Positions 1-47,381 of a stretch of DNA of 47,381 nucleotides are shown here, piece after piece. Origin of the DNA: a virus. Under the pieces are notes generated by a model. The model ran no database searches, was not told the DNA's origin, and was given only the letters and a program-made list of their open reading frames with translations. Every line of letters starts with the position of its first letter. Position 1 is the stretch's first letter. The stretch lies in the IMG/VR virus record IMGVR_UViG_3300042879_003765, positions 1 to 47,381 of that record; one strand, given 5' to 3'. A program made the position numbers and the translations under genes.

Positions 1-208
1 CAAATTTAGAGGTTTGGTTCATACCTTTCCAATTACGTGAATTTAGTGTTGGTATGGATGTCCAAGTCCACTTGGCTATATCACCACGAGCAGCTCGTTT
101 ACCATTTGCCAATACATCACCTATTGTACTCTCTGGTTGTACGTAAGCTTCGTTTAATACTTTTCTTATTTCTTCTCTTATAAGAGATCTTAATTCTTGC
201 TTATTCAT
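1..208 (-). CDS. Partial protein with shared N-terminal module (cut by window edge)
   Basis: An open frame starts at the ATG at 208 and runs off the left edge without a stop, so only about 69 residues are visible. It begins MNKQELRSLIREEIRKVLNE, nearly identical to the start of the next genes to the right, and then diverges completely. The module ends in Leu-Asn-Glu, compatible with the (I/L)-x-Glu rule of T4-type prohead proteases. No function is recognised for the remainder. The conserved start and the 12-base spacing to the next gene make it a real gene of this small family; function is inference only. Confidence 0.75.
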   Translation of the reverse strand, partial: MNKQELRSLIREEIRKVLNEAYVQPESTIGDVLANGKRAARGDIAKWTWTSIPTLNSRNWKGMNQTSKF

Positions 209-220
209 AGTTTTATCTTT

Positions 221-805
221 TTATTTAAATCGTGCTTTATATAGCTTTGTTATATACTGTTGTTCTTCTGGAGTTAATTTAGATGCTAACATTTTTTGCC
301 AACCTTTTTTATTTGGGTTCTTTATAAAGTCTTGTACTTCCGGGTCTTTTTTAATTCGTTTTATAATAGCATTTATTGGTTGATTATCTTTGTGGTCTTT
401 CCACCAAGCTTGGGCATCGTATACGAGGTCTGATACTTTATCGCTTCCCCAGCTTATTGCGTCCACTACACCTGCAATTGTATGAATAGCGCCTGCTGTC
501 ATTCCACTAAATAATGCCGGTATTAATATTATTGCTGCTATTTCTGTAGCCATGGATTCATTTATTTTGTTTTTATATCCTTTTACCGTTCTTAGAAAAT
601 CTAGATTACCGGATACATAATCAGGAAGTCTATCAAATGATAGCATTACCATCTTTTCAGCTTGACTCGGGTCTTTAACATAGCCTAATAAAATATCTTC
701 TCTAGTATCCGGATCTAATTTATCCCAAATAGCTTTATGCTCGTTTTCTTTTAAAACCGATTTTATTTCTTCTCTTATAAGAGATTTTAATTCTTGCTTA
801 TTCAT
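221..805 (-). CDS. Shared N-terminal module plus glycine/alanine-rich hydrophobic segment
   Basis: This 194-residue protein begins with the family module (MNKQELKSLIREEIKSVLKE), ending in Leu-Lys-Glu at residue 20. After a charged stretch it has a hydrophobic segment at about residues 85-115, rich in Ala, Ile and Gly, and then a basic C-terminal half with a Lys-rich end. Cleavage after residue 20 by a prohead protease would leave a basic protein with a possible membrane-active segment. I know no named family for the body. It lies between two other genes with the same N-terminus. Capsid packaging is an inference from the N-terminus only. Confidence 0.8.
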   Translation of the reverse strand: MNKQELKSLIREEIKSVLKENEHKAIWDKLDPDTREDILLGYVKDPSQAEKMVMLSFDRLPDYVSGNLDFLRTVKGYKNKINESMATEIAAIILIPALFSGMTAGAIHTIAGVVDAISWGSDKVSDLVYDAQAWWKDHKDNQPINAIIKRIKKDPEVQDFIKNPNKKGWQKMLASKLTPEEQQYITKLYKARFK

Positions 806-815
806 TTTATTCCTT

Positions 816-1307
816 TTATTTTATTTTATCAAAAAATGACCAAAATTCTTCCATTAATGGATTTCCAAAACTAGTTGAAGCAAAATCTTGAGGATAAATT
901 GAATTATCACCTTTAAATGTTAATGGTTTAAGAATAATTTTGTTAGGTGTAATCTTGATAACTTCATATTCATCATTCATTGAATCTGATACTTTATCGC
1001 CTACTTTAGGTAATCCTTTATTTTCATTTAATTCTTTTTTTACTATTTTAAATTTTATAACATCAGGTTCAGATACAATTTTCCTAAGTGAATCTTTATA
1101 TTTTTCTCTAAATAATTTATTAATTATATTTTTTTCCTTATTAGGTTCATCATCCAAATAAATGGTGATTACATCATCCTTTAAAGATAGTACACCTGCG
1201 TGTTTTACTACTTGATCCAAATCTTTTTTAAAGGATTCAAAAGTATCTTCTTTCAGTATCTTCCGTACTTCTTCTCTTATTAGAGATCTTAATTCTGATT
1301 TTTTCAT
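816..1307 (-). CDS. Small protein with shared N-terminal module
   Basis: A 163-residue protein starting MKKSELRSLIREEVRKILKE, again ending in Leu-Lys-Glu at residue 20. The body splits into a Lys/Asp-rich region (about 25-90) and a C-terminal part (about 95-150) with a pattern resembling small beta-barrels: 'GDKVSDSMNDEYEVIKI', then 'IILKPLTF'. The C-terminal part is only suggestive of an SH3-like or KOW-like fold. The stop lies 10 bases from the next gene, and the start is 1 base from the stop of the 55-residue gene to the right. Function unknown. Confidence 0.8.
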   Translation of the reverse strand: MKKSELRSLIREEVRKILKEDTFESFKKDLDQVVKHAGVLSLKDDVITIYLDDEPNKEKNIINKLFREKYKDSLRKIVSEPDVIKFKIVKKELNENKGLPKVGDKVSDSMNDEYEVIKITPNKIILKPLTFKGDNSIYPQDFASTSFGNPLMEEFWSFFDKIK

Positions 1308-1308
1308 A

Positions 1309-1476
1309 TTAGTTATATGCTTTAATTAAGATTAGCAATTCCTTAATTTTATTAACAATTGCTTTATCGCTTTTGAAAGTATACATCACTTGCTCTAATT
1401 TATCAATAGCAGCGTCTTTAGTAAATTGATTAACAAGCGCTTCTCTAATTATTTGTTGTAGTTCTGATGCTTTCAT
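1309..1476 (-). CDS. 55-residue protein with divergent shared N-terminal module
   Basis: A short frame from the ATG at 1474-1476 to a TAA at 1309-1311. It encodes MKASELQQIIREALVNQFTK and a Lys/Leu-rich helical tail. The first 13 residues match the neighbouring family (ELxxxIREx), but the terminal LKE site is missing. It exactly fills the gap between two module-bearing genes, 1 base before the next start and 10 bases after the previous stop. Position and shared N-terminus make it real despite its size. It may be a remnant consisting of little more than the tag and one helix. Confidence 0.7.
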   Translation of the reverse strand: MKASELQQIIREALVNQFTKDAAIDKLEQVMYTFKSDKAIVNKIKELLILIKAYN

Positions 1477-1486
1477 TTTTTTGTTT

Positions 1487-1933
1487 TTATTTTATTCCTA
1501 AATTTTGCTTGATTTTCATTTTAAGACGGTCAACATCTAACTTGTTCATCTTACCTTTTTTAGTTAAATTTTGTAGCGGATCTCGCATTGATAGGTTACC
1601 TACCCAACTACCCGGAGCCTTACCTGCTAGAGGATCTTTCCCACCATAGTTTTTCATCCGAGCTACTCTCACATCTTCCATTTTATCTATGGTCCTTAGT
1701 GTATCCTCGTATCCGTACTTTTTAGCATGTGCATATATTTCACCCATATCAGGAAAATAAAAATCATCGCTACCATCATATGCATCATCATACGAGTATG
1801 GATCAATAGTGAGTGTTAAGTATGCGTCTATATACTTATTCTTCAATTCTTGATTTTTAGGATCTAGTTGTGCTTCTTTTAATACTTTTTTAATTTCTTC
1901 TCTTATAAGAGATCTTAATTCTTGTTTTTTCAT
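1487..1933 (-). CDS. Small protein with shared N-terminal module
   Basis: This 148-residue protein starts MKKQELRSLIREEIKKVLKE. The body has an acidic/aromatic stretch at about residues 42-70 (YSYDDAYDGSDDFYFPD) followed by a basic C-terminal half ending in KIKQNLGIK. It is the first gene of a transcription unit: an ATATATTTATA box lies 17-27 bases upstream of the ATG, and a terminator for the preceding unit lies just beyond. No known domain is recognised in the body. A packaged internal protein is one hypothesis, from the cleavable-looking N-terminus. Confidence 0.8.
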   Translation of the reverse strand: MKKQELRSLIREEIKKVLKEAQLDPKNQELKNKYIDAYLTLTIDPYSYDDAYDGSDDFYFPDMGEIYAHAKKYGYEDTLRTIDKMEDVRVARMKNYGGKDPLAGKAPGSWVGNLSMRDPLQNLTKKGKMNKLDVDRLKMKIKQNLGIK

Positions 1934-1949
1934 GTTTAATATGTTTTAA

Positions 1950-1960
1950 TATAAATATAT
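1950..1960 (-). promoter_or_regulatory. Candidate promoter box ATATATTTATA
   Basis: On the minus strand this reads ATATATTTATA, 17-27 bases before the start at 1933. The same 11-mer occurs 17-27 bases before the start at 2772 and 15-25 bases before the start at 6602. It resembles the Bacteroidota -7 element TAnnTTTG with A in place of G. It is downstream of the previous unit's terminator, where a promoter is expected. Confidence 0.4.
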
Positions 1961-1964
1961 GAAA

Positions 1965-1987
1965 ATAAAAAAGGGACTATAAGTCCC
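1965..1987 (-). terminator. Rho-independent terminator
   Basis: A perfect 6-bp stem, GGGACT/AGTCCC (1973-1978 with 1982-1987), is followed on the minus strand by a T-run, CTTTTTTATTTT. It would end the unit containing the genes at 2772 and 2443, before the promoter box of the 1933 gene. Confidence 0.75.
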
Positions 1988-2000
1988 TATTATATATTTT

Positions 2001-2043
2001 GGAGTGCGGTCCCATTTCTATATCCGCATTTTATTGGGGCTCC
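2001..2043 (-). ncRNA. Possible structured RNA ahead of the terminator
   Basis: On the minus strand, GGAG at the 5' end pairs with CTCC at the 3' end (2040-2043 with 2001-2004), enclosing a perfect TGCGG/CCGCA hairpin (2024-2028 with 2005-2009). A free CCCC near the 5' end could pair with GGGA in the hairpin loop to form a pseudoknot. The element lies between the stop at 2090 and the terminator. It could be a 3'-UTR structure or a small RNA; no known family is recognised. Confidence 0.3.
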
Positions 2044-2089
2044 TTTATTATAATTATTTTTTTATAGAATAAAAAAGATTAAGTAACTA

Positions 2090-2443
2090 TTAAGATTCTT
2101 TACTCCGAATTATTAGTTCTCCCAATACTTCGATTTTACCTACCAATTTTTGGAAATAAGACATTTCATGATCTACGGTTTCTGCTGCTTCATATAACTC
2201 GGTTACCAACTTAATGTATTCTTCTAATCCTTTTTTCGAATCAAACTTACCTTGATTGGCTTTTTCATAGTAAGGCATCTTAACTATAAAGTGATCATAG
2301 GTTAAAAGTGCTAGACCGCCCTTTTCTTGTGCATTGTCGGCTATCTTTTTAGCACCAGAACCTCTGGTATCTGCAAACTCTTCGAAGTCCTTATCGGTTA
2401 TCTCTTCTTCTCTAAGCAATTGGGTTAGTTTAATAGGATTCAT
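2090..2443 (-). CDS. Small helical protein, variant shared N-terminus
   Basis: A 117-residue protein starting MNPIKLTQLLREEE, a shortened form of the family module (LLREE kept, distal half lost). The rest is predicted mainly helical, with a segment rich in Glu, Lys and Tyr at about residues 70-105 (YIKLVTELYEAAETVDHEM). Its ATG overlaps the stop of the preceding gene as ATGA (2440-2443), so the two are probably translationally coupled. It is the last gene before the structured element and terminator at 1965-2043. Function unknown. Confidence 0.75.
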   Translation of the reverse strand: MNPIKLTQLLREEEITDKDFEEFADTRGSGAKKIADNAQEKGGLALLTYDHFIVKMPYYEKANQGKFDSKKGLEEYIKLVTELYEAAETVDHEMSYFQKLVGKIEVLGELIIRSKES

Positions 2444-2772
2444 TTCTTTTTTATTTTAACCTCTTTCATTTTTTGATCTTTTTCTTTTGGAGCTTCTTCT
2501 TCTTTAATTGTTTTAGCATACGCAGTAAAGAATTTATCTACTTTTTCCCAAAGTTGGGGAGACCAATCTCCATATGGTCGAGCGACGCTATCACCTACAA
2601 CTGAGAAAAGATATTTAATCATACCTGTCTTTTTGTTCTCAGTCATTTCAGCAATGAGATCCATTATGTCTTGTTGCTTTTTAGTAGGTTTAAATTCGCT
2701 TTCTAAGCCTTCTTTGAGTAAGGTTTTACGTATTTCTTCTCTTAAGAGTTTCCTTAATTTTAAGTTTTTCAT
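2440..2772 (-). CDS. Small protein with shared N-terminal module
   Basis: A 110-residue protein beginning MKNLKLRKLLREEIRKTLLKE, one residue longer than the other copies but also ending in Leu-Lys-Glu. The middle is helical and the C-terminus is a long charged Glu/Lys tail (from about residue 90). It is the promoter-proximal gene of its unit, with the ATATATTTATA box 17-27 bases upstream. The module-bearing N-terminus is the only recognisable part. No function is assigned. Confidence 0.75.
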   Translation of the reverse strand: MKNLKLRKLLREEIRKTLLKEGLESEFKPTKKQQDIMDLIAEMTENKKTGMIKYLFSVVGDSVARPYGDWSPQLWEKVDKFFTAYAKTIKEEEAPKEKDQKMKEVKIKKK

Positions 2773-2788
2773 AGTTAAAAGTATATTT

Positions 2789-2799
2789 TATAAATATAT
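2789..2799 (-). promoter_or_regulatory. Candidate promoter box ATATATTTATA
   Basis: Minus-strand ATATATTTATA placed 17-27 bases before the ATG at 2772, the same sequence and distance as before the gene starting at 1933. Confidence 0.4.
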
Positions 2800-2813
2800 C
2801 TATACTAGAAAAC

Positions 2814-3065
2814 TTAAGCATCTCCGCCTTCATAGCTAAATAATAAAGGTTTGTTATTCGTTTTATTTACATGGGCATGACCGTTACGCAATTCCAATTG
2901 TTTAGCCCAATCTAATAATGTACTTAAAACAATAGCTTGGTTATTCGTGTTCTTTTTTAATTCTTTAGTGTCTTCTTCCAATTGTTTAATCTTTTTCTCT
3001 AAAGAATAGTTGGTTAAAATAGAAATGAAAGTTATTATTGATAATATAATAGTAAAATATAACAT
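2814..3065 (-). CDS. Small membrane-anchored coiled-coil protein
   Basis: An 83-residue protein with an N-terminal hydrophobic segment at about residues 2-20, followed by a Lys/Glu coiled coil (about 23-45; EKKIKQLEEDTKELKK) and a polar C-terminus containing NGHAHVNK. The topology is a single N-terminal anchor with an external coil. The start overlaps the preceding stop as TAATG. It follows three other exported or membrane-anchored genes and probably belongs to the same lysis or envelope module, but no family is recognised. Confidence 0.7.
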   Translation of the reverse strand: MLYFTIILSIITFISILTNYSLEKKIKQLEEDTKELKKNTNNQAIVLSTLLDWAKQLELRNGHAHVNKTNNKPLLFSYEGGDA

Positions 3066-3316
3066 TAAGATTTTAATTTATCAATGTATTTTCTAATAAA
3101 AGATTCTTTTTCATAACTCATACTTAGATCTTTATTCATTTCTAAAAGTTCTTTTTGTATTTTCAAGCCGTCCTTAGTGGCATCTAGTAAAGAAAGTTCT
3201 TCGGTAACGCGTTTTCTAATAGAATTCCGAATAGTTTCTTGCTCGGCTAATAATTCGTTTAATACGGATTCTAATTTTTGATATGTTACTATATTCAGTA
3301 ATTTTATTAAATTCAT
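3065..3316 (-). CDS. Small coiled-coil protein
   Basis: An 83-residue, almost entirely helical and charged protein without a signal peptide or membrane segment. It contains Leu-rich heptads at about residues 12-70 (LESVLNELLAEQETIRNSI, then IQKELLEMNKDL). It sits 1 base after the gene at 3318-3758 and overlaps the next start by 1 base. The length and helicity suggest a small structural or adaptor protein; no family is recognised. Confidence 0.7.
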   Translation of the reverse strand: MNLIKLLNIVTYQKLESVLNELLAEQETIRNSIRKRVTEELSLLDATKDGLKIQKELLEMNKDLSMSYEKESFIRKYIDKLKS

Positions 3317-3317
3317 A

Positions 3318-3758
3318 TTAATCTTTATTTAATTCTGTAGATAGTTTAATTACTCCGGCCACTGTTAAAATAGCAAATCCAATTACCGCATTACGTTGCT
3401 TTTTAATTTTATTGTATTTACGTGACCAAGCATTGATTGTACTTTGATTAACCACATCCATCATTTGGTATTCATCCATGGTAGATTGGCACGTTTGATA
3501 TTTGCGTTTCCAAGTTGCTACAATACTATCATTTTTAGAAATTATGTTCTTTTGATCTGTAATAATACTGTCCTGTATTAGTACCGTTTGCCTTGCTCCA
3601 TCTCCAATTACAATGTCTTGTACCATATATTGAGCCATTTGTAGTGGCATCAATACCATACTGTCTTTATTTAATATTGAGACTGTCTTTGTAACGTTCT
3701 GTGCCCCACTCGAGTACGTCAGAAGAATTAAACTCAGCCACGCGATTAAGTATTTCAT
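3318..3758 (-). CDS. Exported coiled-coil protein with C-terminal membrane segment
   Basis: This 146-residue protein has a signal peptide at residues 1-19 with a likely signal peptidase I site (SSGA|Q), a helical coiled region (about 40-115), and a hydrophobic C-terminal segment at about 125-140 (AVIGFAILTVAGVIKL). The start lies inside the preceding gene, a 92-base out-of-frame overlap. Overlapping genes for two envelope coiled-coil proteins recall Rz/Rz1 spanins, but there is no lipobox here, so the assignment is only a hypothesis. It could also be an envelope-anchored virion or superinfection protein. Confidence 0.7.
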   Translation of the reverse strand: MKYLIAWLSLILLTYSSGAQNVTKTVSILNKDSMVLMPLQMAQYMVQDIVIGDGARQTVLIQDSIITDQKNIISKNDSIVATWKRKYQTCQSTMDEYQMMDVVNQSTINAWSRKYNKIKKQRNAVIGFAILTVAGVIKLSTELNKD

Positions 3759-4059
3759 TTGTTTGCTTTTTAATTGTTATGATTGTATTTTCACGTTTTT
3801 TAACTATATAATTTAACTCAACAATTGAGTCATTTAAATGATCCAGTATACCGTCATATTCAAGTTGCTTAGCATTATTAGCTTCTATCACCTGCTTTAG
3901 ACTGTCTATAACCTGTTCGTTACGTTCTATTATATTGTCTTCTTCGTCTACAGTATCCCAATTAAAGTTGAATTTAGGAAGTTTAAATGGAATGACCGTG
4001 CACAATAAAAATATTAACGCCACTATTACAGTAATAGTTTTTATTTTTTTATCTTTCAT
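3667..4059 (-). CDS. Type II membrane coiled-coil protein (i-spanin-like candidate)
   Basis: A 130-residue protein with a short basic N-terminus (MKDKKIK), one membrane segment at about residues 8-25, and a long polar helical ectodomain (about 38-115) with Leu/Ile heptads. This topology, small cytoplasmic tail, single anchor and periplasmic coiled coil, is that of i-spanins such as lambda Rz. The gene overlaps the next exported coiled-coil gene by 92 bases. Spanins vary too much in sequence for certainty, so the role is inferred from topology and overlap only. Confidence 0.7.
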   Translation of the reverse strand: MKDKKIKTITVIVALIFLLCTVIPFKLPKFNFNWDTVDEEDNIIERNEQVIDSLKQVIEANNAKQLEYDGILDHLNDSIVELNYIVKKRENTIITIKKQTNEILNRVAEFNSSDVLEWGTERYKDSLNIK

Positions 4060-4061
4060 AT

Positions 4062-4439
4062 TTATTTTTTAATTTCACCGTTTGTTTCTTGTAAAAATAG
4101 AATTGCTCGAATAATATCTTTCTTATCTGAATAAGGCACTAGTTCATACAATTTTTCTTTTAAAAGATTATTATATTTTTTTGATACTTCAAAAATCTTA
4201 TCACGAGTTTTAATAGTCTGTTTACTAACAGGAATATCCAAATCTCCATGAATAGTATCAGAAACTCCAATAGTAAATGGAGTATAAGGGGAATTGAATG
4301 CTAACGTTTCGATTTGCTTTAAATATATAACTGTTAATTGCATTTTAGTCATAGTTTTTAATGCAGAATCAGTATAAGCTTGACTAAGTCCTACCTTTGA
4401 TATAAGTGCAAAGATACATAATAAAAATAATTTTTTCAT
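4062..4439 (-). CDS. Exported small protein of unknown function
   Basis: A 125-residue protein with a signal peptide (MKKLFLLCIFALISKVGLSQ) whose Ser-Gln end is typical of Bacteroidota exports. The mature part is a small mixed helical domain with no cysteines and no recognisable catalytic motif. The ATG overlaps the previous stop as ATGA, and the next gene starts 2 bases after its stop, so it is co-translated with the membrane coiled-coil genes. Periplasmic location is inferred from the signal peptide; function unknown. Confidence 0.7.
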   Translation of the reverse strand: MKKLFLLCIFALISKVGLSQAYTDSALKTMTKMQLTVIYLKQIETLAFNSPYTPFTIGVSDTIHGDLDIPVSKQTIKTRDKIFEVSKKYNNLLKEKLYELVPYSDKKDIIRAILFLQETNGEIKK

Positions 4440-4705
4440 TTTATTTTAGATTTGTTTAATGTATTAATAATTTCCGTTAATGGTTTTACCTCAGTAAACC
4501 TGTAATCATATACATCAAAGAACATAACATACCAATTACCTTCTGCATCCCGTTCATCGCTGGCACAGGTAATCAATGCAAAATTGGGGTTCATGGAATC
4601 CAAATCCAAAGTCCAATAAGTATACGGATCGCCTCCAGATTCTTCTGCTGATATGTCACTGCGTTGGAATCCTAACTCTTCTAAATGTTTATCAGTTATT
4701 TTCAT
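4436..4705 (-). CDS. Small hypothetical protein
   Basis: An 89-residue acidic protein with an aromatic central segment (about 26-70, including YTYWTLDLD and WYVMFFDVYDYRF) that looks like a small beta-sheet domain. No signal or membrane segment. It overlaps the upstream gene by 14 bases and the downstream gene by 4 (ATGA), so it is a genuine operon member. I do not recognise a family. Confidence 0.65.
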   Translation of the reverse strand: MKITDKHLEELGFQRSDISAEESGGDPYTYWTLDLDSMNPNFALITCASDERDAEGNWYVMFFDVYDYRFTEVKPLTEIINTLNKSKIK

Positions 4706-5195
4706 ATTTAGTCGTGAATATAATTTTACCGTCAGTCAATTCTATTTTTTCTACAATCTGTTTTCCAATCTTACCATCAAAATATCTACCAATATTCGTA
4801 CCCAAACTAATATACGGGCCTCCTGAAGGATCTATCATGTTTATGATAGAGCGATCGGTACTGACGTATTTCGTGAATTCATAAAAACGATTTTCATTTT
4901 GATGAATATGATCAGAGTATTTAAACGATTCATATACTTGATTAGCAAATTCATGATATGTCATTACTCGAATTATATTTTCTTCTTGCATATCTTCAAC
5001 CAACAGTTTCATATCCGGTTCCTCTGTAAAATATGTAGAACATTGGTTTAAATAGATTTTATATGCCTCTGAATAATCGTTAGCATATCCACACCGGAGA
5101 CCAATTGGAAGGTAGCCAGACATTTCTATTTTATTTGGTTGTGTTTGTTCAAAGACGATATTATCCCCGCAACGGTTGATGTATATAGTTTTCAT
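4692..5195 (-). CDS. Hypothetical protein, 167 residues
   Basis: A soluble mixed alpha/beta protein starting MKTIYINRCGDNIVFEQ. It has several aromatic and acidic patches and a Gly-rich turn at about residues 122-135 (DPSGGPYISLGTNIG). No catalytic motif is evident. Its ATG is overlapped by the TGA of the 45-residue gene upstream, giving a continuous run of coupled genes. Function unknown. Confidence 0.65.
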   Translation of the reverse strand: MKTIYINRCGDNIVFEQTQPNKIEMSGYLPIGLRCGYANDYSEAYKIYLNQCSTYFTEEPDMKLLVEDMQEENIIRVMTYHEFANQVYESFKYSDHIHQNENRFYEFTKYVSTDRSIINMIDPSGGPYISLGTNIGRYFDGKIGKQIVEKIELTDGKIIFTTKYENN

Positions 5196-5329
5196 ATGCG
5201 TTTAATGCAAAGTATTAAATTTTCAATCATTTGCTTAGTTTGGTTGTAATGTAGTAATAGGAAGTCAATAGCATCAGTGTGTGTCATTGCATCCGGACAC
5301 AGACCAATTAAATGTAACCATTCAGACAT
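5192..5329 (-). CDS. 45-residue phage protein
   Basis: A frame from the ATG at 5327-5329 to a TGA at 5192-5194 that overlaps the next ATG (ATGA). It encodes MSEWLHLIGLCPDAMTHTDA followed by a helical C-terminus with two basic residues at the end. Coupling on its left and tight spacing on its right (3 bases from the upstream stop) support it. Soluble, one Cys-Pro pair, no recognised domain. Function unknown. Confidence 0.6.
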   Translation of the reverse strand: MSEWLHLIGLCPDAMTHTDAIDFLLLHYNQTKQMIENLILCIKRI

Positions 5330-5332
5330 AGT

Positions 5333-5488
5333 TTATACCGTTTCTTCCCATACGCCAGCACACTCCGCTAATACAAGCAGTGTGGCTGCAAACATTAAAT
5401 TCCAAGGTAAAATAATAAAGCCAGCAATTCTTAATGCTGACTTTGCGAAGCTAATTTGTTTGTGCTTCTTTGGATCGGGGTAGTTCAT
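5333..5488 (-). CDS. 51-residue membrane protein
   Basis: A frame from the ATG at 5486-5488 to a TAA at 5333-5335. It encodes a basic N-terminus (MNYPDPKKHKQ), a hydrophobic region at about residues 18-44, and the ending LAECAGVWEETV. The form basic head, one hydrophobic hairpin or helix and an acidic end ('LAE..G..EE.V') is one I associate with very small phage membrane proteins of unknown role, though I cannot name a family. It starts the local run of coupled genes down to 4062. Function unknown; superinfection or membrane effects are only guesses. Confidence 0.6.
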   Translation of the reverse strand: MNYPDPKKHKQISFAKSALRIAGFIILPWNLMFAATLLVLAECAGVWEETV

Positions 5489-5550
5489 ATCTTTAATGAT
5501 TTAGTTTATTATGCTTAATAAAGGTAAGAATAAAGATTGATATAAACAAA

Positions 5551-6177
5551 TTAAAAACACTCACTAACAATTAAATCAACCAAAAGATTTGATTCTTTAT
5601 AATCTGCTTGGCTATTCAAAAGTTTGGATGGCATTTGTTTCCAAATATTAGTCAGTGAATACGGTGACTTACTTTTATTAGTCCATTTCCTGGTTTTTGC
5701 CAATGCACGGTAAAAATACATATAAGCATTTGCTTTTTGCGTGTACTCCTTTACATTAATAGGCAATTTGTATTTCTTAATCTTTTCTATTGACCGCTTT
5801 TCACAATCCAATTCCATTTCCAGAACCTTGTCAACTACATTCTTTAATTGTTCTGGATTTAAATCTACAACGTGCTGCAACCACATATCTAACAATATAG
5901 TAGCATCATGTCCTTTAATATCTAAATCAGTCCATTCTTTACACTGTTCAATATGTTGATCCATATGACAAGATTCATGAATCATAATTGAAATCCAATC
6001 TTCCGTAGGTTTATTTGTATTGACGGTCAATTCCAAATTATCAGAATCAAACAATCCAGATACTTCATCTCCCTCACCAAAGGTAACTGCGTTTGGATCT
6101 AAGATTACTTTGATTTTGTGTTCTTTAGCCGTTTCGATTACATCTAAAAGGAACGTGGATATACTGGCCGACTTCAT
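5551..6177 (-). CDS. Putative HExxH zinc metallopeptidase-like protein
   Basis: A 208-residue protein with the zinc motif HESCH at about residues 68-72 (in SIMIHESCHMDQH). A downstream acidic helix (LEMELDCEKRSI, about 123-134) could supply the third ligand Glu, as in gluzincin-type enzymes. The N-terminal part has an edge-strand pattern (ELTVNT). No signal peptide, so it would act in the cytoplasm or be packaged. The substrate is unknown. The start is supported by an AAAAAAGAAGTT leader immediately before the ATG, also seen before the gene starting at 44874. Good metal-site motif, uncertain function. Confidence 0.65.
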   Translation of the reverse strand: MKSASISTFLLDVIETAKEHKIKVILDPNAVTFGEGDEVSGLFDSDNLELTVNTNKPTEDWISIMIHESCHMDQHIEQCKEWTDLDIKGHDATILLDMWLQHVVDLNPEQLKNVVDKVLEMELDCEKRSIEKIKKYKLPINVKEYTQKANAYMYFYRALAKTRKWTNKSKSPYSLTNIWKQMPSKLLNSQADYKESNLLVDLIVSECF

Positions 6178-6221
6178 AACTTCTTTTTTTAAAGATATTA
6201 AATTAATTTGATATTACCAAA

Positions 6222-6602
6222 TCAAGATAACATCTTTAATTTGTAATTTGTAGTAGAAATCAAAGCAGTAAGTTCATCAATTTGGTTTTGGATATATGAA
6301 TCTTGCGGTATTTGTTGTCTAATCTTTTCAACAAACATATCCAAACCAGAAAAATATGTAATTACGCCCTCTACATTAGAATACTCACGCAAATCTCCGG
6401 GGATGGTGTAACCAGTTAATTTACCATATCTCCCTTGATATGATTCAACCAAACCGTCTATCAAATCTACTATAGAATCATAATATGAGCCTAATGCAAT
6501 GTGCTGTGCATATGATCCCGGTCCGGTAGTTTGTAAATGAAATATGTGAGCTTGGGTCCTAGAATGGAGCAGTGTAGAAATTAAGAGTGCAAATTGGTTC
6601 AT
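6222..6602 (-). CDS. Helical protein, resembles Dps/ferritin-like phage family (DUF5856-like)
   Basis: A 126-residue helical protein. The first two helices carry HSRTQAHIFHLQ (about 13-24) and ALGSYYDSIVDLIDGLVESY (about 36-55), a pattern of His, Glu and Asp spacing I associate with a small ferritin/Dps-like phage family. Whether it binds metal cannot be told from sequence. It begins a unit, with the ATATATTTATA box 15-25 bases upstream, and lies downstream of the small HTH-like gene. The family link is from memory and moderate. Confidence 0.55.
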   Translation of the reverse strand: MNQFALLISTLLHSRTQAHIFHLQTTGPGSYAQHIALGSYYDSIVDLIDGLVESYQGRYGKLTGYTIPGDLREYSNVEGVITYFSGLDMFVEKIRQQIPQDSYIQNQIDELTALISTTNYKLKMLS

Positions 6603-6616
6603 AGTTTAATATTTTC

Positions 6617-6627
6617 TATAAATATAT
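6617..6627 (-). promoter_or_regulatory. Candidate promoter box ATATATTTATA
   Basis: Minus-strand ATATATTTATA at 15-25 bases before the ATG at 6602, identical to the boxes before 1933 and 2772. It overlaps the stop codon of the small gene at 6627-6797. Confidence 0.4.
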
Positions 6628-6797
6628 TATTTATTTAATAATATGCTTTTAGAAAAGTTTATATCTGAAATAATACATATAGTTTCAGTTTCAGCTAATG
6701 TAAATACATCACCGACTTTTAAATTCTTAATTTCTTTTTTAGGAAGCTTGAATAATTCAGCAACCTGCTCCATGGTCAAATAATGTACGTTGTTCAT
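6627..6797 (-). CDS. 56-residue HTH-like small protein
   Basis: A frame from the ATG at 6795-6797 to a TAA at 6627-6629, encoding MNNVHYLTMEQVAELFKLPK followed by a beta-rich tail (VGDVFTLAETETICIISDI). 'YLTxEQVAELFxL' matches the first helices of the HTH_17/excisionase-type domain, but the recognition helix is short (KKEIKNLKVGD). It overlaps the DUF3310 gene's 3' end by 41 bases out of frame; an internal ATG at 6773 would reduce this but lose half of the motif. A small DNA-binding or regulatory protein is the best guess. Confidence 0.5.
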   Translation of the reverse strand: MNNVHYLTMEQVAELFKLPKKEIKNLKVGDVFTLAETETICIISDINFSKSILLNK

Positions 6798-7047
6798 ATA
6801 CTATTTTTTTAGGTGATTTTTTTAATTCAGCTGCTTTATCTAAATACCATTTTTCTTTTTTGAGATCTTGGTCAATAGAATTGTCGGGTTTTGTGCCCAT
6901 TCGCATTCTATATTTAAATGCGTTCATTTCACAGAACGCTATGGTTTTTTCTGTTCCCCAGATATTGACCATCATATCTATTACCTCGACAGAATAGTTG
7001 TTATAATGTGAAGGAGAATTGACCATTTCATATGATTTTGTATCCAT
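6757..7047 (-). CDS. DUF3310 family phage protein
   Basis: A 96-residue protein with the DUF3310 signature: an N-terminal VNSPSHYN motif (about 10-17), then EVIDMM, the helix FCEMNAFKYRMRMGTK (about 38-53) and the DLKKEKWYLDKAAE helix (about 62-75). The family is common in tailed phages, often near nucleotide-metabolism genes; its biochemical role is not established. Length is normal for the family. A TATAAATA sequence lies 18-25 bases upstream of the ATG (7065-7072), matching the T4 late-promoter core in the coding direction. Confidence 0.85.
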   Translation of the reverse strand: MDTKSYEMVNSPSHYNNYSVEVIDMMVNIWGTEKTIAFCEMNAFKYRMRMGTKPDNSIDQDLKKEKWYLDKAAELKKSPKKIVYEQRTLFDHGAGC

Positions 7048-7099
7048 AATCTTATAGTTTTTAATATTTATAGTAAACCAATCAAATTAAAATTATTGT

Positions 7100-7357
7100 A
7101 TGTCATACATGCCGGATGTAGATCCTAGTAATAAAATCTTAGCAGTAATACTTTGGGTATATACTTTAGTTGTGGGGGCGATAACAAATACTATTCAAAT
7201 TCCTACTCATGAGCTTACCAATATTAGTATTTTAGATATTATTTTAGATATAATAAGTAAGCTAACACCGGTAATATCTACCATATTTCTTTATATCATA
7301 AATAAAAAGGCAATAGATACTTTTTTTAAATCAAAATTTCGGAAACGGAAGCCTTGA
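7100..7357 (+). CDS. Lone plus-strand membrane protein
   Basis: An 85-residue frame on the plus strand with two strongly hydrophobic segments (about residues 11-32 and 43-68) and a very basic C-terminus (FFKSKFRKRKP). This hairpin-like topology with a basic tail resembles small phage holin-like proteins. It is the only plausible plus-strand gene here. It is divergent from DUF3310, and its last 32 bases overlap convergently the 3' end of the UV endonuclease gene. The composition looks genuinely membrane-protein-like rather than a shadow, since no gene opposes most of it. Function unproven. Confidence 0.55.
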   Translation: MSYMPDVDPSNKILAVILWVYTLVVGAITNTIQIPTHELTNISILDIILDIISKLTPVISTIFLYIINKKAIDTFFKSKFRKRKP

Positions 7358-8243
7358 GAATAGCTAATTCTTTAGCTTTAGCTTCTACCATTATATCTAA
7401 ATCATACCCATAAGTATTAATCGGACCATTAATATAATCCGAGTGCGCTTGGGGTCTAATCCTGCTATTGCCTTCATGTAAGGCCTTCGACTCCGAATAG
7501 TGGACTACTGGTATTATGCCGGTAGGCCAAGTGCATATAGCTAATTCTAGAGCGTCTTCTTCACTTAAATCTCCGGTGTTAAAAGTGTGGTGATGATAAT
7601 CGAAAACGATTGGTATATTAATATCAGAAAAAATATGTTGGTATAAATCTGCAACAGACATTTTATTTGGTGAATCATCATTTTCAATGGTCAATCTACT
7701 TTTACAATTATCAGATAATCTATCAAAGTTTTTACAGAATCTTTTAGCTGATTCTTTTTTATCTCCATACACACCGCCTATATGTATATTAATCTTATTA
7801 TAAGGCGTGCAAGACAATCCTAACATATCCATAATCTCAGAATGGTTTTCTAAATCTTTTATGGTTTTTTTAACCACATCTTCATTAGGAGAAGATAATA
7901 CATTATAAGGTCCTGGATGAAATGAAAGTCTTTGTTGATTTTCAGTGGCATACTTTCCTATTTTACCTAACCAATCTGCAATTTCAGCATAATCAGGCAT
8001 ATCTGTTAATTTAAATTCGGATGCCCATGGTATAATATCCGAGGACATTCGGTAAAAGAAGATGCCGTTATTTTTATTCCATACTACAATACGAAATAAG
8101 TCTTTTACGTTCTGCAAAGCAATTTGAGAGCAGGCGGATATGCCTTTTTTCATAAATCCGTCTTTCCTAATCGTTCTACCAGTAGTAATTTTAGGCTTCT
8201 GCTTTTGCAGAGTCATGTTAATGCAGGCGTATCCTAAGTTCAT
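7326..8243 (-). CDS. uvsE: UV damage endonuclease UvdE/UvsE
   Basis: A 305-residue TIM-barrel endonuclease that nicks DNA 5' of UV photoproducts. It shows the family signature along its length: LGYACINMTL at the start, RLSFHPGPYNVLSSP at about 105-119, the metal-ligand segments NIHIGGVYGDK (about 151-161), RLTIENDD (about 183-190), FDYHHHTF (about 213-220) and VVHYSESK (about 246-253), then AHSDYI. Length is close to the bacterial enzymes. It gives the phage light-damage repair independent of host NER. Its 3' end is overlapped by the plus-strand gene. Confidence 0.93.
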   Translation of the reverse strand: MNLGYACINMTLQKQKPKITTGRTIRKDGFMKKGISACSQIALQNVKDLFRIVVWNKNNGIFFYRMSSDIIPWASEFKLTDMPDYAEIADWLGKIGKYATENQQRLSFHPGPYNVLSSPNEDVVKKTIKDLENHSEIMDMLGLSCTPYNKINIHIGGVYGDKKESAKRFCKNFDRLSDNCKSRLTIENDDSPNKMSVADLYQHIFSDINIPIVFDYHHHTFNTGDLSEEDALELAICTWPTGIIPVVHYSESKALHEGNSRIRPQAHSDYINGPINTYGYDLDIMVEAKAKELAILKASVSEILI

Positions 8244-8288
8244 AATTTTTATTTTAAATAAAGATAATAAAAAATAATCGAAATAACA

Positions 8289-8314
8289 AAAGGGGAAGAT
8301 TGCTCCTCCCCTTT
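8289..8314 (-). terminator. Hairpin terminator after the lipoprotein gene
   Basis: An 8-bp stem AAAGGGGA/TCCCCTTT (8289-8296 with 8307-8314) closes a 10-base loop. On the minus strand it is followed by a weak T-rich run (TGTTATTT). It lies 21 bases beyond the stop of the lipoprotein gene and 46 bases before the start of uvsE. Confidence 0.6.
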
Positions 8315-8334
8315 ATACTAACTTATCTACTTTA

Positions 8335-8499
8335 TTAGTTTGTAGCGGCAGTATCCACAGCAGTAGTGTCAGTTTGTACCGCAGTAGTGTCTGTAGTGGT
8401 AGCGGTTGAATCTACAGTCGTAGTTTCAGTTGAAGTGGTGTTACTAGTGCAAGCACTTAAACACGTTACCAATGCAGCAATCATTAAGATGTTTTTCAT
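8335..8499 (-). CDS. Thr/Asp-rich small lipoprotein
   Basis: A 54-residue frame from the ATG at 8497-8499 to a TAA at 8335-8337. It has a lipoprotein signal (MKNILMIAALVTCLSAC) with a lipobox LSAC. The mature part is almost only Thr, Ala, Val, Asp and Ser, with TDTTAV-type repeats. This predicts a membrane-anchored, flexible, possibly O-glycosylated tail on the cell surface or in the periplasm. Small phage lipoproteins may act as o-spanins or in superinfection exclusion; neither is shown here. A hairpin terminator follows. Confidence 0.7.
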   Translation of the reverse strand: MKNILMIAALVTCLSACTSNTTSTETTTVDSTATTTDTTAVQTDTTAVDTAATN

Positions 8500-8516
8500 A
8501 GTTTGATTTAGAATTA

Positions 8517-8750
8517 TTATTTATTTATTTGTAAGATTGAATAGCCATTCATATTCATTAATTGTACTAAAACCCCTATACAATGTTTATATAAATCAGG
8601 TATAGTTGAATTTATTAATTCATTTACACTAGTTTGATGTAGTAAAGCAAATTTGTATTCTTTATAGAAAGATAAGTAATCTGTAATTGCAGTACCGAAA
8701 CCATCTAATATTTTGTTTAACTGGTCAGCTTCCATTACTAGAATTTTCAT
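8517..8750 (-). CDS. Small hypothetical protein, 77 residues
   Basis: A helical, soluble 77-residue protein (MKILVMEADQLNKILDGFGT...) with alternating hydrophobic and charged residues and no signal or membrane segment. It starts 4 bases after the stop of the 108-residue gene and lies 17 bases before the lipoprotein start. No family recognised. Confidence 0.6.
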   Translation of the reverse strand: MKILVMEADQLNKILDGFGTAITDYLSFYKEYKFALLHQTSVNELINSTIPDLYKHCIGVLVQLMNMNGYSILQINK

Positions 8751-8754
8751 ATCG

Positions 8755-9081
8755 TTAGTTTAATATTTTTAAATTTCGTTTAATGTCTTCCAATTCCAAA
8801 ATCTGGCTATGGGTTAAACGGTAGTTATTAAACATCAGAGTTTTTTTGACTTCTTCCTTTAACTCGTTTAATTTGTTTTGATAATGAACCCTTTTAAAAT
8901 GTTTCCTGGGTTCATATTCAAATTCATACCATTCATTCATAGTCAATGGCCACACTTGCGACGGGTGATGGGGTTCATGTTCTTCTAGAATGTTTGATAA
9001 TTTGTCTTGTATTTTACCTAGGAATTTAATCCATTTAAAATACATTCTTCTTCTTAAGTTCATAGTTTTATTTATTACCAT
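8755..9081 (-). CDS. Small basic hypothetical protein
   Basis: A 108-residue, very basic protein with many Arg, Lys, His and Trp residues (starts MVINKTMNLRRRMYFKW). A second ATG at codon 7 is an alternative start. The C-terminal half is helical (LNELKEEVKKTL, then ILELEDIKRNLK). Its composition suggests nucleic-acid association. A TATATTTA-like box about 20 bases upstream may be its promoter. No known domain. Confidence 0.6.
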   Translation of the reverse strand: MVINKTMNLRRRMYFKWIKFLGKIQDKLSNILEEHEPHHPSQVWPLTMNEWYEFEYEPRKHFKRVHYQNKLNELKEEVKKTLMFNNYRLTHSQILELEDIKRNLKILN

Positions 9082-9116
9082 ATCTAAATATAGATAAAGA
9101 ATTTGATATTACCAAA

Positions 9117-9740
9117 TTATCCTTCTGAAATTTTTCGTTCATGTACTGACATATTTGGATAATCAATCAAACGTGCAAATCTATATACGTTGTATGGATT
9201 AAGAGGAGTGCCTACCAATAAAAAATAACAATTATAGCATAATAGTTCCAAATTTTCTAACTTAAAATTATGTAAATTATTATCAATGAAATTAAGAATC
9301 AATGGAATTTTATTATCTACAGGTCGTTTATGATTGAATCCGCAATTTGCACATTTTTCAGGTAAGTATCCTTCCTGTATAAGTCGCCATTTCATTCTAG
9401 TAGGTACATAATTTGGATGCTTGCCTGCCAAAATATCTTGTAGTGGAATTATTTTATGGTCGGATGCAGGATATTTTTTAATCCCCTTTCCTGCCATATT
9501 TAAATGTTTATCAAATAAACTTATACCATCATCATCCTTAAATTTTTTTGCGTATGCACGGTATGTTAAATAATGTACTCCCAAAAACCTAGCAGCTGCA
9601 CGATTAGATTTAGTATTTTGCATTGCAATACGGATATCCGCTTCGGTAAGCCTTCTGCGTTTGTAGATTATCTGCCTCCGAAATCTATTGATTTCTCGGT
9701 ATCTATCGTTTTCTAAATCTTCGGGTCTAATAAATGGCAT
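9117..9740 (-). CDS. HTH plus zinc-ribbon protein with degenerate HNH fold
   Basis: A 207-residue protein. The N-terminal third has a helix-turn-helix (about 32-68: TEADIRIAMQNTKSNRAAARF, split as LTEADIRIAM / NRAAARFLGVHYLTYRAYAKKF). The C-terminal third has the zinc-binding CxxC pair of an HNH nuclease, CANC at about 134-137 and CYNC at about 168-171. Between them, FIDNNLHNFKLENLELL has the layout of the HNH core 'HHIDGNxxNNxxENL', but the catalytic His positions are replaced (LNFID). So the fold is probably kept and nuclease activity lost. A DNA-binding regulator or inactive homing-type protein is likely. Confidence 0.65.
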   Translation of the reverse strand: MPFIRPEDLENDRYREINRFRRQIIYKRRRLTEADIRIAMQNTKSNRAAARFLGVHYLTYRAYAKKFKDDDGISLFDKHLNMAGKGIKKYPASDHKIIPLQDILAGKHPNYVPTRMKWRLIQEGYLPEKCANCGFNHKRPVDNKIPLILNFIDNNLHNFKLENLELLCYNCYFLLVGTPLNPYNVYRFARLIDYPNMSVHERKISEG

Positions 9741-9741
9741 A

Positions 9742-10236
9742 TTATAAAGAAGCTTTTAACTTTTTAAGTAATTCCATACATTTGTTAGCTTGTAAATAAT
9801 TTTCTTCTTCTAAAAAATATTCATGAGCAATTCTTAGTCCCGCAGGCCAATCCCGTTTTAATGAGTCAACAAAAATGCCGCTAGAATTAATTTGAAATAG
9901 TTTTATTTTTTTCTTTTTGGTATTTATACCTTCTTCGACAGCTTCTACAATTCTATTAAAAATATAAGAGTCATTAGAATCAAAGTAATTTTCTAATTGA
10001 AACATATCCGTATACGGTATAACAGGAATCTGTTCGTCTATAATTTTTTCTTGTTGCATCTTTTCTATATTAACATATTCTACATCAACTATATTATGCA
10101 TATCTGAAAGTTCAAATACTATTTTATCTCTTTCTAAAATACTAGTAGCTAGTTTGGTTTGCACCACTTCACCATCATCCCAAACCTCGATGATGTATTC
10201 GTTTTTATTTATTTTTTTAGCGCGTATCTTAAACAT
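9742..10236 (-). CDS. Hypothetical protein, 164 residues
   Basis: I start this gene at the ATG at 10236 (MFKIRAKKINKNEYIIEVWD). A longer frame from a TTG at 10278 would overlap the upstream gene by 50 bases, whereas the ATG gives an 8-base overlap. The N-terminal part is beta-rich with repeated VWDDGEVV-type strands and the C-terminal part is helical (about 125-164). It ends 1 base before the start of the HTH/zinc gene. No family recognised. Confidence 0.65.
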   Translation of the reverse strand: MFKIRAKKINKNEYIIEVWDDGEVVQTKLATSILERDKIVFELSDMHNIVDVEYVNIEKMQQEKIIDEQIPVIPYTDMFQLENYFDSNDSYIFNRIVEAVEEGINTKKKKIKLFQINSSGIFVDSLKRDWPAGLRIAHEYFLEEENYLQANKCMELLKKLKASL

Positions 10237-10855
10237 TGATTCCGAAATAACTTTTCTTATAAGTATTTCGTTCTTCAAAATCTAAGTGTTGCCATTCTTC
10301 TCTACGGGAATGTAATAACCTACATTCTAAATCCCAATCCTTAACAGCATTTAATATGTCTTCCATTAACCGTTTATCGTATCTAAATAAATCCGGGTCA
10401 TCATATTTTTTATATACATTTAATAATTCGTACACTCCGGTGTTGTCTATCCAATCTATTTTTATTTCGAATCCCCAGAAAGGAAAAATATCCATTAGTC
10501 TTCTTACTTCCGGTTTATGCGATTGTATCTTTTCTAATTCATATCTGGCTCTACCTGCTAATCCATATCTAGTATATATAAATGAACGGTTTACAAATAT
10601 ATTAGGATGTGCAGCTAATTTAAACCATGGCTGTTTTAAAGGCCAATGATTATGAAAATTGATTTCGGTGTACGTAGTATCCGATGATATTAATTCTACT
10701 TCATTCTTTTTATAATATTCTTTTTCTAAATCAATTAATTGGTATCCATCGGTATCAAAATCAGTTAGGTCTGCTTTTAGTATAGGTTCTAAACTATCTA
10801 AAGGTTCACTTAACCATGGTCTGAATGTAACACGCGTGGTATTCCAAGATAACAT
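10229..10855 (-). CDS. Hypothetical protein, 208 residues
   Basis: A soluble protein rich in aromatic and charged residues, with segments such as LSWNTTRVTFRPWLSEPL at the N-terminus, NHWPLKQPWFKLAAHPN (about 69-85) and WGFEIKIDWIDNTGVYELL (about 126-144). The Trp/Tyr density suggests a compact mixed alpha/beta fold. The ATG overlaps the previous TAA (TAATG). No known domain is recognised, and it might be a phage structural or nucleotide-related protein. Confidence 0.65.
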   Translation of the reverse strand: MLSWNTTRVTFRPWLSEPLDSLEPILKADLTDFDTDGYQLIDLEKEYYKKNEVELISSDTTYTEINFHNHWPLKQPWFKLAAHPNIFVNRSFIYTRYGLAGRARYELEKIQSHKPEVRRLMDIFPFWGFEIKIDWIDNTGVYELLNVYKKYDDPDLFRYDKRLMEDILNAVKDWDLECRLLHSRREEWQHLDFEERNTYKKSYFGINV

Positions 10856-11133
10856 TATTTTTTAGATTTAGTTTTAAATACTGGTAATGACCCTAATAAT
10901 GAACTATTACTGCCGTCTTTATTTACTACCTGTTCTAGTTTAGAATCAAATAATTCTAATTCTTCGCTACAAGCTTTGGTAAGTTCTAAATTACCTTCGC
11001 TTTTCATATAAATGAAATAAAGAATGTGGTCGTTGCTTGCTAATTCTTTTCCGAAGTAAGTCTTAGTACCGGCATTTGCAGATGCTTTTTGCTTACGTTC
11101 TAATTGATCTTTAAAAATTTCTGTTGCTTTCAT
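10855..11133 (-). CDS. Small hypothetical protein, 92 residues
   Basis: A soluble 92-residue protein (MKATEIFKDQLERKQKASAN) with a charged N-terminal helix, a central mixed region (about 28-70) and a Lys-rich C-terminus (KTKSKK). Its ATG overlaps the stop of the GT2 gene (ATGA) and its stop overlaps the next ATG, so it is embedded in the same transcript as the glycan genes. Function unknown. Confidence 0.65.
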   Translation of the reverse strand: MKATEIFKDQLERKQKASANAGTKTYFGKELASNDHILYFIYMKSEGNLELTKACSEELELFDSKLEQVVNKDGSNSSLLGSLPVFKTKSKK

Positions 11134-12164
11134 AGGAAATAAAGATTGTTATTTTCATAGTTAACTAAAGTGTTGATATGTATTTTAAATATATCTAATT
11201 CAAATTCGCCTTCCTCTCCGGATTCCGCTATAATATCTGAAAGATTCTGAATTATATTAAATGATTGTTCACTAAGCTTAGTACCATCAAATTCAATTAC
11301 AACATCATTCTCTCCTATAGGATAGTTGTTCTTTAAATTAAATACTCGTTTTTTTAAATCGAATGCAGTGTTAGGCTGCTCCTTATGTATATAAGAATCT
11401 GTGATAACTTGCATATCATCTTCAATGTAAATTCTATCACACCATGGTTCAAGTAAATCTAATAATTGTTCATTACATTTTTTAATTACAAATGCGATAT
11501 TGTATTTTTTATTATGAATAGATTTTCTAAACCCCCATTTTCGTATAAAATTTCTATTTGAGTTATATTCAATATTTCTGTAGTCACCGGACCTAGACGT
11601 TTTACTAACAAAATGATATACGAAACTAGGAGAAACTTTTCTTTCAAATCCTAGAAGAGAATACCTTAGATGTAAATCATCATCTTCACAAAACATCTTG
11701 AATGTACGACCGTCGATTCCAATATAATCTTCTTTCATACATCCGAAAAATAACTGCGATCCGCCATCAAGTAATGGGCCGGTGAAATTCAAAGAATTAA
11801 ATTTATCTTCATCAAACGATTTCAAGTCATTGCCACAGTCAATTATTTTTTTACCTGGATATTCGTCTCTATATATAGGAGGTTCAATTCTAGTATAAGT
11901 TACTATTCGATTTTTGCATATATGTAAATCCATGGACTCTATAAATCCTTTAGAAACGTACATATCATTATGTAGCAGAATTATTTTATCTCCTTTAGCT
12001 TTTGATACAGCTGTATTATAATTGTGCCCTAAAGTAACTTCAGAATTTTCTTCTAAAATTATTTCTACTTTAGATTCATCTGGATATATCTTTCTAATAT
12101 TTTGTATTAGAAAATCTGTGTACTCTTTATTAGTACCGTTTGTGGGTATGATTAAAGATATCAT
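11130..12164 (-). CDS. GT2-like glycosyltransferase
   Basis: A GT-A fold glycosyltransferase. I start it at the ATG at 12164 (MISLIIPTNG), which overlaps the upstream stop as ATGA; the longer frame begins with a TTG. Residues 1-70 show the GT2 beginning, LIIPTNG, then AKGDKIILLHND (DxD-like Asp at about 67). A second conserved region GSQLFFGCMKEDYIGIDGRTF (split: GSQLFFGCMKED / YIGIDGRTF) and EDDDLHLRY follow at about 145-180, matching the acceptor and catalytic-acid region. The C-terminal 120 residues are a separate unknown region. The sugar donor is unknown. Confidence 0.8.
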   Translation of the reverse strand: MISLIIPTNGTNKEYTDFLIQNIRKIYPDESKVEIILEENSEVTLGHNYNTAVSKAKGDKIILLHNDMYVSKGFIESMDLHICKNRIVTYTRIEPPIYRDEYPGKKIIDCGNDLKSFDEDKFNSLNFTGPLLDGGSQLFFGCMKEDYIGIDGRTFKMFCEDDDLHLRYSLLGFERKVSPSFVYHFVSKTSRSGDYRNIEYNSNRNFIRKWGFRKSIHNKKYNIAFVIKKCNEQLLDLLEPWCDRIYIEDDMQVITDSYIHKEQPNTAFDLKKRVFNLKNNYPIGENDVVIEFDGTKLSEQSFNIIQNLSDIIAESGEEGEFELDIFKIHINTLVNYENNNLYFL

Positions 12165-12961
12165 AGTGTATAATTGTTTCCAAATAAAGACCAATAATCA
12201 TTAACGACTTCTGTGTATGCTAATGTGGTAGATCCTAAATGGAATATAATTCCAGCATTTAAAAATTCAAAACTTTTATATTCTTTCAAAAAGCGTTCTT
12301 GTAATTGAAATAAATAAGGCACTTGACAATTGAACTCTTTAGTAACAAATGTTATTTCTTTAGAAAAAAGATCTTGTAATGCAATATTAACGGCTGTCTG
12401 ATCCATGGCGTCTATTCGAACTCCTCCTTCTTTGCCGATACCTTGCATGTGACAATTAATATCTTTTTCAGAATAATAATAGTCCCTATATTTTTTTAAT
12501 TCTTTCTGAAATTCTTTTAAATGCGTAGATTTCATAGAAACGAACCCAGCATTAAAGTATTTAGTAACTATAGAAAATGCTTGCGGGTTACATCCTAACC
12601 ATTGATTTAAATGATAATTTGCCGTGCCAACTCCGGCTTGATCCGGAACTACCACTATTTCTAGTTTATTATCTTTGAAAACCTGATTAAAATCGAATGC
12701 ATCCCATCTTACTATAGTATCGGCGTCTACAAATGTAATACGATCATAATCGAATATGCTAGGATCAACATCCGACCATCTATCAAAGCACATAGCAGCG
12801 TAATCTGGGTGGCCTATCGGGGTGTATTTATATCCGCGCACTAACATTAAATCGATACCGTGCAAAGCACAATAGTATTTCCAAGTATCAATACACTTAG
12901 AATAATTAGAATTGTTTTCTAAGTCATTGTATACGGGTATTACTATACAATTTTTTTCCAT
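12161..12961 (-). CDS. GT-A type glycosyltransferase with DAD motif
   Basis: A 266-residue protein with the nucleotide-sugar-binding core of GT-A enzymes: the N-terminal strand IVIPVYND, and RITFVDADTIVRWD with DAD at residues 79-81. It also has FNAGFVSMKSTHL (about 137-149), typical of GT8/GT-A acceptor loops, and DQTAVNIAL (about 188-196), a second acidic motif. It ends with FHLGSTT, like the metal-binding His of GT8 enzymes. Expected to act in the cytoplasm. Donor and acceptor are not deducible. Confidence 0.75.
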   Translation of the reverse strand: MEKNCIVIPVYNDLENNSNYSKCIDTWKYYCALHGIDLMLVRGYKYTPIGHPDYAAMCFDRWSDVDPSIFDYDRITFVDADTIVRWDAFDFNQVFKDNKLEIVVVPDQAGVGTANYHLNQWLGCNPQAFSIVTKYFNAGFVSMKSTHLKEFQKELKKYRDYYYSEKDINCHMQGIGKEGGVRIDAMDQTAVNIALQDLFSKEITFVTKEFNCQVPYLFQLQERFLKEYKSFEFLNAGIIFHLGSTTLAYTEVVNDYWSLFGNNYTL

Positions 12962-13888
12962 TTAAATTATATTTTTAGATTTTAGTTTATTAAAAGCAAT
13001 ATGTAAATATTCGGACAATTTAGATTCAAAAACCTCTCTTTGATTTGTTTTATTATCTTTTAATTTTAAAAAATTTCTATAATAGTTAGAAAATCCGTCT
13101 ACTGTGGGAGTAAGTAAGGTCCCTGTAGGATAGAACCAAATAGTTTCGCCTCTTAAAAGATATTGCTGCACGTCAACACCTGCAGGTTTTACATTGTTCA
13201 TTATTATCAATGAATATAAATCCCATGGGCCGTATCCTTTCCAATCAGACTGAATCTCGCACAGCTCTTCATACAAAGCTTTGTTATATAAATCAAACCA
13301 GCCTGCCCATTTACTTTTTTTAAGTGGTTGTAAAGAGATTTCTTCGTTAGAATTTTTTCTATTGAATTCTACATCAAATATATCTACATTCAGATAATCT
13401 GAATATGGAATATTTACATACTTAGGATCTGTGATTTCATCCCAGTCAGCATCTCCTACTTTAGATACTTGAGGACTTATTACAAAGTATTTGTTTTTTA
13501 TTTGCCTTGCACTTTCAATTAAATAATATAACAAGTGTTCGCTAAAATTAATATCCGGACAGATAGACATATAGTAATCCATTTCAGATGATATACAATC
13601 TCGTTGCAAATCTAAATGTCCGTATAATTCATCACCTTCATATATTTTTTTATTGTGAGTAACGCCTTCTAATAATATTGAAATCGTATTATATTTTTCA
13701 ATAAAGAATTCTTTAGGTATTTTACTATTTGGCCAATCAAAAGCATATGATGATAAATTTAAACACGAATCAATATGAATATTGATATCCTTAGGAAGAT
13801 AGTATAAAGAACGTTTTAATTGAGAAAAAGATAATAACGCATAATCTATCTCCCATGGCATTATATGATATGTTATTTTAATATTCAT
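12962..13888 (-). CDS. Putative glycosyltransferase-like protein
   Basis: A 308-residue soluble protein in the glycan operon. Features are DLQRDCISSEMDYYMSICPD (about 92-111), YFVISPQVSKVGDADWDEI (about 135-153) and WAGWFDLYNKALYEEL (about 194-209), with the rhythm of a diverged GT-A fold. However, the metal-binding DxD candidate DAD in GDADWDEI is not in the usual strand context. Neighbours on both sides are glycan enzymes and the spacing is 0-4 bases, so a glycosyltransferase is likely but not certain. Confidence 0.55.
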   Translation of the reverse strand: MNIKITYHIMPWEIDYALLSFSQLKRSLYYLPKDINIHIDSCLNLSSYAFDWPNSKIPKEFFIEKYNTISILLEGVTHNKKIYEGDELYGHLDLQRDCISSEMDYYMSICPDINFSEHLLYYLIESARQIKNKYFVISPQVSKVGDADWDEITDPKYVNIPYSDYLNVDIFDVEFNRKNSNEEISLQPLKKSKWAGWFDLYNKALYEELCEIQSDWKGYGPWDLYSLIIMNNVKPAGVDVQQYLLRGETIWFYPTGTLLTPTVDGFSNYYRNFLKLKDNKTNQREVFESKLSEYLHIAFNKLKSKNII

Positions 13889-14523
13889 TTCTTTACAAAT
13901 ATTTTATCTACCCCATATTCAGAAACTAAGTCGTATCCTAACTCGTTAATTAAATCTAAAATCTTTTTAGAATCATCATTATACCTATTCAACCATTTCT
14001 CACAAAATTCAATACACAATACTGGATTGTATTTTTTAATCGTATTCGCACACCCCAACAACGCTTTATATTCGTAACCTTCAATGTCTAGTTGAATTAA
14101 ATCGCATCCGGGCAAATTCAACGAATCTATTGTTATAGTAGGCACATATCCTATCCCACTAACATGAACTCCGCCAGTATCATTAGGCCGGTCGGGCCTA
14201 ATTAATTGTTGAGTTTGTACTGTCTCAGCTGTATTTCCTAAACAACATTGCATTTTTATTACATTAGGAGAATCAACATTTTGATTTAAACAATAAAAGT
14301 TAATTGGATCGGGTTCGAATGTGTATATAACATTGAAATGTGACGTAAATGAGTTTAGAAGATATCCACAATTTCCTCCGGCTTGTATCATTACGTTAGT
14401 AGTTTTAACGTGCGGCAATAGATGATTTGCTAAATCATTATATTCTGTTTGATGTTTCCAACTATTTTCATCACTAATCGGCCAAACCCATTTATTTTCT
14501 TTAAGAGTAGTATATTGTTTCAT
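13885..14523 (-). CDS. FkbM-family methyltransferase
   Basis: A 212-residue class I SAM-dependent methyltransferase of the FkbM type, which usually O-methylates sugars. The SAM-binding glycine motif is present as VMIQAGGNCGYLL (about 43-55), with the acidic strand YTFEPDPINFYCLNQN (about 70-85). LIQLDIEGYEYKALLG (about 141-156) is the family's diagnostic segment, and IEFCEKW follows. It overlaps the upstream epimerase gene by 23 bases. Location in the glycan run suggests methylation of the sugar made by this cluster; the position methylated is unknown. Confidence 0.85.
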   Translation of the reverse strand: MKQYTTLKENKWVWPISDENSWKHQTEYNDLANHLLPHVKTTNVMIQAGGNCGYLLNSFTSHFNVIYTFEPDPINFYCLNQNVDSPNVIKMQCCLGNTAETVQTQQLIRPDRPNDTGGVHVSGIGYVPTITIDSLNLPGCDLIQLDIEGYEYKALLGCANTIKKYNPVLCIEFCEKWLNRYNDDSKKILDLINELGYDLVSEYGVDKIFVKK

Positions 14524-15430
14524 TTATTTTTTTAAAATAATTAATAGTTTTTATAAGACCCGAGGTTAAATCCGTTTTAGGTTGAATACCCGTCAGTTTT
14601 AGTATTTTAGAATTATCACCACATATAAAAGGAGAAGTCAATTTTCTGTTTAATTCGGAATCGAATACGATTCTACTTTCACTATTAGTTAATTTATGTA
14701 TCTCGTTAATTATATTTTTTAAATTATATTGAATACCGGAACAAATATTGAACACCCCTTCTTCATCGGAGAGTAACAAACTATAAAAATAGTTAACAAA
14801 ATCATCTATATACAAATAATCAATCGTTTTATTGCACTCATCTAAAATTACTTCTTCTCCGTTTAAGAATTTTCTAATTAACAAAGGTATTAATCTAGTA
14901 TCCACATCATTAGGCCCGTAAATATAACAAGGTCTAACCCATGCCCATTTCATATTATTCTGTTCACAAAGTAACTTACTATAATTTTTGAACGTAAATT
15001 TTGATAATCCATACAAATTAATTGGATTTTCTTTAGAAGATTCATTTACTAATTCTGTAAAATTTCCATATTCTGAAAAACTTCCTAAACCTATGAACAT
15101 AGGCTTTTTAGGTAATTTACTTATCATTCGTATTAAATTTATACCGGGTTCTATATTATCATAGAATTGATTTAAATCATTAATGTCATTATAATTATTA
15201 CCGCCACTCCATCCACAATGTATTACAACATCGGGAGAGAATTCTGCCAATTCACCATTAAAATGTGGAATATCGTTTGTATACCCGTAACTAAATTTAA
15301 TCTGATGCAGAACAAGGTTTAAATTGTTAGTGCTACTAGAAAATACATATACTTCATTATTCTCAGAAATTAATTTTTTTACTATACTAGATCCTAAAAA
15401 TCCGTTGCCACCTGTAACTGCTATTTTCAT
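14501..15430 (-). CDS. NAD-dependent sugar epimerase/dehydratase or reductase (extended SDR)
   Basis: A 309-residue extended short-chain dehydrogenase. The Rossmann motif GGNGFLG is at residues 7-13 and the catalytic Tyr-x3-Lys is YGLSK at about 140-144. WVRPCYIYGPNDVDTRLIP (about 168-186) is the substrate-loop signature of UDP/dTDP-sugar enzymes. Such proteins epimerise, dehydrate or reduce nucleotide-sugars, for example the last NAD(P)H reduction of dideoxy sugars. It overlaps the next gene by 4 bases. The exact reaction cannot be read from sequence. Confidence 0.85.
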   Translation of the reverse strand: MKIAVTGGNGFLGSSIVKKLISENNEVYVFSSSTNNLNLVLHQIKFSYGYTNDIPHFNGELAEFSPDVVIHCGWSGGNNYNDINDLNQFYDNIEPGINLIRMISKLPKKPMFIGLGSFSEYGNFTELVNESSKENPINLYGLSKFTFKNYSKLLCEQNNMKWAWVRPCYIYGPNDVDTRLIPLLIRKFLNGEEVILDECNKTIDYLYIDDFVNYFYSLLLSDEEGVFNICSGIQYNLKNIINEIHKLTNSESRIVFDSELNRKLTSPFICGDNSKILKLTGIQPKTDLTSGLIKTINYFKKINETIYYS

Positions 15431-16302
15431 TTTAATTTGTTATAAGTTTCTTTGATTCCAAATTCTAAACCATAGAAATTAATTCCTAATGAATTTATCA
15501 AGTCGCTGTTCCCGGTATATGAAGAACCCAACAAATCGTTTATAACATTAATAGGGACTTTAGTATCATTTAAAGAATTTATGAAGTTAGCTACATCAAC
15601 CAAAGTAAGTTTATTTTTATAAACCATATTTAGAGTTTTTGGTAGATGTTGATGATAATTTTGTATGTAAAAATGTATTACCTGAATAATATCATAAACC
15701 CAAAAGAAATCAAAATATCTATTTTGATGAATCGTAATAGGAGTAGAATTTTTATAATTCAGAATAGCTGATTTGATGAACCGGTCTGGAGTTTCTAATT
15801 CACTAAACACATTAAATATTCTAAAATTATGAATATTAGAATCTAAATCAATTATTCGTTTAGCAATGATATTTTTAGAAAACCCATAATAATCTAAAGG
15901 AACTCTATTTATAACTTCATTTTCTAATGCAGAATCAAATCCCGTATCTCTATCCAATTCAGCACCGGAACCGAAATTAATCATAAACTTAAATCTGTCC
16001 TTGTTCTGAACTAGATTTTCAAATATTAATATGTTTTCATATACAACATTAGGATAGTCAGTAATTCTACGTTTACCTCCTAATGCAGAAGTATTTAATA
16101 CTACATCAATATTATTATTTTTAAAAAAAGAATCTACTTGTACTTTATCGGTCAAATCTAATTCATTTCTACCCAATGCAATAATTTTCAATTCACCATC
16201 ATATATCTGTGGATTTTGATATATTAGTTTATTGAAATGTTCAAAGTAACTGACTAATGAGCTTCCTAAAAACCCTTTTGCGCCTGTAATTAATATGTTC
16301 AT
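15427..16302 (-). CDS. NAD-dependent sugar reductase/epimerase (SDR, RmlD/WcaG-like)
   Basis: A 291-residue extended SDR. I start at the ATG at 16302 (MNILITGAKGFLG), which overlaps the PanB-type gene's stop as ATGA; a longer frame begins with a TTG. The Rossmann motif is GAKGFLG at about 7-13, with YYGFSKNIIAK (Y-x3-K) near residue 140 and the RIFNVFS segment. The short C-terminal domain resembles RmlD or fucose/colitose synthases, which reduce or epimerise 4-keto sugars. Two such SDRs in a row fit a multi-step deoxysugar route. Confidence 0.83.
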   Translation of the reverse strand: MNILITGAKGFLGSSLVSYFEHFNKLIYQNPQIYDGELKIIALGRNELDLTDKVQVDSFFKNNNIDVVLNTSALGGKRRITDYPNVVYENILIFENLVQNKDRFKFMINFGSGAELDRDTGFDSALENEVINRVPLDYYGFSKNIIAKRIIDLDSNIHNFRIFNVFSELETPDRFIKSAILNYKNSTPITIHQNRYFDFFWVYDIIQVIHFYIQNYHQHLPKTLNMVYKNKLTLVDVANFINSLNDTKVPINVINDLLGSSYTGNSDLINSLGINFYGLEFGIKETYNKLK

Positions 16303-17225
16303 TCGTTCCAATATTTTGATTGTTTAACTTCTTCTAATTCAGAATCTTTAATCGGATACATATATTCCTTTGAGGGAAACTTTTTTTCTTTAGTCTCTTC
16401 AATATATTCCCTTATTGCTAAAAAAGATAAGAAATTAAATCCATCATTCCTAGTATCTATACCGAATTTTTTTATATCTTCTTGCGCCGATATCAATTGT
16501 AAGTATTTGTTTATTACTTGTGGAATATAACACTTGGCAAACCAAGGCCTAAAAGTAGGATAGAATCCCAATAAGTCGTGCATAATAATTAATTGTCCAT
16601 CTAATAACCCAGCCCCAATTCCCATTACAGGTATTTCTAATTTCATTGCTATTTGTAAAGCCGATTCATGTGGCATTGCTTCTAATAACAACATACAGGC
16701 ACCGGCATCTTGTACTACCAATGCATCTTCCATTGTCTGATTAAAACTAGATATAGTTTTACCTTGAACTCGATATCCTCCAAAAGATACTGTTGATTGC
16801 GGAGTAAGTCCTAAGTGAGCTACTACTAAAATTCCTGAATCCGATATTGCTTTGATTCTTTCTGCCATACGAATACCACCTTCTAATTTAATAGCATCAC
16901 ACCCGGCTTCCTTTACAAATCTCATAGCATTTTTTATAGCCTCTTCATTAGATATTTCATATGAACCTTGTGGCATATCTCCTACTATGAATGTATTAGG
17001 AGCTCCTTTCCTAGAAGCTTTAGCTAGTTGTATCATTTCATCCATGGTTACCGGATTTGTGGTTTGATACCCCAATTCTACCATTCCTCCCGAATCTCCT
17101 ACTAGTATCATATCTATACCTGCTTGTTCGGCAGCATATGCAGTAGGATAACTATAAGCTGTAATCCAAGTGATAGGTTCACTTTTAGATTTCATTTGTT
17201 TAAAATGTAAGATTGATTTTTTCAT
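16299..17225 (-). CDS. panB: PanB-type ketopantoate hydroxymethyltransferase
   Basis: A 308-residue homologue of 3-methyl-2-oxobutanoate hydroxymethyltransferase, which transfers a hydroxymethyl group from methylene-THF to an alpha-keto acid. All usual active-site residues are visible: Asp44/Ser45 (VGDSGG), Asp83 (VGDMPQGSYE), Lys113 and Glu115 (AIKLEGG), His137 (AHLGLTPQS), Glu182 (LLLEAMP), and MGIGAGLLDGQLIIMHD at 201-217. It is about 40 residues longer than E. coli PanB at the C-terminus (about 264). It overlaps the ThDP enzyme gene by 4 bases and sits among sugar genes, so its acceptor may be a keto sugar or keto acid used for a glycan rather than pantothenate. Confidence 0.88.
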   Translation of the reverse strand: MKKSILHFKQMKSKSEPITWITAYSYPTAYAAEQAGIDMILVGDSGGMVELGYQTTNPVTMDEMIQLAKASRKGAPNTFIVGDMPQGSYEISNEEAIKNAMRFVKEAGCDAIKLEGGIRMAERIKAISDSGILVVAHLGLTPQSTVSFGGYRVQGKTISSFNQTMEDALVVQDAGACMLLLEAMPHESALQIAMKLEIPVMGIGAGLLDGQLIIMHDLLGFYPTFRPWFAKCYIPQVINKYLQLISAQEDIKKFGIDTRNDGFNFLSFLAIREYIEETKEKKFPSKEYMYPIKDSELEEVKQSKYWNE

Positions 17226-18997
17226 GATAAAGGTTTTACTATCATTTCATTTTTAAATTCATCTTCCGATAGAAATGGAAACATATTTTCCAAAGGTTGA
17301 GATACTAGTTTACCGTCTTCATTCTGTTTAGTAGAAGAAGAAGGGACTATATCTTGTTTAAATGGGCACATTACTTCTATTAAAACCGGTCCTGATAAAT
17401 TTAAAATTGTAGATAATTTATTTTTTAAATCGTTAGAAGTTTTCAATTTATAAAAAGGTATTCCATACGCACGTGCTATCTTTTTAATTTCGGGAAATGA
17501 AAGACCTGATTTAGAATCCGTACCGTAATACCGACTCTCAAAAAACTTATCCATAGTATTTCGTATAGATAAATATCCGCCATTATTTAATACGAACAAC
17601 TTAATAGGCAAATTGTAGTTAACTATAGTTTGTAATTCTTGTATGTTCATCTGAAATGATCCATCTCCCGTAATTCCCACTACATCTGTATTAGAAGCAA
17701 TTGCAGCACCTATAGAAGCAGGAAGTGTAAAGCCCATATCAGCTTGCGCACCCGAAGTAACGTATCTTTGATTACCGGATATTTGTATTGCTTGAGACGT
17801 AGTATAATATGCAGAGCCAGCATCACTTATAACAACGGAATCCTTTTTGTTTTTTTTAGAGAGTTCATTTAAAAAATAGTATATGTTAATTCCTTTTGAA
17901 ACGTTTTCATATTCAGAATTAAATACAGGCCATTTATTTTTCCACCTGTTACAAGTTTCTATCCAAGACTGATCTGCAAAGTAATTTAAATTTACAGTAT
18001 TTTCAAAAAACTTTTTTAGATCTAAATTAATTTCATAGTCAATATTAATAGTGTTCTTCTTATGTTCATAAGGATCGATATCTACTACTATTTTTTTAGC
18101 TTCTCTGGCAAAAGTTTCGTATCTAAATCCAGTAACGGATACACTTAAACTACTACCTAAAGAAATAATCAAATCACTGTTTTGCACAGCAAAGTTGCCT
18201 GCTCTATCACCTTTAGTACCTAGCCTTCCTACATATAAAGTATGGTCTGAAGGTAATAGATCAACACCTAAATAAGTAAATGCAACCGGCAAATTATACT
18301 TCTCTATAAATTTTCTAAATTGATTTTTAGTATCGGATAGATATATACCATAACCAGCAATCACAATAGGACGCTTAGAATTTAATAGAAGAGTTTCTAA
18401 TGTGGAAATATAATCTTTGTAGTCTTCCAATTTTTCAGGCTCTACAAAATGTTCTAAAGAAGTTTCATCTATATAACTACCTTGAACGTCTAATGGTATA
18501 TCAATCCACACCGGTCCGGGCCTTCCCTCTTCACACAAATAAAAAGCTTTTTCTAAATGATATGCAATCGAATTAGGATCAGTTATCATGACTGCATATT
18601 TAGTTATTGATTTTACTATCTCAACTATATTGGCTTCTTGAACTCCGAACTTTCTTAAAGGAATAGAAGAACAATAAGTAGTTTCTTTTTTGTTTACATT
18701 TCCAGATATGAAAACTACTTTATTACTATCCTGCCAGGCATCTAATAATCCTGTAATAGTATTAGTACCTCCGCAACCTGTAGTGGGCATTACCACAGAT
18801 ATTTGGTTGGTGATTTTAGTATATCCCAACGCAGACATTGCACACGCCTGTTCATGGTGATTGAAAATACCTTTAATCTTTTTACTCTTAGCTAATCCAT
18901 CGTTTAAAAACATAGCACCGCCACCCGTAACGGTGAATACGTGACTGATTCCCTTGGATTCTAAAAAAGATGCAACATAATCGGCAACTTTTACCAT
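17222..18997 (-). CDS. ThDP-dependent acetolactate synthase-like enzyme (YerE-like candidate)
   Basis: A 591-residue three-domain ThDP enzyme. The Glu that activates ThDP is in HHEQACAM (Glu49). GCGGTNTITGLLDAW (74-88) is the ALS-type loop, and the ThDP/Mg motif runs from GDGSFQM (444-450) to LNNGG (470-474). The middle domain (about 195-345) has the usual Rossmann strands. Length matches acetolactate synthase and YerE (about 570). YerE uses pyruvate to add a two-carbon branch to a 3,6-dideoxy-4-keto sugar; here an RmlB-type dehydratase, an RfbH-type 3-dehydrase and SDR reductases lie in the same operon, which supports that kind of role over valine synthesis. Confidence 0.87.
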   Translation of the reverse strand: MVKVADYVASFLESKGISHVFTVTGGGAMFLNDGLAKSKKIKGIFNHHEQACAMSALGYTKITNQISVVMPTTGCGGTNTITGLLDAWQDSNKVVFISGNVNKKETTYCSSIPLRKFGVQEANIVEIVKSITKYAVMITDPNSIAYHLEKAFYLCEEGRPGPVWIDIPLDVQGSYIDETSLEHFVEPEKLEDYKDYISTLETLLLNSKRPIVIAGYGIYLSDTKNQFRKFIEKYNLPVAFTYLGVDLLPSDHTLYVGRLGTKGDRAGNFAVQNSDLIISLGSSLSVSVTGFRYETFAREAKKIVVDIDPYEHKKNTINIDYEINLDLKKFFENTVNLNYFADQSWIETCNRWKNKWPVFNSEYENVSKGINIYYFLNELSKKNKKDSVVISDAGSAYYTTSQAIQISGNQRYVTSGAQADMGFTLPASIGAAIASNTDVVGITGDGSFQMNIQELQTIVNYNLPIKLFVLNNGGYLSIRNTMDKFFESRYYGTDSKSGLSFPEIKKIARAYGIPFYKLKTSNDLKNKLSTILNLSGPVLIEVMCPFKQDIVPSSSTKQNEDGKLVSQPLENMFPFLSEDEFKNEMIVKPLS

Positions 18998-19941
18998 ATA
19001 AATCTATTTTTGTAATAAGCAACTATATCTTGTAGTTCCACATCAAACTCTTTTTTAGGATACCATCCTAAGTTTCTTAACTTAGAATCATCTAACGCAT
19101 ATCTAACATCTTGACCGGGTCTATTACAAGAAAAATCTATATAATCACTGATTTGGTTATCTTCTATACCATACAATATAAGAATCTTTTTTATAGTATC
19201 CAAATTAGTTTGTTCAAATCCACCACAAATATTATAAATTTCATTTACAATTTCCGATTCAATGATAGTAATGACAGCATCAGCAGTATCCTGGGCATGT
19301 AACCAGTTTCTAATAGGAGTTCCGTTATTATGTAATGGAATCTTTTTTCCTACTTTTAAATATTTACAAGCTTTAGGAATTAGCTTTTCTACATATTGTC
19401 CGATTCCATAATTATTAGTAGGCCTAACTATTACATATGGAACTTTGTGAGTACGTCCCCAGGCTTTTACTAGCATATCTGCTGCTGCTTTAGTTGCTGA
19501 ATACGGATTGGAAGGTTTGAGCATATCCGTTTCTGTATGAAATCCCGAATCGATATCTCCGTAAACTTCATCCGTACTAAAATGTATTAGTATAGGCTTA
19601 GTAGAATTTTCACCTCTATGATTTTTTATTAATTCAAGAATATTATGTACACCATTGATGTTAGATGATATAAATTCCGCACTGCTAAATATTGAGTTTC
19701 CTACATGGGTTTCAGCTGCCGTATTAATAATATAATCGCAGTCATATAAAAATGTTAATTCATTTATATCACAATGTACAAATGAAAAATTTTCATACTT
19801 TTTAAATTCTTCTAGTAAATTTTTATTTGCTGCATATGTAATTTTATCTACTCCTTTTACATACCAACCTTTTTCTAAACACGTTCTAGTAATATAGGAT
19901 CCTATAAATCCTAAACATCCTGTTATATATACAATTTTCAT
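18991..19941 (-). CDS. RmlB-type nucleotide-sugar 4,6-dehydratase
   Basis: A 316-residue extended SDR close to dTDP-glucose 4,6-dehydratase. It has GCLGFIG (8-14), NTAAETHVGNSI (73-84), FSTDEVYGDI with the catalytic Asp-Glu (121-130), NPYSATKAAAD with Tyr147 and Lys151, and RPTNNYGIGQ. It makes a 4-keto-6-deoxy nucleotide-sugar, the common precursor of 6-deoxy, dideoxy and branched sugars. It overlaps the next gene (ThDP enzyme) by 7 bases. The nucleotide (dTDP, CDP or UDP) cannot be fixed; the motifs fit RmlB best. Confidence 0.88.
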   Translation of the reverse strand: MKIVYITGCLGFIGSYITRTCLEKGWYVKGVDKITYAANKNLLEEFKKYENFSFVHCDINELTFLYDCDYIINTAAETHVGNSIFSSAEFISSNINGVHNILELIKNHRGENSTKPILIHFSTDEVYGDIDSGFHTETDMLKPSNPYSATKAAADMLVKAWGRTHKVPYVIVRPTNNYGIGQYVEKLIPKACKYLKVGKKIPLHNNGTPIRNWLHAQDTADAVITIIESEIVNEIYNICGGFEQTNLDTIKKILILYGIEDNQISDYIDFSCNRPGQDVRYALDDSKLRNLGWYPKKEFDVELQDIVAYYKNRFIW

Positions 19942-19942
19942 T

Positions 19943-20872
19943 TTAAAATTTACAATTACATTGTTGTTCTAAAAAATCCATGGTTTCTTTGTTGAACCAC
20001 TTATGTTTTATTTCTTCTATAGTTTCGTTATACTCTTCTTTAGATTTAACGCCTAAAGCTTCAGCATAGTGAAACACTTTTATCTGTTTACTATCTTGAG
20101 TATAAAGTTTATTATCTTTTATTCGATACGTCGAAGTAGGATATACATTTCCTATAACAATGCTGTTAGGATCTTTATAATTGCCACTCCACACTTGACC
20201 CCTGTACATCTGATTTCCCCCGCAAGCTACTCCTTTAGATCGTACATTATACAATACTTTAGTTTTTACATATGGGAAATCTACTATTTTAGCATTGATT
20301 CCCAATTCTTTTTGATTTATATAACAATAATTCATTCCACCTTGATCCTGGTGTTCAGTCCAATATTGAAATGTAATATCATGCAATAGAGTAGCCATTT
20401 TAGAATTATTGATACACGTTACGTCTGCATTAATAAATGATACGTCTTGATATGAATTTCCTTCATATTCAAAAACTTCTGTTTTAGGTTTCCAATATTT
20501 AGTTTGCAAAAAACTATATGGAGGCCCTGAAGAAAAAATTACATCCGGTTCATCATTATCTAAAAATTCATCTAATCTACTACACGTTAAAGTATCTACA
20601 CCTAATCGGATTATTTTAGAATAACCCTTAATCAACATCAACTTTTCAATTAACTTTAAAAGTATCAAAGCTAATTCATCGTAATACTCAGTTATGTTAA
20701 GTTCCTGTAAATACGAATTAAAATTTTGGTTTGTAATATGTATTACATCTACTTCCGGATTCCACTGTTTAAAACTATTTATAGCATTATAAGAAAAAAA
20801 GTTATTTCCTTTATAATTAGTTAAATCCCCGTGAGTTATTTCGAGAAATAAACAACCTATTTTTTTATTCAT
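19943..20872 (-). CDS. Putative GT-A glycosyltransferase
   Basis: A 309-residue protein with a GT-A like core: KIIRLGVDTLTCSRLDEF (about 87-103) places an Asp (93) where GT8-type enzymes bind the metal and nucleotide. SFINADVTCINNSK (about 145-158) is a second nucleotide-sugar fold segment, and QDQGGMNYCYINQ follows (DQxxxN-type motif). It ends with VFHYAEALG, resembling the terminal metal-binding His of this fold. It lies between a methyltransferase and the dehydratase with 1-2 base spacing. Donor and acceptor unknown. Confidence 0.7.
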   Translation of the reverse strand: MNKKIGCLFLEITHGDLTNYKGNNFFSYNAINSFKQWNPEVDVIHITNQNFNSYLQELNITEYYDELALILLKLIEKLMLIKGYSKIIRLGVDTLTCSRLDEFLDNDEPDVIFSSGPPYSFLQTKYWKPKTEVFEYEGNSYQDVSFINADVTCINNSKMATLLHDITFQYWTEHQDQGGMNYCYINQKELGINAKIVDFPYVKTKVLYNVRSKGVACGGNQMYRGQVWSGNYKDPNSIVIGNVYPTSTYRIKDNKLYTQDSKQIKVFHYAEALGVKSKEEYNETIEEIKHKWFNKETMDFLEQQCNCKF

Positions 20873-20873
20873 A

Positions 20874-21440
20874 TTAATTATTGAATCTTAGAGATATGAT
20901 TTCATCTCCGTTAGGATTATTATTTATACGTAAATCTAAAACATACAATCCCAATTCTTTTTGAAGTTTGTTTAAATAATATAAATTAGATTCATGAATA
21001 TCTTCACAAAACAAAACACCACCAGTATTTAATAAAGCATAGTAGTTTCTAAAGAACCATTCTTGAGACTCCCATGTATGCGGACCGTCATCGATGATAA
21101 TATCAAAAGTACCTTCCTTTTCATAAATACGATTTAACATATCATATGTATATGCATTACATTCCGGTCCGGTATATAATTTAACTTTATCATTAACCAC
21201 AGATCCTTGATATTCTTGGTTGTCGATTCCTACATATTTTTCTACATATGGTATTGCAGGAAAGGATCCTGCAGACCCGTTGCCGAATAAACTTATTCCT
21301 ATTTCTAGTACTTTTAAAGGCCTATTAAATTTTAAATACTGTGAATTAAATACTAAGTCATATACAGGACCGTATCTATGCGTAGTATTTTTATCTGTAG
21401 AACTATTCAATAATATATTTCCTATATCGCAATATTGCAT
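20874..21440 (-). CDS. SAM-dependent methyltransferase, MycF/TylF-like
   Basis: I start at the ATG at 21440, which overlaps the upstream TGA (TGATG); a GTG one codon earlier is also possible. The 188-residue protein has the SAM motif KVLEIGISLFGNGSAGSFP (about 39-57) and an acidic strand YVGIDNQEYQ. The segment FDIIIDDGPHTWESQEWFF (about 114-132), with GGVLFCEDIHE, is the metal-binding signature of macrocin-type O-methyltransferases. It probably methylates a sugar hydroxyl in this cluster. Confidence 0.8.
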   Translation of the reverse strand: MQYCDIGNILLNSSTDKNTTHRYGPVYDLVFNSQYLKFNRPLKVLEIGISLFGNGSAGSFPAIPYVEKYVGIDNQEYQGSVVNDKVKLYTGPECNAYTYDMLNRIYEKEGTFDIIIDDGPHTWESQEWFFRNYYALLNTGGVLFCEDIHESNLYYLNKLQKELGLYVLDLRINNNPNGDEIISLRFNN

Positions 21441-22756
21441 CACTTAATTGTATTTATAAAATTATTTAAAATTAATTCAATGTAATCAGTTTTTTTCTTA
21501 TCAATTACTGGACTAGTACCTAAAAAGAAAGTATCCGTAGTAACTTTTCTAGCAACAGGATATTTTTCAATAACCTCTTTAGGATCCATCAAACCCTCGT
21601 AAGCGGGTTGTAACATTATGTTACCTGCAAAATAAGGCCTGGTCTGTATTTTGTTAGCTTCAAAGAACTGGCAAATATCAGAACGCTTGAAGGGTGCACT
21701 ATCTTTTATAGTGACGGGAAATGCAAACCAATCCGGATCGGAATTAGGTTGTGCCTTATGCAAATGAAAATACTCTTCATATTTTTCAAATGCCTTAAAT
21801 AGATTGTTATAATTTTCTCTTCTTATGGTACCAATCTTTTCTAACTTTTCCATTTGTACTAAACCAATAGAAGCCTGCAATTCAATAGGTTTGAGGTTAT
21901 ATCCGATTTCCTCATATGTATATTTATGATCAAATAAATAATCGGGAAGTGATGGTAACCAATTACTAAACCTACAACCGCAAGATCCTTTCTCTAAGAG
22001 GTTTTGTTTACCTACGCAATAACAACCCCTTCCCCACTCACGGAAGCTTCTAACGATTCTCTCAGTATTTTCATCATTGCAAGCTACGAACCCTCCTTCT
22101 CCTATTGTCATATGATGTGCCGGATAAAAAGAACAACTAGCCATTTCACCGAAAGAGCCTAGCTTTTTTCCTTCATATGTAGATCCTAATGCATCACAAC
22201 AATCTTCTAGTAAAATTAATTTATACTTTTCTACTAGTTCCATTAACCGTTTCATATTAGGAGGATTTCCTAATACGTGTGCAAATGTGATTATTTTGGC
22301 GTCCGGATTTTCTATACAAACCTTTTCTACTTGATCTAAATCCAAGTTAAGAGTTTCTAATTCTATATCTACAAACACAGGTTGAAATCCTACTTGAAAT
22401 ATAGGATTAATAGTAGTAGGGAATCCGGCAATAGGAGTTATTACTTTAGTTCCCTTAGGAAAACTGTATCCTCGTTTAGATGTCATTGCTAACATCATCA
22501 ATAAATTAGCACTCGAACCACTATTGGTTAGAAGTCCATATCGTTTATCAAATAACTTAGGAAACTTAGTTTCAAATTTAATAGCTTCAGCTCCCAATAC
22601 TAACCACTCTCCTAATAAAGTTTTAACTGCTGCTACGTATTCATCTGAAGAAAAATACGGGCCCGCATATTGTACCCAATCTTTTCCTGCTTCCCAAGTC
22701 TTTTCTGAATGTTTTTGTTTAATGTAGGTTTCTACTAATTCTAAAATCTCTTTCAT
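21440..22756 (-). CDS. rfbH: CDP-4-dehydro-6-deoxyglucose 3-dehydrase-type enzyme (RfbH/E1), [2Fe-2S] PMP
   Basis: A 438-residue DegT/StrS-fold protein, the length of E1/AscC (about 437). The PLP-lysine is replaced by His (SFYPAHHMTIGEGG, His214-215), diagnostic of the PMP-dependent 3-dehydrase branch rather than aminotransferases. Cysteines Cys187, Cys245 and Cys247 follow the E1 iron-sulfur spacing C-x57-C-x1-C; the fourth is Cys259 or Cys261, farther away than the usual x7. DHKYTYEEIGYNLKPIELQA is the family's C-terminal signature. It removes the 3-OH of a 4-keto-6-deoxy sugar and needs an E3-type reductase, not seen here. Confidence 0.9.
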   Translation of the reverse strand: MKEILELVETYIKQKHSEKTWEAGKDWVQYAGPYFSSDEYVAAVKTLLGEWLVLGAEAIKFETKFPKLFDKRYGLLTNSGSSANLLMMLAMTSKRGYSFPKGTKVITPIAGFPTTINPIFQVGFQPVFVDIELETLNLDLDQVEKVCIENPDAKIITFAHVLGNPPNMKRLMELVEKYKLILLEDCCDALGSTYEGKKLGSFGEMASCSFYPAHHMTIGEGGFVACNDENTERIVRSFREWGRGCYCVGKQNLLEKGSCGCRFSNWLPSLPDYLFDHKYTYEEIGYNLKPIELQASIGLVQMEKLEKIGTIRRENYNNLFKAFEKYEEYFHLHKAQPNSDPDWFAFPVTIKDSAPFKRSDICQFFEANKIQTRPYFAGNIMLQPAYEGLMDPKEVIEKYPVARKVTTDTFFLGTSPVIDKKKTDYIELILNNFINTIK

Positions 22757-22793
22757 AGGTATAATATATAAAACTATTTCTTTAAAACCAAAC

Positions 22794-23831
22794 TTAGAAT
22801 TTAAGCATTTGCATCAATCCATCTAAATTACTTACACTCCAAGGAACATTATTTGAATCAGTAACATTAGGATCTTTTAACTCGGGAAGCAATGTCCCGC
22901 CACCTGTAAGTAAAGCTAAATTAGTACCCGCTTTAGTAGCAAATACATATGAATGCGATCCTAACCAACCTTCCATTAAAGGATGCGTCAAAATAAAATT
23001 GTTATTATTGATGTTAGAAAATAGAATATTAATATTCGATGCACTACTTTGTTGTAAAATGTTTTTATATGATTTGAATAAACGTATTTTATCGACCATA
23101 CTCAAATCCATCAATTCAACTATATCATAATCCAATTCGGTTTTTAACCTCTCTATTAATTCTAATTCATTAACTAAAATCCGATTATGATACCAACCAC
23201 GTTTAATGGTATCCTGTCTAGAAATATACACTCCGGGTTTTTCAGAAGACACGGCTTCTATTTTATTTGCCGTATTAATAATGGCATTGATGATTTTATC
23301 ATATCCAAATCCTTCTGGGAATGAATAATAACCGTTAGGTAAATATAACGATTTTACTTTATATCTAACATTATTTTTAAATACTACATACTCAACATCT
23401 TCATAATATAAATCTAGCCATTCTTTAATAAATGAATAATCGCCTTCCGACTGATAAAAAGATTCTAAAATTCCTATTTTCATTTTTTTATTTTGAAGCG
23501 AATCATAACATAAACACTTACAAAAGAAATTAAAAAAGAAATGTATGTAATTCAATCCCGCTTGATCAAATAATAAAAAAATAGGTTCATCTATTTCTAC
23601 ATCATATTCCTCCGAATCATTAGTTATAGAAGAATCGTATACTAAATTTTTATTTCCAATCATCTGTATAGAATTATCTATACCCGCAATGACTTTCTTT
23701 TTATCATGAAATACTTCAATACCATACGGAGTATCTAAATGTTTTACATAACAATCGTCGAGTATTGTAATGTATTGCCTAGATAAATTTGCACTTGAAT
23801 CCACTACAAGATCCTTTATTTGATATTTCAT
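22794..23831 (-). CDS. GT61/DUF563-like glycosyltransferase
   Basis: A 345-residue protein with the DUF563 pattern: LLFDQAGLNYIHFFFNFF (about 87-104), then GVYISRQDTIKRGWYHNR (about 200-217) and NELELIERL, followed by VELMDLSMVDKIRLF (about 239-253). Near the end are LGSHSYVFATKAGTNL and LLTGGGT. Family members are usually beta-xylosyl- or N-acetylglucosaminyl-type transferases, but the donor here is unknown. It overlaps the trifunctional gene by 4 bases (ATGA) and lies 38 bases before the rfbH-type gene. Confidence 0.7.
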   Translation of the reverse strand: MKYQIKDLVVDSSANLSRQYITILDDCYVKHLDTPYGIEVFHDKKKVIAGIDNSIQMIGNKNLVYDSSITNDSEEYDVEIDEPIFLLFDQAGLNYIHFFFNFFCKCLCYDSLQNKKMKIGILESFYQSEGDYSFIKEWLDLYYEDVEYVVFKNNVRYKVKSLYLPNGYYSFPEGFGYDKIINAIINTANKIEAVSSEKPGVYISRQDTIKRGWYHNRILVNELELIERLKTELDYDIVELMDLSMVDKIRLFKSYKNILQQSSASNINILFSNINNNNFILTHPLMEGWLGSHSYVFATKAGTNLALLTGGGTLLPELKDPNVTDSNNVPWSVSNLDGLMQMLKF

Positions 23832-25684
23832 ATAAGTGAGTTGATTAATTTAAAGTATTTAGTAAATTTAACAAGGTCTTCATCGTGCAAAGGTAATAGA
23901 CAAAATAACAGACTAGCAGTTATTAATTTGATATTCTTTAATTCAGAACTAGTAAATTGCGATTCAAAATATTTTTTATGCGTGGTTACATAAAAAGAAT
24001 CTATTTCAAAATTATTTAAAATAAAATCATATCCTATTATAGATTGATATATTTTAGCATAATCATAGTAAGGATCTCCTAAAAGAGTCAATTCATCTCC
24101 TTGCTTTCCCAGCATATCAATCAATTTAATTCCATTTTTAGTTCGAATTACATTAGTGAATACCGGATCGCCATGTATAACGACTACAGAATCTTTAAAT
24201 GATTCTTCATATAAAGTTAAAGAAGTTAATAATTTTTGATAGATATTTTCTGAATTTTCATATTTAGAATATAATTCTAAATTGTTTAAATATCTATTTT
24301 GCAACTTCTTAGTGTAATTGGAACTAATATCGATAGATCCTTCTATTTTAACTGAATGAATATCTTTAATAGTATCTAGTAATATATCTACATCTGCAAG
24401 TATTAAAGTTTTATTTGAATACATGTATGAATAACTAATACCGTCTACATATTCCAAAACCAACTTATTTTTATATGAATCTATTAGAGATGGGAAATAC
24501 TTTTTCAATTTTACTGGCATATTATTATACCAATAAACCTCTCCTAAATTAGTAGTCTGTTTAATTACAGAATTAGATTCATATTCAATTTTATTGAAAC
24601 TTCTAGGAGGTATATTAGTATCGTAAATACCGATAGCTTTGTCCAAAGAAGAATTGGCATTTATAGCCAAATCATCAATATAATAATCCGCATACGGCTT
24701 TCCAAAGAATATTTCATCATAAGGAATATCATATTTGTGTAAAGTATCAAATGTAATTTTTCCTATATCCGCAATAGCTTTGCCCGGATTTCCATTGCTG
24801 GTTCGCATTCGCCTAGCCGTATGAATAATAATAGTATTGCCTAGTTTCTTTAGTAGTTTAAGGTAATCAATATTTTTTTGTATAGGCAACACCGACGTGT
24901 AATCATTAGGAATTACGGGATATGTAACTAAAGTATTATCTAAATCAAAACATATTCTTAAGTTAGAAGCTTTAGATTTATTTTTATTACAATAACTTTT
25001 TAATTGTAATGGAGTGCCTACACAATTAAATTTTTCTATTTCGCAAGCGTGTATTGAAATATTATCCTTTAACATTTCTGAATACACGTGAGAAATATAA
25101 AGTTCTTCATTTAAGTCTAAAATCTTAGAACAGTATTCTTTTAATATCTTAGCAGATGCAAATCCATACGCTCCCGTATTTGCATTATTAGATATTTTTA
25201 TTTTTTCTTTGATACCCGATACTTGATTTTCGTTTAATTCGAGATACGAGAATATAGGATTTGGATCTGTATCATTGAAATAGAATATCAAGTTTTTATT
25301 AATTGATTGTTTATATTTGCTAATGATATCATCATCATAAAAAGTATCACAATCCAACAAAAGAACGTTTTCATCTAATTCATTATCAGAAAAAGTATCA
25401 AGACCTTTCAATACAGTTTCAGCCGCTCCTCTAGTAGGATTGTCTAAAGAAATAAATGATATATTGATTTTGGGAAAATAGAACTTAATTAGGGATTCAA
25501 AATTATATTCCTTTAAATTATTGTGATAAATGATTTGAATTTTATCCGTATCATTTAAATTTAATGATTCGATAACTCGATAAATCATGGATTTACCTAA
25601 AACATTTATTAATGGTTTAGGAATTTGGAATCCCTCATCTTTGAATCTATTTCCTACACCTCCGATAGGAATGATTATATTCAT
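23828..25684 (-). CDS. Trifunctional fusion: nucleotidyltransferase, HAD phosphatase, APH/choline-kinase-like kinase
   Basis: A 618-residue three-domain protein. Residues 1-235 are a sugar-nucleotidyltransferase (IIPIGGVGNRF, GFQIPKPLINV, VLLLDCDTF at 107-115). Residues 241-350 are a HAD phosphatase (FDLDNTLV with Asp247/Asp249, HTARRM 288-293, FFGKPYADYYIDD 326-338). Residues 380-618 are an APH/choline-kinase fold with the Brenner motif HGDPVFTN (504-511) and LIDM (Asp523). Together they could phosphorylate, trim and activate a sugar, with release of phosphate. ATGA overlaps on both sides show tight coupling to a GT2 and a GT61. Confidence 0.85.
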   Translation of the reverse strand: MNIIIPIGGVGNRFKDEGFQIPKPLINVLGKSMIYRVIESLNLNDTDKIQIIYHNNLKEYNFESLIKFYFPKINISFISLDNPTRGAAETVLKGLDTFSDNELDENVLLLDCDTFYDDDIISKYKQSINKNLIFYFNDTDPNPIFSYLELNENQVSGIKEKIKISNNANTGAYGFASAKILKEYCSKILDLNEELYISHVYSEMLKDNISIHACEIEKFNCVGTPLQLKSYCNKNKSKASNLRICFDLDNTLVTYPVIPNDYTSVLPIQKNIDYLKLLKKLGNTIIIHTARRMRTSNGNPGKAIADIGKITFDTLHKYDIPYDEIFFGKPYADYYIDDLAINANSSLDKAIGIYDTNIPPRSFNKIEYESNSVIKQTTNLGEVYWYNNMPVKLKKYFPSLIDSYKNKLVLEYVDGISYSYMYSNKTLILADVDILLDTIKDIHSVKIEGSIDISSNYTKKLQNRYLNNLELYSKYENSENIYQKLLTSLTLYEESFKDSVVVIHGDPVFTNVIRTKNGIKLIDMLGKQGDELTLLGDPYYDYAKIYQSIIGYDFILNNFEIDSFYVTTHKKYFESQFTSSELKNIKLITASLLFCLLPLHDEDLVKFTKYFKLINSLI

Positions 25685-26313
25685 ATGGTATTATAAAACT
25701 CGTTTTGTCTTTCTTGTCTTCCAATATCTTTGATGTGAATCAAAGCAAAGTCTTCCGTATCCATTGGTAAGTGCGATCCGTTTTTCCAACCTACAGGTCT
25801 TTCATGAACAGCTCCTTCCCATTTAATATCGGGTATATTTTTATACAGTCTAAGTTGGTAATCCGGCCAATTCACTCTACCGAATGAATCTACATTCCAA
25901 CGCCATTTAGCAATATGTTCATCCGTCAATCCGTTTACTTTATTCACTCTAGGCACTGCAATTAAATCAACATCATCGTTGTTTAAATTTAGAATGTCCC
26001 GTAAATTGTCTAATAAAATATCACTAGGATATTCATCGGCATCGATATTAAAAATCCAATTTTTAGTACACAACCTGTTTAAATGATTTTTATGCTGAGC
26101 AAAGTTTTTATTTAAATGACCGAAATAATATTTAAAGTTAGGCACTGAAGAAAAGTCTTTACATAATTCTTTTACACTATCCGTTACGTTGTCGGTGTCT
26201 AATAATAACACAATTTCATCTTCTGCATTTATTTTACTCAATAAAACATTGATCAACTTATGCAATTCATAGTATTCATTACAAGCTAATATAGCATAAC
26301 TAATAGTAATCAT
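25681..26313 (-). CDS. GT2 glycosyltransferase
   Basis: A 210-residue GT2 enzyme of the short type. The N-terminal strand is ISYAILACNEYYEL (3-16) with the nucleotide-binding acidic region VLLLDTDN at about 35-42. The DxD is in NWIFNIDADEYPS (about 85-97), and the acceptor region is DYQLRLYKNIPDIKWEGAVHE (split at DYQLRLYKN / IPDIKWEGAVHE), typical of GT2. It is compact, ending soon after the catalytic domain, so it probably acts without a membrane anchor. ATGA overlap with both neighbours. Confidence 0.82.
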   Translation of the reverse strand: MITISYAILACNEYYELHKLINVLLSKINAEDEIVLLLDTDNVTDSVKELCKDFSSVPNFKYYFGHLNKNFAQHKNHLNRLCTKNWIFNIDADEYPSDILLDNLRDILNLNNDDVDLIAVPRVNKVNGLTDEHIAKWRWNVDSFGRVNWPDYQLRLYKNIPDIKWEGAVHERPVGWKNGSHLPMDTEDFALIHIKDIGRQERQNEFYNTI

Positions 26314-27362
26314 ACATTTTTTTCTATTAATTGTTTCGCAGTATTATAATCAACCGCATAATATTTTTTCTTACTATTATTAGATTTAATTATTTCTAAT
26401 TCAGTACATAGAGTAATAAAGTCTTGTATATCTTTTTGTCTTACATCCAATTTTTGATTAGATACCAATCCTTTAAATTTAGTTAAAGGCAATGTACTAT
26501 CACCTTCTTTTTTATTTCCATTCTGATATAATAAGTGAAGCATCTTTAAATTCATTTCCATCTGTTTATATTTAGGAGTATTTAATAGTGCTTTCATATC
26601 TGAATAACTCTTTGCTAAATAAAAAGAATTAAACCCTACTCCCAATAATATAATAAATTCCATGAATGTTACCAAAAGAACTAATGCTAAAGTATTAGAT
26701 TTATTTTTATTTAACTCCGCTTGATCTTTATTAGATATTTTAGTTTCTAGAGCTTGTATCTTATTATCTCTTTCACTCTCGATACTTGATATCTTTGATT
26801 CGTACTCTTTAATATCGGCTTTATCTTTGGGTTTTAACCTACCATTCTTAGCATTATCATATAAAGAAGTTAATTGTGTTTCATATATAGAAGCTTTTTG
26901 CTTGTATAAATTAACAATGGAATCGCGTTCCGATTTCAAAATAGAATCTGTTTTAGATACAATAGTTTCCTGCCTATCAATAATCCTATGCGATCCACTT
27001 AAACTTAAATAAAAAGAACCGGCTACGAGTAAAAAAACGACTACCCCACCTAATAAAATATTAGTAGTAATTTTTTTAAGTCGAACGATATATGTTACTA
27101 GCTGTTCAAAGGCAAACCTTTTTAATAACTCGTAGCCGGTCATAAATACAATAATGAAAATAGAAACGGTCAATGCTTGTCCTGCAAAGAAAGTAGGTAT
27201 TGCCTTGGTAGCATCGGCTATAAAGAAATAAGAAAATATAATTGATAAAATATTTCCTAGGAAAGAAAAGTAATATAATACTTTATCTACCGTTAGGAAA
27301 TTATTTTCAAAAGCGTTTATCTCAAACTTGTTTTTTAATTTATTAAATACTTCTATTTTCAT
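26310..27362 (-). CDS. Four-helix membrane protein with long coiled coil and possible winged-helix tail
   Basis: A 350-residue protein with hydrophobic segments at about 27-48, 58-78, 102-124 and 222-248, and a highly charged coiled coil at about 130-218 between the third and fourth. The last 70 residues (TKFKGLVSNQKLDVRQKDIQ region, then ELEIIKSNN and YYAVDYNTAKQLI) resemble a winged-helix domain. The coil would lie on one side of the membrane between two pairs of helices. It sits inside the glycan operon, so it may anchor or regulate glycan assembly. No family recognised. Confidence 0.7.
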   Translation of the reverse strand: MKIEVFNKLKNKFEINAFENNFLTVDKVLYYFSFLGNILSIIFSYFFIADATKAIPTFFAGQALTVSIFIIVFMTGYELLKRFAFEQLVTYIVRLKKITTNILLGGVVVFLLVAGSFYLSLSGSHRIIDRQETIVSKTDSILKSERDSIVNLYKQKASIYETQLTSLYDNAKNGRLKPKDKADIKEYESKISSIESERDNKIQALETKISNKDQAELNKNKSNTLALVLLVTFMEFIILLGVGFNSFYLAKSYSDMKALLNTPKYKQMEMNLKMLHLLYQNGNKKEGDSTLPLTKFKGLVSNQKLDVRQKDIQDFITLCTELEIIKSNNSKKKYYAVDYNTAKQLIEKNV

Positions 27363-27374
27363 TTGTTTTAATTA

Positions 27375-27830
27375 TTAAGATTCCAAAATACCCAATTCTA
27401 TACAAGCATTTTTAAAATCGTTTCTATTAAATTCTATACTATTTTTCATATCTAATCTAGTAGAATAATATTCCCCATCTTTGCCCGGGATTGGGTATTT
27501 AGATCTATCTTCTTCAGGAATTTCTATAACTTTAGCTACTCTCCAATTCCAATTATTTTCATTAACCCCATCGGGAAATATAATTCCTTTAGAAGGAAAA
27601 TTAAGAACTGATGGATACCAAACTAAATCAGTGTCCGTATCTACGAACTTAGAATTTTTAATCAATTCCGGAGTAGCCATTTCCCATTTACGTAATTCTA
27701 TAGATCCATTTTTGTTTAAACTAGTAGTTGTATAACCGCAGTTCATACATAGATAGGAATCAATATCATTTTCAGTTTCATGATAGCATTCCACCGTATG
27801 GCATACTTTACATCTTATTTTATTTTCCAT
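27375..27830 (-). CDS. Zinc-ribbon protein of unknown function
   Basis: A 151-residue protein with an N-terminal four-cysteine ribbon: CKVC at residues 7-10 and CMNC at about 28-31, with a His at 17. The remainder is a soluble domain rich in aromatic and acidic residues (NWNWRVAKVIEIPEEDR), ending in a helical region. Short zinc-ribbon proteins of this kind occur in many phages. It overlaps the GT4 gene by 11 bases. Function unknown; nucleic-acid or protein binding is possible. Confidence 0.65.
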   Translation of the reverse strand: MENKIRCKVCHTVECYHETENDIDSYLCMNCGYTTTSLNKNGSIELRKWEMATPELIKNSKFVDTDTDLVWYPSVLNFPSKGIIFPDGVNENNWNWRVAKVIEIPEEDRSKYPIPGKDGEYYSTRLDMKNSIEFNRNDFKNACIELGILES

Positions 27831-29142
27831 CTTCTAGTTCTACTTTTTTAAGTTTAGGCAATTCTATCTTTTTTAACTGAGGCAATTTTAATTGTACAGG
27901 TTTTGGCATTTTATCTATTGCATCATCAACATACTTAAGTAATTTTTCTCCCATTTTATCTAAAGTAAATTCGTTTCTAGATTTATAGGCTTGGCGTTTA
28001 CCTAAGTCTGTATATTTTTTAGGATTTTCAAATACATCACGCATAATGCCACCTGCATAACTATAATCAACGGTGAACCATTTAGTACCCGAATTTAATA
28101 CTCCCTGCCATTGTGCTGAAGGATGAATAGGAGTTAATTGTCCCGGTAACCAAATTACATGTTCCAAGAAATCTACATAACCAGAATTTTTAGGAACTAT
28201 AATCGGTTTAGCTGAAACCGATGCTTCTAATAAAGGCCTTCCATATCCTTCTCCTTTAGTAAAACTAATATGTGCTTTTACTTTAGGATGGTTGTATAAT
28301 GAATTCATCTCCTCCCTAGTTAAATCGCCGTGTAATAAATATACATTAGGTAAATCGGCATCAGGACTACACGTATTTTTAACTGCATCAATTTTATCTA
28401 AAATAGCTTTTCTATCTCCTATAGAAGTAGACCCGCCACTAGTTTTCAAGATTAATGCCGGTCTATTCTTTTTATTTTTAAACGATTCATAAAAAATTTT
28501 AATTAACATTCCTACATCTTTTCTATCTTGTCCTAAATCACCATTAAGCCAATGTCCTACAAAAAGAAAACAATCCTTTTCAGGAATAGCTTTTAGTTCA
28601 TTATCTAAATCATCATTAATATCATCAGTCTTAAAGAACGTTTCAATATCAAGACCCTCAAATAAAACTTCAATAGGTTTTTGTACAAATAATGTATTAA
28701 TTACTGCATTAGTACGTTCATCTCTCTGTTCATACCTAGCATCCATAAATCCCTTTTTAGAATGTTCAGAAGATACTAGTGTTAAATCCATCCTGTTAAC
28801 TCCCTCTATCCATGAAGAATCTACAATATCAGTTTCAATACCAGCTGTAATTCCTATGTTATACGTGCCTACAGGTTGAAATTCACTAGGCACTGAAATA
28901 TGAATATGAATATCCGGTTTCTTATGTAGTTCCGGAGTTTTTAAAATACAATTTAAAATTTGTGCATCGCTAGGATCTTTTTCATTTAATCCAATAAAAG
29001 GAGTGATGCCCCAATTAATCGGCCAAATTCTTAAATCATATTTGTCTGCTTTTATAATCGCACGTGCAATATCACGGGTACGGTCACCATATCCACTTCG
29101 AGTTAATACAGGCCCCGTTATTAATATTAATGGTTTGTTCAT
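27820..29142 (-). CDS. GT4 glycosyltransferase
   Basis: A 440-residue GT-B glycosyltransferase. The N-terminal half begins LILITGPVLTRSGYGDRTRDI, split here as LILITGPVLTRSGY and GDRTRDI (residues 4-25), the usual Gly-rich acceptor loop of GT4. The C-terminal half has the phosphate-binding loop and FTKGEGYGRPLLEAS (about 292-306), the E-x7-E motif of GT4 enzymes. The end is Lys-rich and repeats LKLPQLKKIELPKLKK, an unusual amphipathic tail possibly for membrane association. It follows the split GT4 pair. Confidence 0.85.
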   Translation of the reverse strand: MNKPLILITGPVLTRSGYGDRTRDIARAIIKADKYDLRIWPINWGITPFIGLNEKDPSDAQILNCILKTPELHKKPDIHIHISVPSEFQPVGTYNIGITAGIETDIVDSSWIEGVNRMDLTLVSSEHSKKGFMDARYEQRDERTNAVINTLFVQKPIEVLFEGLDIETFFKTDDINDDLDNELKAIPEKDCFLFVGHWLNGDLGQDRKDVGMLIKIFYESFKNKKNRPALILKTSGGSTSIGDRKAILDKIDAVKNTCSPDADLPNVYLLHGDLTREEMNSLYNHPKVKAHISFTKGEGYGRPLLEASVSAKPIIVPKNSGYVDFLEHVIWLPGQLTPIHPSAQWQGVLNSGTKWFTVDYSYAGGIMRDVFENPKKYTDLGKRQAYKSRNEFTLDKMGEKLLKYVDDAIDKMPKPVQLKLPQLKKIELPKLKKVELEDGK

Positions 29143-29143
29143 A

Positions 29144-30103
29144 TTATTTTATTTTGGAATAATCAACTAAAACTCCGTTATGTTCGGGTTTATACTTATA
29201 AGACTTTACATTTATTAAATCATATTTTTTTCTAGGTTGCCAATTTTCAAAAATATAATCAATACAAGTTATCATACCTTCACTGAGTTTATCCGAAGAC
29301 ATTCTACTCTCTTCTCCCATGAGCCATTCTCTTCCTAACTGTCCTGCAGTTTCTCTGAAATCTGGATGTGTATCAAACCATTTTTTAATGGCTACTGCTA
29401 TATCTTCAAAAGAAGTTCGGTCATCAAAGATATAAGGGGTGGGCACTGACCCCTGAATACTTCTATTACTAGGAAATACTGGTATTGCCCACAATCCGTG
29501 CTTTTTATATTTACCGGTATGGTTACTCGGAAACTCTTGAGTAAATTCAATCCAATCACCGTTATCATCTTCAAATCTCATTTGATCTTGAAGACCTCCG
29601 GTAACGTTATTAATTACAGGAGTACCTGCCATAATCGATTCTGTACTAGATAATCCCCATCCTTCATTACTTCCATTACAAATGGTAACATCTGCAATGT
29701 TGTATAAATGATTTAAAGTAACGAAATCTACCATTCTACCAGTAAAGAAAATGTTTTTATCCGGACATAGGTTTTCAATTACATCATATAAATTAGTACC
29801 ATTTTCATCAATAGGTTGAGTGTGCAAAAGCAATGCACATTTATTAGCCTGTTCCGGACCTATCATATCTAAGAAAAGTTTATATCCTAATATGATATCT
29901 GGAATCATTTTACGTCTAATGTTCCTACTATTAAAAAACAATACAAATTCAATTGTATCGTTTTTAGATCCGAAAATTTCCTTTCTAAGATTTTCTACTT
30001 TAGTGAATTCTTCGGGGTGATTCACGCCATCTATGGGATAATATATCCTAGGATCTATCCCATGTGGCACGTAAGCCACTACAGGTTTATTTGCAAATTT
30101 CAT
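29144..30103 (-). CDS. C-terminal half of a split GT4 glycosyltransferase
   Basis: A 319-residue protein containing only the C-terminal nucleotide-sugar-binding Rossmann domain of a GT4 enzyme: VAYVPHGIDPRIYYP (9-23), which in intact enzymes links the two domains, then VLFFNSRNIRRKMIPDIILG and CNGSNEGWGLSSTES, the E-x7-E motif region. The N-terminal domain is missing and is encoded by the adjacent gene, 4 bases upstream in another frame. The two together would form one GT-B enzyme. Either a natural gene split with assembly in trans, or a frameshift. Confidence 0.8.
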   Translation of the reverse strand: MKFANKPVVAYVPHGIDPRIYYPIDGVNHPEEFTKVENLRKEIFGSKNDTIEFVLFFNSRNIRRKMIPDIILGYKLFLDMIGPEQANKCALLLHTQPIDENGTNLYDVIENLCPDKNIFFTGRMVDFVTLNHLYNIADVTICNGSNEGWGLSSTESIMAGTPVINNVTGGLQDQMRFEDDNGDWIEFTQEFPSNHTGKYKKHGLWAIPVFPSNRSIQGSVPTPYIFDDRTSFEDIAVAIKKWFDTHPDFRETAGQLGREWLMGEESRMSSDKLSEGMITCIDYIFENWQPRKKYDLINVKSYKYKPEHNGVLVDYSKIK

Positions 30104-30107
30104 AACC

Positions 30108-30674
30108 TTATTTTACTTTATAATTGTTTCTATAATCTAATTCAACATAATTTTCTTGTCCCAACACTTGTTTATTGAGGTTGGTAGTCTGTTTACTTAT
30201 ACCCATTAATAAATCACAAGAAGCGTAATAAGTACGATTCCACATTGGGAAAGGCAAGTCGTCCCAAATATTCCAATACAAAATAGGTATTTTCGTCCTA
30301 ATTTCATCTTCCATATCAAACAACCAAGTGAAGAATCTAGGATCCGTGAAAATCATTAATGCATCTATTTTTTCCATAGATAAGATTTGTCTGATTATCA
30401 TAGGATTTCCATACCCTTCAAAGGGAATAATACGAACCCACGGATCTTCAACTCCAGTTATATTAGATACATCACCACTAATATCCAACAGTTTGCCGTT
30501 TTCAGGATGCTTGATGGCTGCTCCTACTTGTAACCAATTATATCGGTGACACGTGTTAAATACAATCTCTTTGGATTGCGTACCAATACCTGACGGCAGC
30601 CTCAAGTCGTCAGACAATAATAAAATAGTTTTTCTTTTATCTTTAGGTAAATACCCTTTAATTTCTCGTAACAT
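30108..30674 (-). CDS. N-terminal half of a split GT4 glycosyltransferase
   Basis: A 188-residue protein with the N-terminal Rossmann domain of GT4: KTILLLSDDLRLPSGIGTQS (15-34) carries the Gly-rich loop. FEGYGNP, ALMIFTDPRFFTWLFD (about 105-120) and YWNIWDDLPFP follow, and it ends in the switch-helix region LLMGISKQTTNLNKQVLG, where intact enzymes continue into the C-terminal domain. That domain begins in the next gene. It starts its unit with a TATATTTATA box 15-24 bases upstream. Parts as separate polypeptides would need to associate. Confidence 0.8.
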   Translation of the reverse strand: MLREIKGYLPKDKRKTILLLSDDLRLPSGIGTQSKEIVFNTCHRYNWLQVGAAIKHPENGKLLDISGDVSNITGVEDPWVRIIPFEGYGNPMIIRQILSMEKIDALMIFTDPRFFTWLFDMEDEIRTKIPILYWNIWDDLPFPMWNRTYYASCDLLMGISKQTTNLNKQVLGQENYVELDYRNNYKVK

Positions 30675-30688
30675 AACCTTTTATTTAT

Positions 30689-30698
30689 TATAAATATA
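30689..30698 (-). promoter_or_regulatory. Candidate promoter box TATATTTATA
   Basis: Minus-strand TATATTTATA at 15-24 bases before the ATG at 30674, matching the boxes seen before 1933, 2772 and 6602. It would drive the glycan genes to its left. Confidence 0.4.
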
Positions 30699-30715
30699 GA
30701 TTCAGGGACAAAACC

Positions 30716-31120
30716 CTAATTCATGATAACATATTTTTTTTCACTCTTTTCTAACAATACAATACAAGTTTTTAAATTTTTAGCAGATGAATTTTCTTCT
30801 ACTAAACAAATACAGACATCTACATAACTAACAAACATTTTATCCCTAAGTATAAAATTAAAAGGTTTATACGGTTTATTATAGAATCCTTCATTTAAAG
30901 CTGAATATAGGTTATGTGTGGTATGTGCCGGATTAAATTCTCTATATTGCAATCCCAAATCCAAAGCATATTTTTTAACATATTTTTCCGCCCCTTGTAA
31001 AGTGCCTCTACTAACTATTTCAATATCCGTACCGTGTTTTTGTTTTAATTGAAATAGTATATTTTTTATTTTTAATTTATTTTCGTAAGTATTTTCTCCT
31101 ATTAATCCTATTCGTTTCAT
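30716..31120 (-). CDS. SLOG-family (DprA/YspA-like) protein
   Basis: A 134-residue protein with the SLOG/DUF2493 Rossmann-like pattern: MKRIGLIGEN at the start and VSRGTLQGAEKYVKKYALDL (about 36-55). The latter matches the 'SGGxxGxDxxAxxxA' nucleotide-binding loop, with Arg-Gly in place of Gly-Gly. Related YspA proteins bind nucleotide-derived ligands; a role in phage is not established. It lies 2 bases after the nuclease gene. The C-terminal LVEENSSAKNLKTCI fits the family's second half. Ligand unknown. Confidence 0.7.
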   Translation of the reverse strand: MKRIGLIGENTYENKLKIKNILFQLKQKHGTDIEIVSRGTLQGAEKYVKKYALDLGLQYREFNPAHTTHNLYSALNEGFYNKPYKPFNFILRDKMFVSYVDVCICLVEENSSAKNLKTCIVLLEKSEKKYVIMN

Positions 31121-31122
31121 GT

Positions 31123-32049
31123 TTAATAATATAATCGTTTATCTGGGGGACATAAATCGTGTCTTTCTTTGAAGGGACACCATTTACAATTTTTATCCAT
31201 ATCACCTGCTATAGGAAAATGATCAGCGTCTTCTCTATATTGACCTTCTTTAGTAAAAGACTTTTCTACGAACTCAACTAATTTAGATACTACTTTTTTC
31301 CTAGTAACTTTACCACTCGGCGGTTTAAATAATTGAACCCTCTTTTGAGCAAAGTCAGTCGTTTCCCAAAGTTTCCTTTTAAGTATAAAGAATACAACTT
31401 CAACATTATCAACAGGGATATCATATTGCTTGGAGAAATATTCTTTATAAATAATTATCTGGGCCTTCTTTATCTCATTTTTTTTATCTTTATCACCCCA
31501 ACCTCGAGTAGAAGTTTTAAAATCATAAACAGTTATTAGATTATCACGTTCGTCTAATGTAACTAAATCTATGAATCCCATCAAATAAACATTGAAATCT
31601 TCTATTTGAGATAGTAAAGGTATTTCAACCCCCAACAATCTATGATGTTTAGTAGGAAAATATTCTGTGCGTTTCTTTTTTACAAAGTCTAAAATTTCTA
31701 CTCCTTCTCTATAAAATTCATCTAACTCGGTTCTATTTGAAAAATGAGTGCCGCCGTTCTTGGTAACTTCTTCCTTATAAAGAGAAAACATTTTTGTATA
31801 CAACGTTCCTGCCAAATCCATCCTGTCGGCATTCTTAGCACTATCTTCAAAGGTTACAGTTAAATACTCTTGCAATACCTCGTGAATTGCTGTACCGAAT
31901 ATTAAATGAATGCTAGGCTCAGATAGTTTGTGCTTATCTATGTACATCAATTTCCATTTCCACGGACATTCAGTATATAATGCGAACTGAGAATACGAAA
32001 TGGTTTTAGCCCCACTAGGTATAGTAGGTTTGATTTTAAAGACGCTCAT
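31123..32049 (-). CDS. PD-(D/E)xK nuclease, RecB/Cas4-like with Cys cluster
   Basis: A 308-residue nuclease. Residues 16-34 carry ISYSQFALYTECPWKWKLM, the RecB/Cas4 start with Cys28. Motif II/III is GFIDLVTLDERDNLITVYDFKTS (split: GFIDLVTL / NLITVYDFKTS), where the GFID Asp and DFK supply metal ligands. The C-terminus has Cys288, Cys291 and Cys300 (NCKWCPF...LCP), so with Cys28 it forms the 4Fe-4S site of AddB/Cas4 proteins. A GTAIHE motif is present near residue 55. It is likely an end-processing exonuclease for recombination or replication, next to gp62. Confidence 0.85.
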   Translation of the reverse strand: MSVFKIKPTIPSGAKTISYSQFALYTECPWKWKLMYIDKHKLSEPSIHLIFGTAIHEVLQEYLTVTFEDSAKNADRMDLAGTLYTKMFSLYKEEVTKNGGTHFSNRTELDEFYREGVEILDFVKKKRTEYFPTKHHRLLGVEIPLLSQIEDFNVYLMGFIDLVTLDERDNLITVYDFKTSTRGWGDKDKKNEIKKAQIIIYKEYFSKQYDIPVDNVEVVFFILKRKLWETTDFAQKRVQLFKPPSGKVTRKKVVSKLVEFVEKSFTKEGQYREDADHFPIAGDMDKNCKWCPFKERHDLCPPDKRLYY

Positions 32050-32501
32050 TAAATAAGTTTTTTAATTTCTTTTTCTGGAAGTCCGAATGCTTCTAAGATA
32101 GTTTTTATGTGAATTTTAAATTCTGGAGTAGAATATAATATATCTAAACATTCCACGGCTTCTCTAGAACCAAACTCATAATACTTAGAGACGTACTCAA
32201 CTAATTTATCAGGATACTTTTCTTTAGAATCTCCTTTGATATACTTTAAGAACATTTTCTTTTTAGGTAATATATCTAAATACAAATTGTACACTTCTTT
32301 AGGTGATAATATTCCGATAGTATATCGTTGTAATTCATTAACGAATTCAATCATATCAGGGGACATAGATAAAAACCTGTTTATCATATATGGGGAAAAT
32401 GATTTCCTATCCATATCTGATAAATCACTCCATGGAGTTTTTTTATCTGTTATCCCGCTAATATGATCGAATAGCGTTAATGCTTTTTTAGTTTCTGCCA
32501 T
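32049..32501 (-). CDS. 62: Clamp loader small subunit, T4 gp62-like
   Basis: A 150-residue, mainly helical protein with the gp62 signature SPYMINRFLSMSPDMIEFVN (36-55) and a helical C-terminus of charged residues (LPEKEIKKLI). In T4, one gp62 joins four gp44 ATPase subunits to load the gp45 clamp. Here gp44 is encoded less than 1 kb upstream on the same transcript and gp45 further upstream. Length is a little below T4's 187 residues. The overlap with the next gene is 1 base. Confidence 0.85.
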   Translation of the reverse strand: MAETKKALTLFDHISGITDKKTPWSDLSDMDRKSFSPYMINRFLSMSPDMIEFVNELQRYTIGILSPKEVYNLYLDILPKKKMFLKYIKGDSKEKYPDKLVEYVSKYYEFGSREAVECLDILYSTPEFKIHIKTILEAFGLPEKEIKKLI

Positions 32502-32503
32502 TA

Positions 32504-32719
32504 CTAGTCGTTGAATGCAGATAAAAATTCATCTGGAACTAAATAGCACTTAGAACATTGAAATACCTGTACAGGAATGAAAGTTTCTTTTCCTGAAGGA
32601 GATAATAATGCCGATAAATGCTTGAGGATAACTCCCGGTGTAAATACTCGGTTATCGCATTCTTTACAACGCAAATCCGTCGCTTGACTTAAATCCACGT
32701 TCAATTGTTGATTTTGCAT
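32504..32719 (-). CDS. Small zinc-ribbon protein
   Basis: A 71-residue protein with two CxxC pairs: CKEC at residues 18-21 and CSKC at about 54-57, with a Leu/Ser linker between. It is probably a rubredoxin-like zinc ribbon. It is encoded between clamp-loader subunits in the same transcript, so a role in replication or transcription is possible. It overlaps the upstream membrane protein gene by 56 bases in another frame, so the overlap is long but both frames have coherent proteins. Confidence 0.65.
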   Translation of the reverse strand: MQNQQLNVDLSQATDLRCKECDNRVFTPGVILKHLSALLSPSGKETFIPVQVFQCSKCYLVPDEFLSAFND

Positions 32720-32951
32720 ATTTTCTGTTATTTTTTATGATTTTATAAATACCGTATAAATTTAATATAATTATTACCGAACTCAAAGCTAAGTGCGGGA
32801 ATATACCTCGTATAATATCGTATGTAATCCATCCCACGTCACCTACTATCCACACCATCATTGCCAATCGATATTTAGCATTAGCATTTAACCAATATCC
32901 AATTAATACTAATAATGTAGATACCCATCCTATAACCTCGTACCAAATCAT
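32664..32951 (-). CDS. Small three-helix membrane protein
   Basis: A 95-residue protein with hydrophobic segments at about 3-20, 30-47 and 52-70, including WLNANAKYRLAMMVWIVGDVG (split as WLNANAKY / RLAMMVWIVGDVG). The pattern is loosely like the half-repeat of PnuC/SWEET-type transporters. Its C-terminal 19 residues overlap the zinc-ribbon gene. The ATG overlaps the gp44 stop as ATGA. Transport of a small molecule is possible, but there is no diagnostic motif. Confidence 0.6.
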   Translation of the reverse strand: MIWYEVIGWVSTLLVLIGYWLNANAKYRLAMMVWIVGDVGWITYDIIRGIFPHLALSSVIIILNLYGIYKIIKNNRKYAKSTIERGFKSSDGFAL

Positions 32952-33871
32952 TTTATTTCATTTAATATTTTAACAAACGTAGAAGCCATATGAATTTCTT
33001 TATCAATAGCAAATGAATCTTGCCATTGTGATTCAGCTAAAATTAATATAACAGCGGCTAAATGTCCTTGAGCATACGTATCCACATTTTCATATAAGAA
33101 ACTATATAATGAAGTAAAGTCATTTTGATTAGCTTCAGATAATATTTTTCTTATTTCTGTAAATGCTTTTTTCTTATCATCAATAGTTAGTAACTCTAAC
33201 AATTTTAATTGATAATTAGATTCAATTACTGCACTTTTATCTATTTCTAATTTACCTGAGGTTGATTGGCGTTGCAGACTATTAATTGTTCTACGAATGT
33301 CTGGATAGGTACTATTTACTACTAATACCAAATCTTCTTTTGCATATTCAATCTTTTCTTCATTAAGTATTTCTACCATCCTTACTGCAACGTCTTTTTT
33401 GGTCGGAGGCGTTATAGCAAACACTTGACACCTGGATTGGATAGGATCAATAATTTTCTCAACATAGTTACAGGTCAAAATAAATCTACAATGCTTACTA
33501 AACGTTTCCATAGCATTGCGGAGTGCTGCCTGTGCATTGGGAGTTATAAAATCAGCCTCATCAAGTATTACAATCTTCAAATCATTGAATCCTGCACTAG
33601 ATGCGAATGGGATTAATTCCGTTCTAACAAATTCTACTCCTCCTTTGTCCGAAGCATTGATATATAAGTAATCACAATTAATTGCATTCGTGATAATCTT
33701 TGCAAGAGTAGTTTTACCGGTACCGGCTTTACCACAAAGTAATAGGTGAGGCACATCATTAGATGCTATGAAAGATTGTATCTTTTTAATTACGTCGGCA
33801 TTTCCTACATAACCATCCAAATCAAAGGGTCTATATTTTTCAACCCACAATGTATTTTCTTTTCTTATCAT
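32948..33871 (-). CDS. 44: Clamp loader ATPase, T4 gp44/RFC small subunit-like
   Basis: A 307-residue AAA+ ATPase: Walker A GKAGTGKTTLAK at 47-58, Walker B VILDEADF at about 103-110, sensor 1 TCNY, and the SRC motif IQSRCQVF (about 149-156) that marks clamp loaders. The C-terminal helical collar follows. It loads the gp45 clamp with gp62. A terminator for groEL lies 38-59 bases before its start, so it begins its own unit. Length is close to T4 gp44 (319). Confidence 0.92.
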   Translation of the reverse strand: MIRKENTLWVEKYRPFDLDGYVGNADVIKKIQSFIASNDVPHLLLCGKAGTGKTTLAKIITNAINCDYLYINASDKGGVEFVRTELIPFASSAGFNDLKIVILDEADFITPNAQAALRNAMETFSKHCRFILTCNYVEKIIDPIQSRCQVFAITPPTKKDVAVRMVEILNEEKIEYAKEDLVLVVNSTYPDIRRTINSLQRQSTSGKLEIDKSAVIESNYQLKLLELLTIDDKKKAFTEIRKILSEANQNDFTSLYSFLYENVDTYAQGHLAAVILILAESQWQDSFAIDKEIHMASTFVKILNEIK

Positions 33872-33908
33872 TTATATAATATAATTAATTTTTTTTTCAT
33901 AAACAAGA

Positions 33909-33930
33909 AAGTCGGGTTACGGCCCGACTT
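33909..33930 (-). terminator. Hairpin terminator after groEL
   Basis: An 8-bp perfect stem AAGTCGGG/CCCGACTT (33909-33916 with 33923-33930) with a 6-base loop. On the minus strand it is followed by TCTTGTTT. It separates groEL from the clamp-loader genes. Confidence 0.7.
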
Positions 33931-33952
33931 CTAAAAATAAAAAATGATACTA

Positions 33953-35575
33953 TTAATACATCATTTCAGGTTGCGATACTTCTTTCTTCTCAGTAGGTTC
34001 TTTAGTGACTACAGCTTCGGTAGTCAACAAGATCGACGCAACTGAATTAGCATTTTCTAATGCTGTTCTAGTTACTTTAGTAGGATCGATAATACCTTCA
34101 GAAATCATATCAACATATTTATCATTCCTAGCATCATAACCAACATTAGGAATATCAGAATAATATCCCATTTCAATCATAATAGCTTCCGGATTTTTAC
34201 CTGCATTCTTCATAATCAAATTAAAAGGAGACTTGCAAGCTTTTTTAATGATCTGCACTCCGATATTTTGATCTTCGTTCTCTGCTTTAAATGTATTCAA
34301 TACATTAGATGCTAAAGCTAGTGCCATTCCTCCACCCATTACAATTCCTTCATCAACAGCAGCTTTAGTAGCGTGAAGTGCATCATCTACACGATCTTTC
34401 TTCTCTTTCATTTCAGCTTCGGTATGTGCACCAATATTCAATACTGCTACACCACCGGTTAATTTAGCTAAACGTGATTGGAGTTTTTCAATTTCATATT
34501 CTGAAGTCGCAGTTTCTATTTGCTTTTTAATTTCCTGTATACGAGATTCAATAGCTTCCGTTTCACCGGCACCATCTATGATAGTGCATTTATCTTTGGT
34601 AACCGTTACTACCCGAGCCTTTCCTAATTTATCTAAAGTAAGTTTGTCTAATTTCATACCCTTCTGTTCTGATACAAAAATACCATTAGTTAATACTGCT
34701 AAATCTTCTAATGCTTGAATACGACGGTCACCATACTCCGGAGCACGAACTGCTGCCACTTTAAGTATACCACGAACTTTATTCACGATTAGAGCAGCTA
34801 AGGCTTCATCTGCTAAATCCTCGCATACAATTAATAATCCTTTACCCGTCTTAGATACTTGCTCTAAGATGGAAAGAATCTCTTTTACTCCTGTGATCTT
34901 TTTATCATACAAAAGAATATAAGGATCTTCTAAAGTCGTCTGCATAGTTTGTTGATCGGTCACAAAATAAGGAGAAATGTATCCTCTATCAAATTGCATA
35001 CCTTCAACTACTTCTAAACTAGTTTCGGCAGTCCTACTTTCTTCTACCGTAATTACGCCATCTTTTCCTACACGATCCATAGCAGTAGCAATTAGGTTAC
35101 CAATCTCCTTATCATTATTAGCAGAGATAGTGCCTACTGAACATACTTCCTCAGTAGTGGTAATAGGCGTACTCATGTTTTCCAATTCTCCAACCACAGC
35201 AGCAACTGCTTTATCCATACCACGTTTAATTTCAACCGGATTTGCGCCTGATTTCAAATAACGCAGACCTTCGTTATAGATTGCTTGAGCCAATACAGTA
35301 GCAGTGGTAGTACCGTCGCCTGCCATTGCTGCCGTTTTAGATGCAGCCTCTTTAACCATCTGTGCGCCTACATTTTCAACAGGATCCTTTAAATTAATTT
35401 CCTTTGCTACGGATACACCATCCTTAGTAGAAGTGGGCGATCCGAATTCCTTGTCTAAAATAACATTTCGACCTTTAGGTCCTAATGTAACGCCTACCGT
35501 AGATGCTAATACATCTACTCCTTTTTTAATCTTTTCGCGTGCTTGTTCGTTTAAAGTAATAACTTTGATATCCAT
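33953..35575 (-). CDS. groL: Chaperonin GroEL
   Basis: A 540-residue, apparently complete chaperonin that folds proteins in ATP-driven cycles with GroES. It has the ATP-binding segments GVTLGPKGRNV (about 27-37) and MAGDGTTTATVLAQ (about 82-95, catalytic Asp in GDG) and RVDDALHATKAAVDEGIVMGGG (split RVDDALHATKAA / VDEGIVMGGG), with the other ATPase Asp. The apical domain has the hydrophobic substrate residues. The C-terminus is short and ends PEMMY, not the usual GGM repeats. It follows groES by 4 bases. A phage-encoded copy of bacterial type. Confidence 0.95.
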   Translation of the reverse strand: MDIKVITLNEQAREKIKKGVDVLASTVGVTLGPKGRNVILDKEFGSPTSTKDGVSVAKEINLKDPVENVGAQMVKEAASKTAAMAGDGTTTATVLAQAIYNEGLRYLKSGANPVEIKRGMDKAVAAVVGELENMSTPITTTEEVCSVGTISANNDKEIGNLIATAMDRVGKDGVITVEESRTAETSLEVVEGMQFDRGYISPYFVTDQQTMQTTLEDPYILLYDKKITGVKEILSILEQVSKTGKGLLIVCEDLADEALAALIVNKVRGILKVAAVRAPEYGDRRIQALEDLAVLTNGIFVSEQKGMKLDKLTLDKLGKARVVTVTKDKCTIIDGAGETEAIESRIQEIKKQIETATSEYEIEKLQSRLAKLTGGVAVLNIGAHTEAEMKEKKDRVDDALHATKAAVDEGIVMGGGMALALASNVLNTFKAENEDQNIGVQIIKKACKSPFNLIMKNAGKNPEAIMIEMGYYSDIPNVGYDARNDKYVDMISEGIIDPTKVTRTALENANSVASILLTTEAVVTKEPTEKKEVSQPEMMY

Positions 35576-35579
35576 ATTT

Positions 35580-35861
35580 TTAACTTAAATTAACCATTAA
35601 ATCTGATTCTTTGATAATTAAATATTCTTCACCGTCTACTTCAAATGAGTGACATCCGAATTTCGGATACATAACAGTATCACCTACTTTAGTAGCGGTC
35701 GGTATTAATTGTCCTGTGGCTGAATATTGTCCGGGTCCTACAGCCACTACTGTTCCGGGAAGTGCTTTTTCTCTACCGGCATCCGGCACTATGATGCCAC
35801 CCGAAGACACTTGCTCCGGGTCCATGGGTTTAATTACAATTTTGTTTTCGTAAGGTTTCAT
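35580..35861 (-). CDS. groS: Co-chaperonin GroES
   Basis: A 93-residue co-chaperonin lid. The mobile loop is at about 18-30 (SSGGIIVPDAGREK), the GroEL-binding IIV triplet being intact. GTVVAVGPGQY (36-46), GDTVMYPKFGCHSFEVDGE and YLIIKESDLM follow as in bacterial GroES. Length is normal (about 95). It is 13 bases downstream of the sliding clamp gene and 4 bases upstream of groEL, so clamp, lid and chaperonin are co-transcribed. Confidence 0.95.
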   Translation of the reverse strand: MKPYENKIVIKPMDPEQVSSGGIIVPDAGREKALPGTVVAVGPGQYSATGQLIPTATKVGDTVMYPKFGCHSFEVDGEEYLIIKESDLMVNLS

Positions 35862-35874
35862 AACTATTTATTTT

Positions 35875-36594
35875 TTAAATATGCTGAACTTCAACAAAGA
35901 AATATGTAGAACTAAAATCAGGCCCCTTATAGGATACCGCCATTAATCCGGCGTCACTAATTTCAATTAGTGCTTCCGTTGCATCCGTATTAGCTGCTAA
36001 TACTTCTTTTAAGTAATTTGAATTAAAGGATTTATAAGTGACATCACCACTACAAGTGCCTTCAATGGGCAATGTAACTCTAGTAGTATTGTTACTTGAA
36101 TAACCGATAATCATTTCTTTTTTATCACCTTTACAATTAAAAGTAACATGGCTAATATCGGGCAACGCTCCTTTAGCTTTATTAAATTTATTAATAAACT
36201 CGTTATCAATTTTAATTTGTAATTGAAACTCAGGCAATTGTTTAGGTTTTCCTGCTACTGGAATTACTGATAAATCCGATAACATATATGTTACCGAAGT
36301 AGATTTATCTTTCATATTCAACGTTCTGGCGATATTATCTATCTTTAGCATAGAAATATCAATATCATCGCCGAATACTGAAAATAATTTTAGTAACTGT
36401 GCTGTAGTGTAAATACCTAATTCGGATTCTTCAATGTCAACCCCAGTAGCTCGCAATGATCCTACTAAAGTTCGATCCGAAGTTACAAAATTAATATCTA
36501 CTGCATTATCAGCGCCGACTACCCATTTAACCGAGTCGATGGTATTGTTTAAGTGATACTTTTTTATCACATTAATTAATTTGTCTTTTTTCAT
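35875..36594 (-). CDS. 45: Sliding clamp, T4 gp45-like
   Basis: A 239-residue protein consistent with the trimeric gp45 processivity clamp that tethers the polymerase to DNA. Repeated beta-alpha-beta halves are visible: YTTAQLLKLFSVF (about 82-94) in the first and SNYLKEVLAANTDATEALIE (about 192-211) in the second. The characteristic C-terminal region is LMAVSYKGPDFSSTYFFVEV (split at LMAVSYKGPDF). Length is near T4 gp45 (228). It is part of the replication module with gp43, gp44 and gp62. A TATTTATA-type box lies 12 bases upstream. Confidence 0.85.
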   Translation of the reverse strand: MKKDKLINVIKKYHLNNTIDSVKWVVGADNAVDINFVTSDRTLVGSLRATGVDIEESELGIYTTAQLLKLFSVFGDDIDISMLKIDNIARTLNMKDKSTSVTYMLSDLSVIPVAGKPKQLPEFQLQIKIDNEFINKFNKAKGALPDISHVTFNCKGDKKEMIIGYSSNNTTRVTLPIEGTCSGDVTYKSFNSNYLKEVLAANTDATEALIEISDAGLMAVSYKGPDFSSTYFFVEVQHI

Positions 36595-36605
36595 ATAACC
36601 TTTAA

Positions 36606-36614
36606 TATAAATAT
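36606..36614 (-). promoter_or_regulatory. Candidate promoter box ATATTTATA
   Basis: Minus-strand ATATTTATA at 12-20 bases before the ATG of the sliding clamp gene, in the 24-base gap after the dpdA-like gene. A shorter match to the TATATTTATA box seen elsewhere in the window. Confidence 0.3.
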
Positions 36615-36618
36615 TTTT

Positions 36619-37851
36619 TTAATTAAAATCAAAGAAAGTTTCAATCATTCCAGGTTTACCATCCGGATCACCCGTTTTACTATAACCTAAATCTGCCATA
36701 CCGAACATAGAATTATATTTAGCGTAGGCGGGCTTGTATTTTTCATACACGGCCATTGGATTATCACTTTCAAACATTTCTTTAATAGAAAGACAGATTG
36801 TCTTAACTACTGGATTAACTACATCATTAATTAAATCATCATGACTTTTTAATAAAGTATTAATTGAATTCACTGCATCCATAAAGATATGTAAATTATG
36901 AGTAGTCATATACATATAACTATCAGTTTTCCAATCATAAATATCTTTATATGTTTTATCTTTACATGCAGGACAGTTATGCAATTTACAAGGCAACGGT
37001 GCATCTGGATTAATATTAGCGTTACGCGCAAAATATGCAGTCAAAAATGCACCGCTACGGAAATCAGCATCAAAATAATATCCACCGAATGTAGTCATTA
37101 ATGCGGGACTCGACGAATCCGTAGATACTTGAACTTGATTGCCTGTATAAGCATTCATTACCTTTTGTAAATATTCATAGATAAAAAAGTCGTATAGTTT
37201 AGACGCTCCTAAAATATGCAAATAATGGCAATTAGGTTTTAAAAATTCTTTGTTTTTAACCATGAGTGCCAAAGCAAACATAAGGTTACTTACTTTACGG
37301 CAGTTACCAAAAGACCAGCCACTGAAATTAAAGTCTTTAACTTTACTATACCAATACTCATAAGTAATTTGATCATTGCCTTGAAGTACATTTAAAAATG
37401 CAGTCTTACCTGTTTGATTCTTTTCAAAGTATTTAAAGTTTTCTAAACTAATATCTAAGCATTCTTGAAATTTACCTTCTAATGTTACTCGAGGAGGTAA
37501 ATCAAGATTCATTGCAATATCAGAATTAGCTTCTAACCATTTAAAAATAGTTTCTTTAAAAGACGGATCCCATTTAATAGCCCCCGTTGCTAATTGGAAT
37601 CCTCCAGAGTCGCCTAATACTTGCACAGAAGGATCTAATCCCATCCTGTCACGCAAGTCCATCTTTTTGTAATGATGGCCTGCTGTTACAAGAAAATATT
37701 TATGTTGCCATTCTTTAGGATAATTATCCGAATAAAATCTACTAGAAACCCCCGGGTTCAGTTCTACATCTTTAGTTAGCCAACTACGACTAGCGCCCGC
37801 ACTGAACGAGGGGTAGTATCGAAATTCATTAAATTGTGTGGGTTGTGCCAT
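36619..37851 (-). CDS. dpdA: DpdA-like DNA 7-deazaguanine transglycosylase (TGT fold)
   Basis: A 410-residue protein of the tRNA-guanine transglycosylase superfamily. VLGDSGGFQL (about 79-88) holds the base-binding Asp. VQVSTDSSSPALMT (about 239-252) holds the expected catalytic nucleophile. The zinc site is CKLHNCPAC with HNLHIF (about 288-326). Phage members (DpdA) exchange guanine in DNA for preQ0-type bases. It follows the QueD-like gene by 1 base, and FolE is on the same transcript, so DNA modification is the better reading than tRNA modification. The C-terminal 80 residues differ from bacterial TGT. Confidence 0.82.
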   Translation of the reverse strand: MAQPTQFNEFRYYPSFSAGASRSWLTKDVELNPGVSSRFYSDNYPKEWQHKYFLVTAGHHYKKMDLRDRMGLDPSVQVLGDSGGFQLATGAIKWDPSFKETIFKWLEANSDIAMNLDLPPRVTLEGKFQECLDISLENFKYFEKNQTGKTAFLNVLQGNDQITYEYWYSKVKDFNFSGWSFGNCRKVSNLMFALALMVKNKEFLKPNCHYLHILGASKLYDFFIYEYLQKVMNAYTGNQVQVSTDSSSPALMTTFGGYYFDADFRSGAFLTAYFARNANINPDAPLPCKLHNCPACKDKTYKDIYDWKTDSYMYMTTHNLHIFMDAVNSINTLLKSHDDLINDVVNPVVKTICLSIKEMFESDNPMAVYEKYKPAYAKYNSMFGMADLGYSKTGDPDGKPGMIETFFDFN

Positions 37852-37852
37852 A

Positions 37853-38338
37853 TTATAATGATATTGAACCTGATTTATAAGTATAATTTAATTGTACGTT
37901 GTCCGTATTTCCCGTAACCGACCATTCGATAGGATTGATTACTACAGTATCCCCATCTACTACTTCAGTAGGAGTATATACCGCATCTGAATATACTTCA
38001 GCACCATTTTCGTTATCCTCTAATACTTCGCAGTATGATAGTGAAAATACTTTAGTAAGTTCTTTTGCAAGCATTTCACAACTAGTAGATCCCAACAAAT
38101 GGGCGTTTTTAGATTTATTAAAATATCTACGATGCAGATAATCTAATATATTCCTTTTAAACATAATGATTTCAATATCCCTATCATCGTGCGTGACTGC
38201 TTTTTTAGCAGTAATATGAAACATATGTCTATGCGGATATTGTAGAAAATCGACTTGAGATAATTCGTTGTGTTCAACGACCCCGGGCCAATTATGTATT
38301 GCATCTATTTGCAATGTTACTATGATGTTAGTCTTCAT
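37853..38338 (-). CDS. queD: QueD/PTPS-like (6-carboxytetrahydropterin synthase-type) protein
   Basis: A 161-residue putative T-fold protein. The zinc-binding His pattern is AIHNWPG at about 13-19 and PHRHMFHI (35-42), as in the HxH of QueD/PTPS. In bacterial QueD the catalytic Cys lies a few residues before this HxH, but no Cys is there. HDDRDIEIIMFKRNILDYL (50-68) and CEMLAKEL (88-95) follow. It overlaps the glycosyltransferase gene by 11 bases and is 1 base from dpdA. Together with FolE it fits preQ0 synthesis, but the missing Cys leaves its activity unclear. Confidence 0.6.
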   Translation of the reverse strand: MKTNIIVTLQIDAIHNWPGVVEHNELSQVDFLQYPHRHMFHITAKKAVTHDDRDIEIIMFKRNILDYLHRRYFNKSKNAHLLGSTSCEMLAKELTKVFSLSYCEVLEDNENGAEVYSDAVYTPTEVVDGDTVVINPIEWSVTGNTDNVQLNYTYKSGSISL

Positions 38339-39425
38339 TTTCTTTTGTATTTAAAATATTATCTAACATTATGTCTGAACTAAAATACTCTTTAGTGAGA
38401 TAATGTTTTGTATCCGTTAAGCAATATTGTTTATAATTATTCATCATATCAATAATCCGCTGCTTTAATTCTTCTTTATGTAAAGTATAAGATTTCCAAT
38501 CTTCCGTCCACACCGACGGATATTTGAATTCATCTGCATACATTTCCGTATAGGACAATCTATCCGGAACTAAAGGGAGTGCATTTGCACATATACCTTC
38601 ATACATTGATATACCTAAGGTTTCTTGTAAGTTAGCAGAGAATACCATTTTAGCTTTTCCTAATAATTGGTGATATTCATCTTTAGTTAATTTAGTGTGC
38701 TGACATACAATCCATTGGTATTGAGGCAATTCAGCTTTTAAATCCATGAATATCTCTAATTGTTTCTCAGGTGCGATCCTATGCGGAAACAAAATAATAT
38801 CTTCTTTAGGCGTATCGGTATATACTTCTAATTTAGTATGTAAATATTCAAAAGGAAATCCTGATCTACACCTTTTAAAGACGGCTCCTACATTAGGACC
38901 GTTTAATAAAGTACTGTCTATTAACTGACAATGATATTTAGATGCAAAGTAGTTATAATCCGAAGCAAAATAATATGCACGTTCAGCATTGAAACTCCAA
39001 GATTTATCTTTAACTTTACGACCTAAGAAATCCTGAGGATCATAACTTCCTGCGTGCCAGATAGAATGTATTTCAACCGGTATATCCATCAATTCGCTCA
39101 TATATTTAATTTGGATTATACCGGAATGCCAGGCATCAGTAACTAAAAACTTATCTCCTGGATTAATACTGCCATTACTAAATAATTCAGATATTTTATT
39201 TATCTGATTATTCTTCCAAATATTGGTATATGTAAAGTTTAGGAAAGCCCCGGGAGTAGTTTCAATAGATTTATAGGCATCACCATAACCATCTATCTGT
39301 ATTACTCGATAATCATATTGATACCTACGTATCTTTTTGTTTAAGACTCTAGGCAATTCAACAAACCATTCACCTGTATACCTGGTATCTAAAGGTTCTA
39401 GTGCTAATATGTATATTGTTCTCAT
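38328..39425 (-). CDS. GT4-like glycosyltransferase
   Basis: A 365-residue GT-B protein; I start at the ATG at 39425 (MRTIYILALEPLDTRYTG), which overlaps the previous TGA as ATGA. FNAERAYYFASDYNYFASKYH and IILFPHRIAPEKQLEIF (about 214-230) match the nucleotide-sugar domain of GT4-type enzymes, and MVFSANLQETLGISMYEGICANALPLVPD contains the E-x7-E-type motif (QETLGISMYE). It lies between QueD and alcohol dehydrogenase genes in the replication/modification operon. Acceptor unknown; it may be a modified base or another phage component. Confidence 0.75.
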   Translation of the reverse strand: MRTIYILALEPLDTRYTGEWFVELPRVLNKKIRRYQYDYRVIQIDGYGDAYKSIETTPGAFLNFTYTNIWKNNQINKISELFSNGSINPGDKFLVTDAWHSGIIQIKYMSELMDIPVEIHSIWHAGSYDPQDFLGRKVKDKSWSFNAERAYYFASDYNYFASKYHCQLIDSTLLNGPNVGAVFKRCRSGFPFEYLHTKLEVYTDTPKEDIILFPHRIAPEKQLEIFMDLKAELPQYQWIVCQHTKLTKDEYHQLLGKAKMVFSANLQETLGISMYEGICANALPLVPDRLSYTEMYADEFKYPSVWTEDWKSYTLHKEELKQRIIDMMNNYKQYCLTDTKHYLTKEYFSSDIMLDNILNTKENED

Positions 39426-40381
39426 TCCCAATGAATAAATCCTCTTAAATATCCTGCAGGCCTTTTAGTGCCATCTTCAAATGCTTTTTTAACTTCTTTC
39501 ATATCATTTCTATCGTAGCCAGCGCTCCAAAGAATTTCTGTATTTAATACTCCTCTAGTAACCAAATCCGCAGTCCATTCCATTATCATTCCAAAATCGG
39601 AATTACGTGGCGACGGCATAATCAATGTATGACAATTCCAACAATTCTCAAAGAAGTTAGTAGTTACAGGTTTAGAAGGAGTTGCGGCATAACAAATCAA
39701 AGCTTCTAATGCAGCCAATTCTTTTGAAATGACTTCATACATTTCTGCTTTACTTGTTAAATCAATGATAACTTTGAACTTTCCGAACCCTTTCTTTATA
39801 TCTTCTATAGAATATAAGTAATATCCCATATTCGACCAAATTTCTTTATTACTATTTCCTACTACAATTAAATCGATTTTATTTGCTTTACAATATTGAC
39901 CAATAACAATACTCATAAACCCGGTACCCAATAATAAAATAGGATCTTCATTGTATCCCATATTATCTTGAAATAATTTCGTTTTATGTAGAATATTCAT
40001 AGCACAAGCAACGGGTTGCAAAATATATTTATGTGATGCTTCGGGCACTACCGTAAATTCATTTTCTTTTGCATAGTAATAATCCGAATATGCAGGATCT
40101 GACCAAGTGGCTACATAGTCTCCTTCTTTAACTCCGCGCACATTTTTACCTACTCTGGTCACAACGCCACATCCTTCGTGACCAAAATAACCGAGTCCGG
40201 TAGGATTATCTTCGGACGTACACGGCATATCTTCCCACCTATTATAGGAACCAATATCACTCCTACATACTCCGCAGAATAAAGTTTTAATTTCAATTTG
40301 ATCGTCAGTCATCTCAGGACGATCCCATTCCGTTTCAATAATTTGTTTAGCTTTAAAGCTATGTAAGGTTCTAGTCAACAT
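39422..40381 (-). CDS. Zinc-containing alcohol dehydrogenase-type enzyme (MDR)
   Basis: A 319-residue medium-chain dehydrogenase/reductase. The catalytic-zinc region is FCGVCRSDIGSYNRW (about 35-49), with Cys and Asp as in ADHs, and GHEGCGVVTRVGKNVRGV (about 68-85). The NAD-binding part is LLLGTGFMSIVIGQ (about 149-162), and the family's structural-zinc Cys lobe is absent. The GTGFMS motif is a slightly altered GxGxxG. It is probably an oxidoreductase of a sugar or polyol. It overlaps the Gfo/Idh gene by 11 bases. Confidence 0.82.
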   Translation of the reverse strand: MLTRTLHSFKAKQIIETEWDRPEMTDDQIEIKTLFCGVCRSDIGSYNRWEDMPCTSEDNPTGLGYFGHEGCGVVTRVGKNVRGVKEGDYVATWSDPAYSDYYYAKENEFTVVPEASHKYILQPVACAMNILHKTKLFQDNMGYNEDPILLLGTGFMSIVIGQYCKANKIDLIVVGNSNKEIWSNMGYYLYSIEDIKKGFGKFKVIIDLTSKAEMYEVISKELAALEALICYAATPSKPVTTNFFENCWNCHTLIMPSPRNSDFGMIMEWTADLVTRGVLNTEILWSAGYDRNDMKEVKKAFEDGTKRPAGYLRGFIHWE

Positions 40382-41291
40382 TATCTATAATATTATGTAT
40401 ATAAGCATCTATATGGTTATGATTCATATACTCAACAGCTGTCATACTTAATGTTTTTTCAATCATTTTTAAGTATGCTTTTTCCGGGCATAATCCGAAT
40501 TCATAAAACATTTTATTTTTATTTCTCCACACTATTTCAATTCCTATTTTAGATTCAGGTATATCCGTTTTCCAACTTGCTGATAAGTTTACATGTATCG
40601 GGACATTTTTTATTTCATTCCTAAACTCAATTCTACAGTAATCATCTACATCGTAGACACCTTTTTTATCTACAGTACCATATCCAGTACCTTCAATTGA
40701 TTGCAATGAATGCCTTTGACTTTTAAATGAGGTAATAGGATCATTGAGTTCACCAAATAAAGAATAATAAATAGACAATAAATGTGGCATCAAGTCTCTA
40801 CTAACGCCACCAAAAGCTAATTTTTTATTAGTAAACCACGACCCCGGATTTGGTATACGATTTTTGTTTAGCCAATCAATATTTACCTCTTTAATGTCTA
40901 ATACATTTTCTTTAATCGTTTTAATAATTGCATCATATGAATCTCGATACAAATTATTTTTGATCATTATCAATTTATTAGGAGCATACATTCCCACGTG
41001 CGTAATCCATGAAGAAAAATCTCCCAATCCAGGTTTTTCTACTAAAACAGTTTTTGCCATTTTATAATCATGCAGCTTAAATACATACTCTTCATGTAAA
41101 TAGTTAGGAACGCAAATAATAGCCAAATCAAATTGTGGATTGACCGTTCTACAGGTTTCTAAATCTAAATAATCCGGTTCTTTATAAGGGTCATTATCAA
41201 TTGTAACTACGTTATATAAAGAATTTTTACTTAAAATCTTTTGGTATAGTTTACCTATACCTAAACCTATTACTAGTATTTTATACATCAT
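40371..41291 (-). CDS. Gfo/Idh/MocA-family oxidoreductase
   Basis: A 306-residue NAD(P)-dependent sugar/inositol dehydrogenase-like protein. The Rossmann motif is ILVIGLGIGKLY (5-16), the diagnostic EKP is in LVEKPGLGDF (about 88-97), and the C-terminal domain has SWFTNKKLAFGGVSRDLMPH (about 153-172, catalytic His in DLMPH). Members oxidise, reduce or dehydrate sugars with internal hydride transfer. It precedes the zinc dehydrogenase and glycosyltransferase and follows the polymerase by 22 bases. Substrate unknown. Confidence 0.82.
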   Translation of the reverse strand: MMYKILVIGLGIGKLYQKILSKNSLYNVVTIDNDPYKEPDYLDLETCRTVNPQFDLAIICVPNYLHEEYVFKLHDYKMAKTVLVEKPGLGDFSSWITHVGMYAPNKLIMIKNNLYRDSYDAIIKTIKENVLDIKEVNIDWLNKNRIPNPGSWFTNKKLAFGGVSRDLMPHLLSIYYSLFGELNDPITSFKSQRHSLQSIEGTGYGTVDKKGVYDVDDYCRIEFRNEIKNVPIHVNLSASWKTDIPESKIGIEIVWRNKNKMFYEFGLCPEKAYLKMIEKTLSMTAVEYMNHNHIDAYIHNIIDNVD

Positions 41292-41313
41292 GTATTAATA
41301 TATAATTTTTTTA

Positions 41314-43872
41314 TTAAAATTCAAAAAAAGATTCTATTTTCCTAGCATTTCCTCGAGGCAACGGGCCGAAATTCAAAGCATCATAAAATGCTTGTAACTT
41401 ATTTAACAAATTAGATTCAAAATTCTTATTGTAGTCAATGTATTTATCAATGAAATCCATAATTTGTTTAGGGTCTTCATATCCTTTGAAAGCGATGCCA
41501 TCTAAATTGAATGGATTATTTTTTAAATATACCCATTTAACTTTAGCTCCACTCATAATAGGTGCTACTGTATCTAATTTATATAACTCTAATAAGAAAT
41601 TGTATGCTAATGCTGCTTTAATATGCACAGGAGTTCCTTTCTTAAATGCAATTCCTTTAGTCTCAAACTTGTCTAAATTCTTAGCAGATGTAGGTTTGGC
41701 TATATCCATTAATCCTAATGAAGTTAATTTACTTTGTAATGCAATAATTTTATCATCAATAGAATTTTTAGATTCGAACTTTAAAATATCATTTAACACT
41801 TCTTTCATAAAGGATCTGAATATCGGAGGGAAGTTACTTCTCACTACATCTAATCCTTTTACTATAATCTTATCTGCAGGTTTATCAGATTCTAAATCAT
41901 ATATTTTATGATAGGCATACCGTTTCTTTTTCAACCAGAATCCCGATTTAATCGCAGCTTCTTCTTTAAATACTAACTTATTATAATTAGAATTTAAATG
42001 CTTTTCCGTAAACTTAGTTAAATTAACATTAATGAATCCGGCTATATCTGCTGAATACTTTTTTACCGTTTCTATTTCAGTACCATCTCGTCTAACAAAA
42101 TCAGACAACACAAAATAGTTAGAATCAGTATCAGAATAAATACAGAAATCCTTTTCTTTTAAATTTATACCATACGCGGAAGTCCCTTCTAATAGATTGT
42201 CTTTAATCCATTTATTTCCCATGATATCAGCAAACTTAAGAATATCCTGCCCTGTAAGTGTTACTGCTTCAGCATTATCTAAGTCAAAAAATCTAAATGA
42301 ATTCAATCCTAATACGCCGTACATAGAATTAAGAAGGATCTTAGTTACATATTGTAACCTATCAAAGTATTCTTCTTTCTCTTTATCCCCAGCTTTACTA
42401 GCTTTCTTCATCAATCCCTTATAATCAATCCTTTCTTGAAACCATTTTTCAAGGATTGCAGGGATCAGTCCTTTATTCTCAGAAGTATATAGTGCCCCGT
42501 TAGCACCTACTCTATACTTATTCTCTTTAATCAAAGACATTAATTCTTCTTTAGTAAATTCTTTTTCTTTACCATTTTTATATTGAAGAATATATTTTTC
42601 TTTGGTTTGCTTTTTGGCATTGTATTTAGACATCATATTAATTTCACCCCAATCTAAAATCTTTCCTATTTTAGTTTCAGGAGAAATGTTTAATGTCATA
42701 ATAGTAGTGGGATACAGAGACGTTGCATCTAAACATGTTAGCCATTCATATCTACCCGGCACCGGAGGTTTTACATATGCCCCAGCAAATTTACCTTCGG
42801 TATCATCCTCCTCATCATCATCAGTATCATCAGTATCATCATCAATATTTATAGGCTTATTAGGTGCTATTACACCTAACTCCTTCATATAAGTTAAAAT
42901 AGCCCCCTCTAAATATCTAGAAGAAGCAAATATGGCAGAATACGGAACATGTCCCTTGTGACATATACTTCTAGTAAGTTCAATGTATTTTAACTTATCA
43001 TCTATCTCTTTAACCAGAATAACGTCATTTAAGTTATATTCAATAAATTTATTGATATCATTCTTAAATAATGCATCTAATGAACCTTCATATTTAATTT
43101 TACCTTTACCAATTTCTTTAGTTGAGATGGCGTCTAAGGTATATGAAGGCTCTTCACCCATTGAATATTTTTTATACAATGGAAGATAATCTAAACAAGT
43201 AACACCGGCTAAATTGTATATGCGACTTCTATTGTTGTACTCTACAATACCAATCGGACTCAAGGCCTTTCCTTTCTTTTTACCTAAAACCTTGGATATC
43301 CGATTATAAAGATAAGGAATATCAAAGAAATCAATATTCCATCCTGTGATTATACTAGGCTCATAATTAGAATACCATTCTATAAAGTCGTTTAATAAAT
43401 CTTCTTCATCTACATACGAGTGAATATGGACATTCTTTTCAACCTTATCTTTTAGTTTTCTTTCTTTGTCTAAGATAAAAACCAAATATTGATCTAAGTC
43501 TTTTGCATAAACTGAAATAGCAGTGATTTCATTATCAGCTTCTTCCGGATTAGGCAACTTAGTAGTGGTATCAACCTCGATATCTAAATATAATACCTTA
43601 TAAAGCAGAGAGGGCTCATCAGAGTCATGATATAAGTCAACTAGTGTTCTTACCTCAGGCTGAACATCGGACTCATATAGAATGCCTTTACCCTCATCTG
43701 TCTTATCCCAATTGCATATCTTTTTTACTTTATTACCATCCAATGCAATCGCATCTCCATTAGGAGATTTGATATAACAATATCTTTGATATGGAAATTG
43801 TATAAGACCTTTTTTATCGTCCCACAAATATATCCTACTTGATTTCCTGTCGAAATGTATATTTTGATACAT
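41314..43872 (-). CDS. 43: Family B DNA polymerase, T4 gp43-like
   Basis: An 852-residue replicative polymerase. The 3'-5' exonuclease motifs are LYLDIEVD (95-102), GWNIDFFDIPYL (about 180) and YNLNDVILVK (about 285). Polymerase motifs are A, LDATSLYPTTIM (about 380), B, KILLNSMYGVLG (about 512), and C, YSDTDSNY (about 580). An acidic, low-complexity Asp/Thr/Glu stretch at about 343-357 (DDTDDTDDDEEDD) lies just before motif A and is unusual. It is 3 bases downstream of folE. Confidence 0.95.
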   Translation of the reverse strand: MYQNIHFDRKSSRIYLWDDKKGLIQFPYQRYCYIKSPNGDAIALDGNKVKKICNWDKTDEGKGILYESDVQPEVRTLVDLYHDSDEPSLLYKVLYLDIEVDTTTKLPNPEEADNEITAISVYAKDLDQYLVFILDKERKLKDKVEKNVHIHSYVDEEDLLNDFIEWYSNYEPSIITGWNIDFFDIPYLYNRISKVLGKKKGKALSPIGIVEYNNRSRIYNLAGVTCLDYLPLYKKYSMGEEPSYTLDAISTKEIGKGKIKYEGSLDALFKNDINKFIEYNLNDVILVKEIDDKLKYIELTRSICHKGHVPYSAIFASSRYLEGAILTYMKELGVIAPNKPINIDDDTDDTDDDEEDDTEGKFAGAYVKPPVPGRYEWLTCLDATSLYPTTIMTLNISPETKIGKILDWGEINMMSKYNAKKQTKEKYILQYKNGKEKEFTKEELMSLIKENKYRVGANGALYTSENKGLIPAILEKWFQERIDYKGLMKKASKAGDKEKEEYFDRLQYVTKILLNSMYGVLGLNSFRFFDLDNAEAVTLTGQDILKFADIMGNKWIKDNLLEGTSAYGINLKEKDFCIYSDTDSNYFVLSDFVRRDGTEIETVKKYSADIAGFINVNLTKFTEKHLNSNYNKLVFKEEAAIKSGFWLKKKRYAYHKIYDLESDKPADKIIVKGLDVVRSNFPPIFRSFMKEVLNDILKFESKNSIDDKIIALQSKLTSLGLMDIAKPTSAKNLDKFETKGIAFKKGTPVHIKAALAYNFLLELYKLDTVAPIMSGAKVKWVYLKNNPFNLDGIAFKGYEDPKQIMDFIDKYIDYNKNFESNLLNKLQAFYDALNFGPLPRGNARKIESFFEF

Positions 43873-43875
43873 ATA

Positions 43876-44472
43876 TTATTTTAATCCCTTAACGAAGTTA
43901 TAAAACTCCTCTCGAACCCTATCTTCATTTAAGAATCCGCCTGATAACTTACTAGTCATCATTGTGCTATCGTGCTTGACACCCCTCAAACAGGCACACA
44001 TATGATTAGATGCAATCATCACTGCTACTCCTTTATTACCTACACAGGTTTCATTAATGAAATCATGAATCTGCATAGTAAGATTTTCTTGTACCTGAGG
44101 TTTTCTTGCGAAATGTTCTACAATTCTATTTAATTTACTTAAACCAATTACCTTACCTTCTTTACTAGGAATATAAGCAACGTGTGCTTTACCTACAAAA
44201 GGCAAATGGTGATGCTGACAAATAGATTTCAAATCAATATTTCCTTGAAATACCATTCCGTCATACCCATCCGTATTTTCAAATGCAGTTATTTTAGGAA
44301 CATCATCATACAATCCCACCACTAAGTCTTTAACGAAACTCTTAGCAACTCGCATTGGAGTATCCCTTTCATGGTCATTGTTGTCCGGATCCATACCTAA
44401 AGTCAGCATAAACTTTTTATAATGTTTAGCAGCTGCTTTAATCATTTTTAATTTTTCTTTTTCTGTTTTCAT
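43876..44472 (-). CDS. folE: GTP cyclohydrolase I
   Basis: A 198-residue enzyme converting GTP to dihydroneopterin triphosphate, the first step of folate and of 7-deazaguanine synthesis. Zinc ligands are visible: ICQHHHLPF at about 84-92 (Cys and His) and HMCACLRGVKH (about 157-167), with the catalytic His in the CQHHH region. RDTPMRVAKSFVKDL (35-49) is the family's GTP-binding start. It sits immediately before the polymerase, and dpdA and the QueD-like gene are further down the same transcript, so supply of deazaguanine is likely; queE and queC are not in this window. Confidence 0.93.
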   Translation of the reverse strand: MKTEKEKLKMIKAAAKHYKKFMLTLGMDPDNNDHERDTPMRVAKSFVKDLVVGLYDDVPKITAFENTDGYDGMVFQGNIDLKSICQHHHLPFVGKAHVAYIPSKEGKVIGLSKLNRIVEHFARKPQVQENLTMQIHDFINETCVGNKGVAVMIASNHMCACLRGVKHDSTMMTSKLSGGFLNEDRVREEFYNFVKGLK

Positions 44473-44481
44473 ATCTTCTTT

Positions 44482-44874
44482 TTAAAATGGTAATTCGTCT
44501 TTATCAGTTGCACTTGACATTTCGTACTTAGTAAAAAACGGGCCTTCAATATTATCAATTTCAGAATCAATACTAATAAAATTGATATATGATTTTCTAT
44601 TGTTAGACGGAAAATTTTTTAGTTTCCCATCTTCTATTCTAAGATAATAGCCGGTAGTTAGATTGATATTGTATTTGCAACTTAGAATTTCATCCCTACT
44701 AATATAGTTAATCGAATCTTTCATAAAATAACCGCATAGCCTATATTCTAAACTAATTGCGGACACGGATAAAATTTCATCTAATTCTTTAAATTTGATT
44801 TTGTAGAAATCATTTTTTTTAATCTTCTTAATGTCTTGGATTGTTAGTCCTTTGTGCGTGAAATCAATGTTCAT
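44482..44874 (-). CDS. Hypothetical protein with SSB-like C-terminal tail
   Basis: A 130-residue protein starting MNIDFTHKGLTIQDIKKIKK. A basic N-terminal region is followed by a beta-rich middle (about 30-110: NINLTTGYYLRIEDGKLKN). It ends DKDELPF, close to the acidic DDDLPF tip by which bacterial SSBs bind partners; the OB-fold itself is not recognisable. It lies 9 bases upstream of folE, with an AAAAAAAAGAAGTT leader before the ATG. Perhaps a phage ssDNA-binding protein or an SSB mimic. Weak assignment. Confidence 0.6.
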   Translation of the reverse strand: MNIDFTHKGLTIQDIKKIKKNDFYKIKFKELDEILSVSAISLEYRLCGYFMKDSINYISRDEILSCKYNINLTTGYYLRIEDGKLKNFPSNNRKSYINFISIDSEIDNIEGPFFTKYEMSSATDKDELPF

Positions 44875-44948
44875 AACTTCTTTTTTTTTATTAATATAAT
44901 ATTATATTCTTCAATAACCAAACTTCTAAGCACAACTAAAAAGTAAAA

Positions 44949-44979
44949 GAAAGGATATACGTTAAATATATATCCTTTC
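44949..44979 (-). terminator. Rho-independent terminator after the tail/endolysin unit
   Basis: An 11-bp perfect stem GAAAGGATATA/TATATCCTTTC (44949-44959 with 44969-44979) with a 9-base loop is followed on the minus strand by a T-rich run, TTTACTTTTTAG. It lies 18 bases beyond the stop at 44997. Confidence 0.8.
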
Positions 44980-44996
44980 CTTTAAAGAATCAAATA

Positions 44997-45335
44997 TTAT
45001 TTAAATCCAGTACCCCGTATAAACAACGTGTTCGCAGATATATTAGTAGCAGGTACGAATGTCAATACACCACCGCCACTTGCAACGATAACCGATGCGA
45101 AGTGATCATTTTGTATTAACCTAAATACTCCGGATGTCAATGTAAATGAACCGGAAGTGGTTTTAGGAGATGTAGAATCATAACGCCCTAAAGAATTTCT
45201 AATAGTTTCTAAAGTAAAATATGATTCTTGGAATCCTGTATTTGAGATATTAATTGTGACGGTATCACCTGCTGTAATCGGACTTGCATATAATGAAGCA
45301 GTACCGTGTGCACTTGCATTTATTGTTACTGGCAT
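44997..45335 (-). CDS. Small beta-rich, structural-like protein
   Basis: A 112-residue protein rich in Thr, Ser, Gly and Ile with alternating beta-strand patterns (TVTINISNTGFQES, SGSFTLTSGVFRLIQN, NTLFIRGTGFK). It has no charge-rich or catalytic segment. Composition and position next to a tail-spike-like gene and an endolysin fit a small tail or decoration protein, but no family is recognised. It is the last gene of its unit, before the terminator. Confidence 0.65.
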   Translation of the reverse strand: MPVTINASAHGTASLYASPITAGDTVTINISNTGFQESYFTLETIRNSLGRYDSTSPKTTSGSFTLTSGVFRLIQNDHFASVIVASGGGVLTFVPATNISANTLFIRGTGFK

Positions 45336-45341
45336 ATCTTA

Positions 45342-45812
45342 TTATTTCCAAGGTAAGTAACTTACTCTACCGTTAGCTCTTACAGCCTTTAAAATTTGTT
45401 TACGTTGCTTTCCTGTTGATTCATAGGATACATGGACCCAATCTGGATTAGCATCAGTACCGAATTCCCAGATAAGTTGATCAAATTCTAAATTATCTTT
45501 AATAAAATCAAATACCATTTTATTAGTAATTTTAGTATTCATACTATCTTGATCCAAATCTAATGCTTCACCTGTGGAATGTTGTGATGTTCTAGATGCC
45601 CCCGGAGTTGCGTCGTTTAATGCTTTGCTTCGGTAACCAGAAGAAACAAAAATCGGTTTCTTAAAATGTAATCGAATAGGCTCAAATACTTTTTCAGCTA
45701 ACAATTTTAAATTAGCTAAATGCTCCGGTGTAGGATCATTATTAATATCTAAACGCTTGGCTGTGTTCGATCTAGTTACCTCTTCTAATGTTAAATGTTT
45801 TGATAGTTTCAT
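45342..45812 (-). CDS. M15 peptidase endolysin (D-Ala-D-Ala carboxypeptidase-like)
   Basis: A 156-residue zinc peptidase of the M15 family that cleaves peptidoglycan peptides. It has FVSSGYRSKALNDAT (55-69), the zinc site SQHSTGEALDLD with His and Asp (about 77-88) and the third ligand in DWVHVSYES (about 124-132). No signal peptide, so it needs a holin or pinholin for export. It lies 6 bases before the small beta-rich gene, after the beta-helix protein. The family is common as phage endolysin in Bacteroidota phages. Confidence 0.9.
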   Translation of the reverse strand: MKLSKHLTLEEVTRSNTAKRLDINNDPTPEHLANLKLLAEKVFEPIRLHFKKPIFVSSGYRSKALNDATPGASRTSQHSTGEALDLDQDSMNTKITNKMVFDFIKDNLEFDQLIWEFGTDANPDWVHVSYESTGKQRKQILKAVRANGRVSYLPWK

Positions 45813-45831
45813 ATATTATATACAATAAATA

Positions 45832-47325
45832 TTATCTTGGTACTCCAAGGAAATAAAATCGATTAGAACCACATCCTGGACCACTACAATTAGATACTGC
45901 TGTACCATTAAACCAAGTTGGTACTGTAGTTGTTGGTGCATTAGTATTCAAAGGATTTTCATTGTACTTTAATATCCAACCCACATTACCTGCATTATTA
46001 AACGCTTTTCCATTTTTAAATACCCAATATGATACATGAGATATGTCAGCAGTAATATATCCATTTGTTGCACCAATATCTGCTAATATAGCTGCATATT
46101 GACCAAATACTTTATCAATAGTTACAATACCGTTAGCCATTCTCACTTTGATAAACGCTTCAGTAGCACCATTAGTACATTCAAAGTGCGTATTAAATAC
46201 GGTGAAATCTTTAACAACTGTAGATGATTGACCGTCGAAATCAATACCAGCTCTTACTTGAAATCCTTCAATAATACAATCTTCAACAACACATCCAGAG
46301 GCAGCTATGATTTTAAAAGCAGCATCACCTGATCCAAAATATCTACAACTTCTAAATGTAGTATGGTTTGATTGCGAATTAAAATTGGTAGCTCCAGACC
46401 AATTACCTCTATCAGCTACCCAGCCTACATTACAATTTGTTGCAAAACAATTATCTACTGTTGTACGTAAGCCGAATCTAATATGAATACATTCGCCTAA
46501 TGTTTCACCTAAAATATTTTGATAATAAGCACCATAGGTAGGCCCAATATCAATACCAATTTGTGAAGAAGTACCTTTTAATACTAAATTTCTAAAAGTA
46601 CATCTTAAATCAACCATTGTATTAGCATCACCATTATCTGTTGGAGATGGTCTACTAAATATAGGTGCAGTACCTGTAGATATTAATTTAGCGTATGATC
46701 CGTCTACCTGAAAAAACTTAGCATACTTTTCTATTACAATTGATTTAGAACCAACATAGTATGTTCCACCACGAGCTTGTACTGTACCACCGTTTACTGT
46801 TGCTTGTTTAACTGCCATTTGCCAGGCTGCCCAATCTACGTAGTCGGAAGTAGTAAATCCCATCCCTGGATATCTTACATTGATTGTATCTTGTATAATA
46901 TTACGCTGAGCAAATGTTTGATTAGCTCTTATAGCACCATATTGTTCGGGCGAATAAACGACTGATGTACCTGCTACACCTTGTGTACTAATGTATATTG
47001 TGTCTTTTGTAGTGACTACGATAGTATCCTTTGTAAAAAAGTATACAGTGTCTTTGTTAGATATAACAACAGTGTCTTTTACTGACGATCCTTTAAATAA
47101 ACTGTCCACGACCCAAACACCATTACCGATGTGTCGATGTTGTACACCAGTGTTTGGATTGACATTATAATAACCCATTCTAATGGTGTTATTAGTAGAA
47201 AAAGGATTGTAAGTAGGTGTTACTGTATCCCTAAGTATACGAAACCAATTTATGTTGGTTTGTGAATATGAAGTTGTTGTAATGAATACTAATAATAATA
47301 TTAGTAAAAAATTTAATTTACGCAT
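45832..47325 (-). CDS. Exported beta-helix tail-spike-like protein with KDT repeats
   Basis: A 497-residue protein with a signal peptide (MRKLNFLLILLLVFITTTSY, cut after SYSQ). Residues about 80-115 carry four KDT[V/I] repeats: KDTVVISN, KDTVYFFT, KDTIVVTT, KDTIYIST. The main part is a right-handed beta-helix of the tail-spike/pectate-lyase type: EQYGAIRA (about 124-131), then AVKQATVNGGTVQARGGTYY with the Gly-rich coil, later FRNLVLKG, DNCFATNCN and VEDCIIEGF. It is probably a receptor-binding or depolymerase spike. A signal peptide on such a protein is unexpected. A box TATTTATA lies 43 bases upstream (47368-47376). Confidence 0.75.
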   Translation of the reverse strand: MRKLNFLLILLLVFITTTSYSQTNINWFRILRDTVTPTYNPFSTNNTIRMGYYNVNPNTGVQHRHIGNGVWVVDSLFKGSSVKDTVVISNKDTVYFFTKDTIVVTTKDTIYISTQGVAGTSVVYSPEQYGAIRANQTFAQRNIIQDTINVRYPGMGFTTSDYVDWAAWQMAVKQATVNGGTVQARGGTYYVGSKSIVIEKYAKFFQVDGSYAKLISTGTAPIFSRPSPTDNGDANTMVDLRCTFRNLVLKGTSSQIGIDIGPTYGAYYQNILGETLGECIHIRFGLRTTVDNCFATNCNVGWVADRGNWSGATNFNSQSNHTTFRSCRYFGSGDAAFKIIAASGCVVEDCIIEGFQVRAGIDFDGQSSTVVKDFTVFNTHFECTNGATEAFIKVRMANGIVTIDKVFGQYAAILADIGATNGYITADISHVSYWVFKNGKAFNNAGNVGWILKYNENPLNTNAPTTTVPTWFNGTAVSNCSGPGCGSNRFYFLGVPR

Positions 47326-47367
47326 AATTTTCCTGTTTTAATAGTTAGATTGTCATTTTGAATTTGA

Positions 47368-47376
47368 TATAAATAT
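47368..47376 (-). promoter_or_regulatory. Candidate promoter box ATATTTATA
   Basis: Minus-strand ATATTTATA located 43-51 bases before the ATG at 47325, a variant of the box seen before several other units in the window; the spacing is longer here. Confidence 0.25.
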
Positions 47377-47381
47377 GTTCC

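Follow-up and report, generated by a model that had tools for sequence, protein, structure and literature searches.

Gene content of the operon

We analyzed IMG/VR virus record IMGVR_UViG_3300042879_003765, which is a fragment, over positions 1–47,381; this full stretch of 47,381 nt is referred to below as the window. A gp43-type DNA polymerase, a gp44-type clamp loader, and an endolysin encoded in it confirm that the setting is that of a phage. On the minus strand, at positions 14501–22756, neighboring genes overlap by 4–23 nt or are separated by 1-nt gaps, and this region is a translationally coupled operon in a fragment of a T4-like phage. The initial annotation listed an RmlB-type dehydratase, an RfbH-type dehydrase, a ThDP enzyme, and two SDRs here; all were found, on the minus strand, but the list was incomplete in that it passed over PanB, a GT-A-like protein, and a methyltransferase-like protein. 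Gene identities, motifs, order, conservation, and phylogenetic placement are the observed properties of the operon, and the features are the following:

11130–13888, minus strand: adjoining glycan genes, comprising GT2, GT8-like (below cut-off), and one unassigned ORF
13885–14523, minus strand: FkbM-type methyltransferase (Pfam PF05050, 55 bits), overlapping SDR 1
14501–15430, minus strand: SDR 1, epimerase/reductase (Pfam Epimerase)
15427–16311, minus strand: SDR 2 (Pfam Epimerase), 3' neighbor of PanB
16299–17225, minus strand: PanB-type hydroxymethyltransferase of the sugar-cluster clade (TIGR00222 above cut-off)
17222–18997, minus strand: YerE-like ThDP carboligase (all three TPP domains, PDB match, and tree)
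18991–19941, minus strand: RmlB-type NDP-glucose 4,6-dehydratase (TIGR01181 below cut-off, motifs, and PDB matches)
19943–20872, minus strand: putative GT-A-fold glycosyltransferase with no Pfam family (AlphaFold model and Foldseek)
20874–21443, minus strand: methyltransferase-like protein (Methyltransf_24, 24.6 bits, under the Pfam cut-off of 26.3)
21440–22756, minus strand: RfbH/E1-type PMP- and [2Fe-2S]-dependent 3-dehydrase (NF011936 above cut-off and 3bcx alignment)
22794–31120, minus strand: adjoining glycan genes, comprising GT61, an NTP-transferase fusion, GT2, NKWYS-like (below cut-off), two GT1-like, and unassigned ORFs

Divergence of the ThDP, PanB, RfbH, and RmlB genes is highest at third and lowest at second codon positions, and these genes are therefore under protein-level constraint. 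SDR 1 best matches UDP-glucose 4-epimerase in the PDB (69 bits) and, among the related loci searched, has close homologs in L004, L010, L011, and L107, that is, in only some close relatives. SDR 2 is conserved, following PanB in the majority of viral loci, and is proposed as a candidate reductase of the branch carbonyl. The product of 19943–20872, which has homologs in four related loci, is a probable GT-A-fold glycosyltransferase based on its AlphaFold model (mean pLDDT 66), for which the 50 listed Foldseek matches are all glycosyltransferases with a TM of only ~0.3. No homolog of the methyltransferase-like protein was found among the related loci searched.

Candidate enzymes for the keto sugar, the branch, and the donor

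RfbH matches the NCBIfam RfbH model NF011936 with 455 bits (cut-off 423), and its top PDB match is E1 (3bcx) with 327 bits versus 171 bits for ColD. In the alignment with 3bcx, its SFYPAHH sequence falls on the E1 His motif, in which His replaces the PLP lysine, and the cysteines of EDCC, CYC, and SC fall on the Fe-S cysteines of E1, so that all four [2Fe-2S] cysteines required of an E1-type 3-dehydrase (PMC8987622) are kept. Both the model score and the alignment bear out the earlier identification of an E1/RfbH-type enzyme with a His-for-Lys change. A motif scan of the window, itself from a fragmentary record, for E3-like or ferredoxin motif proteins returned none except a TGT-like ORF. SpnQ runs on ferredoxin or flavodoxin systems (PMC8987622), and by analogy the host could supply such a system as the electron partner of RfbH.

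The 4,6-dehydratase is likewise present as annotated: it scores 299.7 bits against the dTDP-glucose 4,6-dehydratase equivalog model TIGR01181, below the cut-off of 365, versus 71.5 bits against the CDP-glucose model, each of its top ten PDB matches is a dTDP-glucose 4,6-dehydratase, and it carries the STDEVYG and YSATK motifs. The sequence favors dTDP as the nucleotide; bacterial relatives encode CDP-type RfbF/RfbG.

Clustering of the ThDP protein with acetohydroxyacid synthase (AHAS) had been named beforehand as an outcome counting against a branched-sugar pathway; the protein groups with YerE-like enzymes and lacks the AHAS Trp. In our tree, AHAS references fall outside the group that contains the window ThDP enzyme (SH-aLRT 95/100); this tree and that of PanB were quick ones, and JanthE and PpYerE, the latter presumably 5ahk, lie on long branches in the ThDP tree. 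The AHAS Trp column is occupied by Thr in the window enzyme and in 132 of the 139 loci proteins, the ThDP-activating Glu is present in all 139, and the cofactor motif of the window enzyme is GDG. Identity as an AHAS or valine-pathway enzyme is ruled out by the tree and the Trp position. The AHAS acceptor-binding Arg was also considered as a marker and is not diagnostic, as most YerE-like relatives have Arg and only a subset, including the window enzyme, has Ser. The top PDB match is JanthE (8rph; 398.7 bits, the next match having 267), a YerE-like enzyme that also accepts 4-hydroxy-2-oxovalerate (PMC12188165). At the JanthE hot spots V121 is kept, and Y268, P293, Y297, and K567 are replaced by K, S, F, and S, respectively; these active-site differences track phylogeny as well as donor type. 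The AlphaFold model of the ThDP enzyme has a mean pLDDT of 61 and was therefore kept out of the fold comparison. Judged by its sequence, the enzyme groups with YerE-like enzymes that accept ketones and is not an AHAS. Isolated phages in INPHARED contain no relative above ~32% identity, and the better ones among the matches there look like host DNA.

The overlooked panB gene (16299–17225) sits between the ThDP gene and SDR 2. Its product scores 259.8 bits against the ketopantoate hydroxymethyltransferase model TIGR00222 (cut-off 207.6) and keeps all catalytic and metal residues (D45, D84, K112, E114, and H136). PanB chelates its 2-oxo acid substrate through the carboxylate and keto oxygens. Phylogenetically, PanBs of sugar clusters split from housekeeping PanBs with a support of 98. 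Escherichia coli PanB behaves as a class II aldolase: with formaldehyde it accepts several 2-oxo acids, and certain large partners are tolerated as well (PMC7610986). The best reading is that PanB makes the donor of the ThDP enzyme, a 4-hydroxy-2-oxo acid, and such a hydroxymethylated 2-oxo acid donor would probably give a longer, hydroxylated branch.

Conservation of the gene set in viruses and bacteria

Two IMG/VR scans starting from PanB identified a ThDP gene in 80 of 80 and 78 of 80 viral panB loci, respectively, and in 77 of 80 it directly adjoins panB. Viewed from the ThDP gene, PanB is kept in 45 of 63 viral loci, while 10 of the 63 have no donor-type enzyme, four of these being contigs that end at the ThDP gene. 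The ThDP gene is accompanied by RfbH in 58 of 63 loci from viruses and 52 of 80 from bacteria. Of the positions flanking the ThDP gene, 41% in viruses and 26% in bacteria hold a donor-type enzyme; at distances of more than five genes, the shares are 1.4% and 1.6%, respectively. In viruses, this slot holds PanB, an HpcH-type aldolase, Ldh_2, or NeuB; in related bacterial loci it is often filled by HMGL-like, HpcH, KDPG/KHG aldolase, NeuB, or class-I aminotransferase proteins. The gene set is common to dozens of viral contigs and not confined to this phage, and dozens of other large aquatic phages appear to have the same complete branched-sugar enzyme set.

The MAG behind locus L017 encodes RfbF-RfbG-RfbH-ThDP-PanB on one contig and a second PanB, 41% identical, elsewhere. 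Beyond the sugar-type PanB of L017 itself, none was found in 299 genomes from its family or, in a search run without a positive control, in 369 genomes of a second class; the scan of bacterial genome contigs used only two short peptide patterns and may under-count PanB–ThDP pairs.

Proposed pathway, alternatives, and related systems

These data lead us to regard it as quite likely that this phage operon encodes the synthesis of a C4-branched 3,6-dideoxyhexose in which PanB makes the donor for a YerE-like ThDP enzyme. Its reactions, donor, nucleotide, and decorated target are all predicted. The RmlB-type enzyme would form an NDP-4-keto-6-deoxyglucose, from which RfbH would strip the C3 hydroxyl; as the window showed no E3, the electrons would presumably come from proteins of the host. 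PanB would hydroxymethylate a small 2-oxo acid (pyruvate, 2-oxobutanoate, or 3-methyl-2-oxobutanoate), and the resulting 4-hydroxy-2-oxo acid would be decarboxylated by the ThDP enzyme, which would transfer the hydroxylated acyl unit onto the C4 ketone to give a tertiary alcohol. SDR 2 would then reduce the branch carbonyl, and glycosyltransferases encoded nearby would place the sugar on the virion, on DNA, or on the host surface.

The initial annotation had proposed yersiniose-type chemistry. Its core, phage ThDP-catalyzed branching of a 4-keto-3,6-dideoxy sugar, is well supported by the YerE-like sequence and the frequency of RfbH in viral loci. The yersiniose analogy, with a pyruvate donor and a two-carbon branch, is probably wrong because PanB, which was overlooked, adjoins the ThDP gene and is kept with it. 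We consider it unlikely that PanB is incidental to such a pathway: although the RfbH, ThDP, and SDR set is identical, YerE takes pyruvate (PMC12247030), and PanB is missing from some viral loci, the near-invariant adjacency of the two genes in viral panB loci and the filling of the bacterial slot by other 2-oxo acid makers speak against it, as does the precedent within this class of ErwE, which prefers 4-hydroxy-2-oxo acids to pyruvate (PMC12247030). By analogy with ErwE, the best reading of the product is a longer, hydroxylated, erwiniose-like branch rather than yersiniose.

Two other roles for PanB can be weighed against its proposed role as donor maker. That it hydroxymethylates the carbon beside the ketone in either the 4-keto-dideoxy sugar or the ThDP product is highly improbable, given that an NDP-sugar has no carboxylate and keto oxygens for PanB to chelate and that its exchange with unrelated 2-oxo acid makers would be left unexplained, even though PanB makes C–C bonds at carbons beside a carbonyl and accepts certain large partners (PMC7610986). 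Least probable of all is a shortened valine-to-pantothenate route, in which the ThDP enzyme would be an AHAS and PanB would supply ketopantoate to raise host CoA. Both enzyme names do occur on the pantothenate pathway map, the most abundant vitamin AMG of one study has been interpreted in this way (PMC8940887), and genuine viral panB-panC pairs exist, in Microcystis phage MaAM05 and in locus L244. However, the ThDP protein is not an AHAS, the genes sit among RfbH, RmlB, and glycosyltransferases, no IlvC, IlvD, PanC, or PanE family was detected among the window ORFs scanned, and L244 is the only viral panB locus examined that contains panC. A pantothenate function of PanB is rejected on this gene context, in which a ThDP gene takes the place of panC.

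Branching enzymes of the YerE-like type have been described for the surface glycans of bacteria, and a 2025 review named viruses as a possible source of unexplored relatives (PMC12247030). Here, dozens of viral contigs encode such an enzyme, in most cases together with PanB as its specific partner, which suggests a new donor route and a modular way of varying sugar branches. Extending this to large T4-like phages in general, we lean, by a little, toward a PanB-fed ThDP pathway to an undescribed C-branched 3,6-dideoxy sugar with a hydroxymethyl-bearing branch (3-hydroxypropanoyl, 3-hydroxy-2-methylpropanoyl, or 3-hydroxy-2,2-dimethylpropanoyl before reduction), with exchange of the donor enzyme altering the branch chemistry over evolutionary time and most viral panB being sugar rather than vitamin genes. 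Some viral panB genes read as vitamin B5 genes, such as those described from ocean viruses, may be genes for a sugar coat, a testable correction of their ecological interpretation, and rare branched sugars on the virion, phage DNA, or host surface could affect host range or defense.

Among known systems, yersiniose A biosynthesis (YerE, Yersinia pseudotuberculosis) shares the 4,6-dehydratase, E1 dehydrase, ThDP carboligase, and reductase, but uses a pyruvate donor and CDP-glucose enzymes and is encoded on a bacterial chromosome; we know of no PanB in that pathway. In erwiniose biosynthesis (ErwE, Pectobacterium atrosepticum), the ThDP enzyme, which is YerE-like, transfers a hydroxylated acyl unit, taken from a 4-hydroxy-2-oxo acid, onto CDP-4-keto-3,6-dideoxyglucose (PMC12247030); here the genes are those of a phage and the proposed donor maker is PanB, and ErwE is likened by description, not by sequence. 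JanthE from Janthinobacterium (8rph), the nearest solved structure, is YerE-like with broad 2-oxo acid donors and bulky ketone acceptors, and has a CDG motif where the window enzyme has GDG. The window PanB has the whole catalytic set of ketopantoate hydroxymethyltransferase, but unlike housekeeping PanB it belongs to a separate clade and has a ThDP partner, with panC missing from nearly all viral loci. Viral "pantoate transferase" AMGs of an ocean oxygen minimum zone (PMC8940887) represent the same enzyme family in marine viruses; they were assigned to vitamin B5/CoA supply, whereas the genomic context of the loci studied here points to sugar branching. Although cyanophages such as S-H68 lack a ThDP enzyme of this clade, the RfbH of isolated cyanophages is likewise a phage-borne E1-type dehydrase amid sugar genes.

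A sugar operon in a T4-like phage

Genes of at least 80 aa in the 47,381-base virus record lie mainly on the minus strand. Because it encodes a gp43-type DNA polymerase (closest to that of Microcystis phage Mel-JY01, 40%), a gp44-type clamp loader, a phage-type GroEL, and an endolysin, the window is part of a T4-like phage. The GroEL (33953–35575) is ~58% identical to GroEL of Flavobacterium immuto phages. Other genes encode a UvdE-type UV endonuclease (7326–8243), a fusion protein (23828–25684) made up of an NTP-transferase domain, a capsule-biosynthesis HAD phosphatase-like domain, and an unassigned C-terminal region, and alcohol-dehydrogenase-like and GFO/IDH/MocA-like proteins adjoining the DNA polymerase (39422–41291). 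A TGT-like protein (36619–37851), a weak match that scores under the Pfam cut-off, could together with GTP cyclohydrolase I (43876–44472) indicate deazaguanine modification.

The sugar block is bordered on both sides by glycosyltransferases, and its adjacent genes overlap by 4–23 bases or lie 1 base apart. In order of transcription it comprises:

21440–22756, minus strand, RfbH
20874–21443, minus strand, methyltransferase-like ORF
19943–20872, minus strand, GT-A-like ORF
18991–19941, minus strand, RmlB
17222–18997, minus strand, thiamine diphosphate (ThDP) enzyme
16299–17225, minus strand, PanB (ketopantoate hydroxymethyltransferase)
15427–16311, minus strand, SDR 2
14501–15430, minus strand, SDR 1
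13885–14523, minus strand, FkbM methyltransferase

The initial annotation had assigned an E1/RfbH-type 3-dehydrase with the His change, and this is confirmed: RfbH exceeds the NCBIfam RfbH cut-off (455 vs. 423), its closest solved structure is Yersinia E1 (3bcx, 327 bits, with ColD far behind at 171 bits), and the E1 His motif and Fe-S cysteines are matched in the alignment. These two features and the requirement for a reductase partner are the hallmarks of E1 (PMC8987622). A motif scan of the window revealed no such partner; for SpnQ, ferredoxin or flavodoxin systems can replace it (PMC8987622). A 4Fe-4S LdpA-like protein found with viral modules of the HpcH type (L098:12379–13518; also contigs L102, L103, L105, and L109) is a possible electron donor for RfbH. 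By sequence, RmlB resembles 4,6-dehydratases acting on dTDP-glucose more than those acting on CDP-glucose.

The ThDP enzyme

In a quick tree of 83 sequences, JanthE, PpYerE (which we take to be 5ahk), and all loci proteins form one group, JanthE and PpYerE being long-branched, and the AHAS references (plant, IlvG, IlvB, and IlvI) fall outside with SH-aLRT values of 95 and 100. Clustering with AHAS, named beforehand as evidence against a sugar pathway, is thus absent. Among solved structures the enzyme matches 8rph with 399 bits and all others with 267 bits or less; 8rph is the YerE-like enzyme JanthE (PMC12188165). Of the 139 loci proteins, 132 have Thr in the column of the AHAS specificity tryptophan. 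At the five JanthE hot-spot positions compared, V121 and K268 are common to all 46 PanB-linked enzymes, whereas most HMGL-, HpcH-, or NeuB-linked enzymes have D121 and R293, a contrast confounded by phylogeny. Several loci (L164:4243–6004, L165, L166, L174, L230, L012, and L015) encode the ThDP enzyme as two slightly overlapping ORFs (N and M domains/C domain), possibly a two-subunit form or frameshifts.

Linkage of PanB to the ThDP enzyme

The ORF at 16299–17225, overlooked initially, is PanB according to Pfam (294 bits) and TIGR00222 (260 bits vs. a cut-off of 208); it retains D45, D84, K112, E114, and H136 (E. coli numbering) and shares four bases with the ThDP gene. Two ThDP-started IMG/VR scans yielded 63 viral loci, in which the donor-type gene within five genes is PanB (45 loci), an HpcH-type aldolase (5), Ldh_2 (2), or NeuB (1); ten have none at that distance, four of which stop at ThDP. 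After near-copies were dropped, 25 PanB-linked viral sequences, including that of the window, entered the ThDP tree. Conversely, all 80 viral loci nearest the window PanB (the best 80 of 113 candidates) have the gene for the ThDP enzyme on the PanB strand and no more than 6 kb away, and in 77 it directly adjoins PanB (57 before and 20 after it). Re-ranking by the Microcystis phage PanB gave 78 of 80 (75 new loci and three met before), the exceptions being L244, which has panC, and L245, which is short; both PanB-started scans share the one pool of 113 candidates, and their sets therefore overlap. T4-type gp23 capsid genes occur in 8 and gp43-like polymerases in 5 of 18 large module-bearing contigs tested. 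The phage sugar module is real and conserved.

In Microcystis phage MaAM05 (L145:4944–8103) panB lies near panC, likely a real pantothenate case. In two viral loci (L211:4413–5945 and L232:4368–5858) a B12-binding radical SAM protein immediately precedes PanB and ThDP and might C-methylate the donor or the sugar.

Sugar-cluster PanBs split from seven housekeeping PanBs with a support of 98 in a tree with long branches. The closest relatives of the window PanB differ from those of the window ThDP enzyme, a pattern compatible with a retained pathway whose donor gene is swapped. PanB occurs in only 1 of 80 bacterial ThDP loci. Other 2-oxo-acid makers found there are HMGL-like (DRE-TIM) aldolases (22), class-I aminotransferases (16), NeuB (13), HpcH (10), and a KDPG/KHG aldolase (1), assignments backed by Pfam for examples; 19 loci have none of these types and two have two together. 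Donor-type enzymes occupy 26% of positions adjoining ThDP in bacteria vs. 1.6% more than five genes away, and 41% vs. 1.4% in viruses. One MAG contig carries RfbF-RfbG-RfbH-ThDP-PanB; this cluster PanB is 65% identical to the window PanB, and a second copy elsewhere in the MAG 41%.

Proposed chemistry and known systems

The gene identities, motifs, order, conservation, and linkage of the module are direct observations. A 4-hydroxy-2-oxo acid is the kind of product that PanB normally forms. In its role as a class II aldolase, PanB can produce such acids by adding formaldehyde to any of several 2-oxo acids (PMC7610986), and the characterised YerE-like enzyme ErwE prefers them and does not use pyruvate (PMC12247030). 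Because, in addition, other 2-oxo-acid makers are common in the bacterial ThDP neighbourhood, PanB would be the feeder of the ThDP enzyme. PanB would supply a 4-hydroxy-2-oxo acid, which the ThDP enzyme would decarboxylate, transferring the acyl unit to C4 of an NDP-4-keto-3,6-dideoxyhexose; SDR 2 would reduce the new carbonyl and glycosyltransferases would attach the sugar.

Isolates in the phage collection have no relative of the window ThDP enzyme above ~32% identity, and stronger matches there look like host sequence deposited under phage names. Many "phage" records among the matches (such as Listeria, Staphylococcus, and Salmonella entries) apparently contain bacterial housekeeping genes. 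Isolated cyanophages have RfbH and lack a ThDP enzyme of the window type. Viral genes including ilvB, rfbG, and rfbE were described from a karst lake without a branched-sugar reading (PMC8226683), and abundant viral pantoate transferase was interpreted as a CoA booster (PMC8940887). A literature search, with the main ThDP-enzyme papers outside its scope, returned no paper describing branched-sugar synthesis by a virus or linking PanB to such a pathway.

The core idea of a phage ThDP-based branched-sugar pathway holds, given JanthE as closest structure, the AHAS references outside the tree group, and the conserved module. Of the yersiniose analogy, the branched-sugar pathway stands and the yersiniose detail is probably incorrect, since PanB adjoins ThDP and ErwE prefers 4-hydroxy-2-oxo acids. 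We propose a new version of the YerE-like branched-sugar pathway that is phage-borne and fed by PanB.
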